Of a stretch of 64,000 nt of DNA, positions 1-64,000 are shown piece by piece. Numbering within the stretch: the first letter of the stretch is position 1; each line of letters opens with the position of its first letter. Made by a program: the position numbers and the translations under genes. The notes under the pieces are model-generated. The model saw nothing but the letters and a program-made list of their open reading frames with translations, was not told the origin of the DNA and did not search any database. This stretch comes from Rouxiella sp. S1S-2 (GTDB lineage Bacteria; Pseudomonadota; Gammaproteobacteria; Enterobacterales; Enterobacteriaceae): NCBI RefSeq assembly GCF_009208105.1, contig NZ_WFKL01000001.1, positions 2,108,001-2,172,000 of the forward strand. Direction: 5' to 3'.

Positions 1-216
1 TATGGCACCGCTTATCTTTTTATTACTCACGACTTGAATCTGGTGCGGCAAATCGCCCATCGCGTCGCGGTGATGTATCGCGGTGATTTGGTCGAGATGC
101 TGCCCGGCAAAGAGATGCGGCAACACGCGAAGCATAACTATACCCAAGCGCTGCTGGCGGCGGTGCATACGCCTGCCGCAGGCGCCCTGGAACCCCAACG
201 TATTGAACTCTCCTGA
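1..216 (+). CDS. Peptide/nickel-type ABC transporter ATPase, C-terminal fragment
   Basis: The reading frame is open from the first base, so this is the 3' end of a gene that starts outside the window. The visible 71 residues begin just before the H-loop (LFITHDLNLV) and continue with the RVAVMYRGDLVE stretch typical of OppD/DppD/GsiA-type ATPases. The end lacks the usual Cys/Pro-rich oligopeptide C-terminal extension, or carries only a short version. It would energise uptake of peptides or similar small molecules at the inner membrane. The next gene starts 15 bases after the stop, so the two peptidase-like genes downstream probably belong to the same operon. The substrate cannot be told from this fragment. 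Confidence 0.85.
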   Translation, partial: YGTAYLFITHDLNLVRQIAHRVAVMYRGDLVEMLPGKEMRQHAKHNYTQALLAAVHTPAAGALEPQRIELS

Positions 217-231
217 ATGAAAGGTTTACCG

Positions 232-1458
232 ATGAATTCTGAACAGCTTTTGGCTTCGATAGATGATGAATATTGCCTGAGTTTTCTGGCGCGCATGGTG
301 CAACATAAAAGCTACAGCGCTACCGACGGTGAGCGCAGGTTAGCGGAGTACATGGCCAGTCAGATGCAGGCGCTGGGGCTTGAGACTCAGCTTCAACCGG
401 TTCCGGGAGACCGTTTAAATGCGATTGGCACACTGCCAGGCGTGGGCGGCGGCGGCAACAGCCTGCTGTTTAACGGGCATCTTGATACCAATCCGGTGAC
501 CGAAGGCTGGACCGTTGACCCGTGGGAAGGGAAAATTGACGACGAGTTTATCTACGGCATCGGCGTGTCGAATATGAAGGCCGGTGACGCCGCCTATTTC
601 TGTGCGCTGAAAACGCTGATTGACGCGGGGGTCAAGCTCAAGGGCGACGTTATTCTGACCTACGTTGTGGGCGAGTTGCAGGGCGGGGTGGGCACTATCG
701 CTGCTATAGAACAGGGCATCAAGGCCGATTACTTTATCAATTCCGAACCCACCGACGTGCAGGCGCTGACCATGCACGCGGGGTCACTGATGTTCACCAT
801 CGAGCTGACCGGCGATACCCGCCACTTATCTAAGCGCGAGGAGGCGGTAGACGCCATCGTCGCGGCGATTGAGCTCATTCCACAAATCAATGCCATGACG
901 TTTACCGGTGCTGAAACTGCCGATCATTTGAAAATTAACCGTGGGCATATCGGGTCAATTCATGGGGCATTGGGCCGCGAGTTGCAGGACTGGCGTCCAC
1001 CACAGGTGGCGGATTTTGTGCGTTTGAAAGGATCAGCGCGATTTGCACCTGGCCAAACCGTTGACGGAGTATTGGTCGATATTCAGCATCTGCTCGATGC
1101 GCTGTGTGCAAAATATCCCGGCCTGCAGGCCGAGCTGATTGACGATGGCAAACGCGACCGCCCAACCATGCTGCCGTTTGAAGTCTCTGGCGAATCGCCG
1201 ATTGTCAAAGCGGTCGGGCGCGCCTATCGTCAGATTCGCGGTGAAGATCAGCCTACCGGCGTCATTACCCCTCCGGCTTTTTACGGGACCGACGCGGCGC
1301 ACTTTTACCAGATGTTAGGAATGGAAGGCATCGTTTGCGGTCCGGGCGGAAAATTCAATACCATGCCGGACGAGCGTGTGCACATTCGCGATTTTCTGGA
1401 CATTGTGCGCATCTATCTGCTGGCGATCCTAGAGATTTGCCAACCGGTTGAGGAATAA
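232..1458 (+). CDS. M20-family peptidase/deacylase homolog with degenerate metal site
   Basis: A 408-residue protein of the ArgE/DapE/CPG2 (M20) fold. I chose ATG 232 over ATG 217 because AAAGG lies 7 bases before it. Family members hydrolyse amide bonds with two zinc ions. First-metal ligands His83 and Asp85 (GHLDTNP) and Glu172 (SEPTD) are present, as is the general base Glu148. By eye alignment the bridging Asp is Asn114 (GVSNMKAG), the second-metal Glu is Leu149 (GELQGG) and the second-metal His is Asn376 (FNTMPDE). One metal site is therefore probably lost. The gene sits between the transporter ATPase and an M24-fold gene 3 bases downstream, so it is presumably co-transcribed with both. 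It could be a one-metal hydrolase or a non-catalytic binding protein; the substrate is unknown. Confidence 0.8.
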   Translation: MNSEQLLASIDDEYCLSFLARMVQHKSYSATDGERRLAEYMASQMQALGLETQLQPVPGDRLNAIGTLPGVGGGGNSLLFNGHLDTNPVTEGWTVDPWEGKIDDEFIYGIGVSNMKAGDAAYFCALKTLIDAGVKLKGDVILTYVVGELQGGVGTIAAIEQGIKADYFINSEPTDVQALTMHAGSLMFTIELTGDTRHLSKREEAVDAIVAAIELIPQINAMTFTGAETADHLKINRGHIGSIHGALGRELQDWRPPQVADFVRLKGSARFAPGQTVDGVLVDIQHLLDALCAKYPGLQAELIDDGKRDRPTMLPFEVSGESPIVKAVGRAYRQIRGEDQPTGVITPPAFYGTDAAHFYQMLGMEGIVCGPGGKFNTMPDERVHIRDFLDIVRIYLLAILEICQPVEE

Positions 1459-1461
1459 CCC

Positions 1462-2607
1462 ATGCCTGCGCCTGTCAACACGTCTGCTTTGATTCGTACG
1501 CGTGAGGCGATGCGTGCAGCAGGTTCAGACCTGCTGCTTATTGACCACGCCGAGCTGCTGTTTTGGCTAACCGGCTTTACCGTATCCGAAACGATGTATC
1601 GCGCCTGTTTGGTTCCCCTTCACGGGGAGCCTTGGATAGTGTTGCGCGCGCTGGACGCGGCACCGTGCACGCAGTCCGGCTGGATAAGTGACATTGTCAC
1701 TTATCATGATGATGAAAACCCGTGGCAGTGCGTCGCCAACAGCATTATTGCACGAGGATTTCAGCGCGCAGCGCTAGGTGCTGATTATCACTCTTACGGC
1801 ATGACAGTTTATACCCTGCAGCAGCTTGCTGGCCGACTGCCTGAGGTACACTGGATAGAAATGAGCGGCGTCAGCGACAGCCTGCGACAGGCTAAATTCC
1901 CCACCGAAATCGATAAACTGCGGCAGGCGGCCGGGGTCGCCGACAGGGCTTATTTGGCCATTGAGCAGCAGGTGCACGCGGGGTGGCGAGTGCGTGATGT
2001 TGCGGCGCTGTGTGCGGGTATTTTTCTGCGCGAAGGGGCTGACAGCGGTGAAACCGGTCCGATAGTCCGTTCAGTGGGTGACAGTGGTTTTTTACATGCG
2101 CAGACGCATGACGAGACCCTGAATCGCGCCGATATTTTACATGTTGAACTGACGCCAAAAGTCGATTATTACAGCGCGCGGTTGATGCGACCGTTTATCG
2201 TCGGCGGTCCTTCCACGCAGCAGTCATCGGTCTCTGCTCAGCTGATTGCTCTTCAGGATCAGCAAATTGCCGCGATGAAACCCGGCGTTTGTGCCGCTGA
2301 AATCGATGCCATCGTGCGCGACGGCGTGCTCAATGCCGGACTGCGCGGTGAATACGGTAATGTCACCGGCTATGCGCTGGGAATTTATGGCCGCACGCCG
2401 CGGCCGAGCGATTTCTCACACTGCTTTACCCCTGAGTCGCACTGGTGGCTGGAGGAAAACAGTGTGTTTCATATGTATACCTCTGCGCAGGGGCTGGCGT
2501 TCAGTGAAACGGTGTGGGTTACGCCCGAAGGTGGCGTGCGCCTTAGCCAACTGCCACGGAAGCTTTTTTCCCTGCATGAGTGTCCAGATGACCGTTTGCC
2601 AATATAG
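1462..2607 (+). CDS. Creatinase/aminopeptidase-P fold (M24) protein lacking metal ligands
   Basis: A 381-residue pita-bread-fold protein with an N-terminal creatinase-type domain (about 10-140) and a C-terminal M24 domain (about 150-370). In metal-dependent M24 enzymes five Asp/His/Glu residues bind two metals. Here the corresponding places read HVELTP, YYSARLMRP, TGYALG, HMYTSA and AFSETVWVT, so by eye none of the five is kept. That pattern fits creatinase-like, metal-free C-N hydrolases better than Xaa-Pro peptidases. It starts 3 bases after the M20 homolog and ends the operon that began upstream. Inference: the pair processes a small amidic compound brought in by the upstream ABC transporter. 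An ectoine-hydrolase-like role is possible but not shown. Confidence 0.78.
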   Translation: MPAPVNTSALIRTREAMRAAGSDLLLIDHAELLFWLTGFTVSETMYRACLVPLHGEPWIVLRALDAAPCTQSGWISDIVTYHDDENPWQCVANSIIARGFQRAALGADYHSYGMTVYTLQQLAGRLPEVHWIEMSGVSDSLRQAKFPTEIDKLRQAAGVADRAYLAIEQQVHAGWRVRDVAALCAGIFLREGADSGETGPIVRSVGDSGFLHAQTHDETLNRADILHVELTPKVDYYSARLMRPFIVGGPSTQQSSVSAQLIALQDQQIAAMKPGVCAAEIDAIVRDGVLNAGLRGEYGNVTGYALGIYGRTPRPSDFSHCFTPESHWWLEENSVFHMYTSAQGLAFSETVWVTPEGGVRLSQLPRKLFSLHECPDDRLPI

Positions 2608-2706
2608 TTTGCACAACATCTAAACTTCCTTATTACCAAATCGCTGAGTAATGCTATGATTTCTTCTAAAGAAATACCCCGCAAGACTCAGTGAATTAGG
2701 AAAATA

Positions 2707-4395
2707 ATGGGCTTTAAAGCGCTGCAAAAATCCGATTGGGTAAACGTGTTGATTGCTATTCCCGCCGGGATTATTGCTGCATTAGTGACCATCGGTTTTC
2801 GTCTGGCGATTAGCGGCATAAACGGCCTGATGTTTACCGATGGTTCGGATATAACCCGTGCTTTCCGTGAATATCCTCTCCTGGCCTGGCCGCTCATCAC
2901 CACCATCGGCGGTCTGGTGGCCGGTTTCATTCTGTATTGGGCAATGCGCCATGAGTCACGCAACGGTAAAATGCCCGATTATCTCGACGTTATCGATCAA
3001 CGGCTGCCGGGTATTCCGGTGGTCAGCACTTTGCTGCGTTCACTGTCGTCGCTGGCCAGTATCGCCAGCGGAGGCTCTATCGGTCGAGAAGGCGCGATGG
3101 TACAACTTTCGGCGCTCAGCGGCAGCCTGCTAGGGCGCTTTAGCCGATTTTCAACCCTGCATCAGTCCGACGTAATTGCCATGGCCGCCGCCGGAGGGTT
3201 GGCTGCGGTCTATCACGCGCCGTTTGCCGGTGCGCTGTTTGTCGCCGAAATCGCCTTTGGCGTCACTGCCGTTCAACGGCTTATTCCGCTGTTTATTTCC
3301 GCCTCGGTGGCCGTGTTGACGGTGCGTTCCCTGACCCACTATGCCCCGCTTTATCTCTATTCATCCGCCGTATTTAGCCCGACGCCGAGTGCGATTATTA
3401 CCGTACTGGCGATAGGCGCTATTACCGGCATTTTGGGTCCGCTGTTTATTGCCTCGATTGATAAAGTCCGCAAGACGATGCAACCGATAAGCCATCCCGC
3501 GCTGCGTCTGGGGCTGGGTGGGCTGGCGGTAGGGCTGGTGGCTATGGTTTCGCCGCTGGTGCTGGGTAACGGCTTTGAAGTGATCGACCTTATTCTCAAC
3601 AACGGCAATCTGCACACTTCGCTGCTGCTGTTGCTGGTGCTAAAAATTGTCGCGACGGCAATTACTGTCGGCTCAGGTGCGGTGGGTGGGCTGTTTACCC
3701 CGTCGCTGCTGATTGGCGCGGCGGGCGGGGCGCTGGTTTGTACCTGTCTGCAGTGGATGGGGTTAGATCCCGGGCCAATGGGGCTGTATGCCGCGATTGG
3801 CATGAGTGCGCTGTTGGCCGCGACCAGCCATGCACCGCTGATGTCGATTATGATGGCGTTTGAAATGACCCTCAACAGCTCGCTGCTGTTCCCGCTGATG
3901 CTGGCTACGGCGATTTCTTACGTAGTGGCCTCGCGCTTCAAGGCCAGCGGAACTTATCCGGTGTTAACCCGCCATAATGCACGCTTTGCGGCAAAAAGTG
4001 ATTTTGAAAACGGCACGGTCGCCGAGCTGATGTGCCCATGTTCTAAGATGTATATTGACGCGACGCTCGCAGAAGTGGTGAGTGAAGGGCTGAAACAGCG
4101 CACGCGTTTTGTCTACGTTGTCGACAGAGAAGAGCGTTTTCTCGGCGTGGTACCGACCAACGTGCTAGCCAGTGGCATTATCGACGGTACGCTGAGCAAA
4201 GAGAGCCGCATTGACACCTACATTGAGCACGAATTTATCGTGCTTTATCAGCAGTCGAGCTACGAGCAGGCTTGGGCAACGTTCAGTTCGTCACCGCTTG
4301 AACGCCTGCCGGTGCTTGAAAACGCCCAATCGCGCCGCCTGCTGGGTGTAATCACCAAAGCGGCACTGCTGAGTAAGGCGAAAGATTTTCTGTAG
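2707..4395 (+). CDS. ClC-family chloride channel/transporter with C-terminal CBS domains
   Basis: A 562-residue inner-membrane protein. The ClC core covers about residues 15-420, with the selectivity segment SGGSIGREGAMVQ at 122-133; Glu128 is the expected gating glutamate. The GxFxP element is GGLFTP around 327-332. The segment corresponding to the proton-glutamate loop of E. coli ClcA reads FVAEIAFG near 178-185. About 140 residues after the core (440-562) look like a CBS pair. E. coli ClcB is shorter and, as I recall, has no CBS domains, so this is a ClcB-like longer type. AGGA precedes the ATG by 6 bases. A short stem (2659-2675) lies between it and the upstream operon. It is probably a separate transcription unit; channel versus antiporter is undecided. 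Confidence 0.88.
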   Translation: MGFKALQKSDWVNVLIAIPAGIIAALVTIGFRLAISGINGLMFTDGSDITRAFREYPLLAWPLITTIGGLVAGFILYWAMRHESRNGKMPDYLDVIDQRLPGIPVVSTLLRSLSSLASIASGGSIGREGAMVQLSALSGSLLGRFSRFSTLHQSDVIAMAAAGGLAAVYHAPFAGALFVAEIAFGVTAVQRLIPLFISASVAVLTVRSLTHYAPLYLYSSAVFSPTPSAIITVLAIGAITGILGPLFIASIDKVRKTMQPISHPALRLGLGGLAVGLVAMVSPLVLGNGFEVIDLILNNGNLHTSLLLLLVLKIVATAITVGSGAVGGLFTPSLLIGAAGGALVCTCLQWMGLDPGPMGLYAAIGMSALLAATSHAPLMSIMMAFEMTLNSSLLFPLMLATAISYVVASRFKASGTYPVLTRHNARFAAKSDFENGTVAELMCPCSKMYIDATLAEVVSEGLKQRTRFVYVVDREERFLGVVPTNVLASGIIDGTLSKESRIDTYIEHEFIVLYQQSSYEQAWATFSSSPLERLPVLENAQSRRLLGVITKAALLSKAKDFL

Positions 4396-4502
4396 TTCGG
4401 TCAACTACCCCCAAATAGCCAGTCACGTCTCCTGACATAAATAAGCGCTCATATATGGGCGATAAAACCTTAATTATCAATAAATTAAACTATAGTCCTT
4501 TC

Positions 4503-4518
4503 TACTCCATAAGGGGTA
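4503..4518. promoter_or_regulatory. NarL/NarP 7-2-7 site upstream of narG
   Basis: The sequence TACTCCA-TA-AGGGGTA fits the NarL/NarP inverted heptamer arrangement (TACYYMT, 2 bases, AKRRGTA) at 13 of 14 positions; only the last base of the left arm differs. Its centre is about 51 bases upstream of the centre of the FNR-like box. Binding by NarL, encoded at 34.1 kb, is inferred. Confidence 0.6.
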
Positions 4519-4554
4519 TGTCCACCGTCTTCCTTTTGTCTCTCTCAATCAGGA

Positions 4555-4568
4555 TTGATCGCCGTCAA
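4555..4568. promoter_or_regulatory. FNR box of the narG promoter
   Basis: TTGAT-CGCC-GTCAA matches the FNR consensus TTGAT-N4-ATCAA at 9 of 10 positions. A weak -10 (TACCCT, 4591-4596) lies where a class II FNR promoter needs it, placing the start site near 4603 with the box centred about 41.5 bases upstream. As I recall, the E. coli narG promoter has the same layout. This gives oxygen control of narGHJI. Confidence 0.7.
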
Positions 4569-4710
4569 AGGGGACCGGGCTTCCCGTGCCTACCCTAGCG
4601 GCAATTTTAATAATGTCATCCTGCGTTGTTGTCTGTGGGCAACGCCACGCATTTTTTTGAAGACAATGAACGACAGTGCGCCTCAGGCGTCTGCATCAGG
4701 AGGTTTCTGG

Positions 4711-7700
4711 ATGAGCAAGTTTCTTGACCGGTTTCGTTATTTTAAACAACTGGCCGAACCGTTTGCCGATGGGCACGGGCAAACGTTAAACACCAATCGC
4801 GATTGGGAAGACGGCTACCGCAGCCGCTGGCAGCACGATAAAATTGTGCGCTCTACCCACGGCGTGAACTGCACCGGCTCCTGCAGCTGGAAAATTTACG
4901 TCAAGAACGGTCTGGTCACCTGGGAAACGCAGCAGACCGACTATCCGCGCACGCGTCCGGACTTGCCTAACCATGAGCCACGCGGCTGCCCGCGCGGTGC
5001 AAGCTACTCCTGGTATCTTTACAGCGCCAACCGCCTGAAGTATCCCCTGATGCGTAAAAAGCTGATCCAGCTTTGGCGTGAGGCCAAGCTTCAGCACAGC
5101 GATCCGGTCGATGCCTGGGGTTCAATCGTCAGTGACCCTGAGAAATCTAAAACCTATAAAGTGGCGCGCGGACGCGGCGGGTTCGTCCGTTCGAGCTGGC
5201 AGGAAGTGAATGAACTGATTGCTGCCGCCAATGTTTACACCGCCAAGACCTTTGGTCCGGATCGCATTCTCGGCTTTTCGCCTATTCCCGCGATGTCGAT
5301 GGTGTCCTACGCCGCCGGTTCGCGCTATTTGTCGCTAATTGGCGGCGTGTGCCTGAGCTTTTATGACTGGTACTGCGACCTGCCACCGGCCTCGCCAATG
5401 ACCTGGGGTGAACAAACAGACGTTCCTGAGTCGGCCGACTGGTACAACTCGTCCTACATTATCGCCTGGGGCTCAAACCTGCCGCAGACGCGCACGCCCG
5501 ATGCGCATTTTTTCAGTGAAGTTCGCTACAAAGGCACCAAAACGGTCGCCATCACACCAGACTACGCCGAAGTGGCCAAGCTTTGTGACCACTGGCTAGC
5601 GCCGAAACAAGGTACTGATAGCGCGCTGGCGCTGGCGATGGGACACGTTATTCTCAAATCTTTCCATCTGGATAATCCAAGCACCTACTTCATTGATTAT
5701 GTGCGGCGCTACACCGACATGCCGATGCTGGTGCTGCTCGAACCGCGCGAAGGGGGCCATTTTGCCGCCGGCCGTATGCTGCGAGCCTCTGACCTGGTCG
5801 ATAATCTGGGCCAGGAAAATAATCCGCAGTGGAAGACTATCGCACTTGATGAACACAGCAGTGAATTGGTGTCTCCGCTAGGCTCGATAGGCTATCGCTG
5901 GGGTGAAAAAGGGCAGTGGAATCTTGAAGCACGGGAAGGAAAAGACCAGCAGGAGGTTAAGCTCGCACTTAGCCTGCTTGGTCAGCACGACGACGTGGTT
6001 GAGGTGGGCTTCCCCTATTTTGGCGGTATTACGCACGAGCATTTCAGCAGTGTGGCGCTGGAAGAAATTCTGCTGCACAAGCTGCCGGTCAAACGCATTC
6101 GTTTGGCGGACGGCACGGAGGCGCAGGTCGCTAGCGTATACGACCTCACGCTGGCGAACTACGGCATTGAACGCGGTCTGGGTGACGAAAACTGTGCGCA
6201 AAGCTTTGATGACGTAAAAGCCTACAGTCCGGCGTGGGCCGAAAAAATCACCGGCGTGTCACAGCAAAATATTATTCGCATTGCCAGCGAGTTTGCAGAT
6301 ACCGCCGACAAAACCCACGGACGTTCGATGATTATCGTCGGCGCGGGCCTAAATCACTGGTATCACATGGACATGAACTACCGCGGCCTCATCAATATGC
6401 TGATTTTCTGCGGCTGTGTGGGCCAGAGCGGTGGCGGCTGGGCGCACTATGTCGGGCAGGAAAAACTGCGTCCGCAAACCGGTTGGCAACCGCTGGCCTT
6501 TGGCCTCGACTGGCAGCGACCGCCGCGTCAGATGAACGGAACTTCCTTCTTTTATAACCATTCAAGCCAGTGGCGCTATGAAACAGTGGCACCACAGTCG
6601 CTGCTTTCGCCTTTGGCCGATGCGTCCCGCTTTACCGGCAGCTTGATCGATTTCAACGTACGGGCCGAAAGAATGGGGTGGCTACCCTCGGCACCGCAGC
6701 TCAACGTTAATCCGTTGAATCTTGCCAAAATGGCTCAGTCGGCGGGGCAAAAGCTACAGGATTTCGCCGTCGATAGCCTAAAAAACGGCAGCATCCGCTT
6801 TGCCGCCGAACAGCCCGACGAGCCGCAAAACTATCCACGTAATCTTTTCGTCTGGCGATCCAACCTGCTGGGCTCCTCCGGTAAAGGTCATGAATACCTG
6901 CTCAAGTATCTACTCGGTACTGAAAACGGCATTCAGGGGAAAGATCTCGGTATTCAGGGTGAAACGCTGCCGGAAGAGGTTGAATGGCAAGACAAAGGCG
7001 GCGAGGGCAAGCTGGATTTGGTGGTTACGCTCGATTTTCGTCTGTCGAGCACCTGTCTCTACTCCGATATCGTGCTGCCGACTGCCACCTGGTATGAGAA
7101 AGACGACATGAATACCTCGGATATGCATCCCTTTATTCATCCGCTCTCTGCCGCCGTTGACCCTGCGTGGGAATCGAAAAGCGACTGGGACATCTATAAA
7201 GGCCTGGCGAAGGCGTTTTCGCGCGTTTGCGTCGGGCATTTAGGAGTAGAAACGGACCTGGTGACATTGCCTATCCAGCATGACTCTGCCGCTGAACTGG
7301 CCCAGCCGCTGGGCGTTGAGGAGTGGAAAAAGGGCGAGTGCGACCTTATTCCGGGCGTTACCGCACCGCATCTGGTGGCGGTTGAGCGCGATTATCCCAA
7401 CACTTATGCGCGATTTACCGCGTTGGGTCCGTTACTCGATAAACTGGGCAATGGTGGTAAAGGCATTAACTGGAATACCGACAGTGAAATCGAGCTGTTG
7501 AAAAAACTTAACTATACCCAACCCACCGGTGTGGCAACGGGGCGGCCGAAGATTGAAACAGCGATCGACGCGGCAGAAATTATTCTGACGCTGGCACCGG
7601 AAACCAACGGTCAGGTGGCGGTTAAAGCCTGGCAGGCGCTGGGCGAATTTACCGGCATTGACCATCGCCATCTTGCACTGAATAAAGAAGACGAGAAAAT

Positions 7701-8460
7701 CCGTTTCCGCGACCTTCAGGCGCAGCCACGCAAGATAATTTCCAGTCCGACCTGGTCGGGCCTTGAAGACGAACACGTCTCTTATAACGCCTGTTATACC
7801 AACGTGCATGAGCTTATCCCTTGGCGCACGCTGAGTGGCCGCCAGCAGATTTATCAGGATCACGAATGGATGCGCGCGTTTGGCGAAAGCCTGCTGGTCT
7901 ATCGTCCGCCGATTGATACCCGTGCCGCGCAGCCTTTTTTGAATGCCAAACCGAATGGCAACCCTGAAATGGCGCTGAATTTCATCACACCGCATCAGAA
8001 ATGGGGCATACATTCGACCTACAGCGACAATCTGCTGATGTTAACGCTGTCGCGCGGGGGGCCGATTGTCTGGCTGAGTGAGGACGATGCCCGTCAGTTG
8101 GGCGTTACCGATAACGACTGGATTGAGGCGTTTAACGCCAACGGCTCACTGACCGCGCGGGCGGTGGTCAGCCAACGCGTTCCATCAGGCATGACCATGA
8201 TGTACCACGCGCAGGAGCGTCTGGTGAATATTCCCGGCTCGGAAATCACCCAGCAGCGCGGCGGCATTCATAACTCGGTCACCCGTGTCACGCCAAAACC
8301 CACGCACATGATTGGCGGCTATGCCCAGCAGTCATACGGCTTCAACTACTACGGCACCGTGGGTTCAAATCGCGACGATTTTGTGGTGGTGCGAAAAATG
8401 AGTCGTATTGACTGGTTAGACGGCGAAGGCAATGACAGCGTGCAGGAGAGTGTTAAATGA
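4711..8460 (+). CDS. narG: Respiratory nitrate reductase alpha subunit NarG
   Basis: A 1249-residue Mo-bis-MGD catalytic subunit that reduces nitrate to nitrite on the cytoplasmic face of the inner membrane. The start at 4711 is set by a perfect AGGAGG at 4698-4703 and by the family N-terminus MSKFLDRFRYFKQ. The open frame continues to 4555, but that stretch holds the promoter. FS0 cluster ligands are His50, Cys54, Cys58 and Cys93, and the Mo ligand Asp223 lies in FYDWYCDLPP (Asp222 in mature E. coli numbering). Similarity to E. coli NarG is very high over the whole length, and the length matches (1247). It overlaps narH by 4 bases and heads a narGHJI operon behind an FNR box and a NarL site. 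No narK lies next to it. Confidence 0.98.
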   Translation: MSKFLDRFRYFKQLAEPFADGHGQTLNTNRDWEDGYRSRWQHDKIVRSTHGVNCTGSCSWKIYVKNGLVTWETQQTDYPRTRPDLPNHEPRGCPRGASYSWYLYSANRLKYPLMRKKLIQLWREAKLQHSDPVDAWGSIVSDPEKSKTYKVARGRGGFVRSSWQEVNELIAAANVYTAKTFGPDRILGFSPIPAMSMVSYAAGSRYLSLIGGVCLSFYDWYCDLPPASPMTWGEQTDVPESADWYNSSYIIAWGSNLPQTRTPDAHFFSEVRYKGTKTVAITPDYAEVAKLCDHWLAPKQGTDSALALAMGHVILKSFHLDNPSTYFIDYVRRYTDMPMLVLLEPREGGHFAAGRMLRASDLVDNLGQENNPQWKTIALDEHSSELVSPLGSIGYRWGEKGQWNLEAREGKDQQEVKLALSLLGQHDDVVEVGFPYFGGITHEHFSSVALEEILLHKLPVKRIRLADGTEAQVASVYDLTLANYGIERGLGDENCAQSFDDVKAYSPAWAEKITGVSQQNIIRIASEFADTADKTHGRSMIIVGAGLNHWYHMDMNYRGLINMLIFCGCVGQSGGGWAHYVGQEKLRPQTGWQPLAFGLDWQRPPRQMNGTSFFYNHSSQWRYETVAPQSLLSPLADASRFTGSLIDFNVRAERMGWLPSAPQLNVNPLNLAKMAQSAGQKLQDFAVDSLKNGSIRFAAEQPDEPQNYPRNLFVWRSNLLGSSGKGHEYLLKYLLGTENGIQGKDLGIQGETLPEEVEWQDKGGEGKLDLVVTLDFRLSSTCLYSDIVLPTATWYEKDDMNTSDMHPFIHPLSAAVDPAWESKSDWDIYKGLAKAFSRVCVGHLGVETDLVTLPIQHDSAAELAQPLGVEEWKKGECDLIPGVTAPHLVAVERDYPNTYARFTALGPLLDKLGNGGKGINWNTDSEIELLKKLNYTQPTGVATGRPKIETAIDAAEIILTLAPETNGQVAVKAWQALGEFTGIDHRHLALNKEDEKIRFRDLQAQPRKIISSPTWSGLEDEHVSYNACYTNVHELIPWRTLSGRQQIYQDHEWMRAFGESLLVYRPPIDTRAAQPFLNAKPNGNPEMALNFITPHQKWGIHSTYSDNLLMLTLSRGGPIVWLSEDDARQLGVTDNDWIEAFNANGSLTARAVVSQRVPSGMTMMYHAQERLVNIPGSEITQQRGGIHNSVTRVTPKPTHMIGGYAQQSYGFNYYGTVGSNRDDFVVVRKMSRIDWLDGEGNDSVQESVK

Positions 8461-9995
8461 AAATTCGTTCACAGGTTGGCATGGTTTTGAACCTGGATAA
8501 ATGCATCGGCTGCCACACTTGCTCCGTGACCTGTAAAAACGTCTGGACCAGCCGTGAGGGCGTGGAATATGGCTGGTTCAACAACGTTGAAACAAAACCA
8601 GGCATCGGTTTTCCTAATGACTGGGAAAATCAGCAGAAATGGAAGGGCGGCTGGATCCGTAAAATCGGCGGCAGACTGCAGCCGAGAATGGGCAATAAGC
8701 TGCAACTGCTTTCAAAGATTTTCGTGAATCCGCACATGCCAGAAATCGACGACTATTACGAACCGTTTGATTTCGATTATCAGCATTTACACAACGCTAA
8801 AGAGGGCAAGCATCAGCCGATTGCGCGCCCGCGTTCGCTGATTACCGGCCAAAGAATGGATAAAATCGTCGGCGGGCCCAACTGGGAGGACGACCTCGGC
8901 GGCGAGTTTTCGACCCGTTCGGCCGACAGCAATTTCGCCAACATGCAGAAAGAGATGTACGGCGAGTTTGAAAACACCTTCATGATGTATTTGCCGCGCC
9001 TGTGCGAGCACTGCCTCAATCCTGCTTGCGTGGCGACCTGTCCAAGTGGCGCTATTTATAAGCGCGACGAAGACGGCATCGTACTGATAGATCAGGACAA
9101 ATGTCGCGGGTGGCGTATGTGCCTGACCGGCTGTCCGTACAAAAAAATCTACTTCAACTGGAAAAGCGGCAAGTCGGAAAAATGTATTTTCTGCTACCCG
9201 CGCATTGAAGCCGGACAACCCACCGTGTGCTCAGAAACCTGCGTGGGCCGCATTCGCTATCTTGGCGTGTTGCTGTACGACGCTGACAGGATTGAGCAGG
9301 CCGCCAGCGTTGAAAATGAAAAAAATCTCTACCAGAGTCAGATGGATATCTTCCTTAATCCACACGATCCGCAGGTGATTTCTGAAGCGCTGAAGCAGGG
9401 AATTCCGCAGTCGGTTCTTGACGCCGCTCAGCAGTCACCGGTGTATAAAATGGCGATGGAATGGAAGCTGGCGTTGCCGCTGCATCCTGAATATCGCACC
9501 TTACCGATGGTGTGGTACGTGCCTCCGCTGTCGCCGATTCAGTCCGCCGCCGACGCTGGCGCCATGCCGCACACCGGCGTACTGCCTGACGTCGAAAGCT
9601 TGCGCATCCCGGTGCAGTATCTGGCCAATCTGTTGACTGCCGGGGATACCCAACCGGTGCTGCTGGCATTGAAACGCATGCTGGCAATGCGCCACTTCAA
9701 GCGTGCTGAAACGGTCGATGGCGTTATTGACACCGCCGCGCTCGAACAGGTCGGGCTGAGCCAGGAACAGGCGCAGGAGATGTACCGCTATCTGGCGATT
9801 GCCAATTATGAGGATCGTTTTGTGGTGCCTTCAAGTCACCGCGAGCTGGCGCGCGAGGCGTTTCCTGAAAGTAAAAGCTGCGGTTTCAGCTTCGGCGATG
9901 GCTGCCACGGCAGTGACGGCAAATTTAACCTGTTCAACAGTAAACGCATTGACGCCATTGATGTCAGCCCGCGCACGCCTGGAGCCGCTAAATGA
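8457..9995 (+). CDS. narH: Respiratory nitrate reductase beta subunit NarH
   Basis: A 512-residue iron-sulfur subunit that passes electrons from the NarI hemes to NarG. Cysteine groups are visible: CIGCHTCSVTCKN near residue 19, CEHCLNPACVATCP near 184, CRGWRMCLTGCP near 217 and CIFC with a later CSETC near 244-263. In the third group a Trp (CRGW) replaces a Cys, which is the known reason NarH carries one [3Fe-4S] cluster. The ATG overlaps the narG stop as ATGA, so the two are translationally coupled. Length and composition are ordinary for the family. Confidence 0.98.
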   Translation: MKIRSQVGMVLNLDKCIGCHTCSVTCKNVWTSREGVEYGWFNNVETKPGIGFPNDWENQQKWKGGWIRKIGGRLQPRMGNKLQLLSKIFVNPHMPEIDDYYEPFDFDYQHLHNAKEGKHQPIARPRSLITGQRMDKIVGGPNWEDDLGGEFSTRSADSNFANMQKEMYGEFENTFMMYLPRLCEHCLNPACVATCPSGAIYKRDEDGIVLIDQDKCRGWRMCLTGCPYKKIYFNWKSGKSEKCIFCYPRIEAGQPTVCSETCVGRIRYLGVLLYDADRIEQAASVENEKNLYQSQMDIFLNPHDPQVISEALKQGIPQSVLDAAQQSPVYKMAMEWKLALPLHPEYRTLPMVWYVPPLSPIQSAADAGAMPHTGVLPDVESLRIPVQYLANLLTAGDTQPVLLALKRMLAMRHFKRAETVDGVIDTAALEQVGLSQEQAQEMYRYLAIANYEDRFVVPSSHRELAREAFPESKSCGFSFGDGCHGSDGKFNLFNSKRIDAIDVSPRTPGAAK

Positions 9996-10726
9996 AAACC
10001 CTGCAAATAATTGCCCGCCTGCTGGATTACCCTGACGATGCACTTTGGGCGCACCGGCAAGAGTTGCTGACGCTGCTGGCCGAGACCGACGAACTTGACC
10101 GCATCTCTGCCAACCGCCTTGCCGAATTTATCCGCCAGTTTTGTACCGCCGAGCTGCTCGATCGGCAGGCCGAATACTGCAGCCTGTTTGATCGCGGACG
10201 CGCCACCTCATTGCTGCTGTTTGAACACGTTCACGGCGAGTCACGCGATCGCGGGCAGGCGATGGTCGATCTTCTGGCTCAATACCGCGCTGCCGGTCTG
10301 GAGCTGGATTGCAAAGAACTGCCGGATTATCTGCCGCTCTACCTTGAATATCTCGCCACCCTCACTCAGGGCGAAGCCAAAGCGGGTTTGGTCGATATTG
10401 CGCCGATCCTCGCGCTTCTGGCGGCGCGTATCAAGCAACGCGATAGCCATTACGCGCTACTGCTAGAGCTGTTGCTCACCCTTTCTGGCGTAGAAATCAC
10501 CGCCGAGGGCGTCGCCGAAAAATTGCAAAACGAGAGTCGCGACGACACGCCGCAGGCCCTGGACGCGGTCTGGGAAGAGGAGCAAATCAAATTCCTCGGC
10601 GAGCAGGGCTGTATCAGTGATGAAGAAAAGGCTCACAGCCAACGTTTTGCCGGTGCTGTTGCGCCGCAGTACATCAATCTTGACGTAAATTCTGACGTCT
10701 TTAACGTCAGGGAGTCACGCCCATGA
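9992..10726 (+). CDS. narJ: Nitrate reductase assembly chaperone NarJ
   Basis: A 244-residue, mainly helical, acidic cytoplasmic protein of the TorD/NarJ family. It binds apo-NarG and helps insert the molybdenum cofactor before the complex attaches to NarI; it is not part of the final enzyme. The N-terminal [19 protein letters not shown] is characteristic of the family. It overlaps narH upstream and narI downstream by 4 bases each, in the standard narGHJI order. Confidence 0.95.
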
Positions 10727-11400
10727 GTTTCTTTAATAGCTTCTTTTTTGATATTTATCCGTATATTGCCGGCACAGTGTTTTTGGCCGGCAGTTGGCTG
10801 CGCTATGACTACGGTCAATACAGTTGGCGTGCCGGATCCAGCCAGCTGCTTGACAAAAAAGGGCTGCGCATTGCCTCGCCGCTGTTTCACATCGGCATTA
10901 TCGGCATATTTTTCGGCCATTTTGTTGGCATGCTAACGCCGCACTGGATGTATGAACCGTTTCTGTCGATTGCCGCCAAGCAGCAGTTAGCGATGGTAGC
11001 GGGGGGAATTTGTGGCCTGATGACTCTGGTGGGCGGGGCAATGCTGCTTAAGCGACGCTTAACCAACAAGCGTGTGCGGGCCACCTCAAGCATCGGCGAT
11101 ATCCTGATTATCGCGCTACTGGTCGTGCAGGTTTGTCTTGGTCTGGGCACCATTCCTTTTTCGGCGCAGCATATGGACGGCAGCGAAATGATGAAACTGG
11201 TCGGTTGGGCGCAGGCGGTAGTAACTTTCCACGGCGGTGCTTCAACGCATCTTAACGGCGTCGCGCTGATTTTTCGCCTGCACATGGTGCTCGGCATGAC
11301 GCTGTTCCTGCTGTTCCCGTTCTGCAGACTGGTGCATATCTGGAGCGCGCCCGTGGAATACCTCACCCGCCGCTATCAGTTGGTACGCAACCGCCGTTAA
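10723..11400 (+). CDS. narI: Nitrate reductase gamma subunit NarI (cytochrome b)
   Basis: A 225-residue membrane subunit, the same length as in E. coli, with five apparent transmembrane helices. It oxidises quinol at the periplasmic side and carries two b-type hemes. Candidate heme ligands are the histidines in [16 protein letters not shown] (about 52-66) and in [24 protein letters not shown] (about 185-210). The start overlaps the narJ stop. A strong hairpin 18 bases after the stop closes the operon. Confidence 0.96.
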
Positions 11401-11418
11401 GCGCAAATTTTCCCCATA

Positions 11419-11447
11419 GTCCCCTCCTCAAAGATTGAGGAGGGGAC
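11419..11447. terminator. Hairpin after narGHJI
   Basis: GTCCCCTCCTCA, a 5-base loop (AAGAT) and TGAGGAGGGGAC form a perfect 12-bp GC-rich stem. No U-run follows, so it may act as a transcript-end stabiliser or a rho-assisted terminator rather than a classical intrinsic one. Confidence 0.6.
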
Positions 11448-11562
11448 TCACCCGCTAGAAGCGGTGTATACCTTTAGTTGTGATGCCTTTGCATTTAACT
11501 CTTCCCGCCCTCTTTTCATTGCATTAACACTTACCGCGTATTCCTCAAATAAATATTAATAT

Positions 11563-11577
11563 TGATAACTATTTTCA
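11563..11577. promoter_or_regulatory. Fur box before the ABC exporter
   Basis: TGATAAC-T-ATTTTCA matches the Fur 7-1-7 consensus TGATAAT-N-ATTATCA at 12 of 14 informative positions. It lies 43 bases before the ATG, inside an AT-rich promoter-like stretch. Iron repression of the downstream gene is inferred. Confidence 0.55.
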
Positions 11578-11619
11578 TTTAGAATCTGACTCGGTAATCA
11601 ATTTTCATTAAAAGGATGC

Positions 11620-13350
11620 ATGATGCTCCGCCGTTTCTTCTCCTATTACAGACCTTATAAAAAGCTGTTCTATCTCGATTTCGGCTGCGCTATTTTGGGT
11701 GGCTTATTAGAACTCGGTTTTCCGATGGCAGTAAAACTGTTCATCGACAAGCTACTGCCTGCGCATGACTGGGTGCTTATTCTGACCGCGGCGGTCGCTC
11801 TGCTGGCAATTTATCTGCTCAATACCGGGCTGATGGCGATTGTGAACTATTGGGGGCACGCGCTGGGGGTGGGCATTGAAACCGATATGCGTACTCAGGC
11901 CTTTAATCATCTGCAGAAGCTGTCTTTTCACTATTACGACAATACTAAGACCGGTCACATTATTACTCACGTCACCAAAGATCTTGAAGAAGTGGGCGAG
12001 GTGGCTCACCACGGGCCGGAAGATCTGTTTATTGCCATCATGACCTTTATCGGCGCATTTATCCTGATGGCTACCGTCCACCTGCAACTGGCACTGATGA
12101 CGATTATTATCGTGCCTTTTATGGCCTGGTTGGTGGGGCGCTATGGGGCACAGATGACCGAAACCTGGCGCAGACTGTTTGGGCAGGTGGGTAATTTCAA
12201 TGCTCGCGTCGCTGAAAGCATTGGCGGTATCCGCGTGGTTAAGGCTTTTGCCAACGAGCGTCACGAAGAAAAGCTGTTTGCCACCGACAATGCCAATTAT
12301 CGCACCACCAAGCTGCGCGCTTACCGCATCATGACCGCCAGTATTACTCTCAGTTATTTAAGTACTCGCCTGGTGCAACTGGTGGTGATGATTGCCGGCA
12401 CCTGGTACGTGGTAAACGGTACACTGAGCTACGGCGGCTTCGTGGGCTTCTTGTTGCTGGTGGAAGTCTTCTTCCGACCCGTAGATAAAATCACCTCGGT
12501 AATGGAAAGCTATCCGAAAGGGATTGCCGGATTTAAACGCTTTACCCAACTTATTGACACCGATCCCGATATTGTCGATAAGCAGGATGCGGTAGACGTG
12601 GCACATCTGCAGGGCAATATTTGCTATCGCGACGTGGTGTTCGGTTATACCCCGGCGAGCAAAATTCTTGACGGTATTAATCTGACTATCGTGGCCGGTG
12701 AAACGCTGGCCTTTGTTGGGCCTTCGGGGGCGGGAAAAACGACGCTGTGCTCACTGTTGCCCCGCTTCTATGACGTTAGCAGCGGCAGTATCACTATCGA
12801 CGGTGTCGACATTCGTGATATGACCCAGCGCTCGTTACGCAACAATATCGGCATCGTTCAGCAGGACGTGTTCCTGTTTGGCGGCACAATCCGCGAAAAC
12901 ATCCTTTATGGCAAGCTGGACGCCAGCGATGCAGACATTTGGGAAGCGGCGAGAAGAGCACGCCTCGATGAGATGATTGCCGATTTGCCGCAGGGGATGG
13001 AGACGATTATTGGTGAGCGTGGCGTTAAGCTTAGCGGCGGTCAAAAGCAGCGTCTGTCGATTGCGCGCATCTTTTTAAAGAATCCGCCGATACTGATCCT
13101 CGACGAAGCCACGTCGGCGCTGGATACCGCAACCGAGCAGGCGATTCAGCAATCTCTTTCCGAACTTTCCGTGGGCAGAACCACGCTGGTTATCGCGCAC
13201 CGTCTGGCAACTATCCAAAATGCGGATCGTATTGTGGTTGTCGATAAAGAAGGGATTATAGAGGAGGGCAGTCATCACACGCTGTTGGCGCTCGGTGGAC
13301 GTTATGCTGCGTTGCATGCTGCACAGTTCAGAGACGTTGCAGAAAGTTAG
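11620..13350 (+). CDS. ABC exporter, fused permease and ATPase (MsbA/multidrug type)
   Basis: A 576-residue half-transporter with six predicted membrane helices (about 15-305) and a C-terminal ATPase. Walker A is GPSGAGKTTL (about 367-376), the signature is LSGGQKQR (about 470) and Walker B is ILILDEATSALD (about 490). It would work as a homodimer exporting a hydrophobic or amphipathic substrate. AAAGGA precedes ATGATG. It stands alone, with a Fur-like box upstream and a hairpin downstream, which suggests iron-responsive expression, perhaps export of a siderophore or a stress metabolite. No siderophore synthesis genes are in the window. An MsbA-like lipid role is less likely because the usual lpxK neighbour is absent. 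Confidence 0.85.
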   Translation: MMLRRFFSYYRPYKKLFYLDFGCAILGGLLELGFPMAVKLFIDKLLPAHDWVLILTAAVALLAIYLLNTGLMAIVNYWGHALGVGIETDMRTQAFNHLQKLSFHYYDNTKTGHIITHVTKDLEEVGEVAHHGPEDLFIAIMTFIGAFILMATVHLQLALMTIIIVPFMAWLVGRYGAQMTETWRRLFGQVGNFNARVAESIGGIRVVKAFANERHEEKLFATDNANYRTTKLRAYRIMTASITLSYLSTRLVQLVVMIAGTWYVVNGTLSYGGFVGFLLLVEVFFRPVDKITSVMESYPKGIAGFKRFTQLIDTDPDIVDKQDAVDVAHLQGNICYRDVVFGYTPASKILDGINLTIVAGETLAFVGPSGAGKTTLCSLLPRFYDVSSGSITIDGVDIRDMTQRSLRNNIGIVQQDVFLFGGTIRENILYGKLDASDADIWEAARRARLDEMIADLPQGMETIIGERGVKLSGGQKQRLSIARIFLKNPPILILDEATSALDTATEQAIQQSLSELSVGRTTLVIAHRLATIQNADRIVVVDKEGIIEEGSHHTLLALGGRYAALHAAQFRDVAES

Positions 13351-13375
13351 CAGAAAACCATTTTTGTCATCTTAC

Positions 13376-13398
13376 AGGCGGCGCTCCTCACGCCGCCT
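13376..13398. terminator. Hairpin after the ABC exporter
   Basis: AGGCGGCG, a 7-base loop and CGCCGCCT form a perfect 8-bp stem 25 bases after the exporter stop. No clear U-run follows. A second small hairpin, TGCCCG-TTT-CGGGCA (13485-13499), is followed by a T-rich stretch and may finish termination. Confidence 0.5.
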
Positions 13399-13507
13399 AA
13401 TCCTCTAACGACGTTTTTAAACTAAACTATTCCCGCTAAAACCCTTCAAGCCTTTGTTCAAAACAATAACTGCTGTTTATTAATTGCCCGTTTCGGGCAT
13501 TTATATT

Positions 13508-14085
13508 TCTGAGTAATGTTCATTTTAATAACGCCCGTCATTATGAGTCTATTATTTTTATTCAATATTTGACTTAAATAATACTTCGTTGATGAAGGCG
13601 GTATAAATATTTAATAGTTAAATCGCGACTTAACTTGCGTGGATTTCGCATATAAACCGAAAACTTTGAAAACACTTACTCTGCTATGCACTTTTTAAAG
13701 GCAAGTGATCTATTTCTCATTTAATTATTTTAATGATTGTTAACAGAAAAAAACGCTTTGAAAAACGTGGCCTACAGCACATTAAAAATACGTTTCTTTA
13801 AGTATTTTGCACCCCAAAAGCACTCTGCACTATTTTGGTGCAAGGTGTTATGCAAAAAACGCATTAAATCAGTAAGTTACAAACTGAAGATTGAAATTAT
13901 TTGTTACATCTCTTTTCGGTAGTTTAACTAATTTAGGCGAACTTTTTCATTTTAACTTTTCGTGCTTAGTGCTAAGGTTCGATTCGATTTACAGATAGCA
14001 GCAATTATAAATATTAAGAAACTCGCAGCCTGATATTAAAATTTGGCACGGGAAACCTATATAAAAAATTCTAGGAACTTAAATA
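13508..14085. other. AT-rich region upstream of the porin, no gene recognised
   Basis: This long AT-rich stretch separates the exporter terminators from the porin start. A 60-codon open frame (13737-13922) has no recognisable product and no good ribosome site. Long regulatory regions are usual for osmoporins, where OmpR sites and sometimes a divergent antisense RNA (MicF at E. coli ompC) occur. I could not recognise a specific OmpR site or a convincing small RNA gene here by eye. Confidence 0.4.
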
Positions 14086-15189
14086 ATGATGAAGCGCAGT
14101 GTTTTGGCCGTAGCGGTCTCTTTAATTGTTGTAACCACAGGTGCAAGTGCCGCAGAGATTTATAACAAAGATGGCAACCAGCTGGATCTGTATGGCCGCG
14201 TTAACGGCAAACACTATTTCAGTAACGGCACCAGCAATAACGGTGACGGTTCTTATATGCGTTTAGGCTTTAAAGGCCAAACCAAAATTAATGATTTGCT
14301 GACCGGTTATGGCCAGTGGGAATATCAAAACAGCCTGAGCAACTCTGAAGGTGCAGACGCACTTAACGGCAACAAAACCCGTCTTGGTTTCGCCGGTCTG
14401 AAATTCGCTCAATACGGTTCATTCGACTATGGCCGTAACTACGGCGTAGTGTACGACGCTATCGGCTACACCGACATGCTGCCAGAATACGGCGGCGACT
14501 CAGGTTACACCGACAACTTCATGGTGGGTCGCTCAAGCGGTCTGGCAACTTACCGTAACAAAGGCTTCTTCGGCCTGGTTGACGGTCTTAACTTCGCATT
14601 GCAGTATCAGGGCAAAAACGAAGCGACTAGCGTAACGACTTCTTCACGCCCAACCAGCCGTGCTAACGGTGACGGTTATGGCGCGTCTCTGAGCTACGAA
14701 GACATCGGCGGCACTGGCATCGGCGCGGTTATCGCAGGTTCACGCTCTGACCGTACCAACGCACAGTCAGCGGCAGCTATCGGCGGCGGCGACGAAGCCT
14801 CAGCATGGTCTGCAGCGCTGAAATACGATGCTAACCAGTTCTACCTGGCAACTATGGTTGAACAAACCCGTAAGCAGACCAGCATCACTGCAAACGGCAT
14901 TTCAGGCTTTGCTAACAAAACTCAGATTTTTGAAGCTGTTGCACAGTACCAGTTCCTGAATGGCTTCCGTCCATCAGTGGGCTACGTAACCAACAAAGCG
15001 AAAGACGTTGAAGGCGTGGGCGATGCTTACCTCTACAAATACGTTTCAGTGGGTGCGTACTACTACTTCAACAAAAACATGTACACCTACGTTGACTACA
15101 AAATCAACACTCTGAGTGACAGCGATGCAAGCAAACTGGGCGGCAACAAGAAAGACGTCACTACCGTCAGCTTGACCTACCGTTTCTAA
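14086..15189 (+). CDS. General outer-membrane porin (OmpC/OmpF/PhoE family)
   Basis: A 367-residue precursor with a signal peptide of about 22 residues ending ASA before [16 protein letters not shown]. The mature protein should form a 16-stranded trimeric beta barrel for passive diffusion of small hydrophilic solutes. Family marks are LDLYGRV near the start, the loop-3 element PEYGGDS (about 135) and a C-terminal TYRF ending in Phe, needed for Bam-dependent insertion. ATG 14089 is an alternative start. The gene has a strong terminator and a long AT-rich upstream region. Which porin it is (OmpC, OmpF or an accessory type) cannot be decided by eye. Confidence 0.93.
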
Positions 15190-15250
15190 GTCTTAAAGAC
15201 GTCAGAGTCATCGTATTACCCTTATCTGTGTCTGAAAAAGGTAATCTCAA

Positions 15251-15280
15251 AGGCAGGGCCAATTGGCTCTGCCTTTTTTT
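15251..15280 (+). terminator. Rho-independent terminator of the porin gene
   Basis: AGGCAGGGCC-AATT-GGCTCTGCCT is a 10-bp stem with one G-T pair, running into eight T residues (15273-15280). This is a textbook intrinsic terminator about 60 bases after the porin stop. Confidence 0.9.
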
Positions 15281-15317
15281 GGTCATCTGTTGGCGGCGCA
15301 AACAACAGGTACGTGAT

Positions 15318-16202
15318 TCAAGCTGATGAATTGCTCTTACTTGATTTTGGATGATATTCTTCCCACAGCGTTGAGTTTTGCTCCCAGGGAGGGGCAACTT
15401 GGCGCCCTTTGTTGTAGAAAAACATTTTGCCGGTGAGTGCTATTCTATTTCTAAAGGCAAATCTCAATTCAGAGTTGGTATAGCTATCGTTATACTTATA
15501 AACAACCCAAGTGTCACTGATATCATCAAGTAAGAAGTGTATTTTTATTTTGTCATCAACCATGGCCATCTGCAGTCCACTCTTACATTTGGTTTTAATG
15601 TACTTTATAATAAAATTATCATCCAGTGGTGAGTCACAATCTGTATAGTTAATGCTTTTGGCCAATATATTACCCGTATTAAACTTGGTGTTTTTTTCTA
15701 GTGATAGAAAAGTTTTCCAATGGTGATAGGGATTAATTTTGTACTGCTGTGCAACGGTTTTATCAAATGAGACAATAGCGTTATATTTTCTGCTTAATGA
15801 TTGTCTTATTACGTCAATTTTTTCTTCCGTTGCATTGCGTTCAAGTCGCTTAAATGTTTTTATGTATTTATGATCTCGCAAGGGTTTATAAATTTGATTT
15901 TCCATTGCTTCAATATATGCGTCAATAGTATAAGCAGAGTTTTTTAATATTCCACATGGGCGCAAGATGCTAGCACAGCGAGTTCTTGTCCTCATTAAAC
16001 CATATATTAAATCCCCTTTATGATAATTTTCTTCAAAATCTTGCCACGCTATTGGTACTGATGGTCTATTAGTCCTTATATTGTTAACATTGCTTGAGCA
16101 ATCTGTGATGAAATCTTGCATTATACTGGTCGGGGATATGAAGTTATTATTGCTGATGCACTTTATGCGAGTAGACGGTTGGGTATTATTAAGTGGGTTC
16201 AT
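15318..16202 (-). CDS. Unrecognised AT-rich protein, paralog B of a tandem pair
   Basis: A 294-residue protein of a family I do not recognise. The start is taken as ATG 16202 rather than the TTG at 16217. It is a paralog of the next gene upstream on the same strand. Shared blocks are KGDLIYGL near the start, IDAYIEA, HHWKTFLSLE, KFNTGNILAKS and a strongly conserved C-terminus with VDDKIKIHFLLDD, SELRFAFRNR and VAPPWEQ. Conserved His, Asp, Glu and Trp residues suggest a folded, possibly enzymatic domain. No signal peptide or membrane segment is visible. Base composition is clearly more AT-rich than the flanking genes, suggesting horizontal acquisition. A secreted effector or toxin is one guess, without direct support. 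Confidence 0.65.
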   Translation of the reverse strand: MNPLNNTQPSTRIKCISNNNFISPTSIMQDFITDCSSNVNNIRTNRPSVPIAWQDFEENYHKGDLIYGLMRTRTRCASILRPCGILKNSAYTIDAYIEAMENQIYKPLRDHKYIKTFKRLERNATEEKIDVIRQSLSRKYNAIVSFDKTVAQQYKINPYHHWKTFLSLEKNTKFNTGNILAKSINYTDCDSPLDDNFIIKYIKTKCKSGLQMAMVDDKIKIHFLLDDISDTWVVYKYNDSYTNSELRFAFRNRIALTGKMFFYNKGRQVAPPWEQNSTLWEEYHPKSSKSNSSA

Positions 16203-16326
16203 GACACATATTCTCAAACAACTGTGCGTTATACAGTCAATGTTTTAATGGCAGGCTTGATCAGTAATAATTATATTCATGTCGAGGCAAAATTGAAAAT
16301 GCCCGTTTCAAGAGTCATCATTATTG

Positions 16327-17238
16327 TTATGGCTTCACACTCGCCGGCCTGTAGCTCGCCCACAGCATCGGGTCTTGCTCCCAGGGAGGGGCAACAACTT
16401 TCCCTTTTTCATAAAAATAGACCTTTCCTGCCAGCTTGTTTTTATTTCGAAATGCATAACGTAATTCGGAGGCGGTAATAGCATATTTGTTTTTATTGAC
16501 GACTAAACTGAAGTCTATGTCATCCAGTAAAAAATGCACTTTTATTGAATCATCTATAATCGCCATTTCAATGCCGCCTTTACTCATGCTTTTAGCGACT
16601 TGCATGATGAAATGATGTTTATTGTCATTGTGTTTTATTGTAATGTCAGTAAAGCTTTTTGCGAAAATAGTGCCTACATTGAACCTCTCAATCTTATTAA
16701 GGGATAAGTATTTTTCCCAATGAGGGAAAGGGAATTCTTTTTTTATTTTATCTTTAATTTCATTGAATGAAATGAATGAATTAAACATCTCGACGAGTTT
16801 GTTTTTAAATTCTTCGCTACAAACTCCGTGCTCTTTTAATCGATGCTTAGCGCATTCAGCTAAAAAATTTTTGTCTTCAAAGGGCGCTGTAACATAGCTA
16901 TCACTGTGATTTAAATAAGCATCTATTTCATGAGGTGTTACATTAAACTGAAGATCTAAATTTGGGTCACGCGCGCACTCATCTCTGTTGGATGTAAATC
17001 CGTAAAGTAAGTCTCCATTTTTAAAATTACTTGTTAAAGATGTACCTTTTGAGGGTGTGCAGGTTTTAATTTTTACCATTTTTATGAAAGTTTGTGTTTC
17101 ATTACTCAAAATAATTTCATGACTGTTAATTGATGCTTTGAAGCTTTCCGTGATTAATTTAGAAGGCGCTGTCTGCTCATCCGGAGTTGCATTAGCCTTA
17201 ACGGGCAACGATATGGAGGGCCTTACGGCAGAAAACAT
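16327..17238 (-). CDS. Unrecognised AT-rich protein, paralog A of a tandem pair
   Basis: A 303-residue protein; AAGGG precedes the ATG by about 7 bases. The first 60 residues differ from paralog B. After that the two share FKNGDLLYGF, EIDAYLN, PHWEKYLSL, RFNVGTIFAKS, IDDSIKVHFLLDD, SELRYAFRNK and KVVAPPWEQ, ending LWASYRP. A nearly identical DNA stretch encodes the PPWEQ region in both genes, which points to duplication or gene conversion. The ser/thr-rich N-terminus has no clear export signal. Both genes are on the minus strand about 120 bases apart and may be co-transcribed. Function unknown. Confidence 0.66.
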   Translation of the reverse strand: MFSAVRPSISLPVKANATPDEQTAPSKLITESFKASINSHEIILSNETQTFIKMVKIKTCTPSKGTSLTSNFKNGDLLYGFTSNRDECARDPNLDLQFNVTPHEIDAYLNHSDSYVTAPFEDKNFLAECAKHRLKEHGVCSEEFKNKLVEMFNSFISFNEIKDKIKKEFPFPHWEKYLSLNKIERFNVGTIFAKSFTDITIKHNDNKHHFIMQVAKSMSKGGIEMAIIDDSIKVHFLLDDIDFSLVVNKNKYAITASELRYAFRNKNKLAGKVYFYEKGKVVAPPWEQDPMLWASYRPASVKP

Positions 17239-17496
17239 ATTAAAACCCTTTAATAAAGAAAGTAAGTCGTTATTTTCACAGGTTTGAGTTTATCCGAAGA
17301 ATACAATTCGCTGAATTATAAATTTTAAAAATACCCATGCGGGCCAAGAGCATTAGGCCTGCTATTACAGCACCCATAGCCTAAGGGTATACCCTGCAAC
17401 CAAACAAGTATTCGCGGGTTTTGGCAAGGCGTGAAATAGTCAGGGTGTCAGGCAACGCAGGTTGCTACTTCCTACAACTATTGACGAGAGAAACTC

Positions 17497-18510
17497 ATGC
17501 AACAAATCCCAATGCCATACCTGTTATTTTTAGGTGACGTCATGGATCCACTGGCGGCGAAAACGGCGCGTGGCATCCACGTTTTTCGTCCAGAGTCCTG
17601 CGTCGGCCAGATTCGTCTGGCTACCGATTCAGTCTCTCTGGGGCTGGAAGAGATGGATATCGCCACCGCGAAGGCGCGTGGTGCACAAACGATGGTATTG
17701 GGGACTGCGAATGCCGGTGGCAAGCTGCCCGCTCATTGGATTGAATCAATTAAAACGGCTATTCGCACCGGTTTGAACGTGGCTAACGGACTGCATCAAG
17801 GCTTGAACGATATTCCTGAGCTGGTCGAGCTCGCTGCCGAGCACAGGGTACAGCTGTTCGACGTTCGCCACATGCGTCCTGAACTTGATGTGGGCAGCGG
17901 CAAAAAACGCAGCGGAAAAAGAATTCTGACCGTCGGCACAGACTGCTCCGTCGGCAAAATGTATACCTCACTGGCGTTAGAATCTGCGATGCGCGATATC
18001 GGCATGAAGGCAGATTTTCGCGCCACCGGCCAAACCGGCGTGCTGGTTGCCGGTGCCGGTATTGCCATTGATGCGGTCATCGCCGACTTTATTTCCGGTG
18101 CGGTGGAATCGCTTTCTCCCGCCAATGAAGAAGACCATTGGGACATCATTGAAGGTCAAGGCTCCCTTTATCATCCGTCGTTTGCCGGTGTGAGTATGGG
18201 CTTGATCCACGGCGCACAGGCGCACCTGTTGGTGATGTGCCATGAGCTGGGTCGCAAACACATGCGCCACCTGCCGCACCAGTTTATGCCGACGCTGAAA
18301 CAGTGTGTAGACACCAATCTGGCGGCCGCCAGCCTGACCAACCCTGGCGTACAGCTTGCCGGTTTCTCCCTGAACACCTCTGGCGTTGATGAAGCCGAAG
18401 CTAAAGCTGCACTGGCTGAAATCAGCCGTGAGTTTGGCGTTCCTGCTACTGACCCAGTGCGTTTCGGCATCAGCGATCTGGCGCAGGCCATCAAGGACCG
18501 TGGCTTATGA
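17497..18510 (+). CDS. dgcN: DUF1611 P-loop protein, DgcN-like (D-Glu N-acetyltransferase type)
   Basis: A 337-residue cytoplasmic protein of the DUF1611 family. An N-terminal Rossmann-like half is followed by a P-loop, GTDCSVGKMYT (147-157). Family members named DgcN are reported to acetylate D-glutamate or D-glutamine in a catabolic route with DgcA, an enolase-superfamily racemase. Here the stop overlaps the start of just such an enolase-superfamily gene by 4 bases, which supports the assignment. It is the first gene of a cluster continuing with a dipeptide transporter and peptidases. GAGAGAAACTC lies before the ATG. The exact substrate is inferred from context. Confidence 0.75.
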   Translation: MQQIPMPYLLFLGDVMDPLAAKTARGIHVFRPESCVGQIRLATDSVSLGLEEMDIATAKARGAQTMVLGTANAGGKLPAHWIESIKTAIRTGLNVANGLHQGLNDIPELVELAAEHRVQLFDVRHMRPELDVGSGKKRSGKRILTVGTDCSVGKMYTSLALESAMRDIGMKADFRATGQTGVLVAGAGIAIDAVIADFISGAVESLSPANEEDHWDIIEGQGSLYHPSFAGVSMGLIHGAQAHLLVMCHELGRKHMRHLPHQFMPTLKQCVDTNLAAASLTNPGVQLAGFSLNTSGVDEAEAKAALAEISREFGVPATDPVRFGISDLAQAIKDRGL

Positions 18511-19472
18511 TCCATTTTGATTTTCAGACAATAGCGCTTCCACTGGCCCGTCCTTTTGCTATCTCGCGCGGCGTGCGCACGGCCGTAACCGTAGTGCGCG
18601 TTACACTGACCGACGGCGAGATTATCGCCATGGGCGAGTGTACCCCAACAGCGCATTATCAGGAATCAGCGGAAAGCGTGTGCGAACAGCTGGCAAGCGT
18701 TCGCGCACAGGTTGAATCCGGTTTAACCCGCGAGGCGCTGCAGCAGGCGCTGCCTATTGGCTCGGCGCGTAATGCGCTCGATTGTGCAATGTGGCGTCTT
18801 GATGCTGCAAAACAGGGCAAATCAGTTTGGCAACTGCTTGATATGCAAGCCCCTGAAAGCGTGATCACCGCCGAAACGCTGAGTCTTGATACGCTGGAAA
18901 ATATGGCAAGCGCGGCGGCAGACGCCGTTTCCCGTGGCGCAAAACTGCTCAAAATCAAGCTCAACCGCGAGCAAATTATTGAGAAAGTGGCGGCCATACG
19001 CCACGCCGCACCGCAGGTCACGCTGGTGATTGACGCCAACGAAGCCTGGCTGGGGCTGGATCTCGAAAGCCTGTTTCAGGCGCTGCACGAATTCAACATT
19101 GCGATGATCGAACAGCCTTTACCTGCGGGCAACGATAAAGACTTGGTGCGTTGTTTGCATCCTATTCCCATCTGCGCCGACGAAAGCTGTCATCAGCGTT
19201 CCGATATTGCCGCACTGCGCGACCGCTACGAGATGATCAACATCAAGCTCGATAAATGCGGTGGGCTGACTGAAGCGTTGGCCATGGCGACTGAGGCCAA
19301 AGCATTAGGGTTGCGTTTGATGGTCGGCTGCATGCTCGGCTCTTCGCTGGCGATGGAAGCAGCGCTGCCGGTGGCAGTTCAGGCGGAACGGGTGGATCTC
19401 GACGGGCCGATCTGGCTTGCCGAGGACTATCAACCCGCGCTGCGCTACCAGCAGGGCGAAGTCTGGCTTTAA
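18507..19472 (+). CDS. dgcA: Enolase-superfamily epimerase, DgcA / L-Ala-D/L-Glu epimerase type
   Basis: A 321-residue protein with the capping domain at about 1-115 and a barrel at 120-315. Catalytic landmarks are all present: KIK with Lys149 and Lys151, metal ligands Asp176 (VIDANEAW), Glu202 (IEQPLP) and Asp225 (CADESC), and the opposite base Lys247 (INIKLDK). These positions equal those I recall for E. coli YcjG, the murein dipeptide epimerase. Pairing with DgcN suggests instead, or in addition, racemisation of N-acetyl-D-glutamate. It overlaps dgcN by 4 bases and is followed 30 bases later by the transporter ATPase. Either role fits recycling of D-glutamate-containing peptides. Confidence 0.8.
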   Translation: MIHFDFQTIALPLARPFAISRGVRTAVTVVRVTLTDGEIIAMGECTPTAHYQESAESVCEQLASVRAQVESGLTREALQQALPIGSARNALDCAMWRLDAAKQGKSVWQLLDMQAPESVITAETLSLDTLENMASAAADAVSRGAKLLKIKLNREQIIEKVAAIRHAAPQVTLVIDANEAWLGLDLESLFQALHEFNIAMIEQPLPAGNDKDLVRCLHPIPICADESCHQRSDIAALRDRYEMINIKLDKCGGLTEALAMATEAKALGLRLMVGCMLGSSLAMEAALPVAVQAERVDLDGPIWLAEDYQPALRYQQGEVWL

Positions 19473-19502
19473 ACATAATGATAATAAAGGAGCACGCTTT
19501 TG

Positions 19503-21407
<1,905 letters not shown>

Positions 21408-21435
21408 ATTTTCGGGACACTCACAGGAGAAGTAC

Positions 21436-22980
21436 ATGCATTCGATGTTAAATCGCAAAACTTTGCTGGCCGCCAGCCTGGCGCTTTGCTTCACCAGCTC
21501 GACGTTTGCCAAAGATCTCAGTATTTCGATGTACGCGGATGTCACGGGCTTTGACCCGCATGACACCACCGACACCCTGAGTTATTCGGTCCAGACCGGT
21601 ATTTTCCAGCGCCTGTTTGAATTTGATAACAAAATGAAAGTGATCCCGTTGCTGGCGACCGACTACACCAGCAACGACTCTGCCACCGTATTCACCATTA
21701 ACCTGCGCCAGGGGGTGACCTTCCAGGACGGCACGCCGTTTAATGCCGAAGCGGTAAAAGTTAACCTCGACAGACTGGCTAATCCGGCCAATCATCTGAA
21801 GCGTAATGGCCTGTTCAGCATGATTCAAACCGTGGAGGTGACCTCGCCTTATCAGGTGAAAATTACTCTCAACAAGCCATTTGGCGCGATGATCAACACC
21901 TTGGCGCACCCGTCTGCGGTGATGCACAGCCCGGCTTCTTTGAAAGCTTATCCAAACGAAGCTGACCTGAGTGTGCATCCGGTCGGTACCGGTCCATTCA
22001 AATTTGTTGAATGGCAGCAGGGTAAAGACGTCAAGCTGGTGAAGTATGACAATTACTGGCAAAAGGGGTGGCCAAAAGTTGACTCGGTGACCTTCTACCC
22101 GACGCCGGAAGACTCCACTCAGGTGGCGAAGCTGAAGTCTGGTGCGGTGCAGGCGGTGTATCCGCTGCCGTCTGATCTGGTGGATACGGTGAAAAGTGAC
22201 CCTAAACTCGACATTCAGAGCGACGCGGGTATCTACCTTTATTACATCGCTTTCAACACCCAAATGAAAGAGTTTAAAGATGTGCGCGTGCGTCAGGCAA
22301 TTAACTATGCCATTGACCGCAATTTGTGGCTGAAAGTCGGTTTCGCCGGACTGGGTGAACCTTCGACCTCGCCGCTGCCGAAAAACGTTCAGTTCTATCA
22401 GAAACAAACCTCACCCGATTACAGCTACAACATAGCAAAAGCGAAAGCGTTGCTGAAAGAGGCGGGCTATCCCAACGGCTTCGACGTTGAAATGTGGAGT
22501 TCAAACAAAACTGACCGCATTCGCACCGGCCAGTTTATCAAACAGCAGCTGGGGCTGATTGGCGTGCGCGTTAAGCAGGTCCCAATGGACGCGGGCAGCA
22601 TCACGCAAAAACTGTGGAGCACGCCGAATCCGGCTGACGCCAAGGTGCAGATGTACTACGGCGCATGGTCAACGTCGACCGGCGACGCCGACTGGGCGCT
22701 GCGTCCGCTGTTTGCCACAGAGTCATTTATTCCGAAAGGCTACAACGTCTCTTACTACAGCAATAAGGCCGTGGATGCAGATATTGCTGCCGGACTGCAA
22801 ACTGCGGATATGAGCAAACGCAAAGCCGCCTACGACGATGCGCAAAAGCTGCTGTGGGCCGATGCGCCGGTGGCCTATCTCGGTTCGCCTGACAACCTGG
22901 TGGGTAAAACCAAGGATTTGTCCGGCGTGTTTATGCTGGCAGACGGCACGCTGTTGTTTAATCAGGCTCAGTTTAAGTAA
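21436..22980 (+). CDS. Dipeptide-type periplasmic substrate-binding protein
   Basis: A 514-residue family 5 solute-binding protein (DppA/OppA/GsiB group). The signal peptide ends near residue 25 (SSTFA before KDLSISM); there is no lipobox, so it is a soluble periplasmic protein. Family marks include FDPHDTTDTLSYSVQ, VGTGPFKFVEW and the DVRVRQAINYAIDR stretch. AGGAGA sits 6 bases before the ATG. It follows the fused ATPase by 28 bases and is separated from the permease genes by a hairpin, which often keeps binding-protein mRNA in excess. The ligand is probably a short peptide given the D-peptide enzymes around it. Confidence 0.92.
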   Translation: MHSMLNRKTLLAASLALCFTSSTFAKDLSISMYADVTGFDPHDTTDTLSYSVQTGIFQRLFEFDNKMKVIPLLATDYTSNDSATVFTINLRQGVTFQDGTPFNAEAVKVNLDRLANPANHLKRNGLFSMIQTVEVTSPYQVKITLNKPFGAMINTLAHPSAVMHSPASLKAYPNEADLSVHPVGTGPFKFVEWQQGKDVKLVKYDNYWQKGWPKVDSVTFYPTPEDSTQVAKLKSGAVQAVYPLPSDLVDTVKSDPKLDIQSDAGIYLYYIAFNTQMKEFKDVRVRQAINYAIDRNLWLKVGFAGLGEPSTSPLPKNVQFYQKQTSPDYSYNIAKAKALLKEAGYPNGFDVEMWSSNKTDRIRTGQFIKQQLGLIGVRVKQVPMDAGSITQKLWSTPNPADAKVQMYYGAWSTSTGDADWALRPLFATESFIPKGYNVSYYSNKAVDADIAAGLQTADMSKRKAAYDDAQKLLWADAPVAYLGSPDNLVGKTKDLSGVFMLADGTLLFNQAQFK

Positions 22981-23040
22981 CGCCATCATGGCTCCAACGG
23001 TGGGCTAACGCTAAAAAAGCGTGGTTTGTTCGAGAGAAGT

Positions 23041-23062
23041 ACGGGCAGGATCACCTGCCCGT
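23041..23062. terminator. Intra-operon hairpin between binding protein and permease
   Basis: ACGGGCAGG-ATCA-CCTGCCCGT is a perfect 9-bp stem with a 4-base loop and no U-run. In transporter operons such a stem after the binding-protein gene is typically an mRNA stabiliser or partial terminator. Confidence 0.6.
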
Positions 23063-23118
23063 GACCCTGCATTGTGAATGCTTTTGGGTATCGTTTATTG
23101 AGCGGGGAATGAGACTTT

Positions 23119-24039
23119 ATGCTGACGTATTTTATTCGCCGAATACTGGAAATGATCCCGGTTTTGCTGGTGGTGTCATTACTGATATTTGGTTTTATCA
23201 AGCTGCTGCCGGGTGACCCTGCACGTATTTATGCCGGTCAGGATGCCTCACTTGAGCAGGTAGAGTCAGCGCGGCAACTGCTTGGTTTAAACGCACCGCT
23301 ACCCGCACAGTATTGGCGCTGGATAAGCGGAGTATTTCACGGCGATTTGGGCACGACTTATCGCACGCGCCAGCCGGTGATGAGTGTGATAGAGGCCGGG
23401 TTTATGCCCACCTTGTATCTGGCGATGGCCGGTTTTGCCTGGTCGGTGGTCTTGGGGCTGGTTATCGGCGTTTGGGCGGCGCTCAAGCGCGGAAAATGGC
23501 AGGACTGGACGCTGATGACCTTCGCCATCGGGGGGATTTCAATGCCGCCGTTTTGGCTTGGCCTGCTGTTAATACAGTTTGTGGCGATGCCGTTCGGGAT
23601 TTTTTCAGTCAGCGGCTTTAATAAACCGACCGACATTATTTTGCCTGCCATTACGCTAGGATCCTCGGTGGCCGCTGTGATGGCGAGATTTACCCGCTCG
23701 GCATTTCTCGACGTGGCGCAGGAGGACTATGTGCGTACCGCCAATGCCAAAGGGTTGCGTTCAAGGTTAGTGACCTGGAAACATGTGATGCGCAATGCGC
23801 TGATCCCAGTTATCACCATGCTTGGTCTGCAGTTTGGATTCCTGCTTGGCGGCTCTATTATCGTAGAAGCAGTTTTCAGCTGGCCCGGTCTGGGATGGCT
23901 GCTTATTCAGTCGATTCAAACGCAGGATCAGCCGGTGATTCAGGCGCTGGTGATGCTGTTTGTATTCGAATTTATTGTGATTAATACGCTGGTCGACCTG
24001 CTTTATGCGGTGGTTAACCCGTCTATCAGACTGAGTTAG
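23119..24039 (+). CDS. Dipeptide-type ABC transporter permease, DppB/GsiC-like
   Basis: A 306-residue inner-membrane protein with six predicted helices. It begins MLTYFIRRILEMIPVLLVVS, typical of DppB/OppB/GsiC permeases, and carries the EAA-type cytoplasmic loop DYVRTANAKGLRSRLVTWKHVMRNALIPVI near 205-235 (given here in parts of the conserved loop). It pairs with the next permease to form the translocation channel. It lies between a hairpin and the second permease, 8 bases apart. Confidence 0.92.
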   Translation: MLTYFIRRILEMIPVLLVVSLLIFGFIKLLPGDPARIYAGQDASLEQVESARQLLGLNAPLPAQYWRWISGVFHGDLGTTYRTRQPVMSVIEAGFMPTLYLAMAGFAWSVVLGLVIGVWAALKRGKWQDWTLMTFAIGGISMPPFWLGLLLIQFVAMPFGIFSVSGFNKPTDIILPAITLGSSVAAVMARFTRSAFLDVAQEDYVRTANAKGLRSRLVTWKHVMRNALIPVITMLGLQFGFLLGGSIIVEAVFSWPGLGWLLIQSIQTQDQPVIQALVMLFVFEFIVINTLVDLLYAVVNPSIRLS

Positions 24040-24047
24040 GAGCGAAG

Positions 24048-24962
24048 ATGGTTCAGCCCGCCAATACCCTGCCGCCGTTGGATCCTGCCAACGTCGCCAG
24101 CCGTTCGGACGATGATATTCAGGCTCCTTGGCTGGATTTTCTTCAGTCTTTTATTCGCCACCCCATGGCGATTATCTCCTCTATTTTTATTCTGTTTCTG
24201 CTGCTGGTGGCAATATTTGCTCCGTGGATTGCGCCTTATGATCCGCAGGTTCCCGACTGGATGGCCTTGGGTGCCGGTCCCTCTGCCGCGCACTGGTTTG
24301 GCACCGATGACCTCGGGCGTGATGTGCTTAGCCGTATTATTTATGGTGCGCGTATTTCGCTTTACGTCGGATTACTGTCGGTTACGCTAGGCATGGTGCT
24401 GGGCGTGATTCTTGGACTGCTTGCCGGTTACTACGGCAAGTGGCTCGATATGCTGATTATGCGCGGGTCCGACGTGCTGTTCGCGTTTCCCGGCGTGATG
24501 CTGGCCATCGCCGTTGTCGCCATTCTTGGCCCGGGTTTGAATAATGTGATTATTGCAGTGGCGGTGTTTAGCGTGCCGGTATTTGCCCGCATTGTGCGCG
24601 CCTCCACGCTGTCGATTAAGCAAAGTGCCTACGTTGAGGCGGTGCGCTGCGTCGGTGCGCCAGATCGCGTCGTGCTGCTGCGCCACATTCTTCCCGGCAC
24701 CTTGTCGAACGTGATTGTCTATTTCACCATGCGTATCGGCACCAGTATTTTGACCGCCGCCAGCCTGAGTTTCATCGGTTTAGGACCCGAGCCGGACGTG
24801 CCTGAGTGGGGCAATATTCTGGCGATGAGCCGCAATATGATGATGGCAGGTAAATGGAACGTCAGCGTATTTCCGGGGCTGGCGATATTTTTGACCGTGC
24901 TGGCGTTTAACCTGCTGGGTGATGCGTTACGCGATACGCTCGACCCTAAACTTAAAAAATAA
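24048..24962 (+). CDS. Dipeptide-type ABC transporter permease, DppC/GsiD-like
   Basis: A 304-residue inner-membrane protein. The hydrophilic N-terminus is followed by a helix and the family signature HWFGTDDLGRDVLSR (about 82-96), characteristic of DppC/OppC/GsiD. The EAA-type loop is YVEAVRCVGAPDRVVLLRHI around 192-211. It completes the transporter with the fused ATPase, binding protein and first permease. A palindromic repeat starts at its stop codon. Confidence 0.92.
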   Translation: MVQPANTLPPLDPANVASRSDDDIQAPWLDFLQSFIRHPMAIISSIFILFLLLVAIFAPWIAPYDPQVPDWMALGAGPSAAHWFGTDDLGRDVLSRIIYGARISLYVGLLSVTLGMVLGVILGLLAGYYGKWLDMLIMRGSDVLFAFPGVMLAIAVVAILGPGLNNVIIAVAVFSVPVFARIVRASTLSIKQSAYVEAVRCVGAPDRVVLLRHILPGTLSNVIVYFTMRIGTSILTAASLSFIGLGPEPDVPEWGNILAMSRNMMMAGKWNVSVFPGLAIFLTVLAFNLLGDALRDTLDPKLKK

Positions 24963-25080
24963 ATCACCGTCGTCATCAACACTGCAGCGGTGTTGGCTGC
25001 GTTCGCTTACCCCCGGTCACGGACTTGAGTCAGCTCCCGGGTATGCACTCGCTTGCCGCCTTGCTGCAGCGTAGGTGATT
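24962..25080. repeat. Intergenic palindromic repeat (Yersinia/Serratia type)
   Basis: A roughly 119-base imperfect palindrome fills the gap between the permease and the P1 peptidase gene. Outer arms are AATCACC and GGTGATT, next arms CTGCAGC (24982) and GCTGCAG (25063), and the centre holds CCCGG...CCGGG around GACTTGAGTC. The phrase GGCTGCGTTCGCTTAC and its partner CGCTTGCCGCCTTGCTGC resemble an abundant intergenic repeat I recall from Yersinia, Serratia and Photorhabdus genomes. It is transcribed within the presumed operon and may act as an RNA hairpin. Only one copy was noticed in this window. Confidence 0.7.
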
Positions 25081-25108
25081 GGCGATATTTATAATAGTTG
25101 GATATTAC

Positions 25109-26170
25109 ATGCATGCAGATAATTTTACCTCGCAGGGCGTACGCGCACTATTGAACCGCTGGCGTGAAAGTCGGCTGATATTTACCCCGCGTTTTGCGAC
25201 CGGTGCTACCAACAGTATCAGCGACGTGGCGGGGGTGATGGTAGGTCACAGCACGCTGAGCGACGGGGATATTCAGACCGGTGTCACGGCCATTGTGCCT
25301 CCAGGCGACAATCTTTATACCCATCCTTTGCCCTGCGGTGCGGCAGTGTTGAACGGTTTTGCCAAGCCGATGGGGCTGACGCAAATAATGGAGCTTGGCG
25401 AGTTGCAAACGCCGATTTTACTCAGCAACACCTTCGCCGTCGGCACGCTGTTTAACGCGATGGTGAGGCAGAGCTGCGTCAATTTTCCGCAGATTGGCAG
25501 AGGCAGCGCTACCGTGAATCCACTGGTGCTGGAGTGTAACGACGCCTTCCTGAACGATATTCAGGCGATGGCCGTTGGTGAGCACAATGCACAGGATGCG
25601 TTGCAGTCGGCTTCTAAACGCTTTACGCGCGGCAGCGTTGGCGCGGGGCGTGGCATGAGCTGTTTCGGACTGAAAGGCGGGATCGGCACGGCGTCGCGTC
25701 GTGATGAAAAACAAGATATTCAGCTTGGGGTGCTGGTGTTGGCCAACTTTGGCGTGTTGTCGGAACTGACTCTCGATGGCGTGCGCATCGGCGCAGATAT
25801 TGAACGCCTACTGCCCGAACTCGCGCCGCAGGTTGATGCCGGTTCAATCATTATCATCATGGCCTGCGATCGCTATCTCGACAGCCGCCAATTGACGCGC
25901 ATTGCCCGCCGTGCGGGCGCAGGACTTGGCCGGCTGGGCAGCTATTGGGGGCACGGATCGGGGGACATCGCGGTCGCGTTTTCTACCCGCCGCGCGGGCG
26001 AACTGCTGCCCGATGAGCAACTTGAATCGCTGCTGGCGATGGCGGCCGATGCAACGGAACAGGCCGTTCTGGATGCGATGCTGGCGGCCGAAACGGTGGT
26101 GGGTTATCAGCAGCACTCGCGTTTAGGTCTGAGCGAGGTTCTGGATAGCCTGGCCGCCCCCGGTTTTTAG
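25109..26170 (+). CDS. P1-family aminopeptidase (DmpA/BapA type, autoprocessed)
   Basis: A 353-residue member of the DmpA family of N-terminal nucleophile hydrolases, which release N-terminal residues from peptides, amides and esters, some with D- or beta-amino acids. The enzyme cuts itself into two chains before a Ser. The expected site is Gly245-Ser246 in AGSIIIIMACDRY, close to Gly249-Ser250 of DmpA as I recall it. The conserved GSVGAGRGMSCFGLKGGIG element lies at about 175-195. No export signal is visible, so it is likely cytoplasmic. ATG 25109 gives the normal N-terminus; the open frame extends to TTG 25079. It lies downstream of the importer, as expected for a peptidase acting on imported peptides. 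Confidence 0.85.
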   Translation: MHADNFTSQGVRALLNRWRESRLIFTPRFATGATNSISDVAGVMVGHSTLSDGDIQTGVTAIVPPGDNLYTHPLPCGAAVLNGFAKPMGLTQIMELGELQTPILLSNTFAVGTLFNAMVRQSCVNFPQIGRGSATVNPLVLECNDAFLNDIQAMAVGEHNAQDALQSASKRFTRGSVGAGRGMSCFGLKGGIGTASRRDEKQDIQLGVLVLANFGVLSELTLDGVRIGADIERLLPELAPQVDAGSIIIIMACDRYLDSRQLTRIARRAGAGLGRLGSYWGHGSGDIAVAFSTRRAGELLPDEQLESLLAMAADATEQAVLDAMLAAETVVGYQQHSRLGLSEVLDSLAAPGF

Positions 26171-26234
26171 AGTCGACAGTTTGAATCGACAGTTTGAGTC
26201 GATAATCTACATCATCAATTTAAAGAGACCAAAG

Positions 26235-27056
26235 ATGAAAGTGTTTATTTCTGCCGATATAGAAGGCATCGCCGGAGTTATGCGCCCTGAACAATGCAGT
26301 CCCGGCCACGTTGAGTATGAAACCGCCCGCGGACTGATGGAGCAAGAGGTCAATGCGGCCATCTGTGGTGCGTTTGACGCAGGCGCAACCGAAGTTGTCG
26401 TCGCCGACAGTCACGCCATGATGCAGAACCTGCGCGCCGCTAATATCGACCCACGAGCACGACTGGTACAGGGCAAACCGCGCGGTTTATCGATGCTCGA
26501 AGGACTGCAGCAGGGCGGTTACGACGGCATGATGTTTGTAGGATTTCACAGCGCCGCCGGGGAGAAGGGCGTGTTGGCGCACACTATTAATGGCCGTGCT
26601 TTTTACCGCATCAAACTCAATGGCAGCGTGATGGGCGAAACGGATCTCTATGCCGCACTCGGTGGTGAACTGAACGTTCCGCTGTGGTTGGTGACCGGTG
26701 ACGACCAGTTGGAGCAGTGGGTAGGGCGCCACTATCCTGACGTCAATTATGTGTGTGTAAAACGCGCGATTTCTGCCAATGCCGCCGAGTCGCTAAGCCC
26801 TGATGTTTCACGCGATAAAATTCGCCAACAGGCGACAAAAGCAGTCACGACGGCGCGTAAAAGTGTTGAACGTCGCTTTGGCTCCCCGCACAAGCTAGAG
26901 CTGATGGTGGCTAAACCGGTCTTGGCCGACCTGTTCTGCATGATACCCGGCGTAGAGCGCATTGACGGCATTACCGTCGGTTATAGCAGCCCGAACGTTG
27001 CGACCATCATCAGCCTGCTTGGCGCTTTCTCTTATCTGGCGTCAACGCAAAATTAA
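26235..27056 (+). CDS. M55-family D-aminopeptidase, DppA type
   Basis: A 273-residue zinc D-aminopeptidase homolog. The motif SADIEG gives metal ligands Asp8 and Glu10; His60 (ADSH), His105 (GFH) and Glu135 (MGETD) complete the site, and His116 matches the catalytic His of B. subtilis DppA. That enzyme releases D-Ala-type residues from peptides and forms a decameric ring. The family N-terminus MKVFISADIEG fixes the start at 26235 rather than the upstream frame. The short gap before it holds a tandem repeat of TCGACAGTTTGA. It is the last structural gene of the D-peptide cluster. Confidence 0.88.
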   Translation: MKVFISADIEGIAGVMRPEQCSPGHVEYETARGLMEQEVNAAICGAFDAGATEVVVADSHAMMQNLRAANIDPRARLVQGKPRGLSMLEGLQQGGYDGMMFVGFHSAAGEKGVLAHTINGRAFYRIKLNGSVMGETDLYAALGGELNVPLWLVTGDDQLEQWVGRHYPDVNYVCVKRAISANAAESLSPDVSRDKIRQQATKAVTTARKSVERRFGSPHKLELMVAKPVLADLFCMIPGVERIDGITVGYSSPNVATIISLLGAFSYLASTQN

Positions 27057-27277
27057 AAATCGTGCGTTATCGTTTTTATTTTTACAGCCATGAGCCGAAT
27101 GAACCTGCAGATATTCATGTTGATAAGGACAGTGCAACGGCTAAAATAGGGTGACATAATTTGAGCGTTGCAAGTAGCGTGGGATTCCCCTCACATTAAC
27201 TCCGTGCGCTATCTCTTTCTTCTGCCCGCACTGACTGATAGTGCAGAATATATCCGTCATCCACAGGGAAGGGCAGC

Positions 27278-28171
27278 ATGCGTTTGCGTCATATTGAAGT
27301 GTTTCAGGCGGTATTGCAGGCCGGCAGCGTGAGTGGCGCGGCGCGGTTGCTCAACGTATCGCAACCCAATGTTAGTCGGGTGCTGAGTCATGCCGAGCAG
27401 CTGCTAGGGTTTACCTTGTTTGACCGCACCCCGCAGGGGCTGATAGTGACGCCAGAAGGCCGCCGCCTAATGCCTGAGGTCGAGGCACTTTTTAGCCATA
27501 TTCAGGCGATTGGATTTTTAGCCGAGCAGCTGCGTCAGGGAGAAGGTCAGCACGTGAGAATTGGCTCTGCTCACGCCCTGGGCCACAGCGTGATGGCACC
27601 GGTACTGGTGGATTTTCATCGTAAAATGCCCGCCGGCACTGTCGAACTGGTGACCGGACATTTTAATACCCTCAGCCAGGATCTTATCCAGTACAAAATG
27701 GATTTTGCCCTGGCGTTTGGCGAGCAGGTTTCTGCCGAACTGGTTTCAGAAACGCTGTACTCTGCCAACATGGTCGCCCTGCTGCCGCTTGATTGTACGA
27801 CTGAAGGGCCGGTGACGCTGAAGTGGTTGTGTGAAAATAATTTACTGATGCTCCAGCAGCAGGACCCACTCGGACAGGTGCTCAATCGGGTATTGCGCGA
27901 ACAGGGCCTCACCCCGCGAGCTTCCGTGCACATTAAAACCTATTCGGTTATTGCCGATATGGTCTTGGCCGGTGGCGGCGTTGGTGTGGTCGACACTTTT
28001 ACCGCACAGCGCTACGTTAATCAGCTCAACATTGTGCCGGTGGTTGAAACTTTGCCGTTTGAGGTGATTTTACTCAGCCGCCGCGACCAGCCTCAGTCAC
28101 AGGTTGGCTTGGCGTTGCAACAGCTAATCCGCCATAAGCTGTGGGAAATCAGTGAACATATTGCGGGCTAG
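27278..28171 (+). CDS. LysR-family transcriptional regulator of the D-peptide cluster
   Basis: A 297-residue regulator with an N-terminal winged helix-turn-helix (about 1-60, QAGSVSGAARLLNVSQPNVSRVLSHAEQLLG) and a C-terminal periplasmic-binding-like effector domain (about 90-290). It follows the M55 gene in the same direction after 221 bases that hold no other gene. It ends at a bidirectional hairpin shared with the dehydrogenase operon. Position suggests it controls the 17.5-27 kb cluster, with a D-amino acid or peptide as effector; this is inference. No obvious T-N11-A operator was chosen. Confidence 0.85.
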   Translation: MRLRHIEVFQAVLQAGSVSGAARLLNVSQPNVSRVLSHAEQLLGFTLFDRTPQGLIVTPEGRRLMPEVEALFSHIQAIGFLAEQLRQGEGQHVRIGSAHALGHSVMAPVLVDFHRKMPAGTVELVTGHFNTLSQDLIQYKMDFALAFGEQVSAELVSETLYSANMVALLPLDCTTEGPVTLKWLCENNLLMLQQQDPLGQVLNRVLREQGLTPRASVHIKTYSVIADMVLAGGGVGVVDTFTAQRYVNQLNIVPVVETLPFEVILLSRRDQPQSQVGLALQQLIRHKLWEISEHIAG

Positions 28172-28183
28172 TTGCCAATAAAA

Positions 28184-28211
28184 AACAAGGGTGCATCGCT
28201 GCGCCCTTGTT
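28184..28211. terminator. Bidirectional terminator between LysR and cytochrome c genes
   Basis: AACAAGGGTGC, a 6-base loop and GCGCCCTTGTT form an 11-bp stem with one G-T pair. An A-run on the left serves as a U-run for the minus strand, and T-rich sequence follows on the right. It lies between two convergent genes. Confidence 0.8.
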
Positions 28212-28225
28212 GTGCTTTTCCAGTC

Positions 28226-29464
28226 TTATTCCTCGCGCAGATTTTTACGCAGGCTTTTCACGTCGCCACTGCTGACCGCAGCCGCCGAATTCCCCCAGCT
28301 GTTGCGAATGTAAGTCAGCACATTAGCCACGTCGGCGTCGCTCATATTGTCAGCAAACGACGGCATGCCCGGCGCAGTAGGCGCGGCGTGGGTATCCACA
28401 GGACGACTGCCGGCCAGCACCACGTGGATTAGCGAGGTCGCATTGTCACTGACAATGAGCGGCGAGTTCGCCAGCCGTGGGAATAACCCTTCCTGACCCG
28501 CGCCGTTAGGCGTATGACACGCAGAACAGCGGTCAGCATAAATTGCTTTCCCGGCGATCATGCTGCTGTCATTGGTTTTTATCGGCTCAGGGGCCTTTGA
28601 CCCACTGTCGTGGCCACTGTCCTTAAGATAAACTGCCACCGCCTTCAAGTCTGCGTCGGTCCACAGGTTCGACGAGTTTTTAACCTCCTCGGCCATCGGG
28701 CCAGACGCCATGTCGAAGCGATTTGAACCGTTTTTCAGGTAGGCGGTAATATCTTCAATCGTCCATTTCCCCAGACCTGTATGATTATTAACGGTGATGT
28801 CCGGAGCCATCCAGCCTTCAACCACGGCACCTCGCAGAAACTCGCTATTTTTGTCCCCGCCGAGCAGATTTTTCGGCGTATGACAGGTGCCGCAGTGCCC
28901 TAGTCCCTCCACAATATACGCGCCGCGGTTCCAGTCAGCGGACTTCTTCAAATCGGGAATGAACGCGCCTTGATCAAAGTTAATCCAGTTCCAGGCGATC
29001 AGGCTCGTACGAATGTTGAACGGGAAGGGCAGTTGATTGGTTTGCACCGCGTTATGCACCGGCTGTAGGGTTTGCAGATATTCCCAAATCGCCCGATTGT
29101 CTGCTTTCGTCACCTTGGTATAGGCGGTAAAAGGCATCGCGCCATACAGCCTGATCCCATCATGACCTACGCCTTCTGACATGGCACGTTGAAAATCATC
29201 AAACGTCCACTTGCCAATTCCGGTATCGGGATCGGGGGTAATATTGGCACCCATCAGCACGCCAAACGGTGTTTGCAGGGACACGCCACCGGCAAAAGGT
29301 TTGCTGCCTTCAACGCCGGAAGTGTGACAGGCGGCGCAGTCGCCCAGCACCGCCAGATAGCGGCCGCGCTCAACCTGAGAATAGTCCCCATTGCCGGCCG
29401 CGTGGGCTAACGTGCTGACGCCCAGTGCCAGCAGTGCCAGAGAGAATGACCTCAGTTTTTTCAT
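28226..29464 (-). CDS. Triheme cytochrome c subunit of membrane sugar/alcohol dehydrogenase
   Basis: A 412-residue periplasmic protein with a signal peptide (about 1-22, ending AHA). Three heme c sites are present: CAACH (43-47), CGTCH (191-195) and CSACH (313-317). This is the electron-transfer subunit of gluconate 2-dehydrogenase-type and FAD-glucose-dehydrogenase-type complexes, passing electrons from the flavoprotein to ubiquinone. The start overlaps the flavoprotein stop by 4 bases. It is the last gene of a three-gene minus-strand operon. Confidence 0.93.
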   Translation of the reverse strand: MKKLRSFSLALLALGVSTLAHAAGNGDYSQVERGRYLAVLGDCAACHTSGVEGSKPFAGGVSLQTPFGVLMGANITPDPDTGIGKWTFDDFQRAMSEGVGHDGIRLYGAMPFTAYTKVTKADNRAIWEYLQTLQPVHNAVQTNQLPFPFNIRTSLIAWNWINFDQGAFIPDLKKSADWNRGAYIVEGLGHCGTCHTPKNLLGGDKNSEFLRGAVVEGWMAPDITVNNHTGLGKWTIEDITAYLKNGSNRFDMASGPMAEEVKNSSNLWTDADLKAVAVYLKDSGHDSGSKAPEPIKTNDSSMIAGKAIYADRCSACHTPNGAGQEGLFPRLANSPLIVSDNATSLIHVVLAGSRPVDTHAAPTAPGMPSFADNMSDADVANVLTYIRNSWGNSAAAVSSGDVKSLRKNLREE

Positions 29465-31224
29465 GCAATCATCTCCCCAGGATTTTTCAGATAGCGCTCG
29501 CGAATCGCTTCGGCCGCTTTGAACGCCAGTGCACCAACAGTTCCGGTTGGGTTATAGCCTGGGTTTTGCGGGAAAGCAGAAGCGCCGACCACAAACAGGT
29601 TAGGCACGTCCCACACTTGCAGATATTTGTTTACCGAACTGGTCGAGGGGTCAGCCCCCATAACAAACCCGCCGCAAACGTGTGAAGACTGGTAAGGCGT
29701 CCCGTTCCAGTGCCCCTTAGTGGGGCTTTCAACGTACTGACGCGGATTCATTGCTTTGGCGATTTCACCCACTTTATCGGTGCAGTATTGCGCCATTTTC
29801 AAGTCGTTCTGCGGAAAGTCGAAGGTCACACGCAGCAGCGGGCGACCCAGTGGATCTTTATAGGTCGGATCGAGCGAAAGATAGTTGGTGCGTATAGTGT
29901 AACTGCTGGCCTCGCAGCCTATCGACATACTGCTCAAATAGTTTTTGACCGTCGCCTGCTTCCACTCTTTGCCCCATTTAGGCGTACCCGGTGGCACCGG
30001 CCGGTAGCCGATAGGGGCCGCGCCAATTGGCGTGACGCGAATACTGCCGCCGCCGAAGAAGCCGAGTCCACTGTGGTCAAAGTTATCGTTGTTGTATTCG
30101 TCAATTCCCATGCCGACGGCACCGGCGCCAATAAACGGGTTAAAGTTTTTGTCGTCAAAGAACAGCTGCACGCCGTTGGCCGTCTGGTAGGCGTAGTTGC
30201 GGCCGGTGGTGCCGGTATTGCTCACCGGATCATAAGGTTTGCCAATCCCAGAGAGTAGCATCAGGCGCACGTTTTCAAAGGTATAGGCGCTAACCACCAC
30301 CAGTTCCGCGGGCTGTTCCCACTCATCGCCGGAGGAGTCGATATAGATAACGCCGGTCGCCTTTTTACCGCTTGAATCCATCACCACTTTCATCACTTCA
30401 CAGCTGGTGCGCGCTTCAAAATTGTTCTTACGGATCAAAGCAGGCAGAACCGTAGTGATGGCACTGGCTTTCGAATAGTTTGCGCAGCCGTAGTTGGTGC
30501 AAAAGCCGCAGAAGGTGCAAGGGCCCATTTTCACGCCGAGTGGGTTAGTGTAAGGCTCGGAAATAAGCGAAGAAGGCACTGGGAAGGCTTTATAGCCCAT
30601 GTTGCGTGCGGCTTCGGCAAACAGCGTGGGGCCGTAGGGTTGGTCCATTGGGCGAGTCGGGTACTCAATGGAGCGCATCCCTTCGAAAGGATTGCCGCCT
30701 TCATGATGTTCACCGTTAACGTTGGCGGCCTTGCCCGAAACGCCGGCCAGGCGTTCAAACGAGGCGTAGTGCGGCTCCATTTCGCTCCAGTCTGTGCCCC
30801 AGTCTTGCAGAACCAGCTCGGAAGGCATTTCTTTGGCGCCGTATTTTTCCAGCAGATAGCTGCGTAACCTAAATTCGTTTGGCTGGAAGCGGAAGGTAAT
30901 GCCCGCCCAGTGGTTGCCCGCACCGCCTGTGCCGTTGCCCGGGTGGAACGAACCCCATTCGCGCATCGGTAGCGCGGTTTGCGAGGGATTATTACGAATA
31001 GTAATGGTGTTTTGACGGTTGCGCAGCATCAATTCTTCACGGCTGTTGTAGCGCAGCTCGTCAGCAACGGTTGCAATATTAAAATCACGCGCAGTGTCGC
31101 GCCACGGGCCGCGTTCAATCGCCACTACGTCGAGGCCTGCTTCAGTCAGCTCGTGCGCAATAATCGATCCCGCCCAGCCGAGACCAATGACGACCACGTC
31201 GGTCTTGGGGAGTTTCTTCGCCAT
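29461..31224 (-). CDS. GMC-family FAD dehydrogenase subunit (gluconate/glucose type)
   Basis: A 587-residue flavoprotein. The FAD-binding GLGWAG (14-19) lies in VVVIGLGWAGSIIAHEL, and the C-terminal GMC block includes SSHVCGG and NPGYNPTGTVGALAFKAAE. A cluster of Cys236, Cys239, Cys242 and Cys247 (GPCTFCGFCTNYGC) matches the region reported to hold a [3Fe-4S] cluster in Burkholderia FAD-glucose dehydrogenase. It oxidises a sugar, sugar acid or polyol in the periplasm and feeds electrons to the triheme subunit. Export probably depends on the Tat signal of the small subunit upstream. Gluconate to 2-ketogluconate is the most likely reaction, but glucose or sorbitol cannot be excluded. Confidence 0.9.
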   Translation of the reverse strand: MAKKLPKTDVVVIGLGWAGSIIAHELTEAGLDVVAIERGPWRDTARDFNIATVADELRYNSREELMLRNRQNTITIRNNPSQTALPMREWGSFHPGNGTGGAGNHWAGITFRFQPNEFRLRSYLLEKYGAKEMPSELVLQDWGTDWSEMEPHYASFERLAGVSGKAANVNGEHHEGGNPFEGMRSIEYPTRPMDQPYGPTLFAEAARNMGYKAFPVPSSLISEPYTNPLGVKMGPCTFCGFCTNYGCANYSKASAITTVLPALIRKNNFEARTSCEVMKVVMDSSGKKATGVIYIDSSGDEWEQPAELVVVSAYTFENVRLMLLSGIGKPYDPVSNTGTTGRNYAYQTANGVQLFFDDKNFNPFIGAGAVGMGIDEYNNDNFDHSGLGFFGGGSIRVTPIGAAPIGYRPVPPGTPKWGKEWKQATVKNYLSSMSIGCEASSYTIRTNYLSLDPTYKDPLGRPLLRVTFDFPQNDLKMAQYCTDKVGEIAKAMNPRQYVESPTKGHWNGTPYQSSHVCGGFVMGADPSTSSVNKYLQVWDVPNLFVVGASAFPQNPGYNPTGTVGALAFKAAEAIRERYLKNPGEMIA

Positions 31225-31250
31225 AATATGATGTCCTTAAGCCGTGGCCC

Positions 31251-32021
31251 TTAGCTTTTTGATACCTTCCACGCATCGCCGCCGGAGATGCTGAGAGGTT
31301 CGAGATCCAGTTTTTGGTTATGCTTGCCAATATATTCGCGGTAGTCGTAGCGTGCGCCCGGAAATCCGAGCATCTTCCACGACACCATGTTGCGATTACC
31401 GCCGTAGATAGGATCAGCAAAGAAACCCTCCATGGTGTTTTTCAGCACGATGGCGAAAAACAGTTTGGAGTCGATAGGGTTCTTAAAACTGGATGCATTA
31501 AGGTCAATTTTTCCACTTTCCAGACCGGAGAGCACCTCGTCTTGCTGGTCAGCAGTCAGGTCTTTAAAGGATTTTTTAAAGCTGTTCTGGGTGTACTCTT
31601 CAAGGGCAGCAAGCCCGATACGATAGCGCTGCTGTGGTACCAAGGGGGACTGGTCGCCCTGTTCCGGCGTGCCTGGCTGGAAAGGGCCCTGCATGTAAAG
31701 ACGTTCATAGGTGCCATAGAACCCGACCATCTGGCGGTCAATAAAGACCGCACAACCCGCTTCTTTACCGCCGATGCTGAGATTGTCGGCCGGAATAAGC
31801 CGGTCAACAATGGCTTCGAGGGCCGCCGCTTCAGCATCGTTAAAGAACACCCAGCCATCGGTTTCAATTTGCGGAGGAGGACTGCTGTCGAAAGGACTCC
31901 AGGTAGGTGTACCTTTAAGGCTGACGGCGTTGGCCGCCTTTGCCGCGCCGAGAACGGCGGATGCGGCTGAAAACGTTAGAATTTGCCGACGAGTAATGCC
32001 CGGCAAGGTTTTTTTGCTCAT
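31251..32021 (-). CDS. Gluconate 2-dehydrogenase subunit 3 family, Tat-exported small subunit
   Basis: A 256-residue protein with a twin-arginine signal (TRRQILTFS near residues 10-18, then a hydrophobic run ending AANA at about 32). It belongs to the gluconate 2-dehydrogenase subunit 3 family, which has no cofactor but acts as the export escort for the folded flavoprotein. It is the first gene of the operon; GGGGA precedes the ATG. The gap to the flavoprotein is 26 bases. Confidence 0.9.
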   Translation of the reverse strand: MSKKTLPGITRRQILTFSAASAVLGAAKAANAVSLKGTPTWSPFDSSPPPQIETDGWVFFNDAEAAALEAIVDRLIPADNLSIGGKEAGCAVFIDRQMVGFYGTYERLYMQGPFQPGTPEQGDQSPLVPQQRYRIGLAALEEYTQNSFKKSFKDLTADQQDEVLSGLESGKIDLNASSFKNPIDSKLFFAIVLKNTMEGFFADPIYGGNRNMVSWKMLGFPGARYDYREYIGKHNQKLDLEPLSISGGDAWKVSKS

Positions 32022-32544
32022 CTTGTTCCCCTGTTTATTTTTATTTATAAACGCAGCAGATGCAGCGCTTTCAACACATTGATATAAGTAGGGAATTACA
32101 TGTATTTACGCTGTTTTTTTTAATAAAACTAAAAAGAGTGATGACGTTCTAAGTGAATAATCAACTCAGTCGGATGACGTAATCCCTCACTGTTACTAGG
32201 GAAGAATAGGATACTTAGCATTGTAAATGAAATGTATATTTATGTTATTTAGGTGTAATTTATGTATGTAATTTGTGTATTTTTAGTGTTTTTAATACCA
32301 CGATTGCTCATAAAAAGTTAGGCAGGGCGGGTGGAAAAAACATTTAAATTAATAGGGTTAGCGTGGATTTCACGGCCAGTTATGTCTCTGTGTTGAAACG
32401 TAATTAAAACGATCATTGATGCCTAAAAAGATCACACGAATTGCAACACTCCTCACATCCTTTTCAGAAATTGTACTTAATGAATTTCCCCCAATACTTG
32501 AATTTCTGGCCTCGTCCGGTAAGATCAACGCTTAATAGATAAAT
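32022..32544. other. Divergent intergenic region between dehydrogenase operon and ychO
   Basis: About 520 AT-rich bases with no convincing gene on either strand. It must hold the promoters of the minus-strand dehydrogenase operon and of the plus-strand ychO gene. Nothing more specific could be assigned by eye. Confidence 0.4.
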
Positions 32545-32553
32545 GTGTGGATT

Positions 32554-34095
32554 ATGACCGACGTCACAAAAAAAATATTAAATTCTAGTAAGCACCCCTA
32601 TTGCTCCGTGGCGTTGTTTTTGAACATCGTGATAATGGGCATGGCGATAAACTGTGTCTTTTATCCCCTCAGCGCTCAGGCGTTTATCAGTGACTCGACC
32701 CTCACCCTTAACCCCGGCATCGACTATTCTGCGCCCGCGTCTGCAGCCAACTCTCCCTTTAACAGTGGCGCTGGGGACGTAAACCCCAACGCCTTGCCTG
32801 ATCTCGGGAGCAGTGTGAATAACGGTCAGGCCGCGCAAAGTATGGCTTTCGAAACCAAGGTAGCCACTACGCTGAAACAGTTTGGCGAAGACAGCACCGC
32901 CAGCGGCAGCGATGATCCTTTGCGTGAGCAGGCCGAAGCGCTGGCCATGCAGCAGGCCGCCCGTCTGGTGAAGCAGGAAACTTCCAGCCTGCTTTCTCCA
33001 CTGGGCACTACCACCATTAATTTTGACGTTAACGGCGGAAATCTGAGCGGCAGTTCGGCCTCGTTACTGAGTCCGCTTTACCTAAGCAAAACCCTGTTAA
33101 CCTATAGCCAAATTGGCATTCAACACCTTAATAACGCCGACGTGGGTAACTTTGGTCTCGGGCAGCGCTGGTCGCAAGGCGCCTGGATGCTGGGCTATAA
33201 CGCCTTTCTCGATGATGACTTTGTGAGTGAGTTAAAACGCGGTAGTGTGGGTGCCGAAGCCTGGACCGATTATCTGCATTTTTCCGCCAACTACTATCAG
33301 CCTATTTCTGGTTATCACCCCGAATCTCAGGGGTCGGCAACGCTACGCCGCATGGCGGCAGGGTATGATATTCGCACCCGCGCCTATCTGCCTTTTTATC
33401 GGCAAATTGGCGCTACCCTTAGCTATGAGCAGTACCGCGGCGATCGGGTGGATTTGTTTGGCGATGGCAATTATCAAAGTAACCCTTCAGCGCTGTCACT
33501 GGGTGTGAATTACACGCCGGTACCCCTGTTTACGGTAAGCGCTGAGCGACAACAGGGGCAGAGTGGTGATAATCAGGATCTGTTTCAGCTGTCTTTGACC
33601 TATAAAATTGGCGTGCCGCTGAGCCAGCAGCTTTCCACGCAGTACGTGGCCGACAGCCATTCACTGCGCGGCAGTCGTTTTGACGTGGTAGACAGAAATA
33701 ATATTCCGGTATTGGAGTTTCGCCAGCGTAAAACGCTGTCGGTATACTTGGCAACGCCGCCCTGGATTCTACAGCCGGGTGAGAGCCTGCCGCTTAAACT
33801 GGATATTCGAGCGGTAAATAAAATTCAGGCACTGAGCTGGCAGGGTGACACGCAGGCGCTGAGTCTGACCTCGGCGAAGACCAACAGTAATCCCGACGGT
33901 TGGACGGTGATTGTGCCCAAATGGGACGACAGCCCGGGAGCCAACAACAGTTATCGTCTGTCGGTGACGGCGGTTGACAGTAAGCAGCAGAACGTCACTT
34001 CAAACTGGATAACGCTTACCGTTCCGCCACCGCTCAGTGCCAGTTCTCCTCAGTACAACCTGAGTTTCGACCATGATGACAACGCTGATAACTGA
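32554..34095 (+). CDS. ychO: Invasin/intimin-like inverse autotransporter YchO
   Basis: A 513-residue outer-membrane protein (516 if GTG 32545 is used). A hydrophobic segment (about 15-45, ending SAQA) acts as signal. Residues about 80-350 form the inverse autotransporter beta-barrel domain typical of intimin and invasin, including WSQGAWMLGYNAFLDDDF and LPFYRQIGATLSYEQYRGD. After the barrel only one Ig-like domain (about 400-500) remains, so the passenger is very short, as in E. coli YchO. Position next to narL also agrees with E. coli. Convergent with narL, 18 bases apart. Adhesion or envelope roles are possible but not shown. Confidence 0.85.
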   Translation: MTDVTKKILNSSKHPYCSVALFLNIVIMGMAINCVFYPLSAQAFISDSTLTLNPGIDYSAPASAANSPFNSGAGDVNPNALPDLGSSVNNGQAAQSMAFETKVATTLKQFGEDSTASGSDDPLREQAEALAMQQAARLVKQETSSLLSPLGTTTINFDVNGGNLSGSSASLLSPLYLSKTLLTYSQIGIQHLNNADVGNFGLGQRWSQGAWMLGYNAFLDDDFVSELKRGSVGAEAWTDYLHFSANYYQPISGYHPESQGSATLRRMAAGYDIRTRAYLPFYRQIGATLSYEQYRGDRVDLFGDGNYQSNPSALSLGVNYTPVPLFTVSAERQQGQSGDNQDLFQLSLTYKIGVPLSQQLSTQYVADSHSLRGSRFDVVDRNNIPVLEFRQRKTLSVYLATPPWILQPGESLPLKLDIRAVNKIQALSWQGDTQALSLTSAKTNSNPDGWTVIVPKWDDSPGANNSYRLSVTAVDSKQQNVTSNWITLTVPPPLSASSPQYNLSFDHDDNADN

Positions 34096-34113
34096 TATTT
34101 TTGTGATATTGCC

Positions 34114-34764
34114 TTAAATGTGACTGCTTTGCAGAACCCACACCGCGGCTTCGACGCGCGATTTAAGCTTCATTTTTTTCAGCAGATGCTTAACGTGAAC
34201 CTTGACCGTGCTTTCAGTAATGTTAAGCCGACGGGCGATCATTTTGTTTGGTAAGCCTTCGGCGATAAGCTTTATGATGTCGCGCTCGCGCGGCGTCAAA
34301 CACTGGATATCGCGGTTGGTGCTTGGGCGGCTTTCGCGCAGGCTGGCGGCCAACACCGGGGTCAGTGTTTCACTCAAGACCATCTTGCCCGAAGCCGCAT
34401 GACGCAGGGCAATCAGTAAATCCTCAGGCTCCATGTCTTTAAGCAAATAGCCGTCGGCCCCGCGTTTAAGCGCCGTGACGACGTCATCTTCATTATTGGA
34501 AACACTGAACACCACAATCCGCCCGGATAAGTCAATTTCACGCATTTTATCCAGCGTATCGAGGCCGTTCATGCCCGGCATGTTCAAATCCAGTAAAATC
34601 AGATCTGGATCGAGCCGTTTTGCCAATTCTACGCCCTGTTCGCCACCGCTGGCTTCGCCAATAACCTGTAGCATCGAGTCCAGCGCGATAAGCTGTTTGA
34701 CGCCGTTTCGTAACATGGGATGGTCATCAATCAACAGGATGGTGGAAGGGTTGAGGTCACTCAT
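34114..34764 (-). CDS. narL: Nitrate/nitrite response regulator NarL
   Basis: A 216-residue two-component regulator. The receiver domain has the acidic pair at 13-14 (LIDDHP) and phosphoacceptor Asp59 ([10 protein letters not shown]). The LuxR-type helix-turn-helix (about 150-210) reads [19 protein letters not shown] and [14 protein letters not shown]. Phosphorylated NarL activates nitrate respiration and represses other anaerobic pathways. It overlaps the narX stop by 4 bases, so the sensor and regulator are co-translated. Its target-like heptamers are visible before narG and narK in this same window. Confidence 0.96.
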
Positions 34765-36593
34765 ACGTGCTCCTTGTGGGTAAGGGGAGAGGAGTCAGGG
34801 CAAAATTTTACTCTGACCAAGGTGCCGCCGCCGTCGCGCGAAGTGACTTGGCACTCGCCTTGTAAACTACTTGCTCTGTCCCGCATTATCATTAATCCAT
34901 AGTGATTTTGACGCAGCGCTTCAGCGGGAAGTCCGCTACCGTTATCGGCAATTTGCATCGTAACTTGGCCGTTTTCATGCTGCAGGCTGAGTGAAACCTG
35001 CGTCGCCGCGGCGTGTTTATAGATATTATTCAGCGCCTCCCGCGCAATGTGCAGCAAATGTACGCCCTGATGAGCCGGGATCAGACGCGGCGGTAGCTGA
35101 TAGTCAAAGGTAACCTGTAGACCCATGCGTTTCGTAAATTCATCCACCGTATGCTGCAGCGCCGAGCGCAGCCCGGGCGCGGTAAGCTTGAGTCGGAAGG
35201 TGGTAAGCAGCTCGCGCAGTTGACTGTATGCGGTGTTTAACTCATCTCGCATTTGCTTGATTAATAAACTATTTTCTTCATTGGGTGGCGGGGTTTGCAT
35301 TTGCAAACAGGCAATCTGAATTTTCAGGCATGAGAGAGACTGTGCCAATGAGTCATGCAGTTCGCGGGCGATGGTGGAGCGCTCTTCCATTAGCATCAGT
35401 TGCTGATGATTGTCAGTTTGGCGGTCGAGCGTCAATGCGCTAGCCAACTGCTCCAGCAGAGTGCCGATCAGCTGCTGCTGGTCGTGCGTTAACGACTGTC
35501 CGTGAGGCAACCTTGCCAACAGTAGCCCATAATTTTCATCACCATCGCGCAATCGCCAGTTCAATGAGGCAGACTCTTCAAGCTCCGGAAACGCTTCGGT
35601 CTCTCCCCACGCCAGGCGCGGCGAGTGTGATTTCTGGCTGTCAATTTCGTGAAAGAATTCGGCGCTGTTGTTGTCATACAGGCGAAGCTGAATAGCCCTC
35701 AGCGGGGTCAGACTTTGCAGCTCCTGCAACACCTGCGGCAGTTTTTGCTCCAGCGATTGGCTAGTGTGCAGCTGTCGACTTACGCGATACAGAAAATCCA
35801 GCATCTGATTTTTATGCTGCAGGCTGCTGGTTTTTTCTTCGACCTTTTGGGCCAGGCTGGTGACCATTTCGGCCAGCGCCGCCGACATGCTGTCGAGCGC
35901 CTCGCCAAGCCGGTCCATTTCATTTTTGGCCATATTGGCGTTCATATCGCCGTGACGATAGCGCTGGGTAAAGTCGCCTTGTGTTACCGCCTTGGCCTGT
36001 GCCAGCAGTTGCCGCCAGGGTTTTTGCAAACGTAGCCGTAAAAAATAGAGCGTCAGCAGCAAAAAAATCAGCGTTAGTGCAATACCTGCCGCCTGAACCA
36101 GCGTTATCAGCATCAGATGATGTTCAGTTTTTTGGTCGAGCGCCGCAACCAGCGTGTCGAGCTGGCTAACAAACTCGGCGACTTCCGGCTTGGCCTGCTG
36201 CGGCCCGCTGGACTTCTGTAGTTCGGGTTTCAACGACCGCTGCCAGTAATCAAGTATTGCCGCGTACTGCGTTTTCAATCCTTCGCGCGCCACGGCGTTA
36301 GATAACTCGATGCTGTTCTGGTCTGCTTCAATCTGGCGTAAATAGGCATCGTCCTTTGAGGTTAACGGCAGCGTCGCCAGCAGTCGGTAGCTCTGCATGC
36401 GCAGCGATCCAGCCTTGTTAATGGCGTGAGCATTACCTTGAATGCTTTGTGCCATCCATGAAGCGACGCTCATGCCTGTGACGCCCAGCAGCCCTAAAAG
36501 CAGCATCAGCAGGATAATTTGTTTAACCAGTGAAAGTCGGGCCAGTGCAGATTTAATCGTACTCTCCTCCCCGGGAAGTCGGGCTGGGCGCAT
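34761..36593 (-). CDS. narX: Nitrate/nitrite sensor histidine kinase NarX
   Basis: A 610-residue inner-membrane kinase. The first helix (about 24-47) is followed by the nitrate-binding P-box [18 protein letters not shown] (56-73), a periplasmic helical domain, a second helix (about 165-188), HAMP, a central module, and a HisKA_3 domain with His413 in [12 protein letters not shown]; the ATPase domain ends the protein. The central module around 310-345 lacks the cysteines seen in E. coli NarX. Start is uncertain. ATG 36593 is used, but a perfect GGAGG (36566-36570) lies just before ACG 36560 and ATT 36557, exactly where the E. coli protein begins. It is divergent from narK and coupled to narL. 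Confidence 0.95.
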
Positions 36594-36620
36594 TTTTCAC
36601 CATCTTACGGCGGAACCCTA

Positions 36621-36636
36621 TACCCATAAAGTATTA
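36621..36636. promoter_or_regulatory. NarL-type heptamer pair upstream of narK
   Basis: TACCCAT-AA-AGTATTA has a perfect left NarL heptamer (TACYYMT) and a right arm matching 5 of 7, in the 7-2-7 arrangement. It lies in the narX-narK divergent region, about 32 bases before the FNR box. Confidence 0.5.
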
Positions 36637-36660
36637 CTCAGGCCATTAGTCGCGCCGAGG

Positions 36661-36674
36661 TTGACGCATATCAA
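36661..36674. promoter_or_regulatory. FNR box of the narK promoter
   Basis: TTGAC-GCAT-ATCAA matches the FNR consensus at 9 of 10 positions. A -10-like TAAGGT (36697-36702) is at the spacing expected for an FNR class II promoter. This would give anaerobic induction of narK. Confidence 0.7.
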
Positions 36675-36740
36675 CACTCAGGCCGTGTCCACTGCCTAAG
36701 GTGCACCTCAATTAGACTGAATTAACCTGGTGAGGTAGGT

Positions 36741-38156
36741 ATGACTGACGGTACATCATTGCGCAATGAAAAAACGCCCCGCGTGTTAAAAGACTGGCGT
36801 CCAGAAGACCGTGACTTTTGGAATGCCAAAGGGCATCGCATCGCCCGCCGTAATTTATGGATTTCGGTTCCCTGTCTATTGCTGGGATTTTGCGTGTGGA
36901 TGCTGTTCAGCGCCGTGGCGGTTAATCTGAATAAAGTCGGCTTTGCGTTCACCACGGAACAACTGTTTATGCTGACGGCTATTCCTTCAGTTTCAGGTGC
37001 AATACTGCGTGTCCCTTATTCCTTTATGACGCCACTGTTTGGCGGACGCCGCTGGACCGCTATCAGCACGCTATTTTTGCTGCTGCCCTGCCTTTGGCTA
37101 GGCTTCGCGGTTCAGAACACCTCGACCGCCTATTCTACCTTCCTTATTATTGCCTTGCTCTGCGGTTTTGGCGGTGCCAACTTTGCATCGAGCATGTCGA
37201 ACATCAGCTTTTTCTACCCAAAATCGCATCAGGGTGCGGCACTTGGCATTAACGGTGGCCTGGGGAATCTTGGCGTAAGCGTGATGCAGCTGGTGGCACC
37301 GTTAGCGGTTTCGGTGGCAATTTTTGGCTTCTTTGGCACACAGGGCAAAGAGCTGGCCAACGGCAGTATACTGTGGCTACAAAATGCCGCGTGGATCTGG
37401 GTGCCATTTTTGATGCTGGCAACGTTGGCCGCCTGGTTTGGCATGAATGATATCGCCTCATCCAAGGCGTCAATCCGCCAACAGCTGCCGGTGTTGAAAC
37501 GGGGTCATCTGTGGGTGATGAGCATGTTGTATTTGGCGGCCTTTGGCTCGTTCATTGGCTTCTCTGCCGGTTTTGCCGTCCTGACCAAGACTCAGTTCCC
37601 CGACGTAGAAATCATGCACTACGCGTTCTTTGGCCCGTTCTTTGGCGCGCTGGCCCGCTCGTTCGGCGGCATGCTGTCTGACAAACTGGGTGGCGTAAAA
37701 GTGACGCTGGTTAATTACTTGATGATGACCCTTTTTGCAGCGCTGCTATTCCTTACGCTGCCGGTTAACGGGCAGGGCGGCAATTTTATCGCTTTCTTTG
37801 CCCTGTTTATGGCACTGTTCCTGACGGCGGGGTTGGGCAGTGGATCCACCTACCAGATGATCGCGATAATATTCCGTAAAACTACCGCCGATCGTGCAAT
37901 TGCGCAGGGTAAAAGCCCTGAACAGGCACAGCAGGCAGCCGTTACTGACACCGCCGCCGCGTTGGGCTTTATTTCATCCATCGGCGCGATCGGCGGATTT
38001 TTCATTCCGCAGGCATTTGGTATGTCACTGGCGATGACCGGCTCACCGGCCGGTGCAATGAAAGTATTCTTGCTGTTTTATCTGGTCTGCGCAGCGGTGA
38101 CGTTCTGCGTATATGGACGTAAAAGTGCCCAGCCAGGGGGTAAGAAGCGTAAATAA
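36741..38156 (+). CDS. narK: Nitrate/nitrite antiporter NarK
   Basis: A 471-residue major facilitator protein with 12 predicted helices, very close to E. coli NarK along its length. The N-terminal DWRPEDRDFWNAKGHRIARR, the nitrate-signature GGLGNLGVSVMQLVAP and the second signature AGLGSGSTYQMIAIIF are present, with Arg in helices 2 and 8 expected to hold nitrate. It exchanges nitrate for nitrite at the inner membrane. It has FNR and NarL-type sites upstream and its own terminator. In E. coli narGHJI follows narK; here an alcohol dehydrogenase does. Confidence 0.96.
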   Translation: MTDGTSLRNEKTPRVLKDWRPEDRDFWNAKGHRIARRNLWISVPCLLLGFCVWMLFSAVAVNLNKVGFAFTTEQLFMLTAIPSVSGAILRVPYSFMTPLFGGRRWTAISTLFLLLPCLWLGFAVQNTSTAYSTFLIIALLCGFGGANFASSMSNISFFYPKSHQGAALGINGGLGNLGVSVMQLVAPLAVSVAIFGFFGTQGKELANGSILWLQNAAWIWVPFLMLATLAAWFGMNDIASSKASIRQQLPVLKRGHLWVMSMLYLAAFGSFIGFSAGFAVLTKTQFPDVEIMHYAFFGPFFGALARSFGGMLSDKLGGVKVTLVNYLMMTLFAALLFLTLPVNGQGGNFIAFFALFMALFLTAGLGSGSTYQMIAIIFRKTTADRAIAQGKSPEQAQQAAVTDTAAALGFISSIGAIGGFFIPQAFGMSLAMTGSPAGAMKVFLLFYLVCAAVTFCVYGRKSAQPGGKKRK

Positions 38157-38178
38157 CCTGCCATTTGCGGCAGGTTTT
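38155..38178 (+). terminator. Rho-independent terminator of narK
   Basis: AACCTGCC-ATTTGC-GGCAGGTT is an 8-bp stem overlapping the narK stop, followed by TTTTGCTTTCTT. It separates narK from the dehydrogenase gene. Confidence 0.8.
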
Positions 38179-38228
38179 GCTTTCTTCTTCCATACTGTTT
38201 GAATGGTTATTTCTCCTTTTGGAGCAGT

Positions 38229-39317
38229 ATGTTTACTCATCGACTCGTTTTTCCTGCCAGCGTGCTGCGCGGCCGCGGCGCTATCCACCATCTTGGTGCC
38301 GTATGTGGCCGCCTCGGGCAGCGTGCGTTATTGGTGGGGGGAGCACGCGGCATTGCCAGCGTCGAGGAGAAAGTGGCCGATCAGCTAGACCAGCAAATGG
38401 TCAGCTATCTAGGTCATGACACCCTGAGCGGCACGTGCTGTGAAGAGGAAATTAAACAGCTGGCCGACAGGCTTAAACGTCAGGGCGTCGAAGTCGTGAT
38501 TGCCACCGGCGGCGGCAGGGCGCTTGATACGGCAAAAGCCGCTGGCGTGTTGTGCAATATTCCGCTTGTCACCTTACCCAGCATTGCCGGAACCTGTTCT
38601 GCGATCACTCCCTTGGCTTTTCGCTATCATCAAAACGGCCAGTTTCGCGATATGTTCCCTTTGGCCTACGGGCCTGCCGCCGTGGTGATTGACGCCGATT
38701 TGCTGGCGACTTCGCCGCTGCATTGGTTGTCTGCAGGACTCGGCGATACCCTCGCCAAGTGGTATGAGTATCGAGCCATTAGTGATATGAATACGCTATC
38801 GGGACTTTCAGGCGTTGCGCGCACCAACAGCGAACTCTGTTTCACGCTGATAAAACACTACGCCGCCGATGCCTGTCAGGCTATCCGACAGGGGCAAGCC
38901 AACCTTGCTCTGGAGCAGGTGCTCGATGCTATTTTTCTTTACGCCGGTCTCACGTCAATAATGAGCAACGGCGCGCACACTGGGGCGGCTCACGCGCTGT
39001 ACGACGGATTTACCGCCTGTGATAAAACGCGCCACGTCGCCCACGGACTGCTGGTGGGATTCGGTAATCTCTGTTTATTGGCGCTGGAAAACCGCAGTGA
39101 TGAAGAACTGCTGGCAGCACTGTCTCTCGCACGCGCCAGCGCTATTCCGGTACATCTAAACGAAATTAATTCAGATCTTAACGATGCGGATATTAATCTC
39201 ATCATCGAAAGAAGTTTACGTGCGCCCGATATGGCGAATATGCCGACAGAAATCACCCAGCAACAGATGCAGGAAGCGATTCAGCGTGTTCAACGACTCA
39301 GTTATGTAAAAACATAA
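38229..39317 (+). CDS. Iron-type alcohol dehydrogenase, glycerol-dehydrogenase/HcxA-like
   Basis: A 362-residue member of the iron-containing (group III) alcohol dehydrogenases. The start at ATG 38229 is supported by TGGAG 5 bases upstream; the open frame extends to TTG 38199. The NAD-binding GGGRALDTAK lies at 94-103. Metal ligands expected in the family are seen as Asp173 (GLGDTLAKW), His255 (GAAHALYDGF) and His272 (HVAHGLLVGFG). Close families are glycerol dehydrogenase GldA and hydroxycarboxylate dehydrogenase HcxA (YbdH). The substrate cannot be settled by eye. It stands alone after the narK terminator, where narG would be in E. coli. Confidence 0.85.
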   Translation: MFTHRLVFPASVLRGRGAIHHLGAVCGRLGQRALLVGGARGIASVEEKVADQLDQQMVSYLGHDTLSGTCCEEEIKQLADRLKRQGVEVVIATGGGRALDTAKAAGVLCNIPLVTLPSIAGTCSAITPLAFRYHQNGQFRDMFPLAYGPAAVVIDADLLATSPLHWLSAGLGDTLAKWYEYRAISDMNTLSGLSGVARTNSELCFTLIKHYAADACQAIRQGQANLALEQVLDAIFLYAGLTSIMSNGAHTGAAHALYDGFTACDKTRHVAHGLLVGFGNLCLLALENRSDEELLAALSLARASAIPVHLNEINSDLNDADINLIIERSLRAPDMANMPTEITQQQMQEAIQRVQRLSYVKT

Positions 39318-39432
39318 TCCCCGGTCTTTTCTTCCCTTCAGAATGCTCGTTTTGTGATATTTATTAATGATCAATATCAATGTTGAACCTATTGGTACGG
39401 CGTACTCTTTTTTCATTTTTATGGAGAAATTT

Positions 39433-39909
39433 ATGCCGAATATCATGGACGTAACACTGGGAGTGCCTAGCTGTTTTTACAGCAAAGCAGCATTAAACAA
39501 CACGACTGCAATTTCAGTGGCGTCAGAGGCAATCGTAGATATTAACAACAATAATTTAGAGATGAAGACATTTAGCTTTCCGCCTCCCGCTTCTGAAAAC
39601 ATCACCTCGACAATGGGTGAAATTCGCGCCAGCAACCAACAGCAGGGGATAAAGGATGCGGTCCTTACGATAGAAGATGAATCAAAGATAGAGCAGGTAC
39701 CCCAGGCTCCATCAAGAGTCGCATTGTCTAAAGTGCTGCTCGTCGGCACTATTGGCGCACTGGCGCTGACCGGTGGCGTCGCGGGCTGGTTTAGACTTGA
39801 CTTGGGGCTTGGCCGAGGTTATTCGGGGAGTCGTGAAGCGCACATGAGACATGCGTTAGAAATGGCCAGAAATCCTAATAATATGAATATGTTTCATAAT
39901 GATCACTAA
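39433..39909 (+). CDS. Orphan single-helix membrane protein
   Basis: A 158-residue protein I do not recognise. The ATG at 39433 follows GGAG by 6 bases; earlier in-frame starts at 39367 and 39421 lack good ribosome sites. It has a low-complexity Asn/Ser/Glu-rich first hundred residues, then one hydrophobic segment (VLLVGTIGALALTGGVAGWF, about 100-119), then a Gly/Arg-rich basic tail ending HNDH. The 5' half is AT-rich compared with neighbours. The gene is not part of an operon; the following gene is convergent. Possibly an envelope or secreted accessory protein; no function is claimed. Confidence 0.5.
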   Translation: MPNIMDVTLGVPSCFYSKAALNNTTAISVASEAIVDINNNNLEMKTFSFPPPASENITSTMGEIRASNQQQGIKDAVLTIEDESKIEQVPQAPSRVALSKVLLVGTIGALALTGGVAGWFRLDLGLGRGYSGSREAHMRHALEMARNPNNMNMFHNDH

Positions 39910-40031
39910 CGGATAAAAACTTTGCCCGTTATATTCCAATTATTTAACAGTTTTTTAAGCAGGTTGATAACCGACATGTCTGAAAAGATTTTTGCCGCCA
40001 ATCCCTGGCGCGCAAGGCGTTGTGGTTAACG

Positions 40032-40406
40032 CTACAGCGTATGGATATCAATGCCGTCGCCAATGCTGCTATTTTGGTAGTAAGCGCGCGGAACTTCGAC
40101 CTGATACTGCTGGTCACCATAGGCCACTTCCAAAATGTATTTTTCGTTTTCATAAGACTCGATCGGAATAAACCCGAAAAAGCCCTCTGCAACGCTGATG
40201 GTGCGCGAAGAGGGCACCGCATAGCGATGAACAATTTTGGCTCTGAGTGGCTCTTGCTTGCCGGTGATGTGGTTCCATACCAGATTGACAGGTTGCGACA
40301 GAGTGCTGAGCACGCCTGAGGCCAGCGAGTTCAGATCGCTTAAATTGGTCTTCAACGCGGAGGTTGAGTACCAGGCAGAGCGATCGTCAGGCTTACGTGT
40401 TGTCAT
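40032..40406 (-). CDS. Small protein of unknown function
   Basis: A 124-residue protein with normal codon use for the region. The N-terminal 50 residues are polar and helical (SALKTNLSDLNSLASGVLST), and the rest looks like beta strands (KIVHRYAVPSSRTISVAEGFFGFIPIE, here shown only as a conserved-looking stretch start and end). No signal peptide, no membrane helix and no known motif are seen. It starts after GAGGTAACAATT. No family recognised. It is convergent with the orphan membrane protein and followed on its 5' side by fhuF in the same direction. Confidence 0.5.
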   Translation of the reverse strand: MTTRKPDDRSAWYSTSALKTNLSDLNSLASGVLSTLSQPVNLVWNHITGKQEPLRAKIVHRYAVPSSRTISVAEGFFGFIPIESYENEKYILEVAYGDQQYQVEVPRAYYQNSSIGDGIDIHTL

Positions 40407-40543
40407 AATTGTTACCTCGTGACAGTCTCGTTGGTCTATATATAACCTAATTACTATATTTTTCTGTCGCTAAGATCCAATCATTTTTTCAACTAAGTTA
40501 AGCCAAACAGAAGGTATCGGGCGATAAATTGCCTGCTAATCGC

Positions 40544-41299
40544 TTATGCAGTGGGGATTCGGCGGCGTTTTTCGGCTAGCAGCAGCGGGCAGGACGGGCA
40601 CATGGCAATGTCCGGCAATTCGTGGCGCAGGCAGCACTGGCGGCGAAAAAGTGGGCTTTCAGGGTCGTGCGGATTTTCTGGGCGCAGTGGCTGAAACAGC
40701 GGATTTTTTCTTCCTGCCGAAAGTTCTCTTGCATCCAGTAACGCTTTGCCTTCGCTAATATCGGCCTTAACCAACTCAGCCTGCTGTATTCCCCAGCCCA
40801 CGCGAACCGCCGCATTACCCCAGTAAATGCTGGGCTTTAGCCCCGAGAGGTCAGCCATCGCCTGACAAACGGGACGCAGGTGTTGTTCAATCATCTCTTC
40901 GAAACGCAGCAGTGGCGCCTCAACGCTCGGGGTAAACGCTGTTCCTTCACCCCGCAGATAAATCTGCGAGGGCAGGCCTTCCTGCTGCAGACTTAAAAAC
41001 AGCTGCTCGGGACGGATAGGCAGTTGCCAGTTGTGGCTTAACGAAACGATCACCCAGGTTGGCAGCAAGTAGGCAAAATACCACTGCGACCACATTGAAA
41101 TACGCGCACGGCGTTTGTCCGTGTGGCCCGCATCTTCGGCGTGAAATGTTAAATAGCGCTCAAGCAAACTGGCACAGCCCTGCTCGGTCGTCAGCAGGCT
41201 TAAGGGAAGGGCATCCGTTACGTCGGGAGACATAAACTTCAGCTGATCCGCAACCCAAGGCAGCGGGCCGCCACGAAAGCTATCGAAAAGTGTCTGCAT
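40544..41299 (-). CDS. fhuF: FhuF-like siderophore-iron reductase
   Basis: A 251-residue cytoplasmic protein of the FhuF family, which reduces ferric iron in hydroxamate siderophores such as ferrichrome and ferrioxamine to release it. The C-terminal [2Fe-2S] site is clear: Cys222 and Cys223 (RRQCCLRHELP) followed by Cys234 and Cys237 (AMCPSC), the unusual CC-x10-C-x2-C arrangement of the family. Length is close to E. coli FhuF (262). A Fur-like AT-rich sequence lies about 75 bases upstream of the start. No siderophore receptor is adjacent. Confidence 0.9.
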   Translation of the reverse strand: MQTLFDSFRGGPLPWVADQLKFMSPDVTDALPLSLLTTEQGCASLLERYLTFHAEDAGHTDKRRARISMWSQWYFAYLLPTWVIVSLSHNWQLPIRPEQLFLSLQQEGLPSQIYLRGEGTAFTPSVEAPLLRFEEMIEQHLRPVCQAMADLSGLKPSIYWGNAAVRVGWGIQQAELVKADISEGKALLDARELSAGRKNPLFQPLRPENPHDPESPLFRRQCCLRHELPDIAMCPSCPLLLAEKRRRIPTA

Positions 41300-41374
41300 A
41301 GTCAGGTTTAATAAAATCAGCCAATACGTTAAAGATAAATCATAGATACCGAAGAGTATCTAAATCCCAACAGA

Positions 41375-41393
41375 AATAATAATGATTTCTATT
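41375..41393. promoter_or_regulatory. Possible Fur site upstream of fhuF
   Basis: AATAATAATGATTTCTATT matches 12 of 19 positions of the classical Fur box. The match is modest in an AT-rich context, and it is listed because fhuF is Fur-controlled in E. coli and the position before the start is suitable. Confidence 0.3.
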
Positions 41394-41438
41394 TGTATTG
41401 GCATTGGTGGCTATTTTGCGCTTAATAATCGTGCAAGA

Positions 41439-42344
41439 CTAAAGCAGGTTCGCCTGCTGCAAGATGTGCCTTACCTGCGACTTTTTGTCATCGCTTAACG
41501 GCTGGGCAGGGCGTAAAGCGTTTACCTGCACCTCAACGCCAACCAGACTGATGGCATATTTTATGACGTTATAAAACGGCACGTCTACTGCGTACAGCGG
41601 CGGTAACCACGAAAGGCGCTGCTGCCATTCCACTGCTTTACTGAAATCTTTGTCACACCAGGCCTGATAGATGCCGCAGGTAATTTGCGGTGCAAAATTG
41701 GCGCTGGCAGGAATAGCTCCCGCACCGCCCAGAATCAGCGTACCAAAGAGGTATTCGTCATAGCCGGCGAATACTGCAAAATCCGCTCTCACCGGTAACA
41801 CTGCCTGAATCGTCTCGCGGAGGTGATTAAGGCTGTCGACAGTGTCTTTGAGTCCTACGATGTTGTGATAATTTTCCGCCAACTTTTTGATAACCGCCAC
41901 CGGGATAGACTGCCCTGTGAGCGCGGGGAAGTTATAAATCATTATCGGCAGGTCGAGGTTTTCGGCCAAATAGCTGTAGTGCAGATAAATGTTTTCATCC
42001 GACAGCGGGTTGTAATAGGGATTGACCACCACCACGCCGTCGGCACCGGCATTTTTGGCATGCTGGGCAAAGGCAAGCGTTGCCTCAGTGCCTGGATGCG
42101 CCGCGCCTATCAATACTGGTACGCGTTTGTTGACGTACGCGGTGCAAAACGTGGCAACTTCATGGCGTAGTGCCTCGGACATATGCGCAAATTCACCGGC
42201 GCTGCCCAGAAAAAATAGCCCATTGACGCCGCCAGCGATTGTGAAATCAATCAGGCGTTTCATCGCTTCTTTGTCGAGCCGTTCGTTGTGGTCAAAAAGG
42301 GTAGGAACCGGAGGGATCACGCCGTAAAATAGGGAAGCGGTCAT
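41439..42344 (-). CDS. DapA/NAL-family aldolase or hydratase
   Basis: A 301-residue class I lyase of the dihydrodipicolinate synthase/N-acetylneuraminate lyase family. The Schiff-base Lys166 is in NIVGLKDTVDS and the catalytic Tyr137 in MIYNFP; the pyruvate-binding loop is FFLGSAGEF (45-52). Members condense or cleave pyruvate-containing compounds or dehydrate sugar acids. Essential dapA normally sits elsewhere, so this is likely a catabolic paralog. GGAGAAAA precedes the ATG. It follows the gamma-glutamyltransferase gene in the same direction but with a hairpin between, so co-transcription is doubtful. Substrate unknown. Confidence 0.85.
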   Translation of the reverse strand: MTASLFYGVIPPVPTLFDHNERLDKEAMKRLIDFTIAGGVNGLFFLGSAGEFAHMSEALRHEVATFCTAYVNKRVPVLIGAAHPGTEATLAFAQHAKNAGADGVVVVNPYYNPLSDENIYLHYSYLAENLDLPIMIYNFPALTGQSIPVAVIKKLAENYHNIVGLKDTVDSLNHLRETIQAVLPVRADFAVFAGYDEYLFGTLILGGAGAIPASANFAPQITCGIYQAWCDKDFSKAVEWQQRLSWLPPLYAVDVPFYNVIKYAISLVGVEVQVNALRPAQPLSDDKKSQVRHILQQANLL

Positions 42345-42374
42345 TATTTTTCTCCATGCTTATTAATAAAAAAA

Positions 42375-42405
42375 GAAACATCCTTCATTTATAGAACGAT
42401 GTTTC
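42375..42405 (-). terminator. Terminator after the gamma-glutamyltransferase gene
   Basis: GAAACATC, a 15-base loop and GATGTTTC form a perfect 8-bp stem. On the minus strand it is followed by a run of seven T residues. The plus strand also has a T-run, so it may work both ways. Confidence 0.7.
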
Positions 42406-42479
42406 ATTTTTATATATAGCGTGGGGGAAATTACAGCGCCTTAAGCGGGAAAGTTGAAGCGCTGTCACATCTTGAGGAT

Positions 42480-44084
42480 TTACATCACCAGCGCCTGCCC
42501 GTCTTTACGCGACTCGCTGGCGGCCAGATAATGCCCCTCGGGGTGACGAACGATCACCTGTGCGCCGCCAAAGCTGTGGCCCTGCAGCGGGTCTTCAACC
42601 TGCAGGTCGTGGCCCATTGCTCGCAGCGCTGCCAGTGTGTTGGTATCCAGCGTCGATTCAATGGCGACCTTACGGCCTTCAATCACCCGCCAGCGCGGAG
42701 CATCGATAGCCGCCTGCGGATTTTGCCCATAAAGCATAATGCGAATCGCCAACTGCAAATGTCCCTGAGCCTGCATTGGGCCGCCCATCAGCCCAAATGA
42801 CATCAGCGGCTTGCCATCGCCGTCGGTGGCAAAAGCTGGAATAATGGTGGTAAACGGGCGCTTGTTAGGCGCGACGCAGTTGGCATGCGCCGGGTTGAGC
42901 ACAAAGCCGCAGCCGCGGTTCTGCATGCTAATACCGGTGCCGGGCACCACAATGCCAGACCCAAAGCCCATGTAGTTAGACTGAATAAACGACACCATCA
43001 TGCCGCTGGCATCGGCGGTGGTGAGATATACCGTGCCGCCGGGCTTCGGTGAACCGTACGTGACATCGCTGGCACGCAGGGGATCAATCAGGCTGGCCCG
43101 CTGTTGCAAATATTCGTCGCTGAGCAGGTGCTCGGGGCTGAAATGCATGTGATCAACGTCGGCAATGTGCTGGTCGAGGTCGGCGAGAGCCAGTTTCATC
43201 GCCTCAATCGACAGGTGCAGCGTCTGTACCGAGTCGACCGGCTGAGAGCCGAAATCCAGTTTTTCTAATATACCCAACGCAATCAGTGTGGCGATACCCT
43301 GTCCGTTAGGCGGCAGTTCGTGCACGGTGCCCCCGGCGAAGGATTGGGTCATAGTCTCCACCCAGTCAACTTTATGATTTGCCAGATCGTCGAGGGTCAT
43401 AGCACCGCCAAATTCGCGGCAGTGGGCAATGATTTTTTCTGCCAGCTCGCCACGATAAAAAGCCTCACCTTTGGTTTTGGCAATCAGCTCCAGCGTGTCG
43501 GCCAGCGCTGGATTACGGAAGATTTCGCCAATTTCGGGCGCTGCGCCATTGGGGATAAAACATTCGCTAAAGCCGGGTTGGTCGGCAAGCTTTTTGGCCG
43601 CTATTTTCCACAGGCGGTCGATCAGCGGTGAAACCGGGAAACCGTGACGCGCGTAGTCGATAGCCGGTTGAGCCAGCGTAGTCAGCGGCAGCGTGCCGAA
43701 TTTTTTCGCCAGCTCGACCCAGGCCGACACGGCGCCGGGGACGCTAACCGAGTTCCAACCGTATGTCGGCACGGCGTCTTGGTCGGCGAAATATTCGGCA
43801 GTCCAGGCAGCGGGTGAGCGGCCAGAGGCATTCAGGGCGTGCATCTCCTTGCCGTCCCAAACGATAGCAAACGCATCACTGCCCACGCCGCAGCCGCTCG
43901 GTTCAACCACGGTCAGCGCCATCGCAGTGGCCACGGCGGCATCCACGGCGTTACCGCCGAGCATCAGCATGCGCATTCCTGCCTGAGCGGCCAGAGGCTG
44001 AGAGGCAGATACAGCATTGGCACCCATCATGCTTGGGCGCAGAGTAGGGTAAGCGACATTAAAATCGTAAGACTGAGACATCAT
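42480..44084 (-). CDS. Gamma-glutamyltransferase-family protein
   Basis: A 534-residue Ntn-hydrolase precursor. The self-cleavage nucleophile is expected at Thr355 of LTTADASGMM, and the new small subunit would begin there. GGNAVDAAVATAMALTVVEP near the N-terminus and GFGSGIVVPGTG after the nucleophile are family marks. It lacks an evident signal peptide, unlike the periplasmic Ggt of E. coli, so it resembles the cytoplasmic YwrD-type branch. It would hydrolyse or transfer gamma-glutamyl groups, for example from glutathione conjugates. AGGAGTC precedes ATGATG. Confidence 0.88.
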   Translation of the reverse strand: MMSQSYDFNVAYPTLRPSMMGANAVSASQPLAAQAGMRMLMLGGNAVDAAVATAMALTVVEPSGCGVGSDAFAIVWDGKEMHALNASGRSPAAWTAEYFADQDAVPTYGWNSVSVPGAVSAWVELAKKFGTLPLTTLAQPAIDYARHGFPVSPLIDRLWKIAAKKLADQPGFSECFIPNGAAPEIGEIFRNPALADTLELIAKTKGEAFYRGELAEKIIAHCREFGGAMTLDDLANHKVDWVETMTQSFAGGTVHELPPNGQGIATLIALGILEKLDFGSQPVDSVQTLHLSIEAMKLALADLDQHIADVDHMHFSPEHLLSDEYLQQRASLIDPLRASDVTYGSPKPGGTVYLTTADASGMMVSFIQSNYMGFGSGIVVPGTGISMQNRGCGFVLNPAHANCVAPNKRPFTTIIPAFATDGDGKPLMSFGLMGGPMQAQGHLQLAIRIMLYGQNPQAAIDAPRWRVIEGRKVAIESTLDTNTLAALRAMGHDLQVEDPLQGHSFGGAQVIVRHPEGHYLAASESRKDGQALVM

Positions 44085-44426
44085 GACTCCTGCAAAAGAG
44101 AACCTGTTTTATTGTGATATTCACGGCAAGGCGACGCAGCACGGCATCCACGGAGCAAGAATTGCTAGCAGATCAAACGCTATCACAATCTGTACAGCTA
44201 TCACCGCGCTTTTGTTCGACAAAAATTTGCTAAGGGTCTAATCCAAGAGCAGCAACAGATTAAATAATGAACCGATGATGACGGAGATAAATGTCGAAAC
44301 GTACCTGGCTACTCGCCAGAACATGCACCTTGCCGGTACGTCTTGTGATCGATGGCCGTGTTGTATAAATTAAATTTAAGAATCGGCACGTTGCCCGATA
44401 ATGACTCATAAAAGAATGAGATGCAG
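44085..44426. other. Intergenic region without recognised gene
   Basis: This gap contains the promoter region of the minus-strand gamma-glutamyltransferase gene and sequence ahead of the reductase remnant. Open frames here are short, overlap the remnant in the opposite sense and have no recognisable product. Confidence 0.4.
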
Positions 44427-44575
44427 ATGAGAACGTTGAAGTTAGGTCATTCAGGTTTAGAGGTGTCAGCCGTCTTGATGATGCCGCCGCCGCAAGCAGT
44501 CTGGTTCTGACCGCAGAAGAAATACACACCCTTGAAGCGCCCTATATTCCGCACAATGTTGCTGAGCACGATTAG
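44427..44575 (+). pseudogene. Remnant of an aldo/keto reductase gene
   Basis: Two ends of one gene survive without the middle. The start encodes MRTLKLGHSGLEVSA, a typical aldo/keto reductase N-terminus preceded by an AGATG-rich leader. After about 50 bases, in another frame, the sequence reads LTAEEIHTLEAPYIPHNVAEHD and then stops, a typical C-terminus of the YajO/YeaE-like group. A complete gene would encode about 320-330 residues, so nearly 90 percent has been deleted. It abuts the kinase gene stop on the other strand. Confidence 0.75.
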
Positions 44576-44576
44576 C

Positions 44577-46082
44577 TTAGGTTCGGTCAGCGTTTTCTTC
44601 TGCCTGCCAAATGTCGCTCATTACCGTCTCGAGTTTTTTAAATAGCCGATAGCGCGGTTCGTGAAACGCCAACAGTTCGGCTCTGGGCAGAAGCGGCTGC
44701 GGGCTGACGGTGACGACCTGTGCCACGCCTGTCGACAAATTCGACCAAATCCCCACGCCCACCCCAGCACAAATTGCGGCGCCTAGGGCACCGGTCTCTT
44801 TGCAGCGGGTTACGCGTATTGGAATGCCCAGTACGTCGGCAAACATCTGCGGCCAGATGCTGCTGCGCGCTGCGCCGCCGGAGAGTGTCGCCTGTTCAAA
44901 CGCTATGCCCGCCGCGCGCAGCCTGTCGATGTGCGCGCGATGGGCAAAGATGACCCCTTCAAACAACGCATAGAGCATATCAGCGCGGGTGTGCCATCCG
45001 CCGAGACCATAGAAACCGGCCTTGGCAGGCCCTGCTTTGCGACTCGAGTAAAGATAAGGGTGATAGATAGGTAACTGATTATTGGGTGTTACGCTGGCGA
45101 CAATGTCACTGCTGCGCGTGGCACCCTGTCCCGCTCGACCGTCGTCAAACTCGCGCAGGAACCAGTCAAGATTGGCCGCCGAGGTGGCGCTGGCTTCAAT
45201 TGCCATATAGCGGTCGCATTCAATGACCGAATTCATAAAGACTGGCCGTAAATAGTCCGGTTTATCAACCACCACCTGATTAATGCTCCAGGTTCCCGCG
45301 ACAATGGAGGCCTCGCCGGTGTTGACTACGCCAGAACCGACCGCGCTGGCAACGACGTCGAAAATGCCGGCAACTATCGGTGTTCCCACGGTCAGGCCGG
45401 TCAGCGCGGCGGCTTTTTGGGTCACCGTACCGACCACTTCACAGGATTCATGCAGCGGCGGCAGTAAAGGCAGGGCGTCGGCGATGTCATACAACGCCAT
45501 CAGCTCGGAGTCATAATTTCTATGGGCGTAATAAAGCAGGCCAGCTCCGGCGGCGTCCGAATAGTCGCCAGAGATTTCACCGCTGAGAAAATGGACGATA
45601 ACGTCTTTGGCAAACAGCACGTGTCCCAATTGGTGATAAAGGTCGAACCGGTGGCGTTTGAGCCAGCTTAAGAGGATTGGCGTGGCAGCGGGCCAGGGTT
45701 TTTGCAAGGAGCGCTGATAGATAGCATGGTCGCTGCCGTCAGTTTCCAGCTCGTGCACGCGGGCAGCGGCGCGATGATCGATAGACTGGATCCCCAGCAG
45801 CGGCCGACGCTGTTTGTCGAGCGCATAAAGTCCGTTACCGTGACCGGCGGCACCGACCGCAATCACCTGCAAGTTATGCTGCGCTGCCTGAGCGAGACAG
45901 TCGCGGATAGCGCGCGTTACGCCGTGGTAAATATCCTCAAGCGGCCGCTCGGCGAAACCCGGCTGCGGCTGGTGGGTTTCGCCTGCACATTCCGCGACAG
46001 ACAGCACTCTGCCCTGCAGGTCAAACAGCACCGCTTTAATCATGGTATTACCCGCGTCGATCCCCAACAGGCATTGACTCAT
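44577..46082 (-). CDS. FGGY-family carbohydrate/polyol kinase
   Basis: A 501-residue kinase, started at ATG 46082, which GGAG precedes by 8 bases. The frame opens 6 codons earlier. The N-terminal phosphate loop is LLGIDAGNTMIKAVLFDL and the second ATPase-fold half includes GGAARSSIWPQMFADV and GALGAAICAGVG. By eye it is similar to L-xylulose kinase LyxK of E. coli. It would phosphorylate a pentulose or polyol. It is the last gene of a three-gene operon with an LsrF-like aldolase and a GlpD-like oxidase. The remnant of an aldo/keto reductase touches its 3' end. Erythritol or another tetritol or pentitol are alternatives. Confidence 0.85.
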   Translation of the reverse strand: MSQCLLGIDAGNTMIKAVLFDLQGRVLSVAECAGETHQPQPGFAERPLEDIYHGVTRAIRDCLAQAAQHNLQVIAVGAAGHGNGLYALDKQRRPLLGIQSIDHRAAARVHELETDGSDHAIYQRSLQKPWPAATPILLSWLKRHRFDLYHQLGHVLFAKDVIVHFLSGEISGDYSDAAGAGLLYYAHRNYDSELMALYDIADALPLLPPLHESCEVVGTVTQKAAALTGLTVGTPIVAGIFDVVASAVGSGVVNTGEASIVAGTWSINQVVVDKPDYLRPVFMNSVIECDRYMAIEASATSAANLDWFLREFDDGRAGQGATRSSDIVASVTPNNQLPIYHPYLYSSRKAGPAKAGFYGLGGWHTRADMLYALFEGVIFAHRAHIDRLRAAGIAFEQATLSGGAARSSIWPQMFADVLGIPIRVTRCKETGALGAAICAGVGVGIWSNLSTGVAQVVTVSPQPLLPRAELLAFHEPRYRLFKKLETVMSDIWQAEENADRT

Positions 46083-46119
46083 AGCGTGACTCCACGACAA
46101 TAACGAGGGGGAAATTTCA

Positions 46120-46959
46120 TCAGTAGCGCTGATAAATTTCCAGCGCGTCGGCGCCGCTCGCGCCCTGATGAATGATAGCCATCAGCGCCTTGACCACCTG
46201 TGAAGGATTGCTGTGCTGATACACGTTGCGGCCATAGACCATGCCCGACGCGCCCTGCGCCATGAGCGCGGCGGTTTTGTCCAGCACGGCAGAAAGTTCC
46301 CCTTTGCCGCCGCCGCGCACCAGCGTTGGGCAGCGTGCCGCCTCGACCACGAGATGAAAATCTTCGACGTTTTCGGTCGGGTCGGCCTTGATAATGTCGG
46401 CCCCTAATTCGCGCGCCAGTCTCACTAATGGCACAATTCTGCTGACGTCGCCGAGCGATCCATAGGCGGCACCCTGGCCGGCGGGGGCCATGACCAAGGG
46501 TTCAACCATCAGCGGCATGGCGTATTTTTCACAGGCGTGGCGCAGGCGACCAATGTTTTCGACACACTGGCGGAAAATGCCGGGTTCGTCGGGGATCATG
46601 TACAGGTTCACGACCACGGCGGCGGCATCCATTTGTAGGGCGGCGAGAATAGGCGCATCGGGATTGTGCAATACTGCCCACATTTCGCGGTGGCGCGCGG
46701 CGTTATAGGCATTACCTACGTCTGTGCGCATAACCAGTGCCGGTTTTTTCTGTGCCGCATACTGCAATAAATCTGCTTGCCCGTAGTTGACCTGAATGGC
46801 ATCCGGCTGTGCGGCAATCAGGCTGGTCATCACGCTGCTGATGTCCTCCAACCCAATCAGAAAGTCTGGCTCGTTGGCAATGCCGTGGTCGATAGCGACA
46901 TCCAGACACTTTCCGTTAGTAAATAAACGGTTAAGTCTGACCTTATTCGTTGCTGACAT
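46120..46959 (-). CDS. Class I aldolase, DeoC/LsrF/FbaB family
   Basis: A 279-residue TIM-barrel aldolase. The start at 46959 (MSATNKVRLNRLF) follows GAGGG by 8 bases and overlaps the end of the upstream gene by 17 bases. Schiff-base Lys191 is in GADIIKADPTE and the early acid-base Asp in VAIDHGI (about 24). Members include LsrF thiolase and class I fructose-bisphosphate aldolase. In this setting it could cleave the ketose phosphate produced by the GlpD-like enzyme. Downstream is the FGGY kinase, 37 bases away. Confidence 0.82.
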   Translation of the reverse strand: MSATNKVRLNRLFTNGKCLDVAIDHGIANEPDFLIGLEDISSVMTSLIAAQPDAIQVNYGQADLLQYAAQKKPALVMRTDVGNAYNAARHREMWAVLHNPDAPILAALQMDAAAVVVNLYMIPDEPGIFRQCVENIGRLRHACEKYAMPLMVEPLVMAPAGQGAAYGSLGDVSRIVPLVRLARELGADIIKADPTENVEDFHLVVEAARCPTLVRGGGKGELSAVLDKTAALMAQGASGMVYGRNVYQHSNPSQVVKALMAIIHQGASGADALEIYQRY

Positions 46960-48712
46960 GAAGATGGCCCTCATTGAGATGCGTAGGGTAAAGCCCGGTC
47001 AGCCCGTGAAGGCTGGCAAGGCGTGAAAGCGTTGTTTGCAGATGTTGGGCGCTGCTCGCCGAGTCCCAGCCAAGTTCGGCAGCCAATAATTTACCCACTT
47101 CCGACACGCGCGCTTGGGTCAGTTGTCCGCCAATCGCCATCGGCGTTCGGCGCACCAGCAGGTCTTCGAGCGTTTGTACCTGCTCATGCTGAATGAGATA
47201 ACGCAGCTCGTTGCGGCTGTACTCAGGGAAGTGTTCGAGCGGACTGTCAGCGTCAAGCGTCATAAACGCGGCAATGTCGGCGGCGGCTGTACCGTAACGG
47301 GTAAGTAGTTGACTGATGCGCGCATTCCCCAGGTCGGTCTGCTGGCTAATACGCTGTACCCAATCAGCCATTTTTTCGTCGGCGGGGTAATTTTTTCCGC
47401 CGCCGATAGCCAGATCTTCAGTGTACACTCGGCGTTTTTCGCCAAGCAGGTTTAACACTTTATCTGCCGCCTGCTCGCCAAATCGGCGAAACGTGGTCCA
47501 CTTTCCGCCCACCAGACACAGGGTAGAATAGTCGCGACCGGCTTCTGGCGGCAGCAGAACCAAAGAGTGATTGCGCGAGATCCGACCGTTTAGCGTGCTG
47601 TCGCTGGCGGGCAGGGGGCGCACGCCGCTGAAGGTATACAGTACGTCGCTGTCGTTAATCGTAAACTCTGGAAAGATAAATTTCAGTGATTCGAGGATGT
47701 AGCGCTGCTCGTCGGCTTCACAAATCACGTCGTCAGGATTATCAATGCGGATATCGGTCGAGCCGACTAGCACGTTGCCAAACCACGGAAACATGATGCA
47801 AACCCGACCTTCCTGATTTTCGTAATAAACCATTTCACCGTTGAGGGCGGCCAGCAGCGGCGGATGGCGAACTATCAGGTGCGACCCTTTAGTACCGCCA
47901 ATCAGTTTCTTAGCCGACCGACCCTGTACCAGCGTACTGTTCAGTCTGTCTATCCAGGCTCCGGTCGCGTTGACCACCACGTGCGGACGTAGCCTAAACT
48001 GCTGCCCGCTGAGTGTGTCCTGCAACGTGAGGGTCTCACCATCGCTGGCGATGAGTTTTACATAATTTAAACCCAGCGCTTGTGGATTAGCCTGCTCGGC
48101 GTCGTTAATCAGCTCAATTCCCAACCTCTCGGGCTGACTTATCCAGGCGTCATAATACGTGGCGCTGCATTTAACCCAATGGGCGAAGTCTGGCCAGCGC
48201 TGCTGCGTTGCGCGTTGGCTATTGAGTTGGTGGCGGGGCATTGAGCCGTGTTGACGGGTATAAAGGTCGTACATTGATAGGCCGGTCTTAATGATTAATG
48301 CGCCGCGACGGGAGGGACGTTCGCTGAGGCGCAAAAAGCGTTTACCCGCATTAATCAACCCGCCGCTCCAGCTGTCGATGGGCACCGTTGTGCGCAGGGG
48401 GTGAACATAGTGTGGTGCGTTTTTCAGTAGCCGGTCGCGCTCCTGAACCGACTCTTTGACGAGGGTAAACTCACCGGTTTCGAGGTAGCGCAGTCCGCCG
48501 TGGATCATCCGCGAGAGGGCACCGCTGGCGGCCTGGCACCAGTCTCCCTGTTCAATCATCACCACAGGAATGCCCTGCAGCGCCAGTTCGCGGAAGGTGC
48601 TGATGCCGTTGATGCCGCCGCCGACAATGACCACAGGCGTGGCCGTCAGTTGCTGCATTTTATCGATTTTCTCCGCGCGAAGTTCGCCGCAGTTCTCTAC
48701 CTGACTGAACAT
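46943..48712 (-). CDS. FAD-dependent glycerol-3-phosphate dehydrogenase-like enzyme (GlpD/EryB type)
   Basis: A 589-residue flavoprotein. The FAD motif VVIVGGGINGIST (27-39) and the family loop SRMIHGGLRYLETGEF follow; the C-terminal DAO_C-like domain (about 400-530) is present. AAGGAGG precedes the ATG by 6 bases, a very strong ribosome site. GlpD oxidises glycerol 3-phosphate to dihydroxyacetone phosphate at the membrane, and EryB oxidises erythritol phosphate the same way. With an FGGY kinase and an aldolase in the operon, it probably oxidises a phosphorylated polyol other than glycerol. It heads the operon, behind a CRP-like site. Confidence 0.85.
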   Translation of the reverse strand: MFSQVENCGELRAEKIDKMQQLTATPVVIVGGGINGISTFRELALQGIPVVMIEQGDWCQAASGALSRMIHGGLRYLETGEFTLVKESVQERDRLLKNAPHYVHPLRTTVPIDSWSGGLINAGKRFLRLSERPSRRGALIIKTGLSMYDLYTRQHGSMPRHQLNSQRATQQRWPDFAHWVKCSATYYDAWISQPERLGIELINDAEQANPQALGLNYVKLIASDGETLTLQDTLSGQQFRLRPHVVVNATGAWIDRLNSTLVQGRSAKKLIGGTKGSHLIVRHPPLLAALNGEMVYYENQEGRVCIMFPWFGNVLVGSTDIRIDNPDDVICEADEQRYILESLKFIFPEFTINDSDVLYTFSGVRPLPASDSTLNGRISRNHSLVLLPPEAGRDYSTLCLVGGKWTTFRRFGEQAADKVLNLLGEKRRVYTEDLAIGGGKNYPADEKMADWVQRISQQTDLGNARISQLLTRYGTAAADIAAFMTLDADSPLEHFPEYSRNELRYLIQHEQVQTLEDLLVRRTPMAIGGQLTQARVSEVGKLLAAELGWDSASSAQHLQTTLSRLASLHGLTGLYPTHLNEGHLHVSNE

Positions 48713-48871
48713 GTTGACCTCCTTTTACTGCCGTTTTCGGCAACGTCAGACTCAGCGCGCTAATCCTTAACGAGGTAAAAATAAATGATAAATTCAAGAA
48801 TCCAGTTCATTAAGAGGTATAGGAGAGGTGGGCGCCGAGGGGCAACAAAACTTTTGTAATACTTTCTGGAG

Positions 48872-48887
48872 TGTGATCCAGGTCAGT
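48872..48887. promoter_or_regulatory. CRP-like site before the polyol operon
   Basis: TGTGA-TCCAGG-TCAGT matches the CRP consensus TGTGA-N6-TCACA at 8 of 10 positions, with a perfect left half. It lies 160 bases upstream of the GlpD-like start. Catabolite control is a reasonable inference for a polyol operon. Confidence 0.45.
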
Positions 48888-48906
48888 GGGGAACTGAGGA
48901 TCTTTT

Positions 48907-48942
48907 AAACATCACGCTGCGCAAAGGGGCCGCGTGATGTTT
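48907..48942. terminator. Hairpin between TetR gene and polyol operon
   Basis: AAACATCACGC, a 14-base loop and GCGTGATGTTT form a perfect 11-bp stem with T and A runs on the two sides. It sits just past the TetR stop and probably ends that transcript. Confidence 0.7.
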
Positions 48943-48967
48943 TACGGGGTCGGACCTTATGACTGAA

Positions 48968-49387
48968 TCAATCGATGCTGAGGATGGCGTGCGTGGCAAT
49001 CATTGCCTGAGAAAGTGCGGTGCCGTCGCGCAGGGTAAGGCGCATTCCTTCAGAGAGATCCGCCACTTCGGCGCTAAGCTTCACCACCAGGCACTCCAGC
49101 GCTTCACACTGGTTTGAGGTAATGTCGTAAGAGTAGCGGTCGTGCCAGTTTTGCCAGTAGCACATTAGCCGGTCGCGCCCGCTGATGGCCAGGTTGGAAA
49201 ATATCAGTTCGAGTTCAGAAACATAGTTGTGGAAGTAGTCCTCCAGCAGTGCCTGGCCGTATTGTTCTTTTGACTTGAAATAGTGATAGAACGACCCTTT
49301 GGGCACACCGGCAGTTTGCAGAAGCTCGTTGAGCCCTACGCTGGTGAAGCCCTTGGCCTCCAACATCCGAGCGATAATATCACTCAC
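48968..49387 (-). CDS. TetR-family regulator with internal deletion
   Basis: A 139-residue protein starting at GTG 49387. The helix-turn-helix is intact (VGLNELLQTAGVPKGSFYHYF, about 18-38) and the next 80 residues follow the NemR/AcuR-like pattern (CLVVKLSAEVADLSEGMR). After LRDGT the chain jumps to ALSQAMIATHAIL, which looks like the last helix of the family. About 50-60 residues of the ligand domain seem missing, still in frame. Normal members have about 190. It may bind DNA but is unlikely to fold or respond normally. The first codon lies inside a large palindrome, so autoregulation is expected. It follows an MFS pump gene on the same strand. Confidence 0.7.
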   Translation of the reverse strand: MSDIIARMLEAKGFTSVGLNELLQTAGVPKGSFYHYFKSKEQYGQALLEDYFHNYVSELELIFSNLAISGRDRLMCYWQNWHDRYSYDITSNQCEALECLVVKLSAEVADLSEGMRLTLRDGTALSQAMIATHAILSID

Positions 49388-49409
49388 TAGACCAGTCGTC
49401 TAGTGAGTG
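49381..49409. promoter_or_regulatory. Large palindromic operator of the TetR gene
   Basis: CACTCACTAGAC-CAGTC-GTCTAGTGAGTG is a perfect 12-bp inverted repeat around 5 bases. The inner TAGACCAGTCGTCTA resembles NemR/AcuR-type operators. It covers the TetR start codon and lies 46 bases after the MFS gene. Confidence 0.75.
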
Positions 49410-49454
49410 TCGGCTGCAGCGTGCTGGCTAGTGCGCAAAAACTGGCGGATTCAG

Positions 49455-50891
49455 TTAGGCGCTTTCGCTGATCCTGGCCTTGCGCAGACGATTTATGCTG
49501 ATAATGAAGGCAAAAATGGTTGCCGCCACCGCCACCCACAGGCTCGTGCTTACGCCCTGTGCTTCAGTTAGCGCATTTGAGATAAATACACCGCCTGAAT
49601 GCATAGAGATTGAAAGAATAACGCCGACCAACGCCGCGCCAAGACATTGGCCGAGCGTGCGCATTATCGCCAAAACGCCCGACGCATAGCCGCTGTTCTC
49701 CCGTGAGACGTTGGACAGCATTTCGCGATTGTTGGGGCTTTGGAAACAGCCGAATCCTATCCCGCACAGCAAACTGCGCAAACCAATATCCCAGTAGGCC
49801 GGGTTGTCTGGCAGTACTGCCAGCAGCACCAGCCCGAGCGTAAAGAGGCCCAATCCCACGGTTGAGATTAATGCCGGTGAATAGCGATCTGAAAGCCTTC
49901 CCGCATAGGGCGCGGCCAGAATAATGCCTATCGGCCAAGGCGTAAAAAGCAGTGCTGAACCAAACGCACTGTAGCCATAAACGCTTTGGAACAGAAACGG
50001 CAGTGCCACGAAAGTGATCCCCTGACCGACAAACGAAGACAAAGAGGTTAACGCCGCCAGCGAAAACCGCGCCGACGCAAACATTCCAAGCGGCAGCAAA
50101 GGCTTTACGGCTCGACGCTGTTGCCAGACAAACGCCCAACCGGCCACCACGGCCGTTGCGCCATAAGCGGCTGCCGCCATCATTGCATCCTCGCTCTGAG
50201 TGTGTGAAAAGCTACTGGCGGCCATCACCAGCGCACCCAGCGCCACGGCAGATAACAGTGCACCGGCAAAATCGAAAGGCTCTTTAGTCTGTGGACGATT
50301 TGCCGGAATGGCGCGAAGTGCCAGTAATATAGCCATCGCACCCAGCGGAATATTAATGGCAAACAGCCATTGCCATCCCAGTACCGTTAATAGCGTGCCG
50401 CCAAAAATGGGCGCGACAGCGGTACAGGTGGCAATCAATAGCGCATTGATCCCCAATATTCGTCCCAGCAAACGGTTTGGGAAAGACTGACGAAGGACAG
50501 CCGGCGCAATGCTCAGCGTCGCTGCGCCGCCAATGCCCTGCAGCAGTCGCATTCCGATCAACATATCAAGCGAAGAGGAAAGGGCACAGCCAAGAGACGC
50601 CAGCGTGAACACGATAAGACCTAAAATAAACAGGGTACGAAAGCCAAATCGACTGGCTAACGCGGCAAAAATTGCCAACGTCATGGCAGCAGAGAGCAGG
50701 TAACCATTAGCCACCCATACTGCGTCAGATGCTGAAACGTTTAACGATTGAGCAATTCGCGGCAGGGCAATGTTGACGATAGAGCCGTCGAATACTGCCA
50801 TGGTAGTGGTGGTCATTACGGCCGCCATGGCTAAAAGCCGCTGTTGACCGGGCAGTCCTTCATCCCCAGGTTGGTCGGAAAATAACACCAT
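49455..50891 (-). CDS. DHA2-type MFS drug transporter, 14 helices
   Basis: A 478-residue inner-membrane proton antiporter with about 14 hydrophobic segments, of the EmrB/QacA (DHA2) group. The motif DGSIVNIALPRIAQSLN opens the first loop and LLQGIGGAATLSIAPAVLRQ is the helix-4/5 element. No EmrA-like partner is next to it. It is divergent from a LysR gene, and followed on its own strand by the shortened TetR gene. Substrate unknown; either regulator could control it. Confidence 0.88.
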   Translation of the reverse strand: MVLFSDQPGDEGLPGQQRLLAMAAVMTTTTMAVFDGSIVNIALPRIAQSLNVSASDAVWVANGYLLSAAMTLAIFAALASRFGFRTLFILGLIVFTLASLGCALSSSLDMLIGMRLLQGIGGAATLSIAPAVLRQSFPNRLLGRILGINALLIATCTAVAPIFGGTLLTVLGWQWLFAINIPLGAMAILLALRAIPANRPQTKEPFDFAGALLSAVALGALVMAASSFSHTQSEDAMMAAAAYGATAVVAGWAFVWQQRRAVKPLLPLGMFASARFSLAALTSLSSFVGQGITFVALPFLFQSVYGYSAFGSALLFTPWPIGIILAAPYAGRLSDRYSPALISTVGLGLFTLGLVLLAVLPDNPAYWDIGLRSLLCGIGFGCFQSPNNREMLSNVSRENSGYASGVLAIMRTLGQCLGAALVGVILSISMHSGGVFISNALTEAQGVSTSLWVAVAATIFAFIISINRLRKARISESA

Positions 50892-50933
50892 TGTAAAAAA
50901 CCTCAGTTATTAATTACCCGATTGGCAATGCAA

Positions 50934-50945
50934 TGACTATAGTCA
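50934..50945. promoter_or_regulatory. Palindrome between MFS and LysR genes
   Basis: TGACTATAGTCA is a perfect 12-base palindrome in the 141-base divergent gap. It is a candidate operator for the LysR protein, though LysR sites are usually longer with a T-N11-A core. Confidence 0.4.
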
Positions 50946-51032
50946 CCCTCGATATAGGGCGGAAGACGCAACGGTTGCATTTATAAGCTGCATCAAACGC
51001 CTTCCATGATTGTCTACCAAGGGATACGATGA

Positions 51033-51956
51033 GTGATGACTGAACCCGACCTTAACTTACTCATTGCGCTCGACGCGCTGCTGGCCGAAGCAAGCGTGGC
51101 CGGCGCGGCGCGGCGTTTACATCTTAGCGCTTCGGCGATGAGCCGCACGCTGGGCCGCCTGCGCAGTGTGACGGGCGATCCGCTGCTGGTGCGCGCAGGC
51201 CGGAATATGGTGATGACGCCCTATGCCGAAGCTATACGCGAGCGCACTCAGCGCGCTGTTTCAGAGGCACGGGCAGTGCTTCACCCTCAGTTGGTTGAGC
51301 TTGATTTATCGACGCTGCGCCAAACCTTTACCCTGCGTGCCAACGATGGTTTTGTACAGGCATTTGGCGCGGCGCTGATTGCGGCGGCGGCAAAAGAGGC
51401 TCCAGGAGTCTGTTTATGTTTTATGCCAAAGCCGGAGAAAAGTGCAAAATATCTGCGCGAAGGGCTGGTGAGTCTCGAAATAGGCGTGCTCGGGGAGATG
51501 GGGCCAGAAATACGGCTGCAGGCGCTATTTAGAGACCGATTTGTTGGCGTGGTCAGAAAAGGGCATCCGTTTGAAGATTACCCTACGGTGACCGCCGAAC
51601 GGTATGTGGACTTTGCACACGTCGTGGCCTCACGGCGGGGAGAAAAAACCGGTCCGGTGGATCAAGGGCTGGCCGAACGGGGTCTGCAACGCAAGGTTGC
51701 CGCGATAGTCCCTAACTTCTCCGCGGCTATAGCGGTTGCTCGGGCGTCCGACCTGGTGGCGTTGGTGCCTGCCTCTTTTGTCAATATTCAACCTCAAGGT
51801 GAGGCACCTGCGCTTTACATTTTCGAGCTGCCGGTAAAAACCCACATCATCACTATTTCGCAAATGTGGCATCCGCGCTCAGAGGTTGACCCGGCCCACC
51901 GCTGGCTGCGGCAGTTGGTGTTGCGAGTGTGTCGTCAACGGGTGCCCAATGGCTGA
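51033..51956 (+). CDS. LysR-family transcriptional regulator
   Basis: A 307-residue regulator from GTG 51033 (ATG 51036 is the alternative); AAGGGA lies 8 bases before the GTG. The helix-turn-helix is ASVAGAARRLHLSASAMSRTLGRL (about 18-41, shown by its ends ASVAG and TLGRL). The effector domain runs about 90-300. It is divergent from the MFS pump and probably regulates it. The downstream aminotransferase is 190 bases away and independent. Confidence 0.85.
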   Translation: MMTEPDLNLLIALDALLAEASVAGAARRLHLSASAMSRTLGRLRSVTGDPLLVRAGRNMVMTPYAEAIRERTQRAVSEARAVLHPQLVELDLSTLRQTFTLRANDGFVQAFGAALIAAAAKEAPGVCLCFMPKPEKSAKYLREGLVSLEIGVLGEMGPEIRLQALFRDRFVGVVRKGHPFEDYPTVTAERYVDFAHVVASRRGEKTGPVDQGLAERGLQRKVAAIVPNFSAAIAVARASDLVALVPASFVNIQPQGEAPALYIFELPVKTHIITISQMWHPRSEVDPAHRWLRQLVLRVCRQRVPNG

Positions 51957-52147
51957 GTAAACGCCTCATCTATCGGTTTGTGTTATACCCTCAAAACAAA
52001 GCGCTATTGGCTACCGCGTCCCGCTGTCATTACTCTAGGTCGGACACTTGGTCTTCCCTCAACCCTCACTGACTTTCGCCGCCGCCAGACTGGATGGCAC
52101 GCCTTCATCGCGGCAGTCGGATGCTATGACTTTGGAATCCCAGCACC

Positions 52148-53350
52148 ATGCCTGATATCGCCGATCGCTTGAAGAATGTTACTGTTTCTGCCTCCGTTGC
52201 TATGACACAAAAGGCGCGCGACCTTGCTGCGCAGGGCGTGAGCGTGGTTACGCTCTCAACCGGCGAGCCAGATTTCCCTACGCCGCCGCACGCGATTGAG
52301 GCTGCCTATGCCGCCGCGCTCGGCGGTGACACGCGTTATCCGCCGACTGACGGTACGCCAACGCTGCGCGCGGCCATTGCGCGTAAATTTAAGCGTGATA
52401 ACAATCTTGACTACGACGTGTCGCAGATAATTACCGCCGGCGGAGCCAAGCAGATTATCTTTAACGCCATGATGGCGACCATTAATGCCGGGGATGAAGT
52501 GATAATCCCGACGCCTTCATGGATAAGCTATGCCGATATCGTCAAGTTTGCCGGGGGGACGCCTGTTCCTGTCGCCTGTCCGCAGGAGAACGGTTTTAAG
52601 CCTTACCCTACAGATTTAGAAGCGGCAATTACGCCTAAAACTAAATGGTTGTTATTGAATTATCCCAGTAATCCAACCGGTTCTGTGGCCACCCGCGCCG
52701 AGATTCAGGCTATCGCCGACGTCATGTTGCGCCATCCCAACGTGTGGATAATGACCGATGACATCTATGAGCATCTCATTTATGACGAGGTGACGTTTTA
52801 CACGCTGGCAGAGGTGGAGCCGCGGCTGTTTGACCGCGTATTGACCGTTAACGGCGTGTCCAAGGCCTACTCCATGACCGGCTGGCGTCTCGGCTTTTGC
52901 GGCGGACCTACAGAGCTGATTAAAGCCATGAGTAATGTGAATACGCAAAACAGCGGCGGGGTGACGACCTTGACGCAAGCTGCCGCCGTGGCGGTGCTCG
53001 ATGGCCCGCAAAGCCTGCTTAAAGAGCGTGCCGAGATTTATCGTCAGCGCCGTGATTACGTGCTTGAACGTCTTTCTACCCTTGAAGGCCTGAGTTGCCA
53101 TAAGCCGCAGGGGGCTTTTTATCTGTTCGCCAATATTGCCGCCTTTATCGGCAAGACCACTGCCGGTGGCCGCAAGATTAACAACGATGCAGATTTTGTG
53201 ATGGCATTGATTGAAGAAAAACACGTCGTGACTGTGCAGGGAGCGGCCTACGGCATGAGCCCTTACTTCCGTCTTTCTTACGCCACCAGCATGGAGATGC
53301 TCAAGGAAGGCTGCGACCGCATCGCCGCTTTTTGCGAAAGCATGGTATAA
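52148..53350 (+). CDS. Class I aminotransferase (aspartate/aromatic type Ibeta)
   Basis: A 400-residue PLP enzyme of the AspAT Ibeta/ArAT group, as in rhizobial and thermophile AspC. Lys in NGVSKAYSMTGWRLGF (about 238) binds PLP; NYPSNPTGS (about 172) and the C-terminal YFRLSYATS with Arg hold the cofactor and the substrate carboxylate. It transfers amino groups between an amino acid and 2-oxoglutarate or oxaloacetate. It ends at an intrinsic terminator and is convergent with pxpC. Confidence 0.9.
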   Translation: MPDIADRLKNVTVSASVAMTQKARDLAAQGVSVVTLSTGEPDFPTPPHAIEAAYAAALGGDTRYPPTDGTPTLRAAIARKFKRDNNLDYDVSQIITAGGAKQIIFNAMMATINAGDEVIIPTPSWISYADIVKFAGGTPVPVACPQENGFKPYPTDLEAAITPKTKWLLLNYPSNPTGSVATRAEIQAIADVMLRHPNVWIMTDDIYEHLIYDEVTFYTLAEVEPRLFDRVLTVNGVSKAYSMTGWRLGFCGGPTELIKAMSNVNTQNSGGVTTLTQAAAVAVLDGPQSLLKERAEIYRQRRDYVLERLSTLEGLSCHKPQGAFYLFANIAAFIGKTTAGGRKINNDADFVMALIEEKHVVTVQGAAYGMSPYFRLSYATSMEMLKEGCDRIAAFCESMV

Positions 53351-53376
53351 GCCTTATAGAAGAGAGAATGAAAAAC

Positions 53377-53400
53377 GGGACCCTGGCGGGTCCCTTTTTA
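53377..53400. terminator. Terminator between aminotransferase and pxpC
   Basis: GGGACCC-TGGC-GGGTCCC is a perfect 7-bp stem followed by TTTTTA. An A-run on the other side lets it act on the convergent pxpC transcript too. Confidence 0.85.
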
Positions 53401-54378
53401 TTAGCTCACCTGCAGTCTGGCAGACTGCACAGACAGGCGATTTAGCCAGAGCCTGATTTCATCACCCACGCGAATGGCTTCGTGAGCATCGCACTGAATG
53501 AGTTGAATCGACTCTCCGGCCTGAACCTGCCCCAGCCGCCATAAATCCTCTTCAATAATACCCGCTATTTTGGGATAGCCGCCGGCAGTGTTGGCATCAC
53601 TCAGTTGCACTATCGGTTCTCCCGCCGGAGGGACTTGCACCACGCCGGGCACTAACCCATAGGAGCGCATCTCGAGGGTTTGCGAAGGTATTATCGGCTC
53701 ACCGGACAGGCGATAGCCGGTGCGATTGCTGTGCACTGAGACTTTCCAGCACTGCGACCAGAAGCGTGCGTGGTCGGCCGAAAAAAGCGCGTACTCTCCG
53801 GCTGGAATAGCCCGCAGTTGCACCACGCCGTCGGCACGGCTGGGAAACAGCTCCGGCATGGCAATCTGCGGCGGCACAATCCCTACACCCTCAGCGCACA
53901 GCGGCGGTGCCTGAGTTTCCCCCAGTGGAAGGACGTCGCCCGTTTGCAGCGATCTTCCACAGTGTCCGCCAAAGCTGCCGCGCAGGGCGGTACTGCGCGA
54001 GCCCAGCACCAGTGGCACATCAATTCCTCCGGCGACGCACAGATAGCAGCGTGCGCCCTGGCGAGGGAAAGACAGTTCCAGCTCTTGTCCTTTTTTAACC
54101 GAACAGCCCCACCACGGCGGCAGTTCTGCGCCATCTAGCCGTGCGCGGCAGTCTGCACCCGTGATGGCAATGTTGGTATCACCTAAAAAACGCACCCGAA
54201 AGGGGAAGAGTTGAATTTCTATTGCGGCCGCGTTTTCATCGTTGCCCAATAAAATATTGCCGGCACGCAGCGCCAGCGGGTCCATCACGCCAGCAATCGA
54301 CACGCCAAGATGGCGAAATTCTCTGCGACCCAAATCCTGTACGGTGTTTAGCGCACCCGTTTTAATCATCTCAATCAC
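53401..54378 (-). CDS. pxpC: 5-oxoprolinase subunit C, PxpC
   Basis: A 325-residue protein of the KipA/urea-amidolyase-like family. Family marks are KTGALNTVQDLGRREFRHLG at the start, GVMDPLALRAGN, and LEMRSYGLVPGVVQVPPAGEP (about 232-252). With PxpB and PxpA it forms the ATP-dependent enzyme that opens 5-oxoproline to glutamate. It overlaps pxpB by 4 bases. No pxpA lies beside it, nor anywhere else in the window. Confidence 0.9.
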   Translation of the reverse strand: MIEMIKTGALNTVQDLGRREFRHLGVSIAGVMDPLALRAGNILLGNDENAAAIEIQLFPFRVRFLGDTNIAITGADCRARLDGAELPPWWGCSVKKGQELELSFPRQGARCYLCVAGGIDVPLVLGSRSTALRGSFGGHCGRSLQTGDVLPLGETQAPPLCAEGVGIVPPQIAMPELFPSRADGVVQLRAIPAGEYALFSADHARFWSQCWKVSVHSNRTGYRLSGEPIIPSQTLEMRSYGLVPGVVQVPPAGEPIVQLSDANTAGGYPKIAGIIEEDLWRLGQVQAGESIQLIQCDAHEAIRVGDEIRLWLNRLSVQSARLQVS

Positions 54379-55052
54379 AGCTCAATCCTTGCGGGCACAA
54401 AACGAACCGTATCGCCCGGCGTCATTAATGCAGGAGGTTCTGCGGTCGGGTCAAAAACGTCAATCTCGGCGAAGCCGATGGCGTTCCAGCCGTTAGGACC
54501 GGTCAACGCTGAAACGCCGGTCTGTTCACCGCCGATGGTTACGGTACCCTTAAGCATATTAAGTGAGGGAATATTTTTCCTCGGCGTGGCGAGGGCGGGG
54601 TCAAGGCCGTGTAGATAGGCAAAACCCGGGGCGCTGCCGAGGGCAAAAACAGTGTAGGTTGCCTGATGATGGCGACGCACGACCTCGGTGGCCGAAAGCC
54701 CACTGTGATGACAAACGTCCTCAAGGTCGGTGGCATGTTTACCGCCGTAAATTACCGGAATTTCAATCAGTTTCCCGTCAGGCATCACGTCCTGCGCCTG
54801 CTGCCATTGATTTTGCAGCATCAGCAGGGTGGCGTCGTAGTCAATCGGCGTCTGGCGGAAAACCACCAGCAGATTGGTGACGCCTGGGATCAGCGATTCA
54901 ACGTCTGTCCACTGCCGCAGTGAAGCCGCGAGGGACCATATTCGTCGTTGTGAAGGCAGGTCGAATTTGCCCGGCGCCTCAACCAGCCACGCCCGGCTGC
55001 CAATGGTTGAAACCTTTATCGCGTCCCGTGGACTTCTTTTTCCAGCAAGCAT
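54375..55052 (-). CDS. pxpB: 5-oxoprolinase subunit B, PxpB
   Basis: A 225-residue protein of the KipI family. The start at ATG 55052 gives the normal family length (E. coli PxpB 218). In-frame ATGs at 55064 and 55082 and a frame open to 55190 are alternatives. The core contains EIPVIYGGKHATDLEDVC, VFALGSAPGFAYL and GTVTIGGEQTGVSAL. It acts with PxpC in 5-oxoproline cleavage. Upstream is the long non-coding region of mgtA. Confidence 0.88.
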   Translation of the reverse strand: MLAGKRSPRDAIKVSTIGSRAWLVEAPGKFDLPSQRRIWSLAASLRQWTDVESLIPGVTNLLVVFRQTPIDYDATLLMLQNQWQQAQDVMPDGKLIEIPVIYGGKHATDLEDVCHHSGLSATEVVRRHHQATYTVFALGSAPGFAYLHGLDPALATPRKNIPSLNMLKGTVTIGGEQTGVSALTGPNGWNAIGFAEIDVFDPTAEPPALMTPGDTVRFVPARIEL

Positions 55053-55302
55053 TTTTAATCCCATGTTTGGCCAGCTCAGCATATCGCGAGTATATAAGCG
55101 CGTTTTTTTACTGCATAAGAGGGAAACACTGTATGGCGATATGCTTTTTGTATGACCCTTGGCGGATTGCTGCCGCCGGGTTGTCTTCAATACACTAACG
55201 CGGAAATATTGAGAAACTATTATTCTGCTAAATTGCTATCTGAAACTTTATCCTAAATTCTATCTGAAATATAAATAAGAACATTTAATCTCACTTTACT
55301 TA

Positions 55303-55331
55303 TTGACAATGTTATATGTCGTGGGTAAATT
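55303..55331 (+). promoter_or_regulatory. Strong sigma-70 promoter candidate before the mgtA leader
   Basis: TTGACA (55303-55308), a 17-base spacer and TAAATT (55326-55331) make a near-consensus promoter. Transcription would start near 55338, giving about 770 bases before the mgtA start. A PhoP-box-like direct repeat (CATTTA-N5-ACTTTA) precedes it, but is weak. Confidence 0.6.
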
Positions 55332-55337
55332 GCACGG

Positions 55338-56104
55338 GCCGGAAGTTGCGGCCTTTCTTAACTCAACATAAGAGCCTAATGGACACTGTATCGAGTAGCT
55401 TCCCGAATATCGCTTCTAAAGCGATTCGGAATATTAAATATGAAATTGACTGTGATCGTTTCATCGTTTTGGTGTGCTTCGCCGGAGCCTAACGCTCTTG
55501 TGTTACCTCACCTCAACCTGAATTATTACGGTCCAGAGGTGTGTTATGAACGTCAAATCTACTCTTTTCCCAATCGTCAAGATGTCAACGTTAACGTTGC
55601 GCGTTCGGCCGTCCCGAGACAGGGCGCAGGCTGAGTATAAAAAGTGCGATGATCTGACATTTTTGCGTAAAATCAGCCAATTAAATCATCGTGTAATCAA
55701 CTGGCGCGTCAGTCCTGTCACCTTCCAGCTTGAACAACGTTGCTCCTTTTCCGACAGCGAAGACCCACAAAGTCGATGCTTCTCTGCCTGATTCAGTCTG
55801 CGGCCTGATATAAAGCCTGAATTCCTCTTATGGGATTAATTTAGCTTTAGCGAGCCGTACTGAATTTGCCATTATTTATGTCACGAGAATATTCCGTGTT
55901 TTTCAAAACGCCGATTTCGCCTGCACGTAAATAAAATAAATTAATTATCTCCCAGTCTATTTATTTATTAATAAATGGGCGGAAGTTTTGCACCACATAT
56001 ATTACAACACCGATTGCCTGAGCGATGAGAAATAGTTTTGGCTGCCAAAAATTTGGCATCTGCCGTTAACTTCATCTTCATTGCGTGGCGACAGGAGTAC
56101 TATC
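55338..56104 (+). other. Long structured leader of mgtA with short open frames
   Basis: No ordinary gene is recognised in this stretch. It contains a hairpin GGCCG...CGGCC at the expected transcript start, another hairpin CCGAATATCGCTT...AAGCGATTCGG (55403-55429), and overlapping short frames 55440-55634 and 55546-55791. The first encodes ...SPEPNALVLP..., recalling the Pro-rich MgtL leader peptide. The second has AGAGG 6 bases before its ATG, and GAGGTG (55536-55541) can pair with CACCTC (55509-55514). TGCCAAAAATTTGGCA lies at 56043-56058. A Mg-responsive mgtA leader is the likely explanation, but it is longer than the Salmonella one (about 264 bases). Confidence 0.5.
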
Positions 56105-58828
56105 ATGACCGTACAAAAAAATAATGTTGTAGAGAAAAAACAACGCGATAACAAAAATCGTAAGTCCAACGGCCTTTCCATGCGTGCCGTCCAAGAGGCC
56201 AAGAACGGCGTTGCGGTAACGCTGCTCAACCTTAATACCACCAAAGAAGGACTGCTAAACGCCAGCGCAACCGACCGTCTGGAAAAGGATGGCTATAACG
56301 AAGTCGCACACGACCGGCCACCTCATGCACTTATCCAGTTAATCAAGGCTTTCAACAACCCGTTTATTTACATTTTGGGCATGCTGGCCTGCATCAGTTT
56401 TGTCACCGACTACTGGCTGCCCATCCACCACGGCGAGGACGGAGATCTGACCACGGTTATCATCATCGGCACCATGGTTAGCCTCAGTGGACTGGTTCGT
56501 TTTTGGCAGGAACACCGCTCGGCGAAGTCGGCGGAAGCGCTGAAAGCCATGGTACGTACCACCGCGACGGTACTGCGTCGCAAGCACCTTGGTGAAGTGG
56601 GCAAGCTGCGTGAAATACCGATGCGTGAACTGGTGGTGGGCGATATTGTTCAGTTGTATGCCGGCGATATGATCCCCGCCGACGTGCGGTTAATTGAATC
56701 TCGAGACTTGTTTATCAGCCAGGCGGTATTAACAGGCGAAGCACTGCCGGTCGAGAAATATGACACGCTGGGTGATGTGGCACAGAAGTCCGCCAGCGAT
56801 GAGTCTGGCGAAAACGATAATCTGCTGGATATTCCCAATATCTGTTTTATGGGCACCAACGTGGTCAGCGGCACGGCATTAGCCGTGGTCGTCGCGACCG
56901 GCCCGCGCACCTACTTTGGCTCGCTGGCGAAAGCCATTGTCGGTACGCGGGTCCAAACGGCCTTCGACCGCGGCGTCAACAGCGTCAGTTGGCTGCTTAT
57001 TCGGTTCATGCTGGTGATGGTGCCGGTGGTGTTTCTGATTAACGGCGTGATGAAAGGCGAATGGTGGGATGCGTTACTGTTTTCCCTGGCGGTTGCAGTA
57101 GGACTGACCCCGGAAATGCTGCCGATGATTGTCAGCGCTAACCTGGCAAAAGGCGCGGTAGCGATGGCCAAGCGCAAGGTGGTGGTTAAGCGTCTTAACG
57201 CTATTCAAAACCTGGGTGCGATGGACGTGCTGTGTACCGATAAAACCGGCACGCTGACGCAGGATAAAATTATCCTCGAGCATCATATTGATACGCTGGG
57301 ACAGAAGAATGAGGCGGTGTTATCGCTGGCGTGGCTCAACAGTTATCACCAGAGCGGCATCAAAAACCTGATGGATCAGGCGGTTATTTATTTTTCTGAA
57401 AACGAACCAAAATTTGTTAAACCACAGGGTTTCAGCAAAGTTGACGAAATGCCTTTCGATTTTATCCGCCGTCGCTTGTCGATTGTGCTTAAGGATACGC
57501 GCGGCAATCACCTGTTGGTCTGTAAAGGTGCCGTGGAGGAGATGCTGAGCATTTCGACTCGGCTGGTAGAAAACGATCAGTGGGTCGAGCTGAGTGATGC
57601 ACATCGCGAGGCGTTGCTGGACAGGGCCAATGATTACAACAAGCAAGGGTTCCGCGTGCTGGTGGTGGCGACGCGTGAGATCCACAAAAGTGAGGCTAAA
57701 AAACAATACTCCACCGGCGATGAGTCAGCGCTGATTATTCGCGGATTCCTGACCTTCTTGGATCCGCCGAAAGAAACGGCAGGTCCAGCCATTGCGGCCC
57801 TGCGCAGCATCGGCGTTGCCGTGAAAGTGCTCACAGGGGATAACGCCGTCGTTACCACCCGTATTTGCCGTCAGGTTGGACTCGAACCGGGTGAGCCGCT
57901 ACTGGGGCCTCAGCTGGAACGTATCGATGACGCGGCGCTCAAGGTGTTGGTGGAAGAGCGCACGGTGTTTGCCAAACTGACGCCGCTGCAAAAATCCAGA
58001 GTGCTAAAGGCCCTGCAATCCAACGGCCACACCGTCGGATTTTTGGGCGACGGCATTAATGATGCACCGGCACTGCGCGACGCCGACGTCGGGATTTCAG
58101 TAGACAGCGGCACTGATATTGCCAAAGAGTCGGCAGATATTATTCTGCTTGAAAAGAGCCTGATGGTGCTGGAAGAGGGCGTGCTGAAAGGGCGCGAGAC
58201 CTTCGGCAATATCATGAAGTACCTGAATATGACTGCCAGCTCCAACTTTGGCAACGTGTTCTCGGTCTTGGTCGCCAGTGCTTTCATTCCGTTCTTGCCG
58301 ATGATGGCAATTCAGCTGCTGCTGCAAAATCTGATGTATGACATTTCACAGCTGGCGCTGCCTTGGGACACCATCGACAAGGAGTTTTTGGAAAAACCAC
58401 GCAAGTGGGATGCCAGAAACATTGGACGCTTTATGGTGTGGATTGGGCCAACGTCGTCAATCTTTGATATGACCACTTTTGCCCTGATGTGGTACGTGTT
58501 CGGCGCAAATAGCGAACATATGCAGACGCTGTTCCAGTCTGGTTGGTTTATTGAAGGCTTGCTGTCGCAGACGCTGGTCGTGCACATGCTGCGCACACAA
58601 AAAATACCGTTTATTCAAAGTACCGCTTCATTGCCGGTGATGTTGATGACCGGGCTGATTATGGCCGTGGGTATATATGTGCCGTTTTCGCCTCTCGGAC
58701 CGCTGGTCGGGCTTCAAGCGCTGCCTTGGGAGTATTTCCCGTGGTTGGCAGGCACATTATTTGCCTACTGCTGTGTCGCGCAGGGAATGAAAACGTTCTA
58801 TATGCGTCGCTTCAAGCAGTGGCACTAA
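56105..58828 (+). CDS. mgtA: Magnesium-importing P-type ATPase MgtA
   Basis: A 907-residue inner-membrane P3-type ATPase. The start at 56105 follows AGGAG by 7 bases. The TGE motif is LTGEALPVEK, the phosphorylated Asp379 lies in CTDKTGTLTQD, and the hinge motif is GDGINDAPALRDADVG. About ten membrane helices are expected. It imports Mg2+ under low magnesium or PhoPQ activation in enterobacteria. Similarity to E. coli MgtA (898) is strong over the whole length. The gene stands alone, preceded by a long leader. Confidence 0.96.
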   Translation: MTVQKNNVVEKKQRDNKNRKSNGLSMRAVQEAKNGVAVTLLNLNTTKEGLLNASATDRLEKDGYNEVAHDRPPHALIQLIKAFNNPFIYILGMLACISFVTDYWLPIHHGEDGDLTTVIIIGTMVSLSGLVRFWQEHRSAKSAEALKAMVRTTATVLRRKHLGEVGKLREIPMRELVVGDIVQLYAGDMIPADVRLIESRDLFISQAVLTGEALPVEKYDTLGDVAQKSASDESGENDNLLDIPNICFMGTNVVSGTALAVVVATGPRTYFGSLAKAIVGTRVQTAFDRGVNSVSWLLIRFMLVMVPVVFLINGVMKGEWWDALLFSLAVAVGLTPEMLPMIVSANLAKGAVAMAKRKVVVKRLNAIQNLGAMDVLCTDKTGTLTQDKIILEHHIDTLGQKNEAVLSLAWLNSYHQSGIKNLMDQAVIYFSENEPKFVKPQGFSKVDEMPFDFIRRRLSIVLKDTRGNHLLVCKGAVEEMLSISTRLVENDQWVELSDAHREALLDRANDYNKQGFRVLVVATREIHKSEAKKQYSTGDESALIIRGFLTFLDPPKETAGPAIAALRSIGVAVKVLTGDNAVVTTRICRQVGLEPGEPLLGPQLERIDDAALKVLVEERTVFAKLTPLQKSRVLKALQSNGHTVGFLGDGINDAPALRDADVGISVDSGTDIAKESADIILLEKSLMVLEEGVLKGRETFGNIMKYLNMTASSNFGNVFSVLVASAFIPFLPMMAIQLLLQNLMYDISQLALPWDTIDKEFLEKPRKWDARNIGRFMVWIGPTSSIFDMTTFALMWYVFGANSEHMQTLFQSGWFIEGLLSQTLVVHMLRTQKIPFIQSTASLPVMLMTGLIMAVGIYVPFSPLGPLVGLQALPWEYFPWLAGTLFAYCCVAQGMKTFYMRRFKQWH

Positions 58829-59320
58829 AGGGAATAACTCACCGTAGGGAAATCACCGTTTTTAACTAAACCATCAGGTGCCTAACTGTGCTTAATACCG
58901 CTTCACTTTCATTCACCCAGGTTTGTTGCCCGGGAAAGGGGAAGCGGCTTGCATAAACCGTCTGACATTCTAGCGACATGTTATAGCCAAGGGTGCGGAA
59001 TAACGTGGTTCTGTTGCAAACTCTAGGGGGAGTATAATTTATCTATGGCGGTTAATGCTTGCGGTAGAAATATAAAAACGCCGCTTTGTTAAATTTTATT
59101 ACCCTGTGTTTTTAAAAAAATTAACTTCAGCGAGTGGGGCACCAAGTGCACTATATTTGTAAGTCAATCTTGATCACAAAATTCACTTGCTCTTGTTGGT
59201 TGCCCTATAAAACCCGATTAAATAAATTGGTATGATTTTATTTCAGGCGTAATATTAAGCGCATATAGCAGGAAATGAAGATTTAAAACCGTTGTAAACG
59301 GTGGGAACTTCGGAGGATAT
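58829..59320. other. AT-rich intergenic region, nothing recognised
   Basis: About 490 bases with no open frame of interest. Near the right end ACCGTT-GTA-AACGGT (59288-59302) is a 6-bp palindrome just before the ribosome site CGGAGG of the next gene; it could be an operator or RNA hairpin. TTGATCACAAAATTCACTT near 59169 weakly resembles a CRP half-site. Nothing else could be assigned. Confidence 0.35.
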
Positions 59321-59758
59321 ATGAAAGTAGCTACAGTGATTGCCTCTAACGGTTTAATTGCTAAGGAGTTATTATACGTTGCAAATAATACAGTCGGCCA
59401 TGCAAGTAATGTATCAGCAATAGACTTTGATTATGGTGAAAGTCTGGAGGAACTTGTTGCTCGTTACAGAGCTGTACTTCATAACCTTAATGTTCAGAAT
59501 GGTGTTCTTTTTTTAATTGCCGGTGAATACAGTTGTCATTTGTATGTTGCCGGTCAGTTTGTTATTGAGAATAAAAATAGTGCGATTGTTACCGGCGTTA
59601 ATCTGCCGATGTTAGTTTCATTATTACTTACAGATAAACAGGAAACAGATCCCCACATATTGGCAAAGAAAGCGCAACAATATGGAAAGGCTGGGATTTA
59701 CTCCGTTGATAAAAATAACTTAGGAGGAGTTGAATCAGTGGGGGGTATATTTTGGTAA
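59321..59758 (+). CDS. PTS EIIA-Man-like protein lacking the phospho-histidine
   Basis: A 145-residue protein with the fold signature of mannose-family EIIA domains: MKVATVIASNG at the start, then IDFDYGESLEELVARYRAVL, GVLFLIAGEY and VTGVNLPMLVSLLL. In ManX-type EIIA the phosphorylated residue is His10 of THG; here it is Asn10 (ASNG). The GGSP loop reads GEYS. It therefore cannot take phosphate the usual way and may be a regulatory or binding version. No EIIB, EIIC or EIID gene is nearby. CGGAGG is 5 bases before the ATG. It is followed by an octamer repeat and a HAD phosphatase gene. Codon use is AT-rich compared with the flanks. Confidence 0.7.
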   Translation: MKVATVIASNGLIAKELLYVANNTVGHASNVSAIDFDYGESLEELVARYRAVLHNLNVQNGVLFLIAGEYSCHLYVAGQFVIENKNSAIVTGVNLPMLVSLLLTDKQETDPHILAKKAQQYGKAGIYSVDKNNLGGVESVGGIFW

Positions 59759-59780
59759 GAGGGTAAGTTACTTCGTAAAA

Positions 59781-59823
59781 CAACTAAACAACTAAACAAC
59801 TAAACAACTAAACAACTAAACAA
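59781..59823. repeat. Tandem octamer repeat (CAACTAAA)5
   Basis: Five perfect copies of CAACTAAA plus a partial CAA lie between the EIIA-like gene stop and the HAD ribosome site, only 11 bases before the GAGG. Such repeats change length by slippage. Being in the 5' untranslated part, length changes would alter spacing or RNA structure and not a reading frame. Confidence 0.9.
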
Positions 59824-59843
59824 TTTTTTATTTTGAGGTAATT

Positions 59844-60488
59844 ATGCCTGAAGTTAAATGTAAAGCAGTACTTTTTGATCTTGATGGCACCTTAGTTGAT
59901 TCATGTTCATCTATAGAAAACTTCTGGTCTAGGTGGGCGATAAAAAACCATATAGATGTTAATTATGTTCTTTCGGTGATACACGGTAGAAATATTGAGG
60001 AAGCCCTGAAACTGATTTCCCCCTATTTTCATAATGAAGACTGTATTGAGGAAATTAAAGTCCTTGCCATAGAAGAGTTAAGTCATGTCAGTCCCGTTGC
60101 TGGCGCAGTGGATTTTATGAAGAAAATACCCGTAAAACGTATTGCTATCGTGACTTCGGGTGCCTGGAAAGTTGCCATTGCCAGTATCCGCGGTGCCGGT
60201 CTGTCCGTACCCGACTTGGTTATCACCTCTGAAGATGTTTGGAATGATAAACCCGACCCAGAACCCTATCTGAAAGCCACGCAACTATTAGATGTGCAAC
60301 CTGATGATTGCCTGGTTTTTGAGGATGCAGATTGCGGAATACAATCTGCCATTGCTGCTGGAATGCGAGTTATTGCTGTCGGGTCATTCAGTCATCGTCT
60401 GAAAAATCGTCAAGATGGCATGCAGCTTGATAATTACAAAAATATTCTGGTTGATATCGAGGGTGATTTAATTACTTTGAGCTGGTGA
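59844..60488 (+). CDS. HAD-family sugar-phosphatase-like hydrolase
   Basis: A 214-residue HAD-IA protein of the beta-phosphoglucomutase/YfbT-like group. Motif I is LFDLDGTLVDS with Asp12 and Asp14, motif II VTSGAW (about 108), motif III Lys in NDKPDPEPYL (about 139) and motif IV VFEDADCGIQSA (about 160). The cap domain (about 17-80) is small. It probably dephosphorylates a sugar or polyol phosphate. GAGG precedes the ATG by 5 bases. It lies after the octamer repeat and the EIIA-like gene, and is probably co-transcribed with it. AT-rich like its partner. Confidence 0.85.
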   Translation: MPEVKCKAVLFDLDGTLVDSCSSIENFWSRWAIKNHIDVNYVLSVIHGRNIEEALKLISPYFHNEDCIEEIKVLAIEELSHVSPVAGAVDFMKKIPVKRIAIVTSGAWKVAIASIRGAGLSVPDLVITSEDVWNDKPDPEPYLKATQLLDVQPDDCLVFEDADCGIQSAIAAGMRVIAVGSFSHRLKNRQDGMQLDNYKNILVDIEGDLITLSW

Positions 60489-60501
60489 TGTCTCATATAA
60501 A

Positions 60502-60542
60502 CAAATAAATACTGAAATTTGCAAGGCTCCGGTATTTATTTG
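60502..60542. terminator. Hairpin after the HAD gene
   Basis: CAAATAAATAC, a 19-base loop and GTATTTATTTG form an 11-bp perfect stem. It is AT-rich, with a possible inner stem, and lies 14 bases after the HAD stop. It is likely the transcript end. Confidence 0.55.
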
Positions 60543-60641
60543 CTCAGCTTATGATGTTTGGCGATTGATTAAAAAACTCAAAACGGATTAAAAGCAGCAG
60601 GATAGACAACAGGCTAAGGCGAAGTATTAAGGTGAACGACG

Positions 60642-60989
60642 ATGAGAGTATTAATTTGTGCGGGTCGGTTTTATGCCGACACCAATACGCTGACGCAGGT
60701 CTTGGATTTATATCACCAATCCCATCCAATAAAGGTGTTAATTCACGGCGGCCATCAACTGTTGGGGGCCAGCATTGAAGGCTGGGCGCGTGACGCCGAC
60801 GTTCACGTCGTGCGATATCCTGCTAACTGGGCAATGCACGGACGACACGCCGAAATTCGCCGCAATCTTTTTATGCTTGACGACTGTAGGCCCGATATCA
60901 TTTTGGCGCTTACCGGCGGAGATGACACGGCAGAGTGCATTAAAATGGCTAAGCGCGTGGGGGTAAAAGTCATTGAGGTTAATTTATAA
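60642..60989 (+). CDS. DUF2493 / SLOG-family small nucleotide-binding protein
   Basis: A 115-residue Rossmann-like protein of the DUF2493 (YspA cpYpsA-related SLOG) family. It starts MRVLICAGRFYAD, then HGGHQLLGASIEGWARDADVHV, then RRNLFML and ILALTGGDDTAECIK. SLOG domains bind nucleotides or related ligands. Members occur in phages and plasmids as well as chromosomes. No partner gene is next to it, so the function is unknown. Confidence 0.75.
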   Translation: MRVLICAGRFYADTNTLTQVLDLYHQSHPIKVLIHGGHQLLGASIEGWARDADVHVVRYPANWAMHGRHAEIRRNLFMLDDCRPDIILALTGGDDTAECIKMAKRVGVKVIEVNL

Positions 60990-61097
60990 AAGCCGCCAGG
61001 CAAGTCGGAATTTATCGCGAAATTGAAGGCTTGATGGGATTAATGCGCTAGATTTAAGATCACATTAATTCCCACATCGCAACGACAAAGGACTGTT

Positions 61098-61499
61098 ATG
61101 ACCCCTTTTCATTTACGTATCGCCAGGCCTGTTGCTGATTTGCAACGAAGTTATGAAATGTATCATCGTGGACTCGGCCTGGAGAAAATTGGGGAATTCA
61201 AAGACCATCAATCATTTAGCGGGATCATGATGGGGCATTCGAATTTCGCGTGGCATCTTGAATTCACCGTTTGCCACTCGCACCCCGTAAAACCGCAGCC
61301 GTCGGCCGAAGACTTGTTAGTGCTGTATTTGCCAGACGGCGAGGAGTGGCAAAGGATTTGCGATAACGCGGCGGCTGTCGGATTCACCTGTGTGGCTTCT
61401 TTTAATCCCTACTGGGATGTGTCCGGCAAGACCTTCATTGATCATGATGGCTACCGCGTGGTTTTACAAAATAGGGCCTGGGTGCGAGACGTTTTGTGA
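61098..61499 (+). CDS. VOC-superfamily protein (YycE-like glyoxalase/dioxygenase fold)
   Basis: A 133-residue protein with the paired beta-alpha-beta-beta-beta modules of vicinal oxygen chelate proteins. Early ARPVADLQRSYEMYHRGLGL and late YWDVSGKTFIDHDGYRVVLQ are typical of YycE-like members. Possible metal ligands are a His near the start and Glu in HLEFTV. Members range from dioxygenases to antibiotic-binding proteins; the substrate is unknown. AAAGGA lies 5 bases before the ATG. Single gene. Confidence 0.75.
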   Translation: MTPFHLRIARPVADLQRSYEMYHRGLGLEKIGEFKDHQSFSGIMMGHSNFAWHLEFTVCHSHPVKPQPSAEDLLVLYLPDGEEWQRICDNAAAVGFTCVASFNPYWDVSGKTFIDHDGYRVVLQNRAWVRDVL

Positions 61500-61590
61500 T
61501 AAACGCGACGGTTATTTTTGCCGTGAGACGCTAGTTTGATCCTCACGGCCGAGGATGAGTAAGGGATAAAAACGCAATAAAGGAGCCCTT

Positions 61591-61836
61591 ATGAGTAAAC
61601 AGCAAAACCGCGAAGAAATAGTCAAATGGCTTCGCAATATGGATAGCTTAAAACGCTGGTTTTGTATCATCGGCGTTGTGCTCGCGTTCTGCGCTTTGGT
61701 GAACTATTTTCATGCTGAATCTGGCTCTCCCGGACTCATCTTACAGCTGCTTCTGGCCGCTGGCTGTATGGGGTATTGCCTGTTTCTGTCGTATAAAATC
61801 ACTCAAATAGAGTCTGACCTGCACCAGCATCAATAG
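61591..61836 (+). CDS. Small two-helix membrane protein of unknown function
   Basis: An 81-residue protein with a charged start, helix 1 (about 22-41, FCIIGVVLAFCALVNYF) and helix 2 (about 48-68, LILQLLLAAGCMGYCLFLS), ending in a polar tail. AAAGGAG lies 6 bases before the ATG, a strong ribosome site. No family recognised. It stands alone between the VOC gene and the AraC gene, convergent with the latter. Confidence 0.6.
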   Translation: MSKQQNREEIVKWLRNMDSLKRWFCIIGVVLAFCALVNYFHAESGSPGLILQLLLAAGCMGYCLFLSYKITQIESDLHQHQ

Positions 61837-61876
61837 CTGGATGCCCAACGTCATATCCCTGTCTCATTCTCTTTAT

Positions 61877-62839
61877 CTAATGCGAAGAGACAAACTCCGA
61901 GCCAGCGTGAAGCGGCGGCACGGCGAAATTTTCTCGCATGCGGCGGGTTTCTTCAGCCGGCGGCAGTCCAAATAGGCGTTTAAACTCGCGGTTGAACTGC
62001 GAGGCGCTTTCATAGCCAACGGTCTGACTGGCAACTGCTGCCGTTATTCCCTCTCTCACCATCAGCAATCGCGCCTGATGCAAACGCGTCGACTTCACGT
62101 ACTGCATGGGCGATGTCTGCGTTATCGCTTTGAAATAACTGTGAAAAGTCGGCACACTCATCCCCGCTTCACCCGCCAGTTGGTTGAGATTCAGCGCATC
62201 CGCATAGGTAGCGTGGATACGGCGCAGCGCCTTGCCAATTTTACCGAACTGACCGTGCATCATTAATGCCGATCGCATAGCGTGACCCTGAGCACCGGTT
62301 AGAACACGAAAGTACAGCTCACGCAGCAACGCTGGCCCGAGTATCGCAGCATCAAGCGGCTTGTTCATGGCTTCTAAAAAGTGAAGCACCGAGGCTTTAA
62401 TCTCGGCGTCCATCGGGCTGGAAATCATGCTTTCGGGCGGCGAGACGCTGGCAGATTCGCCCATTCGGTCTATTTGTATCAATAATTCTGCCGCCAGTTG
62501 AAAATCCAGGTGCAAATAGATGGCCAGTAAAGGCTGTTCCGGCGAGGCATCGGTTTCCATGACGAAGGGGACCGGTACCGATACGGCCAGATAGTGCTGC
62601 TGGTCATACACATAAGTTTGATTACCAAAATACCCCCGCTTACATCCCTGACAAACAATGATAATGCCCGGGTCATAAAGCACTGGCGTGCGTGCAAGAG
62701 GGCGGTCTGAGCGTAAAAAACGCACGCTCGGCAAAGACGTCAGATTATATCCTTCTTTTGGCGCGAGGGTGCTCAGCAGCGAAACCATGCGCCGTTGGTC
62801 TGCGTCCCAATCATTGGCAGACGTTACAGGATTGTTCAT
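61877..62839 (-). CDS. AraC-family transcriptional regulator
   Basis: A 320-residue regulator. The N-terminal domain (about 10-170) resembles the AraC_N cupin-type domain found in activators paired with oxidoreductases, with LYDPGIIIVCQGCKRG. The C-terminal double helix-turn-helix (about 205-300) includes LNQLAGEAGMSVPTFHSYFK and AVASQTVGYESASQFNREFK. It is divergent from the SDR gene, 109 bases apart, and probably regulates it. Confidence 0.9.
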   Translation of the reverse strand: MNNPVTSANDWDADQRRMVSLLSTLAPKEGYNLTSLPSVRFLRSDRPLARTPVLYDPGIIIVCQGCKRGYFGNQTYVYDQQHYLAVSVPVPFVMETDASPEQPLLAIYLHLDFQLAAELLIQIDRMGESASVSPPESMISSPMDAEIKASVLHFLEAMNKPLDAAILGPALLRELYFRVLTGAQGHAMRSALMMHGQFGKIGKALRRIHATYADALNLNQLAGEAGMSVPTFHSYFKAITQTSPMQYVKSTRLHQARLLMVREGITAAVASQTVGYESASQFNREFKRLFGLPPAEETRRMRENFAVPPLHAGSEFVSSH

Positions 62840-62948
62840 TTGAATGCCGCCTCATAGGAATAGGCAATAAAAAGAGAGTTATCGGCCTAAAAATTCACCG
62901 GTTTAGAGAATAGTATGCCTATGTCTCTTAACAAGCAGGAGTTTTTTT

Positions 62949-63782
62949 ATGTCCACATCAAAAATTATTTTCATCACCGGCGTCAGCAGCGGATTTGGTC
63001 GCGCCTTGGCTCAGGAAGCATTGAACGACGGGCATCGCGTGGTGGGCACTGTACGCAGTGAATCGGCAAAAAAGGAATTTGAATCACTCGACTCAACGCG
63101 CGCCTTTGCCCGTATTCTAGATGTGACCAATTTTGCCGCCATCGACAATATTGTTGCCGACGTGGAGGCCAGCGTTGGCCCCGTTGATGTGCTGGTTAAC
63201 AACGCAGGGTATGGTCATGAAGGTGTGATGGAGGAATCGGCGCTGGAAGAAATGAAGCGCCAGTTCGACGTCAACGTGTTTGGCGCGGTGGCGATGATTA
63301 AAGCGCTGCTGCCGTTTATGCGCCAACGTCGTCGCGGGCATATTCTCAATATCACCTCGATGGGCGGCTTTATTACCATGCCGGGCATTGCCTATTACTG
63401 CGGCAGTAAGTTCGCGCTGGAAGGCATCTCTGAGGTTCTGGTTAAAGAACTTAAGCCGTTCAATATTGCCGTGACCGCGGTTGCTCCAGGATCGTTTCGT
63501 ACCGATTGGGCAGGTCGTTCGATGGTGCGCACGCCAAGAACATTGGCCGATTATGACCCTTTATTTGACCCTATTCGTCAGGCTCGTGAAGAAAAAAACG
63601 GCAAGCAGCTTGGGGACCCTGTAAAAGCGGCACGGGCAATGCTGTCGGTAATTGCCAGCGATGCGCCTCCTGCCCACTTGCTGCTGGGAAGCGATGCGCT
63701 AGGGCTGGTTCGTGGAAAGTTACAGGCCTATGCGGCTGAAATTGACGCATGGGAGCACCTGACCCGTTCAACCGACGGTTAG
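62949..63782 (+). CDS. SDR-family oxidoreductase (classical short-chain dehydrogenase)
   Basis: A 277-residue NAD(P)-dependent enzyme. The coenzyme loop is TGVSSGFGRALA (10-21, G11-G15-G17), NNAGYG follows, and the catalytic Ser is in ITSMGG (about 137) with Tyr150 and Lys154 in YYCGSKFALEG. The substrate is unknown. It is divergent from an AraC regulator. Its TAG overlaps the TAA of the convergent HAD gene by 2 bases. Confidence 0.92.
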   Translation: MSTSKIIFITGVSSGFGRALAQEALNDGHRVVGTVRSESAKKEFESLDSTRAFARILDVTNFAAIDNIVADVEASVGPVDVLVNNAGYGHEGVMEESALEEMKRQFDVNVFGAVAMIKALLPFMRQRRRGHILNITSMGGFITMPGIAYYCGSKFALEGISEVLVKELKPFNIAVTAVAPGSFRTDWAGRSMVRTPRTLADYDPLFDPIRQAREEKNGKQLGDPVKAARAMLSVIASDAPPAHLLLGSDALGLVRGKLQAYAAEIDAWEHLTRSTDG

Positions 63783-64000
63783 GACGTCTTCCTCAGCTTC
63801 TGCAGGTCGCGAGGATGACTGAAACAGACCTGCGGGTGCGTGGTCTGTAACGTTTCGATGCGCGTATAGCCCCACGCGACGGCTCCGAAGGCAATATTGG
63901 CCTCTTCGGCGGCTTTAGCATCGCGCGTTTCATCACCAATATAAATAGCTTCACTTGAGGCTATTTTAAGACTCTTGATGATTCTGCTGATTTTCTTCGC
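63779..64000 (-). CDS. HAD-family phosphatase, C-terminal fragment
   Basis: Only the last 73 residues are inside the window; the 5' end is beyond the right edge. YIGDETRDAKAAEEANIAFGAVAWGY is the HAD motif IV stretch (GDExxD) of phosphoglycolate-phosphatase-like enzymes. The frame was translated from the sequence and stays open to the window edge. Convergent and overlapping with the SDR gene. Confidence 0.8.
   Translation of the reverse strand, partial: AKKISRIIKSLKIASSEAIYIGDETRDAKAAEEANIAFGAVAWGYTRIETLQTTHPQVCFSHPRDLQKLRKTS

Follow-up and report, generated by a model that had tools for sequence, protein, structure and literature searches.

Which nutrient is served by a gene cluster that joins putative D-glutamate enzymes to an ABC importer and two peptidases? 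Peptides containing D-amino acids, derived from cell walls and aged proteins, constitute a big nutrient pool, and little is known of the organisms that use it. In Rouxiella sp. S1S-2, such a cluster lies in a window of 64,000 nucleotides (the whole stretch of contig NZ_WFKL01000001.1 analyzed here), and a sequence-only reading had connected it with recycling of murein peptides or scavenging of D-peptides. We lean, if modestly, towards an operon through which D-amino-acid peptides, D-Glu included, are used as a nutrient, a proposal in which we infer the substrates, the co-transcription, and the regulation.

Gene content and layout

Positions 17497-28171 of the window hold nine intact genes, all on the + strand and with reading frames open at the coordinates given in Table 1, in agreement with the sequence-only reading of a gene set running in one direction. 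In order, they are dgcN, the gene of a racemase similar to DgcA and YcjG, four genes for a Gsi-like ABC importer, genes for S58 and M55 peptidases, and a LysR regulator gene. Proteins were assigned via NCBIfam and Pfam profile searches with curated cut-offs, and sequence searches identified solved relatives of all five proteins compared. The successive gaps from dgcN to lysR measure -4, 30, 28, 138, 8, 146, 64, and 221 bp, the first being a 4-bp overlap of dgcN and the racemase gene. For the S58 and M55 genes, we judge the ATG codons at 25109 and 26235 to be the likely starts rather than those of longer TTG ORFs, with a strong ribosome site at neither. A hairpin scan of the region, which included the hairpin after lysR, showed no enrichment (15 vs 13.4 in shuffles), nor were promoter-like sites clearly in excess (10 vs 7.2 in shuffles).

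Table 1. Features of the cluster, with positions in the window
Feature	Position	Strand	Evidence
dgcN, DUF1611 family, putative D-glutamate N-acetyltransferase	17497..18510	+	NF041892, 522 bits (cut-off 480); nearest solved chain 7xrj, 334 bits; tree
dgcA/ycjG-like racemase/epimerase, enolase superfamily	18507..19472	+	DgcA model NF042940, 438 bits (cut-off 400); YcjG model NF011708, 388 bits (cut-off 343); tree; residues
gsiA-like fused ABC ATPase	19503..21407	+	NF007613, 824 bits (under cut-off 1077); TTG ORF start at 19500
gsiB-like periplasmic binding protein (SBP_bac_5)	21436..22980	+	NF011942, 474 bits (under cut-off 594)
gsiC-like permease	23119..24039	+	384 bits (under cut-off 463); Pfam BPD_transp_1
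gsiD-like permease	24048..24962	+	410 bits (under cut-off 484); Pfam BPD_transp_1 and OppC_N
S58 (P1/DmpA-type) self-cleaving peptidase	25109..26170	+	PF03576, 333 bits; alignment with 2drh and 1b65; TTG ORF from 25079
M55 zinc D-aminopeptidase-like protein (DppA type)	26235..27056	+	PF04951, 311 bits; alignment with 1hi9
LysR regulator, putative DgcR-like orthologue	27278..28171	+	best-match test against the LysR beside dgcN in locus L111
terminator-like hairpin after lysR	28184..28211	+	pattern scan

DgcN, its regulator, and the two peptidases

The DgcN-like protein named by the sequence-only reading passes the curated DgcN cut-off. In a tree built on 53 of the 78 DgcN rows, the DgcN proteins of the clusters, including those of G262 and G281, form a single clade (99/96), which joins those of loci L112 and L114 (98/90). 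Among the 64 LysR matches in the genome, the LysR of the cluster is the best match to the LysR beside dgcN in L111 (136 vs 93 bits), and it is a putative orthologue of the DgcR-like LysR that precedes dgcN-dgcA in other families of the order.

A dgcR-dgcN-dgcA pathway for D-glutamate was reportedly presented in an ISME J paper of 2023. The Rouxiella cluster resembles it in having adjacent DgcN and DgcA-like racemase as well as a DgcR-like LysR, but it adds an importer and two peptidases, and its racemase forms a clade of its own with Thr48 in place of Tyr. The DgcN-DgcA pathway is named in PMC10845958 and dgcN in PMC12363236.

Both peptidase assignments of the sequence-only reading are borne out at the level of family, the activities being predicted. 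The S58 (P1) match spans the full length of the protein, and a Gly-Ser site, presumably the site of self-cleavage, aligns with those of the solved enzymes. The M55 match covers residues 1-262 of 264, and its Asp, Glu, and His motifs, which we take to be metal ligands, align with those of B. subtilis DppA. Against the Bacillus DppA equivalog NF058634, the protein reaches 166 bits, under the cut-off of 430. Together with the racemase residues K149, K151, D176, E202, D225, K247, and D297-x-D299, these motifs match the residues expected to be catalytic in their families.

The racemase and possible murein recycling

The racemase passes both the DgcA and the YcjG models. Because the genome's own YcjG, a separate protein encoded beside tpx (550 bits), also passes the DgcA model (407 bits), this NCBIfam label does not discriminate between the two and was rejected as proof of DgcA identity. 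The tree and the residue counts cover 107 of the 113 racemase rows, identical rows having been dropped. YcjG (16 rows, 100/99) and the cluster racemases (73 rows, 100/100) are separate clades with weak support for sisterhood (96/36); in this tree, the cluster racemase does not fall inside the YcjG clade. The cluster enzyme, YcjG, L112, and L114 form one strongly supported set (100/98). The two trees thus concur, as L112 and L114 are nearest among the rows with dgcN-dgcA only, and both have a LysR beside dgcN. This agreement, which is not proof, suggests that DgcN and the racemase descend together, with YcjG sitting in the same racemase set.

These data bear on an alternative of the YcjG/Ykf kind, in which imported L-Ala-gamma-D-Glu would be converted as a dipeptide to L-Ala-L-Glu and cut by ordinary peptidases, while M55 would remove D-Ala and DgcN would be a side branch or have another role. 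The residues fit it in part. The D-x-D pair, which we take to bind the amino terminus of the dipeptide, is kept in all four racemase groups, and W303 is common to the cluster racemase and YcjG, whereas 17 of 18 dgcN-dgcA-only rows have Leu. At position 48, Thr occurs in 51/52 cluster racemases with dgcN and Tyr in all 16 YcjG rows and 17/18 dgcN-dgcA-only racemases. The likeness to E. coli YcjG, an L-Ala-D/L-Glu epimerase associated with MpaA, extends to the model and the catalytic residues; the clades are separate, and the genome's own YcjG is the one beside tpx. A single search detected no MpaA, a weak test that can be read either way.

A precedent is offered by the dpp operon of B. subtilis, presumably headed by dppA; we know of no DgcN or S58 in its dpp-ykf region. 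The Rouxiella cluster lacks YkfA and YkfC among its nine proteins, and its M55 protein lies well under the DppA cut-off. In PMC2954226, ykfA-D adjoin dppB-E. An M55-type enzyme, a dipeptide-type importer, and an L-Ala-D/L-Glu epimerase are neighbors there, as their counterparts are here, and the cluster resembles dpp-ykf in its overall idea. Against murein peptides as the substrate, neither LD-carboxypeptidase nor gamma-D-Glu-DAP endopeptidase was detected among the nine proteins by NCBIfam and Pfam, and the concurring DgcN and racemase trees also argue otherwise. Since YcjG is present elsewhere in the genome, murein recycling is just one of several readings, and we consider it unlikely.

The importer and possible glutathione salvage

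All four importer proteins have GsiA, GsiB, GsiC, and GsiD as their respective best matches, and all score under the Gsi cut-offs. The fused ATPase passes broader models, including that of the dipeptide-transporter ATPase subfamily (551 bits, cut-off 408). The binding protein carries Ser, as GsiB does, where DppA and MppA have Asp. The "full dipeptide transporter" of the sequence-only reading is therefore upheld in its four genes but not in being Dpp-like.

The importer may instead point to salvage of glutathione or gamma-glutamyl compounds and isopeptides by a relative of Gsi together with peptidases that cleave unusual linkages (beta-aspartyl bonds and other beta or gamma links), D-residues being secondary. 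In four loci (L128, L130, L131, and L127, the last with iaaA truncated where the stretch read ends), the canonical iaaA-gsiABCD operon runs into dmpA and M55, and IaaA is encoded downstream of M55 in 25/80 loci. The Rouxiella cluster shares the four importer genes and their order with iaaA-gsiABCD of E. coli (NC_000913.3), but it has no iaaA among its nine genes and adds dgcN, the racemase gene, dmpA, and M55. Its binding protein is 39% identical to E. coli GsiB, whereas the genome has a separate GsiB with 74% identity. The cluster racemase and binding protein are hence paralogues distinct from the genome's own YcjG and GsiB. No part in glutathione use is known for DgcN, the racemase, or M55, and we regard this explanation as quite improbable.

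Conservation and variation in relatives

The genome-context survey that the sequence-only reading had proposed showed the gene set to be co-conserved. Of 80 related loci, 47 carry the eight genes from dgcN to M55 with their order unchanged, although some rows are likely the same records (for example L138/L022, L139/L066, and L137/L081) and not all are independent. In a survey of 246 genomes from the family, each of the 35 M55 genes had an S58 gene within 2 kb, and DgcN (34 genomes) and M55 (35 genomes) co-occur in 25 (Fisher p 6e-19, kinship ignored). This count omits three genomes in which DgcN is present as fragments only (G164, G220, and G226) and includes the broken DgcN of G140 and G142; 13 of the 14 M55 loci without linked DgcN were read, G350 being the exception. 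The cluster is frequent in several relatives of E. coli. In the wider class, M55 is rare, exceeding the cut-off in 5/369 genomes, the Rouxiella genome included, and short stretches around the other four loci contained no S58, DgcN, or racemase. In the order sample, 3/119 genomes had M55 over the cut-off, one of which (G060) showed no further cluster gene within the 20 kb read.

Composition varies. L033 has dgcN without the racemase, and L022 and L105 keep the enzymes but lack the transporter. Many relatives carry extra hydrolases nearest to Ochrobactrum D-aminopeptidase (1ei5), M19 dipeptidase (3ly0), and isoaspartyl dipeptidase, which are predicted to be of D-peptide or isopeptide type. A co-conserved cluster with such hydrolases favors the D-peptide side of the sequence-only reading, murein recycling being one possibility among others.

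The other seven genes occur without dgcN in 17/80 loci; they can therefore be kept in the absence of DgcN, which suits the murein alternative. In these dgcN-less clusters (Pectobacterium, Brenneria, and Symbiopectobacterium), the racemase is altered at positions invariant elsewhere; R21, for example, is kept in 2/21 racemases vs 52/52 rows of clusters with dgcN. This hints that the racemase works with a neighboring DgcN. Absence of DgcN from the cell cannot simply explain the changes, as an unlinked DgcN is present in 4/7 genomes of the family survey with the seven-gene cluster.

Plasmid copies

Near-identical clusters are found on some Klebsiella and Enterobacter plasmids, and 35 plasmid records contain at least 80% of the cluster. 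Genes in one Klebsiella plasmid copy are tightly packed, with two 4-bp overlaps. Public records already name the genes singly as DgcN, DgcA, P1 peptidase, and M55 peptidase, and the importer of the Klebsiella plasmid copies is annotated as a glutathione importer.

On pKPN_CZ, another gsiA-like gene lies upstream.

A "glutathione ABC-transport system" has been reported on Klebsiella pKPN-307 plasmids (PMC5506382); its identity with the cluster was rejected for now, as its record KY271404, of which the first 50 kb were read, is not among the 35 records. The passages of PMC4349654 seen do not mention glutathione.

Proposed function and implications

Gene content and order, conservation, family membership, the concurrence of the trees for DgcN and the racemase, and the paralogue status relative to YcjG and GsiB were seen directly. 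Use of D-peptides is favored by the family matches, the residues, the kept order, the tight packing on a Klebsiella plasmid, the linkage of M55 with S58 and the co-occurrence of DgcN with M55, tree agreement, the LysR match, the added hydrolases, and the racemase changes in dgcN-less clusters. Counting against it are a racemase that passes both models, a D-x-D pair kept by all, a dispensable dgcN, the incomplete sets of L033, L022, and L105, and an importer whose nearest named kin is a glutathione carrier.

Under our preferred reading, the Gsi-like importer would take up short peptides that contain D-residues or are gamma-linked, and the cytosolic S58 and M55 peptidases would release free D-amino acids (D-Ala and D-Glu). 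DgcN would convert D-Glu to N-acetyl-D-Glu and the DgcA-like racemase would turn this into N-acetyl-L-Glu, from which a housekeeping deacylase would yield L-Glu; LysR may sense a pathway compound. For DgcN and DgcA, this chemistry (N-acetylation of D-Glu, then racemization of N-acetyl-D-Glu) is presumed from the known pair.

The cluster merges known modules, namely dgcR-dgcN-dgcA, iaaA-gsiABCD, and Bacillus dpp-ykf. No paper on this gene combination was found in a literature search that had most subscription journals outside its reach. A broader and rather doubtful extension is that of a modular D-peptide/isopeptide catabolic island of Enterobacterales, in which dgcR-dgcN-dgcA would be joined to an extended iaaA-gsiABCD-dmpA-dppA operon to give a complete route from imported D-Glu peptide to L-Glu. 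Hydrolases (IaaA, M19, and S12) would be gained and lost by lineage, racemase specificity would shift where dgcN left the cluster, and plasmids would have spread it to Klebsiella and Enterobacter with the importer mislabeled as glutathione transport.

The dgcN-less sister clusters provide a natural test of the role of the racemase. If the proposal is true, automatic "glutathione transporter" labels would be corrected, and a conserved uptake-to-L-Glu cluster, carried by enterobacteria and by plasmids of clinical genera, would give a genetic handle on the users of D-peptides.

Gene content and layout

Nine ORFs, all on the same strand, occupy the cluster, which bears out the one-direction gene set described in the sequence-only reading. 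In curated profile searches, DgcN scored 522 bits (cut-off 480) and the racemase exceeded the cut-offs of both DgcA (438/400) and the L-Ala-D/L-Glu epimerase YcjG (388/343). The four importer proteins had GsiA-D as top matches, yet none of them reached its Gsi cut-off. Broader dipeptide-type models did accept the fused ATPase, and the ninth product was a LysR. Pfam matched Peptidase_S58 and Peptidase_M55 in one protein each, the latter with no more than a remote resemblance to Bacillus DppA (166 bits, cut-off 430). dgcN and the racemase gene overlap by 4 bp, and the remaining gaps are 8-221 bp. A pattern scan found a terminator-like hairpin 3' of lysR; hairpins in the cluster region were not enriched over shuffled sequence. 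The source genome is 5.36 Mb in two contigs, and Rouxiella silvae was closest among the named loci fetched (90-100% protein identity).

Upstream, the two effector-like ORFs scored 21 and 27 bits, far under the cut-offs, and had no Pfam match. The downstream trio perhaps encodes a periplasmic sugar-acid dehydrogenase.

Coordinates of features in the window and in loci from related genomes
Stretch	Position	Strand	Feature
Window	15318-17238	-	Two tandem ORFs, weak C-terminal likeness to EspK/GogB-type secreted effectors
Window	17497-28171	+	Cluster, dgcN to lysR
Window	28226-32021	-	Cytochrome c, weakly GMC oxidoreductase-like protein, gluconate 2-dehydrogenase subunit 3, consecutive
Window	32545-34095		Inverse autotransporter beta-domain protein
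L046	10974-19808		Downstream block (also in similar loci): FAH-family protein, S12 hydrolase, second peptide importer, M19 dipeptidase
L098 (G262)	9166-10170		Intact dgcN
L099 (G281)	9350-11321		Cluster reduced to adjoining dgcN and lysR within the 20 kb read

Conservation

Relatives were gathered with the M55 protein as query (best 80 of 85 loci retained; presence threshold 45% identity, 75% coverage). The genome-context survey that had been proposed found the set co-conserved, with all eight genes from dgcN to M55 in identical order on one strand in 47/80 loci; at the same threshold, the distance to lysR was at most 2.5 kb in 27 and greater in 17, with lysR undetected in three. Seven genes without dgcN were present in 17 loci, namely Pectobacterium, Brenneria, Symbiopectobacterium and L081, a record labelled Serratia marcescens; in L027 (Pectobacterium), the cluster begins with the racemase, downstream of unrelated ORFs, among which we recognise pyrE and rph. 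The other 16 run into contig ends or are degraded or reduced; in Serratia L040, L044, L047 and L051, for instance, the dmpA-M55 pair stands alone. L066 and L139, apparently one Pantoea ananatis plasmid, have an S58 gene broken into separate pieces, unlike the single P1 peptidase gene annotated on a different P. ananatis plasmid.

Among 246 genomes of the family, M55 occurred in 35, DgcN over the cut-off in 32 and S58 in 45. S58 lay within 2 kb of all 35 M55 genes (a few of them broken) and DgcN within 12 kb of 21 (one copy broken). With DgcN counted in 34 genomes (three fragment-only genomes dropped, two broken copies kept), DgcN and M55 occurred together in 25/246 (Fisher p 6e-19, kinship ignored). 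A second, unlinked DgcN type is present in the family; a racemase adjoins eight of the 11 unlinked copies read, and none lies beside those of L121-L123. Thirteen of the 14 M55 loci without linked DgcN were read: seven are clusters that lack dgcN and carry IaaA, in four a canonical gsi operon runs on into dmpA-M55, and two consist of a dmpA-M55 pair, broken in one case.

Plasmid records matched the M55 protein in 129 cases and DgcN in 100; the best matches listed came from Klebsiella, Enterobacter and Pantoea, with Ensifer, Sinorhizobium, Vibrio and others appearing in the tallies as well. The copy on the Klebsiella plasmid pKPN_CZ, 63-84% identical in protein to the window, was at least 80% present in 35 plasmid records, of which 23 matched at >=99% (20 Klebsiella, three Enterobacter) and 12 at ~88% (all Pantoea ananatis); 5/5,426 E. 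coli genomes have a chromosomal copy of this type. In the deposited records, the gene products bear names such as "glutathione ABC transporter substrate-binding protein", GsiA and BapA. The eight pKPN_CZ genes are closely packed, two pairs with 4-bp overlaps, which favours a single transcript.

Racemase and binding protein

The functional residues K149, K151, K247, D176, E202, D225 and D297-x-D299 are invariant across 16 YcjG, 18 dgcN-dgcA-only, 52 dgcN-containing cluster and 21 dgcN-less cluster racemases. The dgcN-less racemases form a clade nested inside the cluster clade (supports 94/96) and keep R21 in 2/21, N178 in 5/21, E179 in 7/21, H229 in 2/21 and M276 in 7/21, positions (near-)invariant in the remaining groups. 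Position 48 is Thr in 51/52 dgcN-containing cluster racemases and Tyr in YcjG (16/16) and dgcN-dgcA-only enzymes (17/18); YcjG and the cluster have Trp at position 303, and 17/18 dgcN-dgcA-only racemases have Leu there. Loss of dgcN from the cluster goes with an altered racemase, yet an unlinked DgcN is encoded elsewhere in four of the seven such genomes of the family survey, and none was found in the other three (G218, G263, G353).

The "dipeptide transporter" label did not hold up as well. Aligned with E. coli proteins, the cluster binding protein has the Ser of GsiB at a position occupied in DppA and MppA by the Asp that anchors the peptide amino terminus; this substitution argues against the label. 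Elsewhere the source genome encodes a true YcjG (adjoining tpx; 550 bits to the YcjG model) and a true GsiB, which has 74% identity to its E. coli counterpart against 39% for the cluster protein, and thus the cluster racemase and importer are not its standard dipeptide epimerase and glutathione importer. Peptide-type ABC binding proteins are numerous in this single genome, with 29 proteins matching E. coli GsiB; one search found no MpaA match there, weak evidence of absence.

Origin and role of the modules

Cluster racemases form one clade (100/100; 107 rows), as do cluster DgcN proteins (99/96; 53 rows), the DgcN clade including G262 and G281. L112 and L114, in which LysR adjoins dgcN-dgcA, join the cluster genes in both trees (racemase 100/98, DgcN 98/90); YcjG falls within the same racemase set, the branching order among the three being weak (96/36). 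With the LysR of L111, a further locus of this kind, as query, the cluster LysR topped 64 matches in the source genome (136 vs 93 bits). On these grounds, dgcN, the racemase gene and lysR look like the known D-glutamate module dgcR-dgcN-dgcA. The importer-peptidase half seems akin to the glutathione operon of E. coli, since in L128, L130 and L131 canonical iaaA-gsiABCD (64-81% to E. coli) continues into diverged dmpA (47-49%) and M55 (42-43%), and L127 is arranged likewise as far as the fetched stretch extends.

The dgcN-lysR remnant in G281 would fit control of dgcN by LysR. In G262, a strongly reduced genome of 0.94 Mb, dgcN (505 bits) has 41% G+C, its flanks 17-21% and further ORFs of the stretch 29-40%; the nonsynonymous distance to its nearest tree relative is 0.15, with synonymous sites saturated. 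Racemase, S58 and M55 were not found in the 20 kb read around this gene, which may be retained for a DgcN role without DgcA.

Relatives add further hydrolases. M55 is followed in 25/80 loci by IaaA, an isoaspartyl dipeptidase with 63-67% identity to that of E. coli. Also downstream of M55 are an S12 hydrolase in 26 loci (closest solved structure 1ei5, Ochrobactrum D-aminopeptidase, 75 bits; 95 bits to the D-aminopeptidase model, cut-off 443) and an M19 dipeptidase in 25 (closest solved structure 3ly0, 359 bits). In 25 S12/M19 loci they are accompanied by a binding protein belonging to a second ABC peptide importer, and the block usually lies between M55 and lysR (past lysR in L029, L033 and L080). 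An FAH-family protein occurs in 14/80 loci. In the window, a search for extra IaaA, S12, M19 or second-importer genes found none, the sole match being the cluster's own binding protein. Of all the contextual evidence, the added hydrolases speak most strongly for a theme of peptides resisting ordinary peptidases, D-residue ones included.

We infer substrates, co-transcription and regulation of what is a real, conserved, operon-like cluster. Scavenging of D-peptides with D-Glu conversion via DgcN/DgcA is its best reading and somewhat the likelier one, held with slightly reduced confidence because unlinked DgcN copies exist. The cluster is a recombination of known modules and not a new kind of system.
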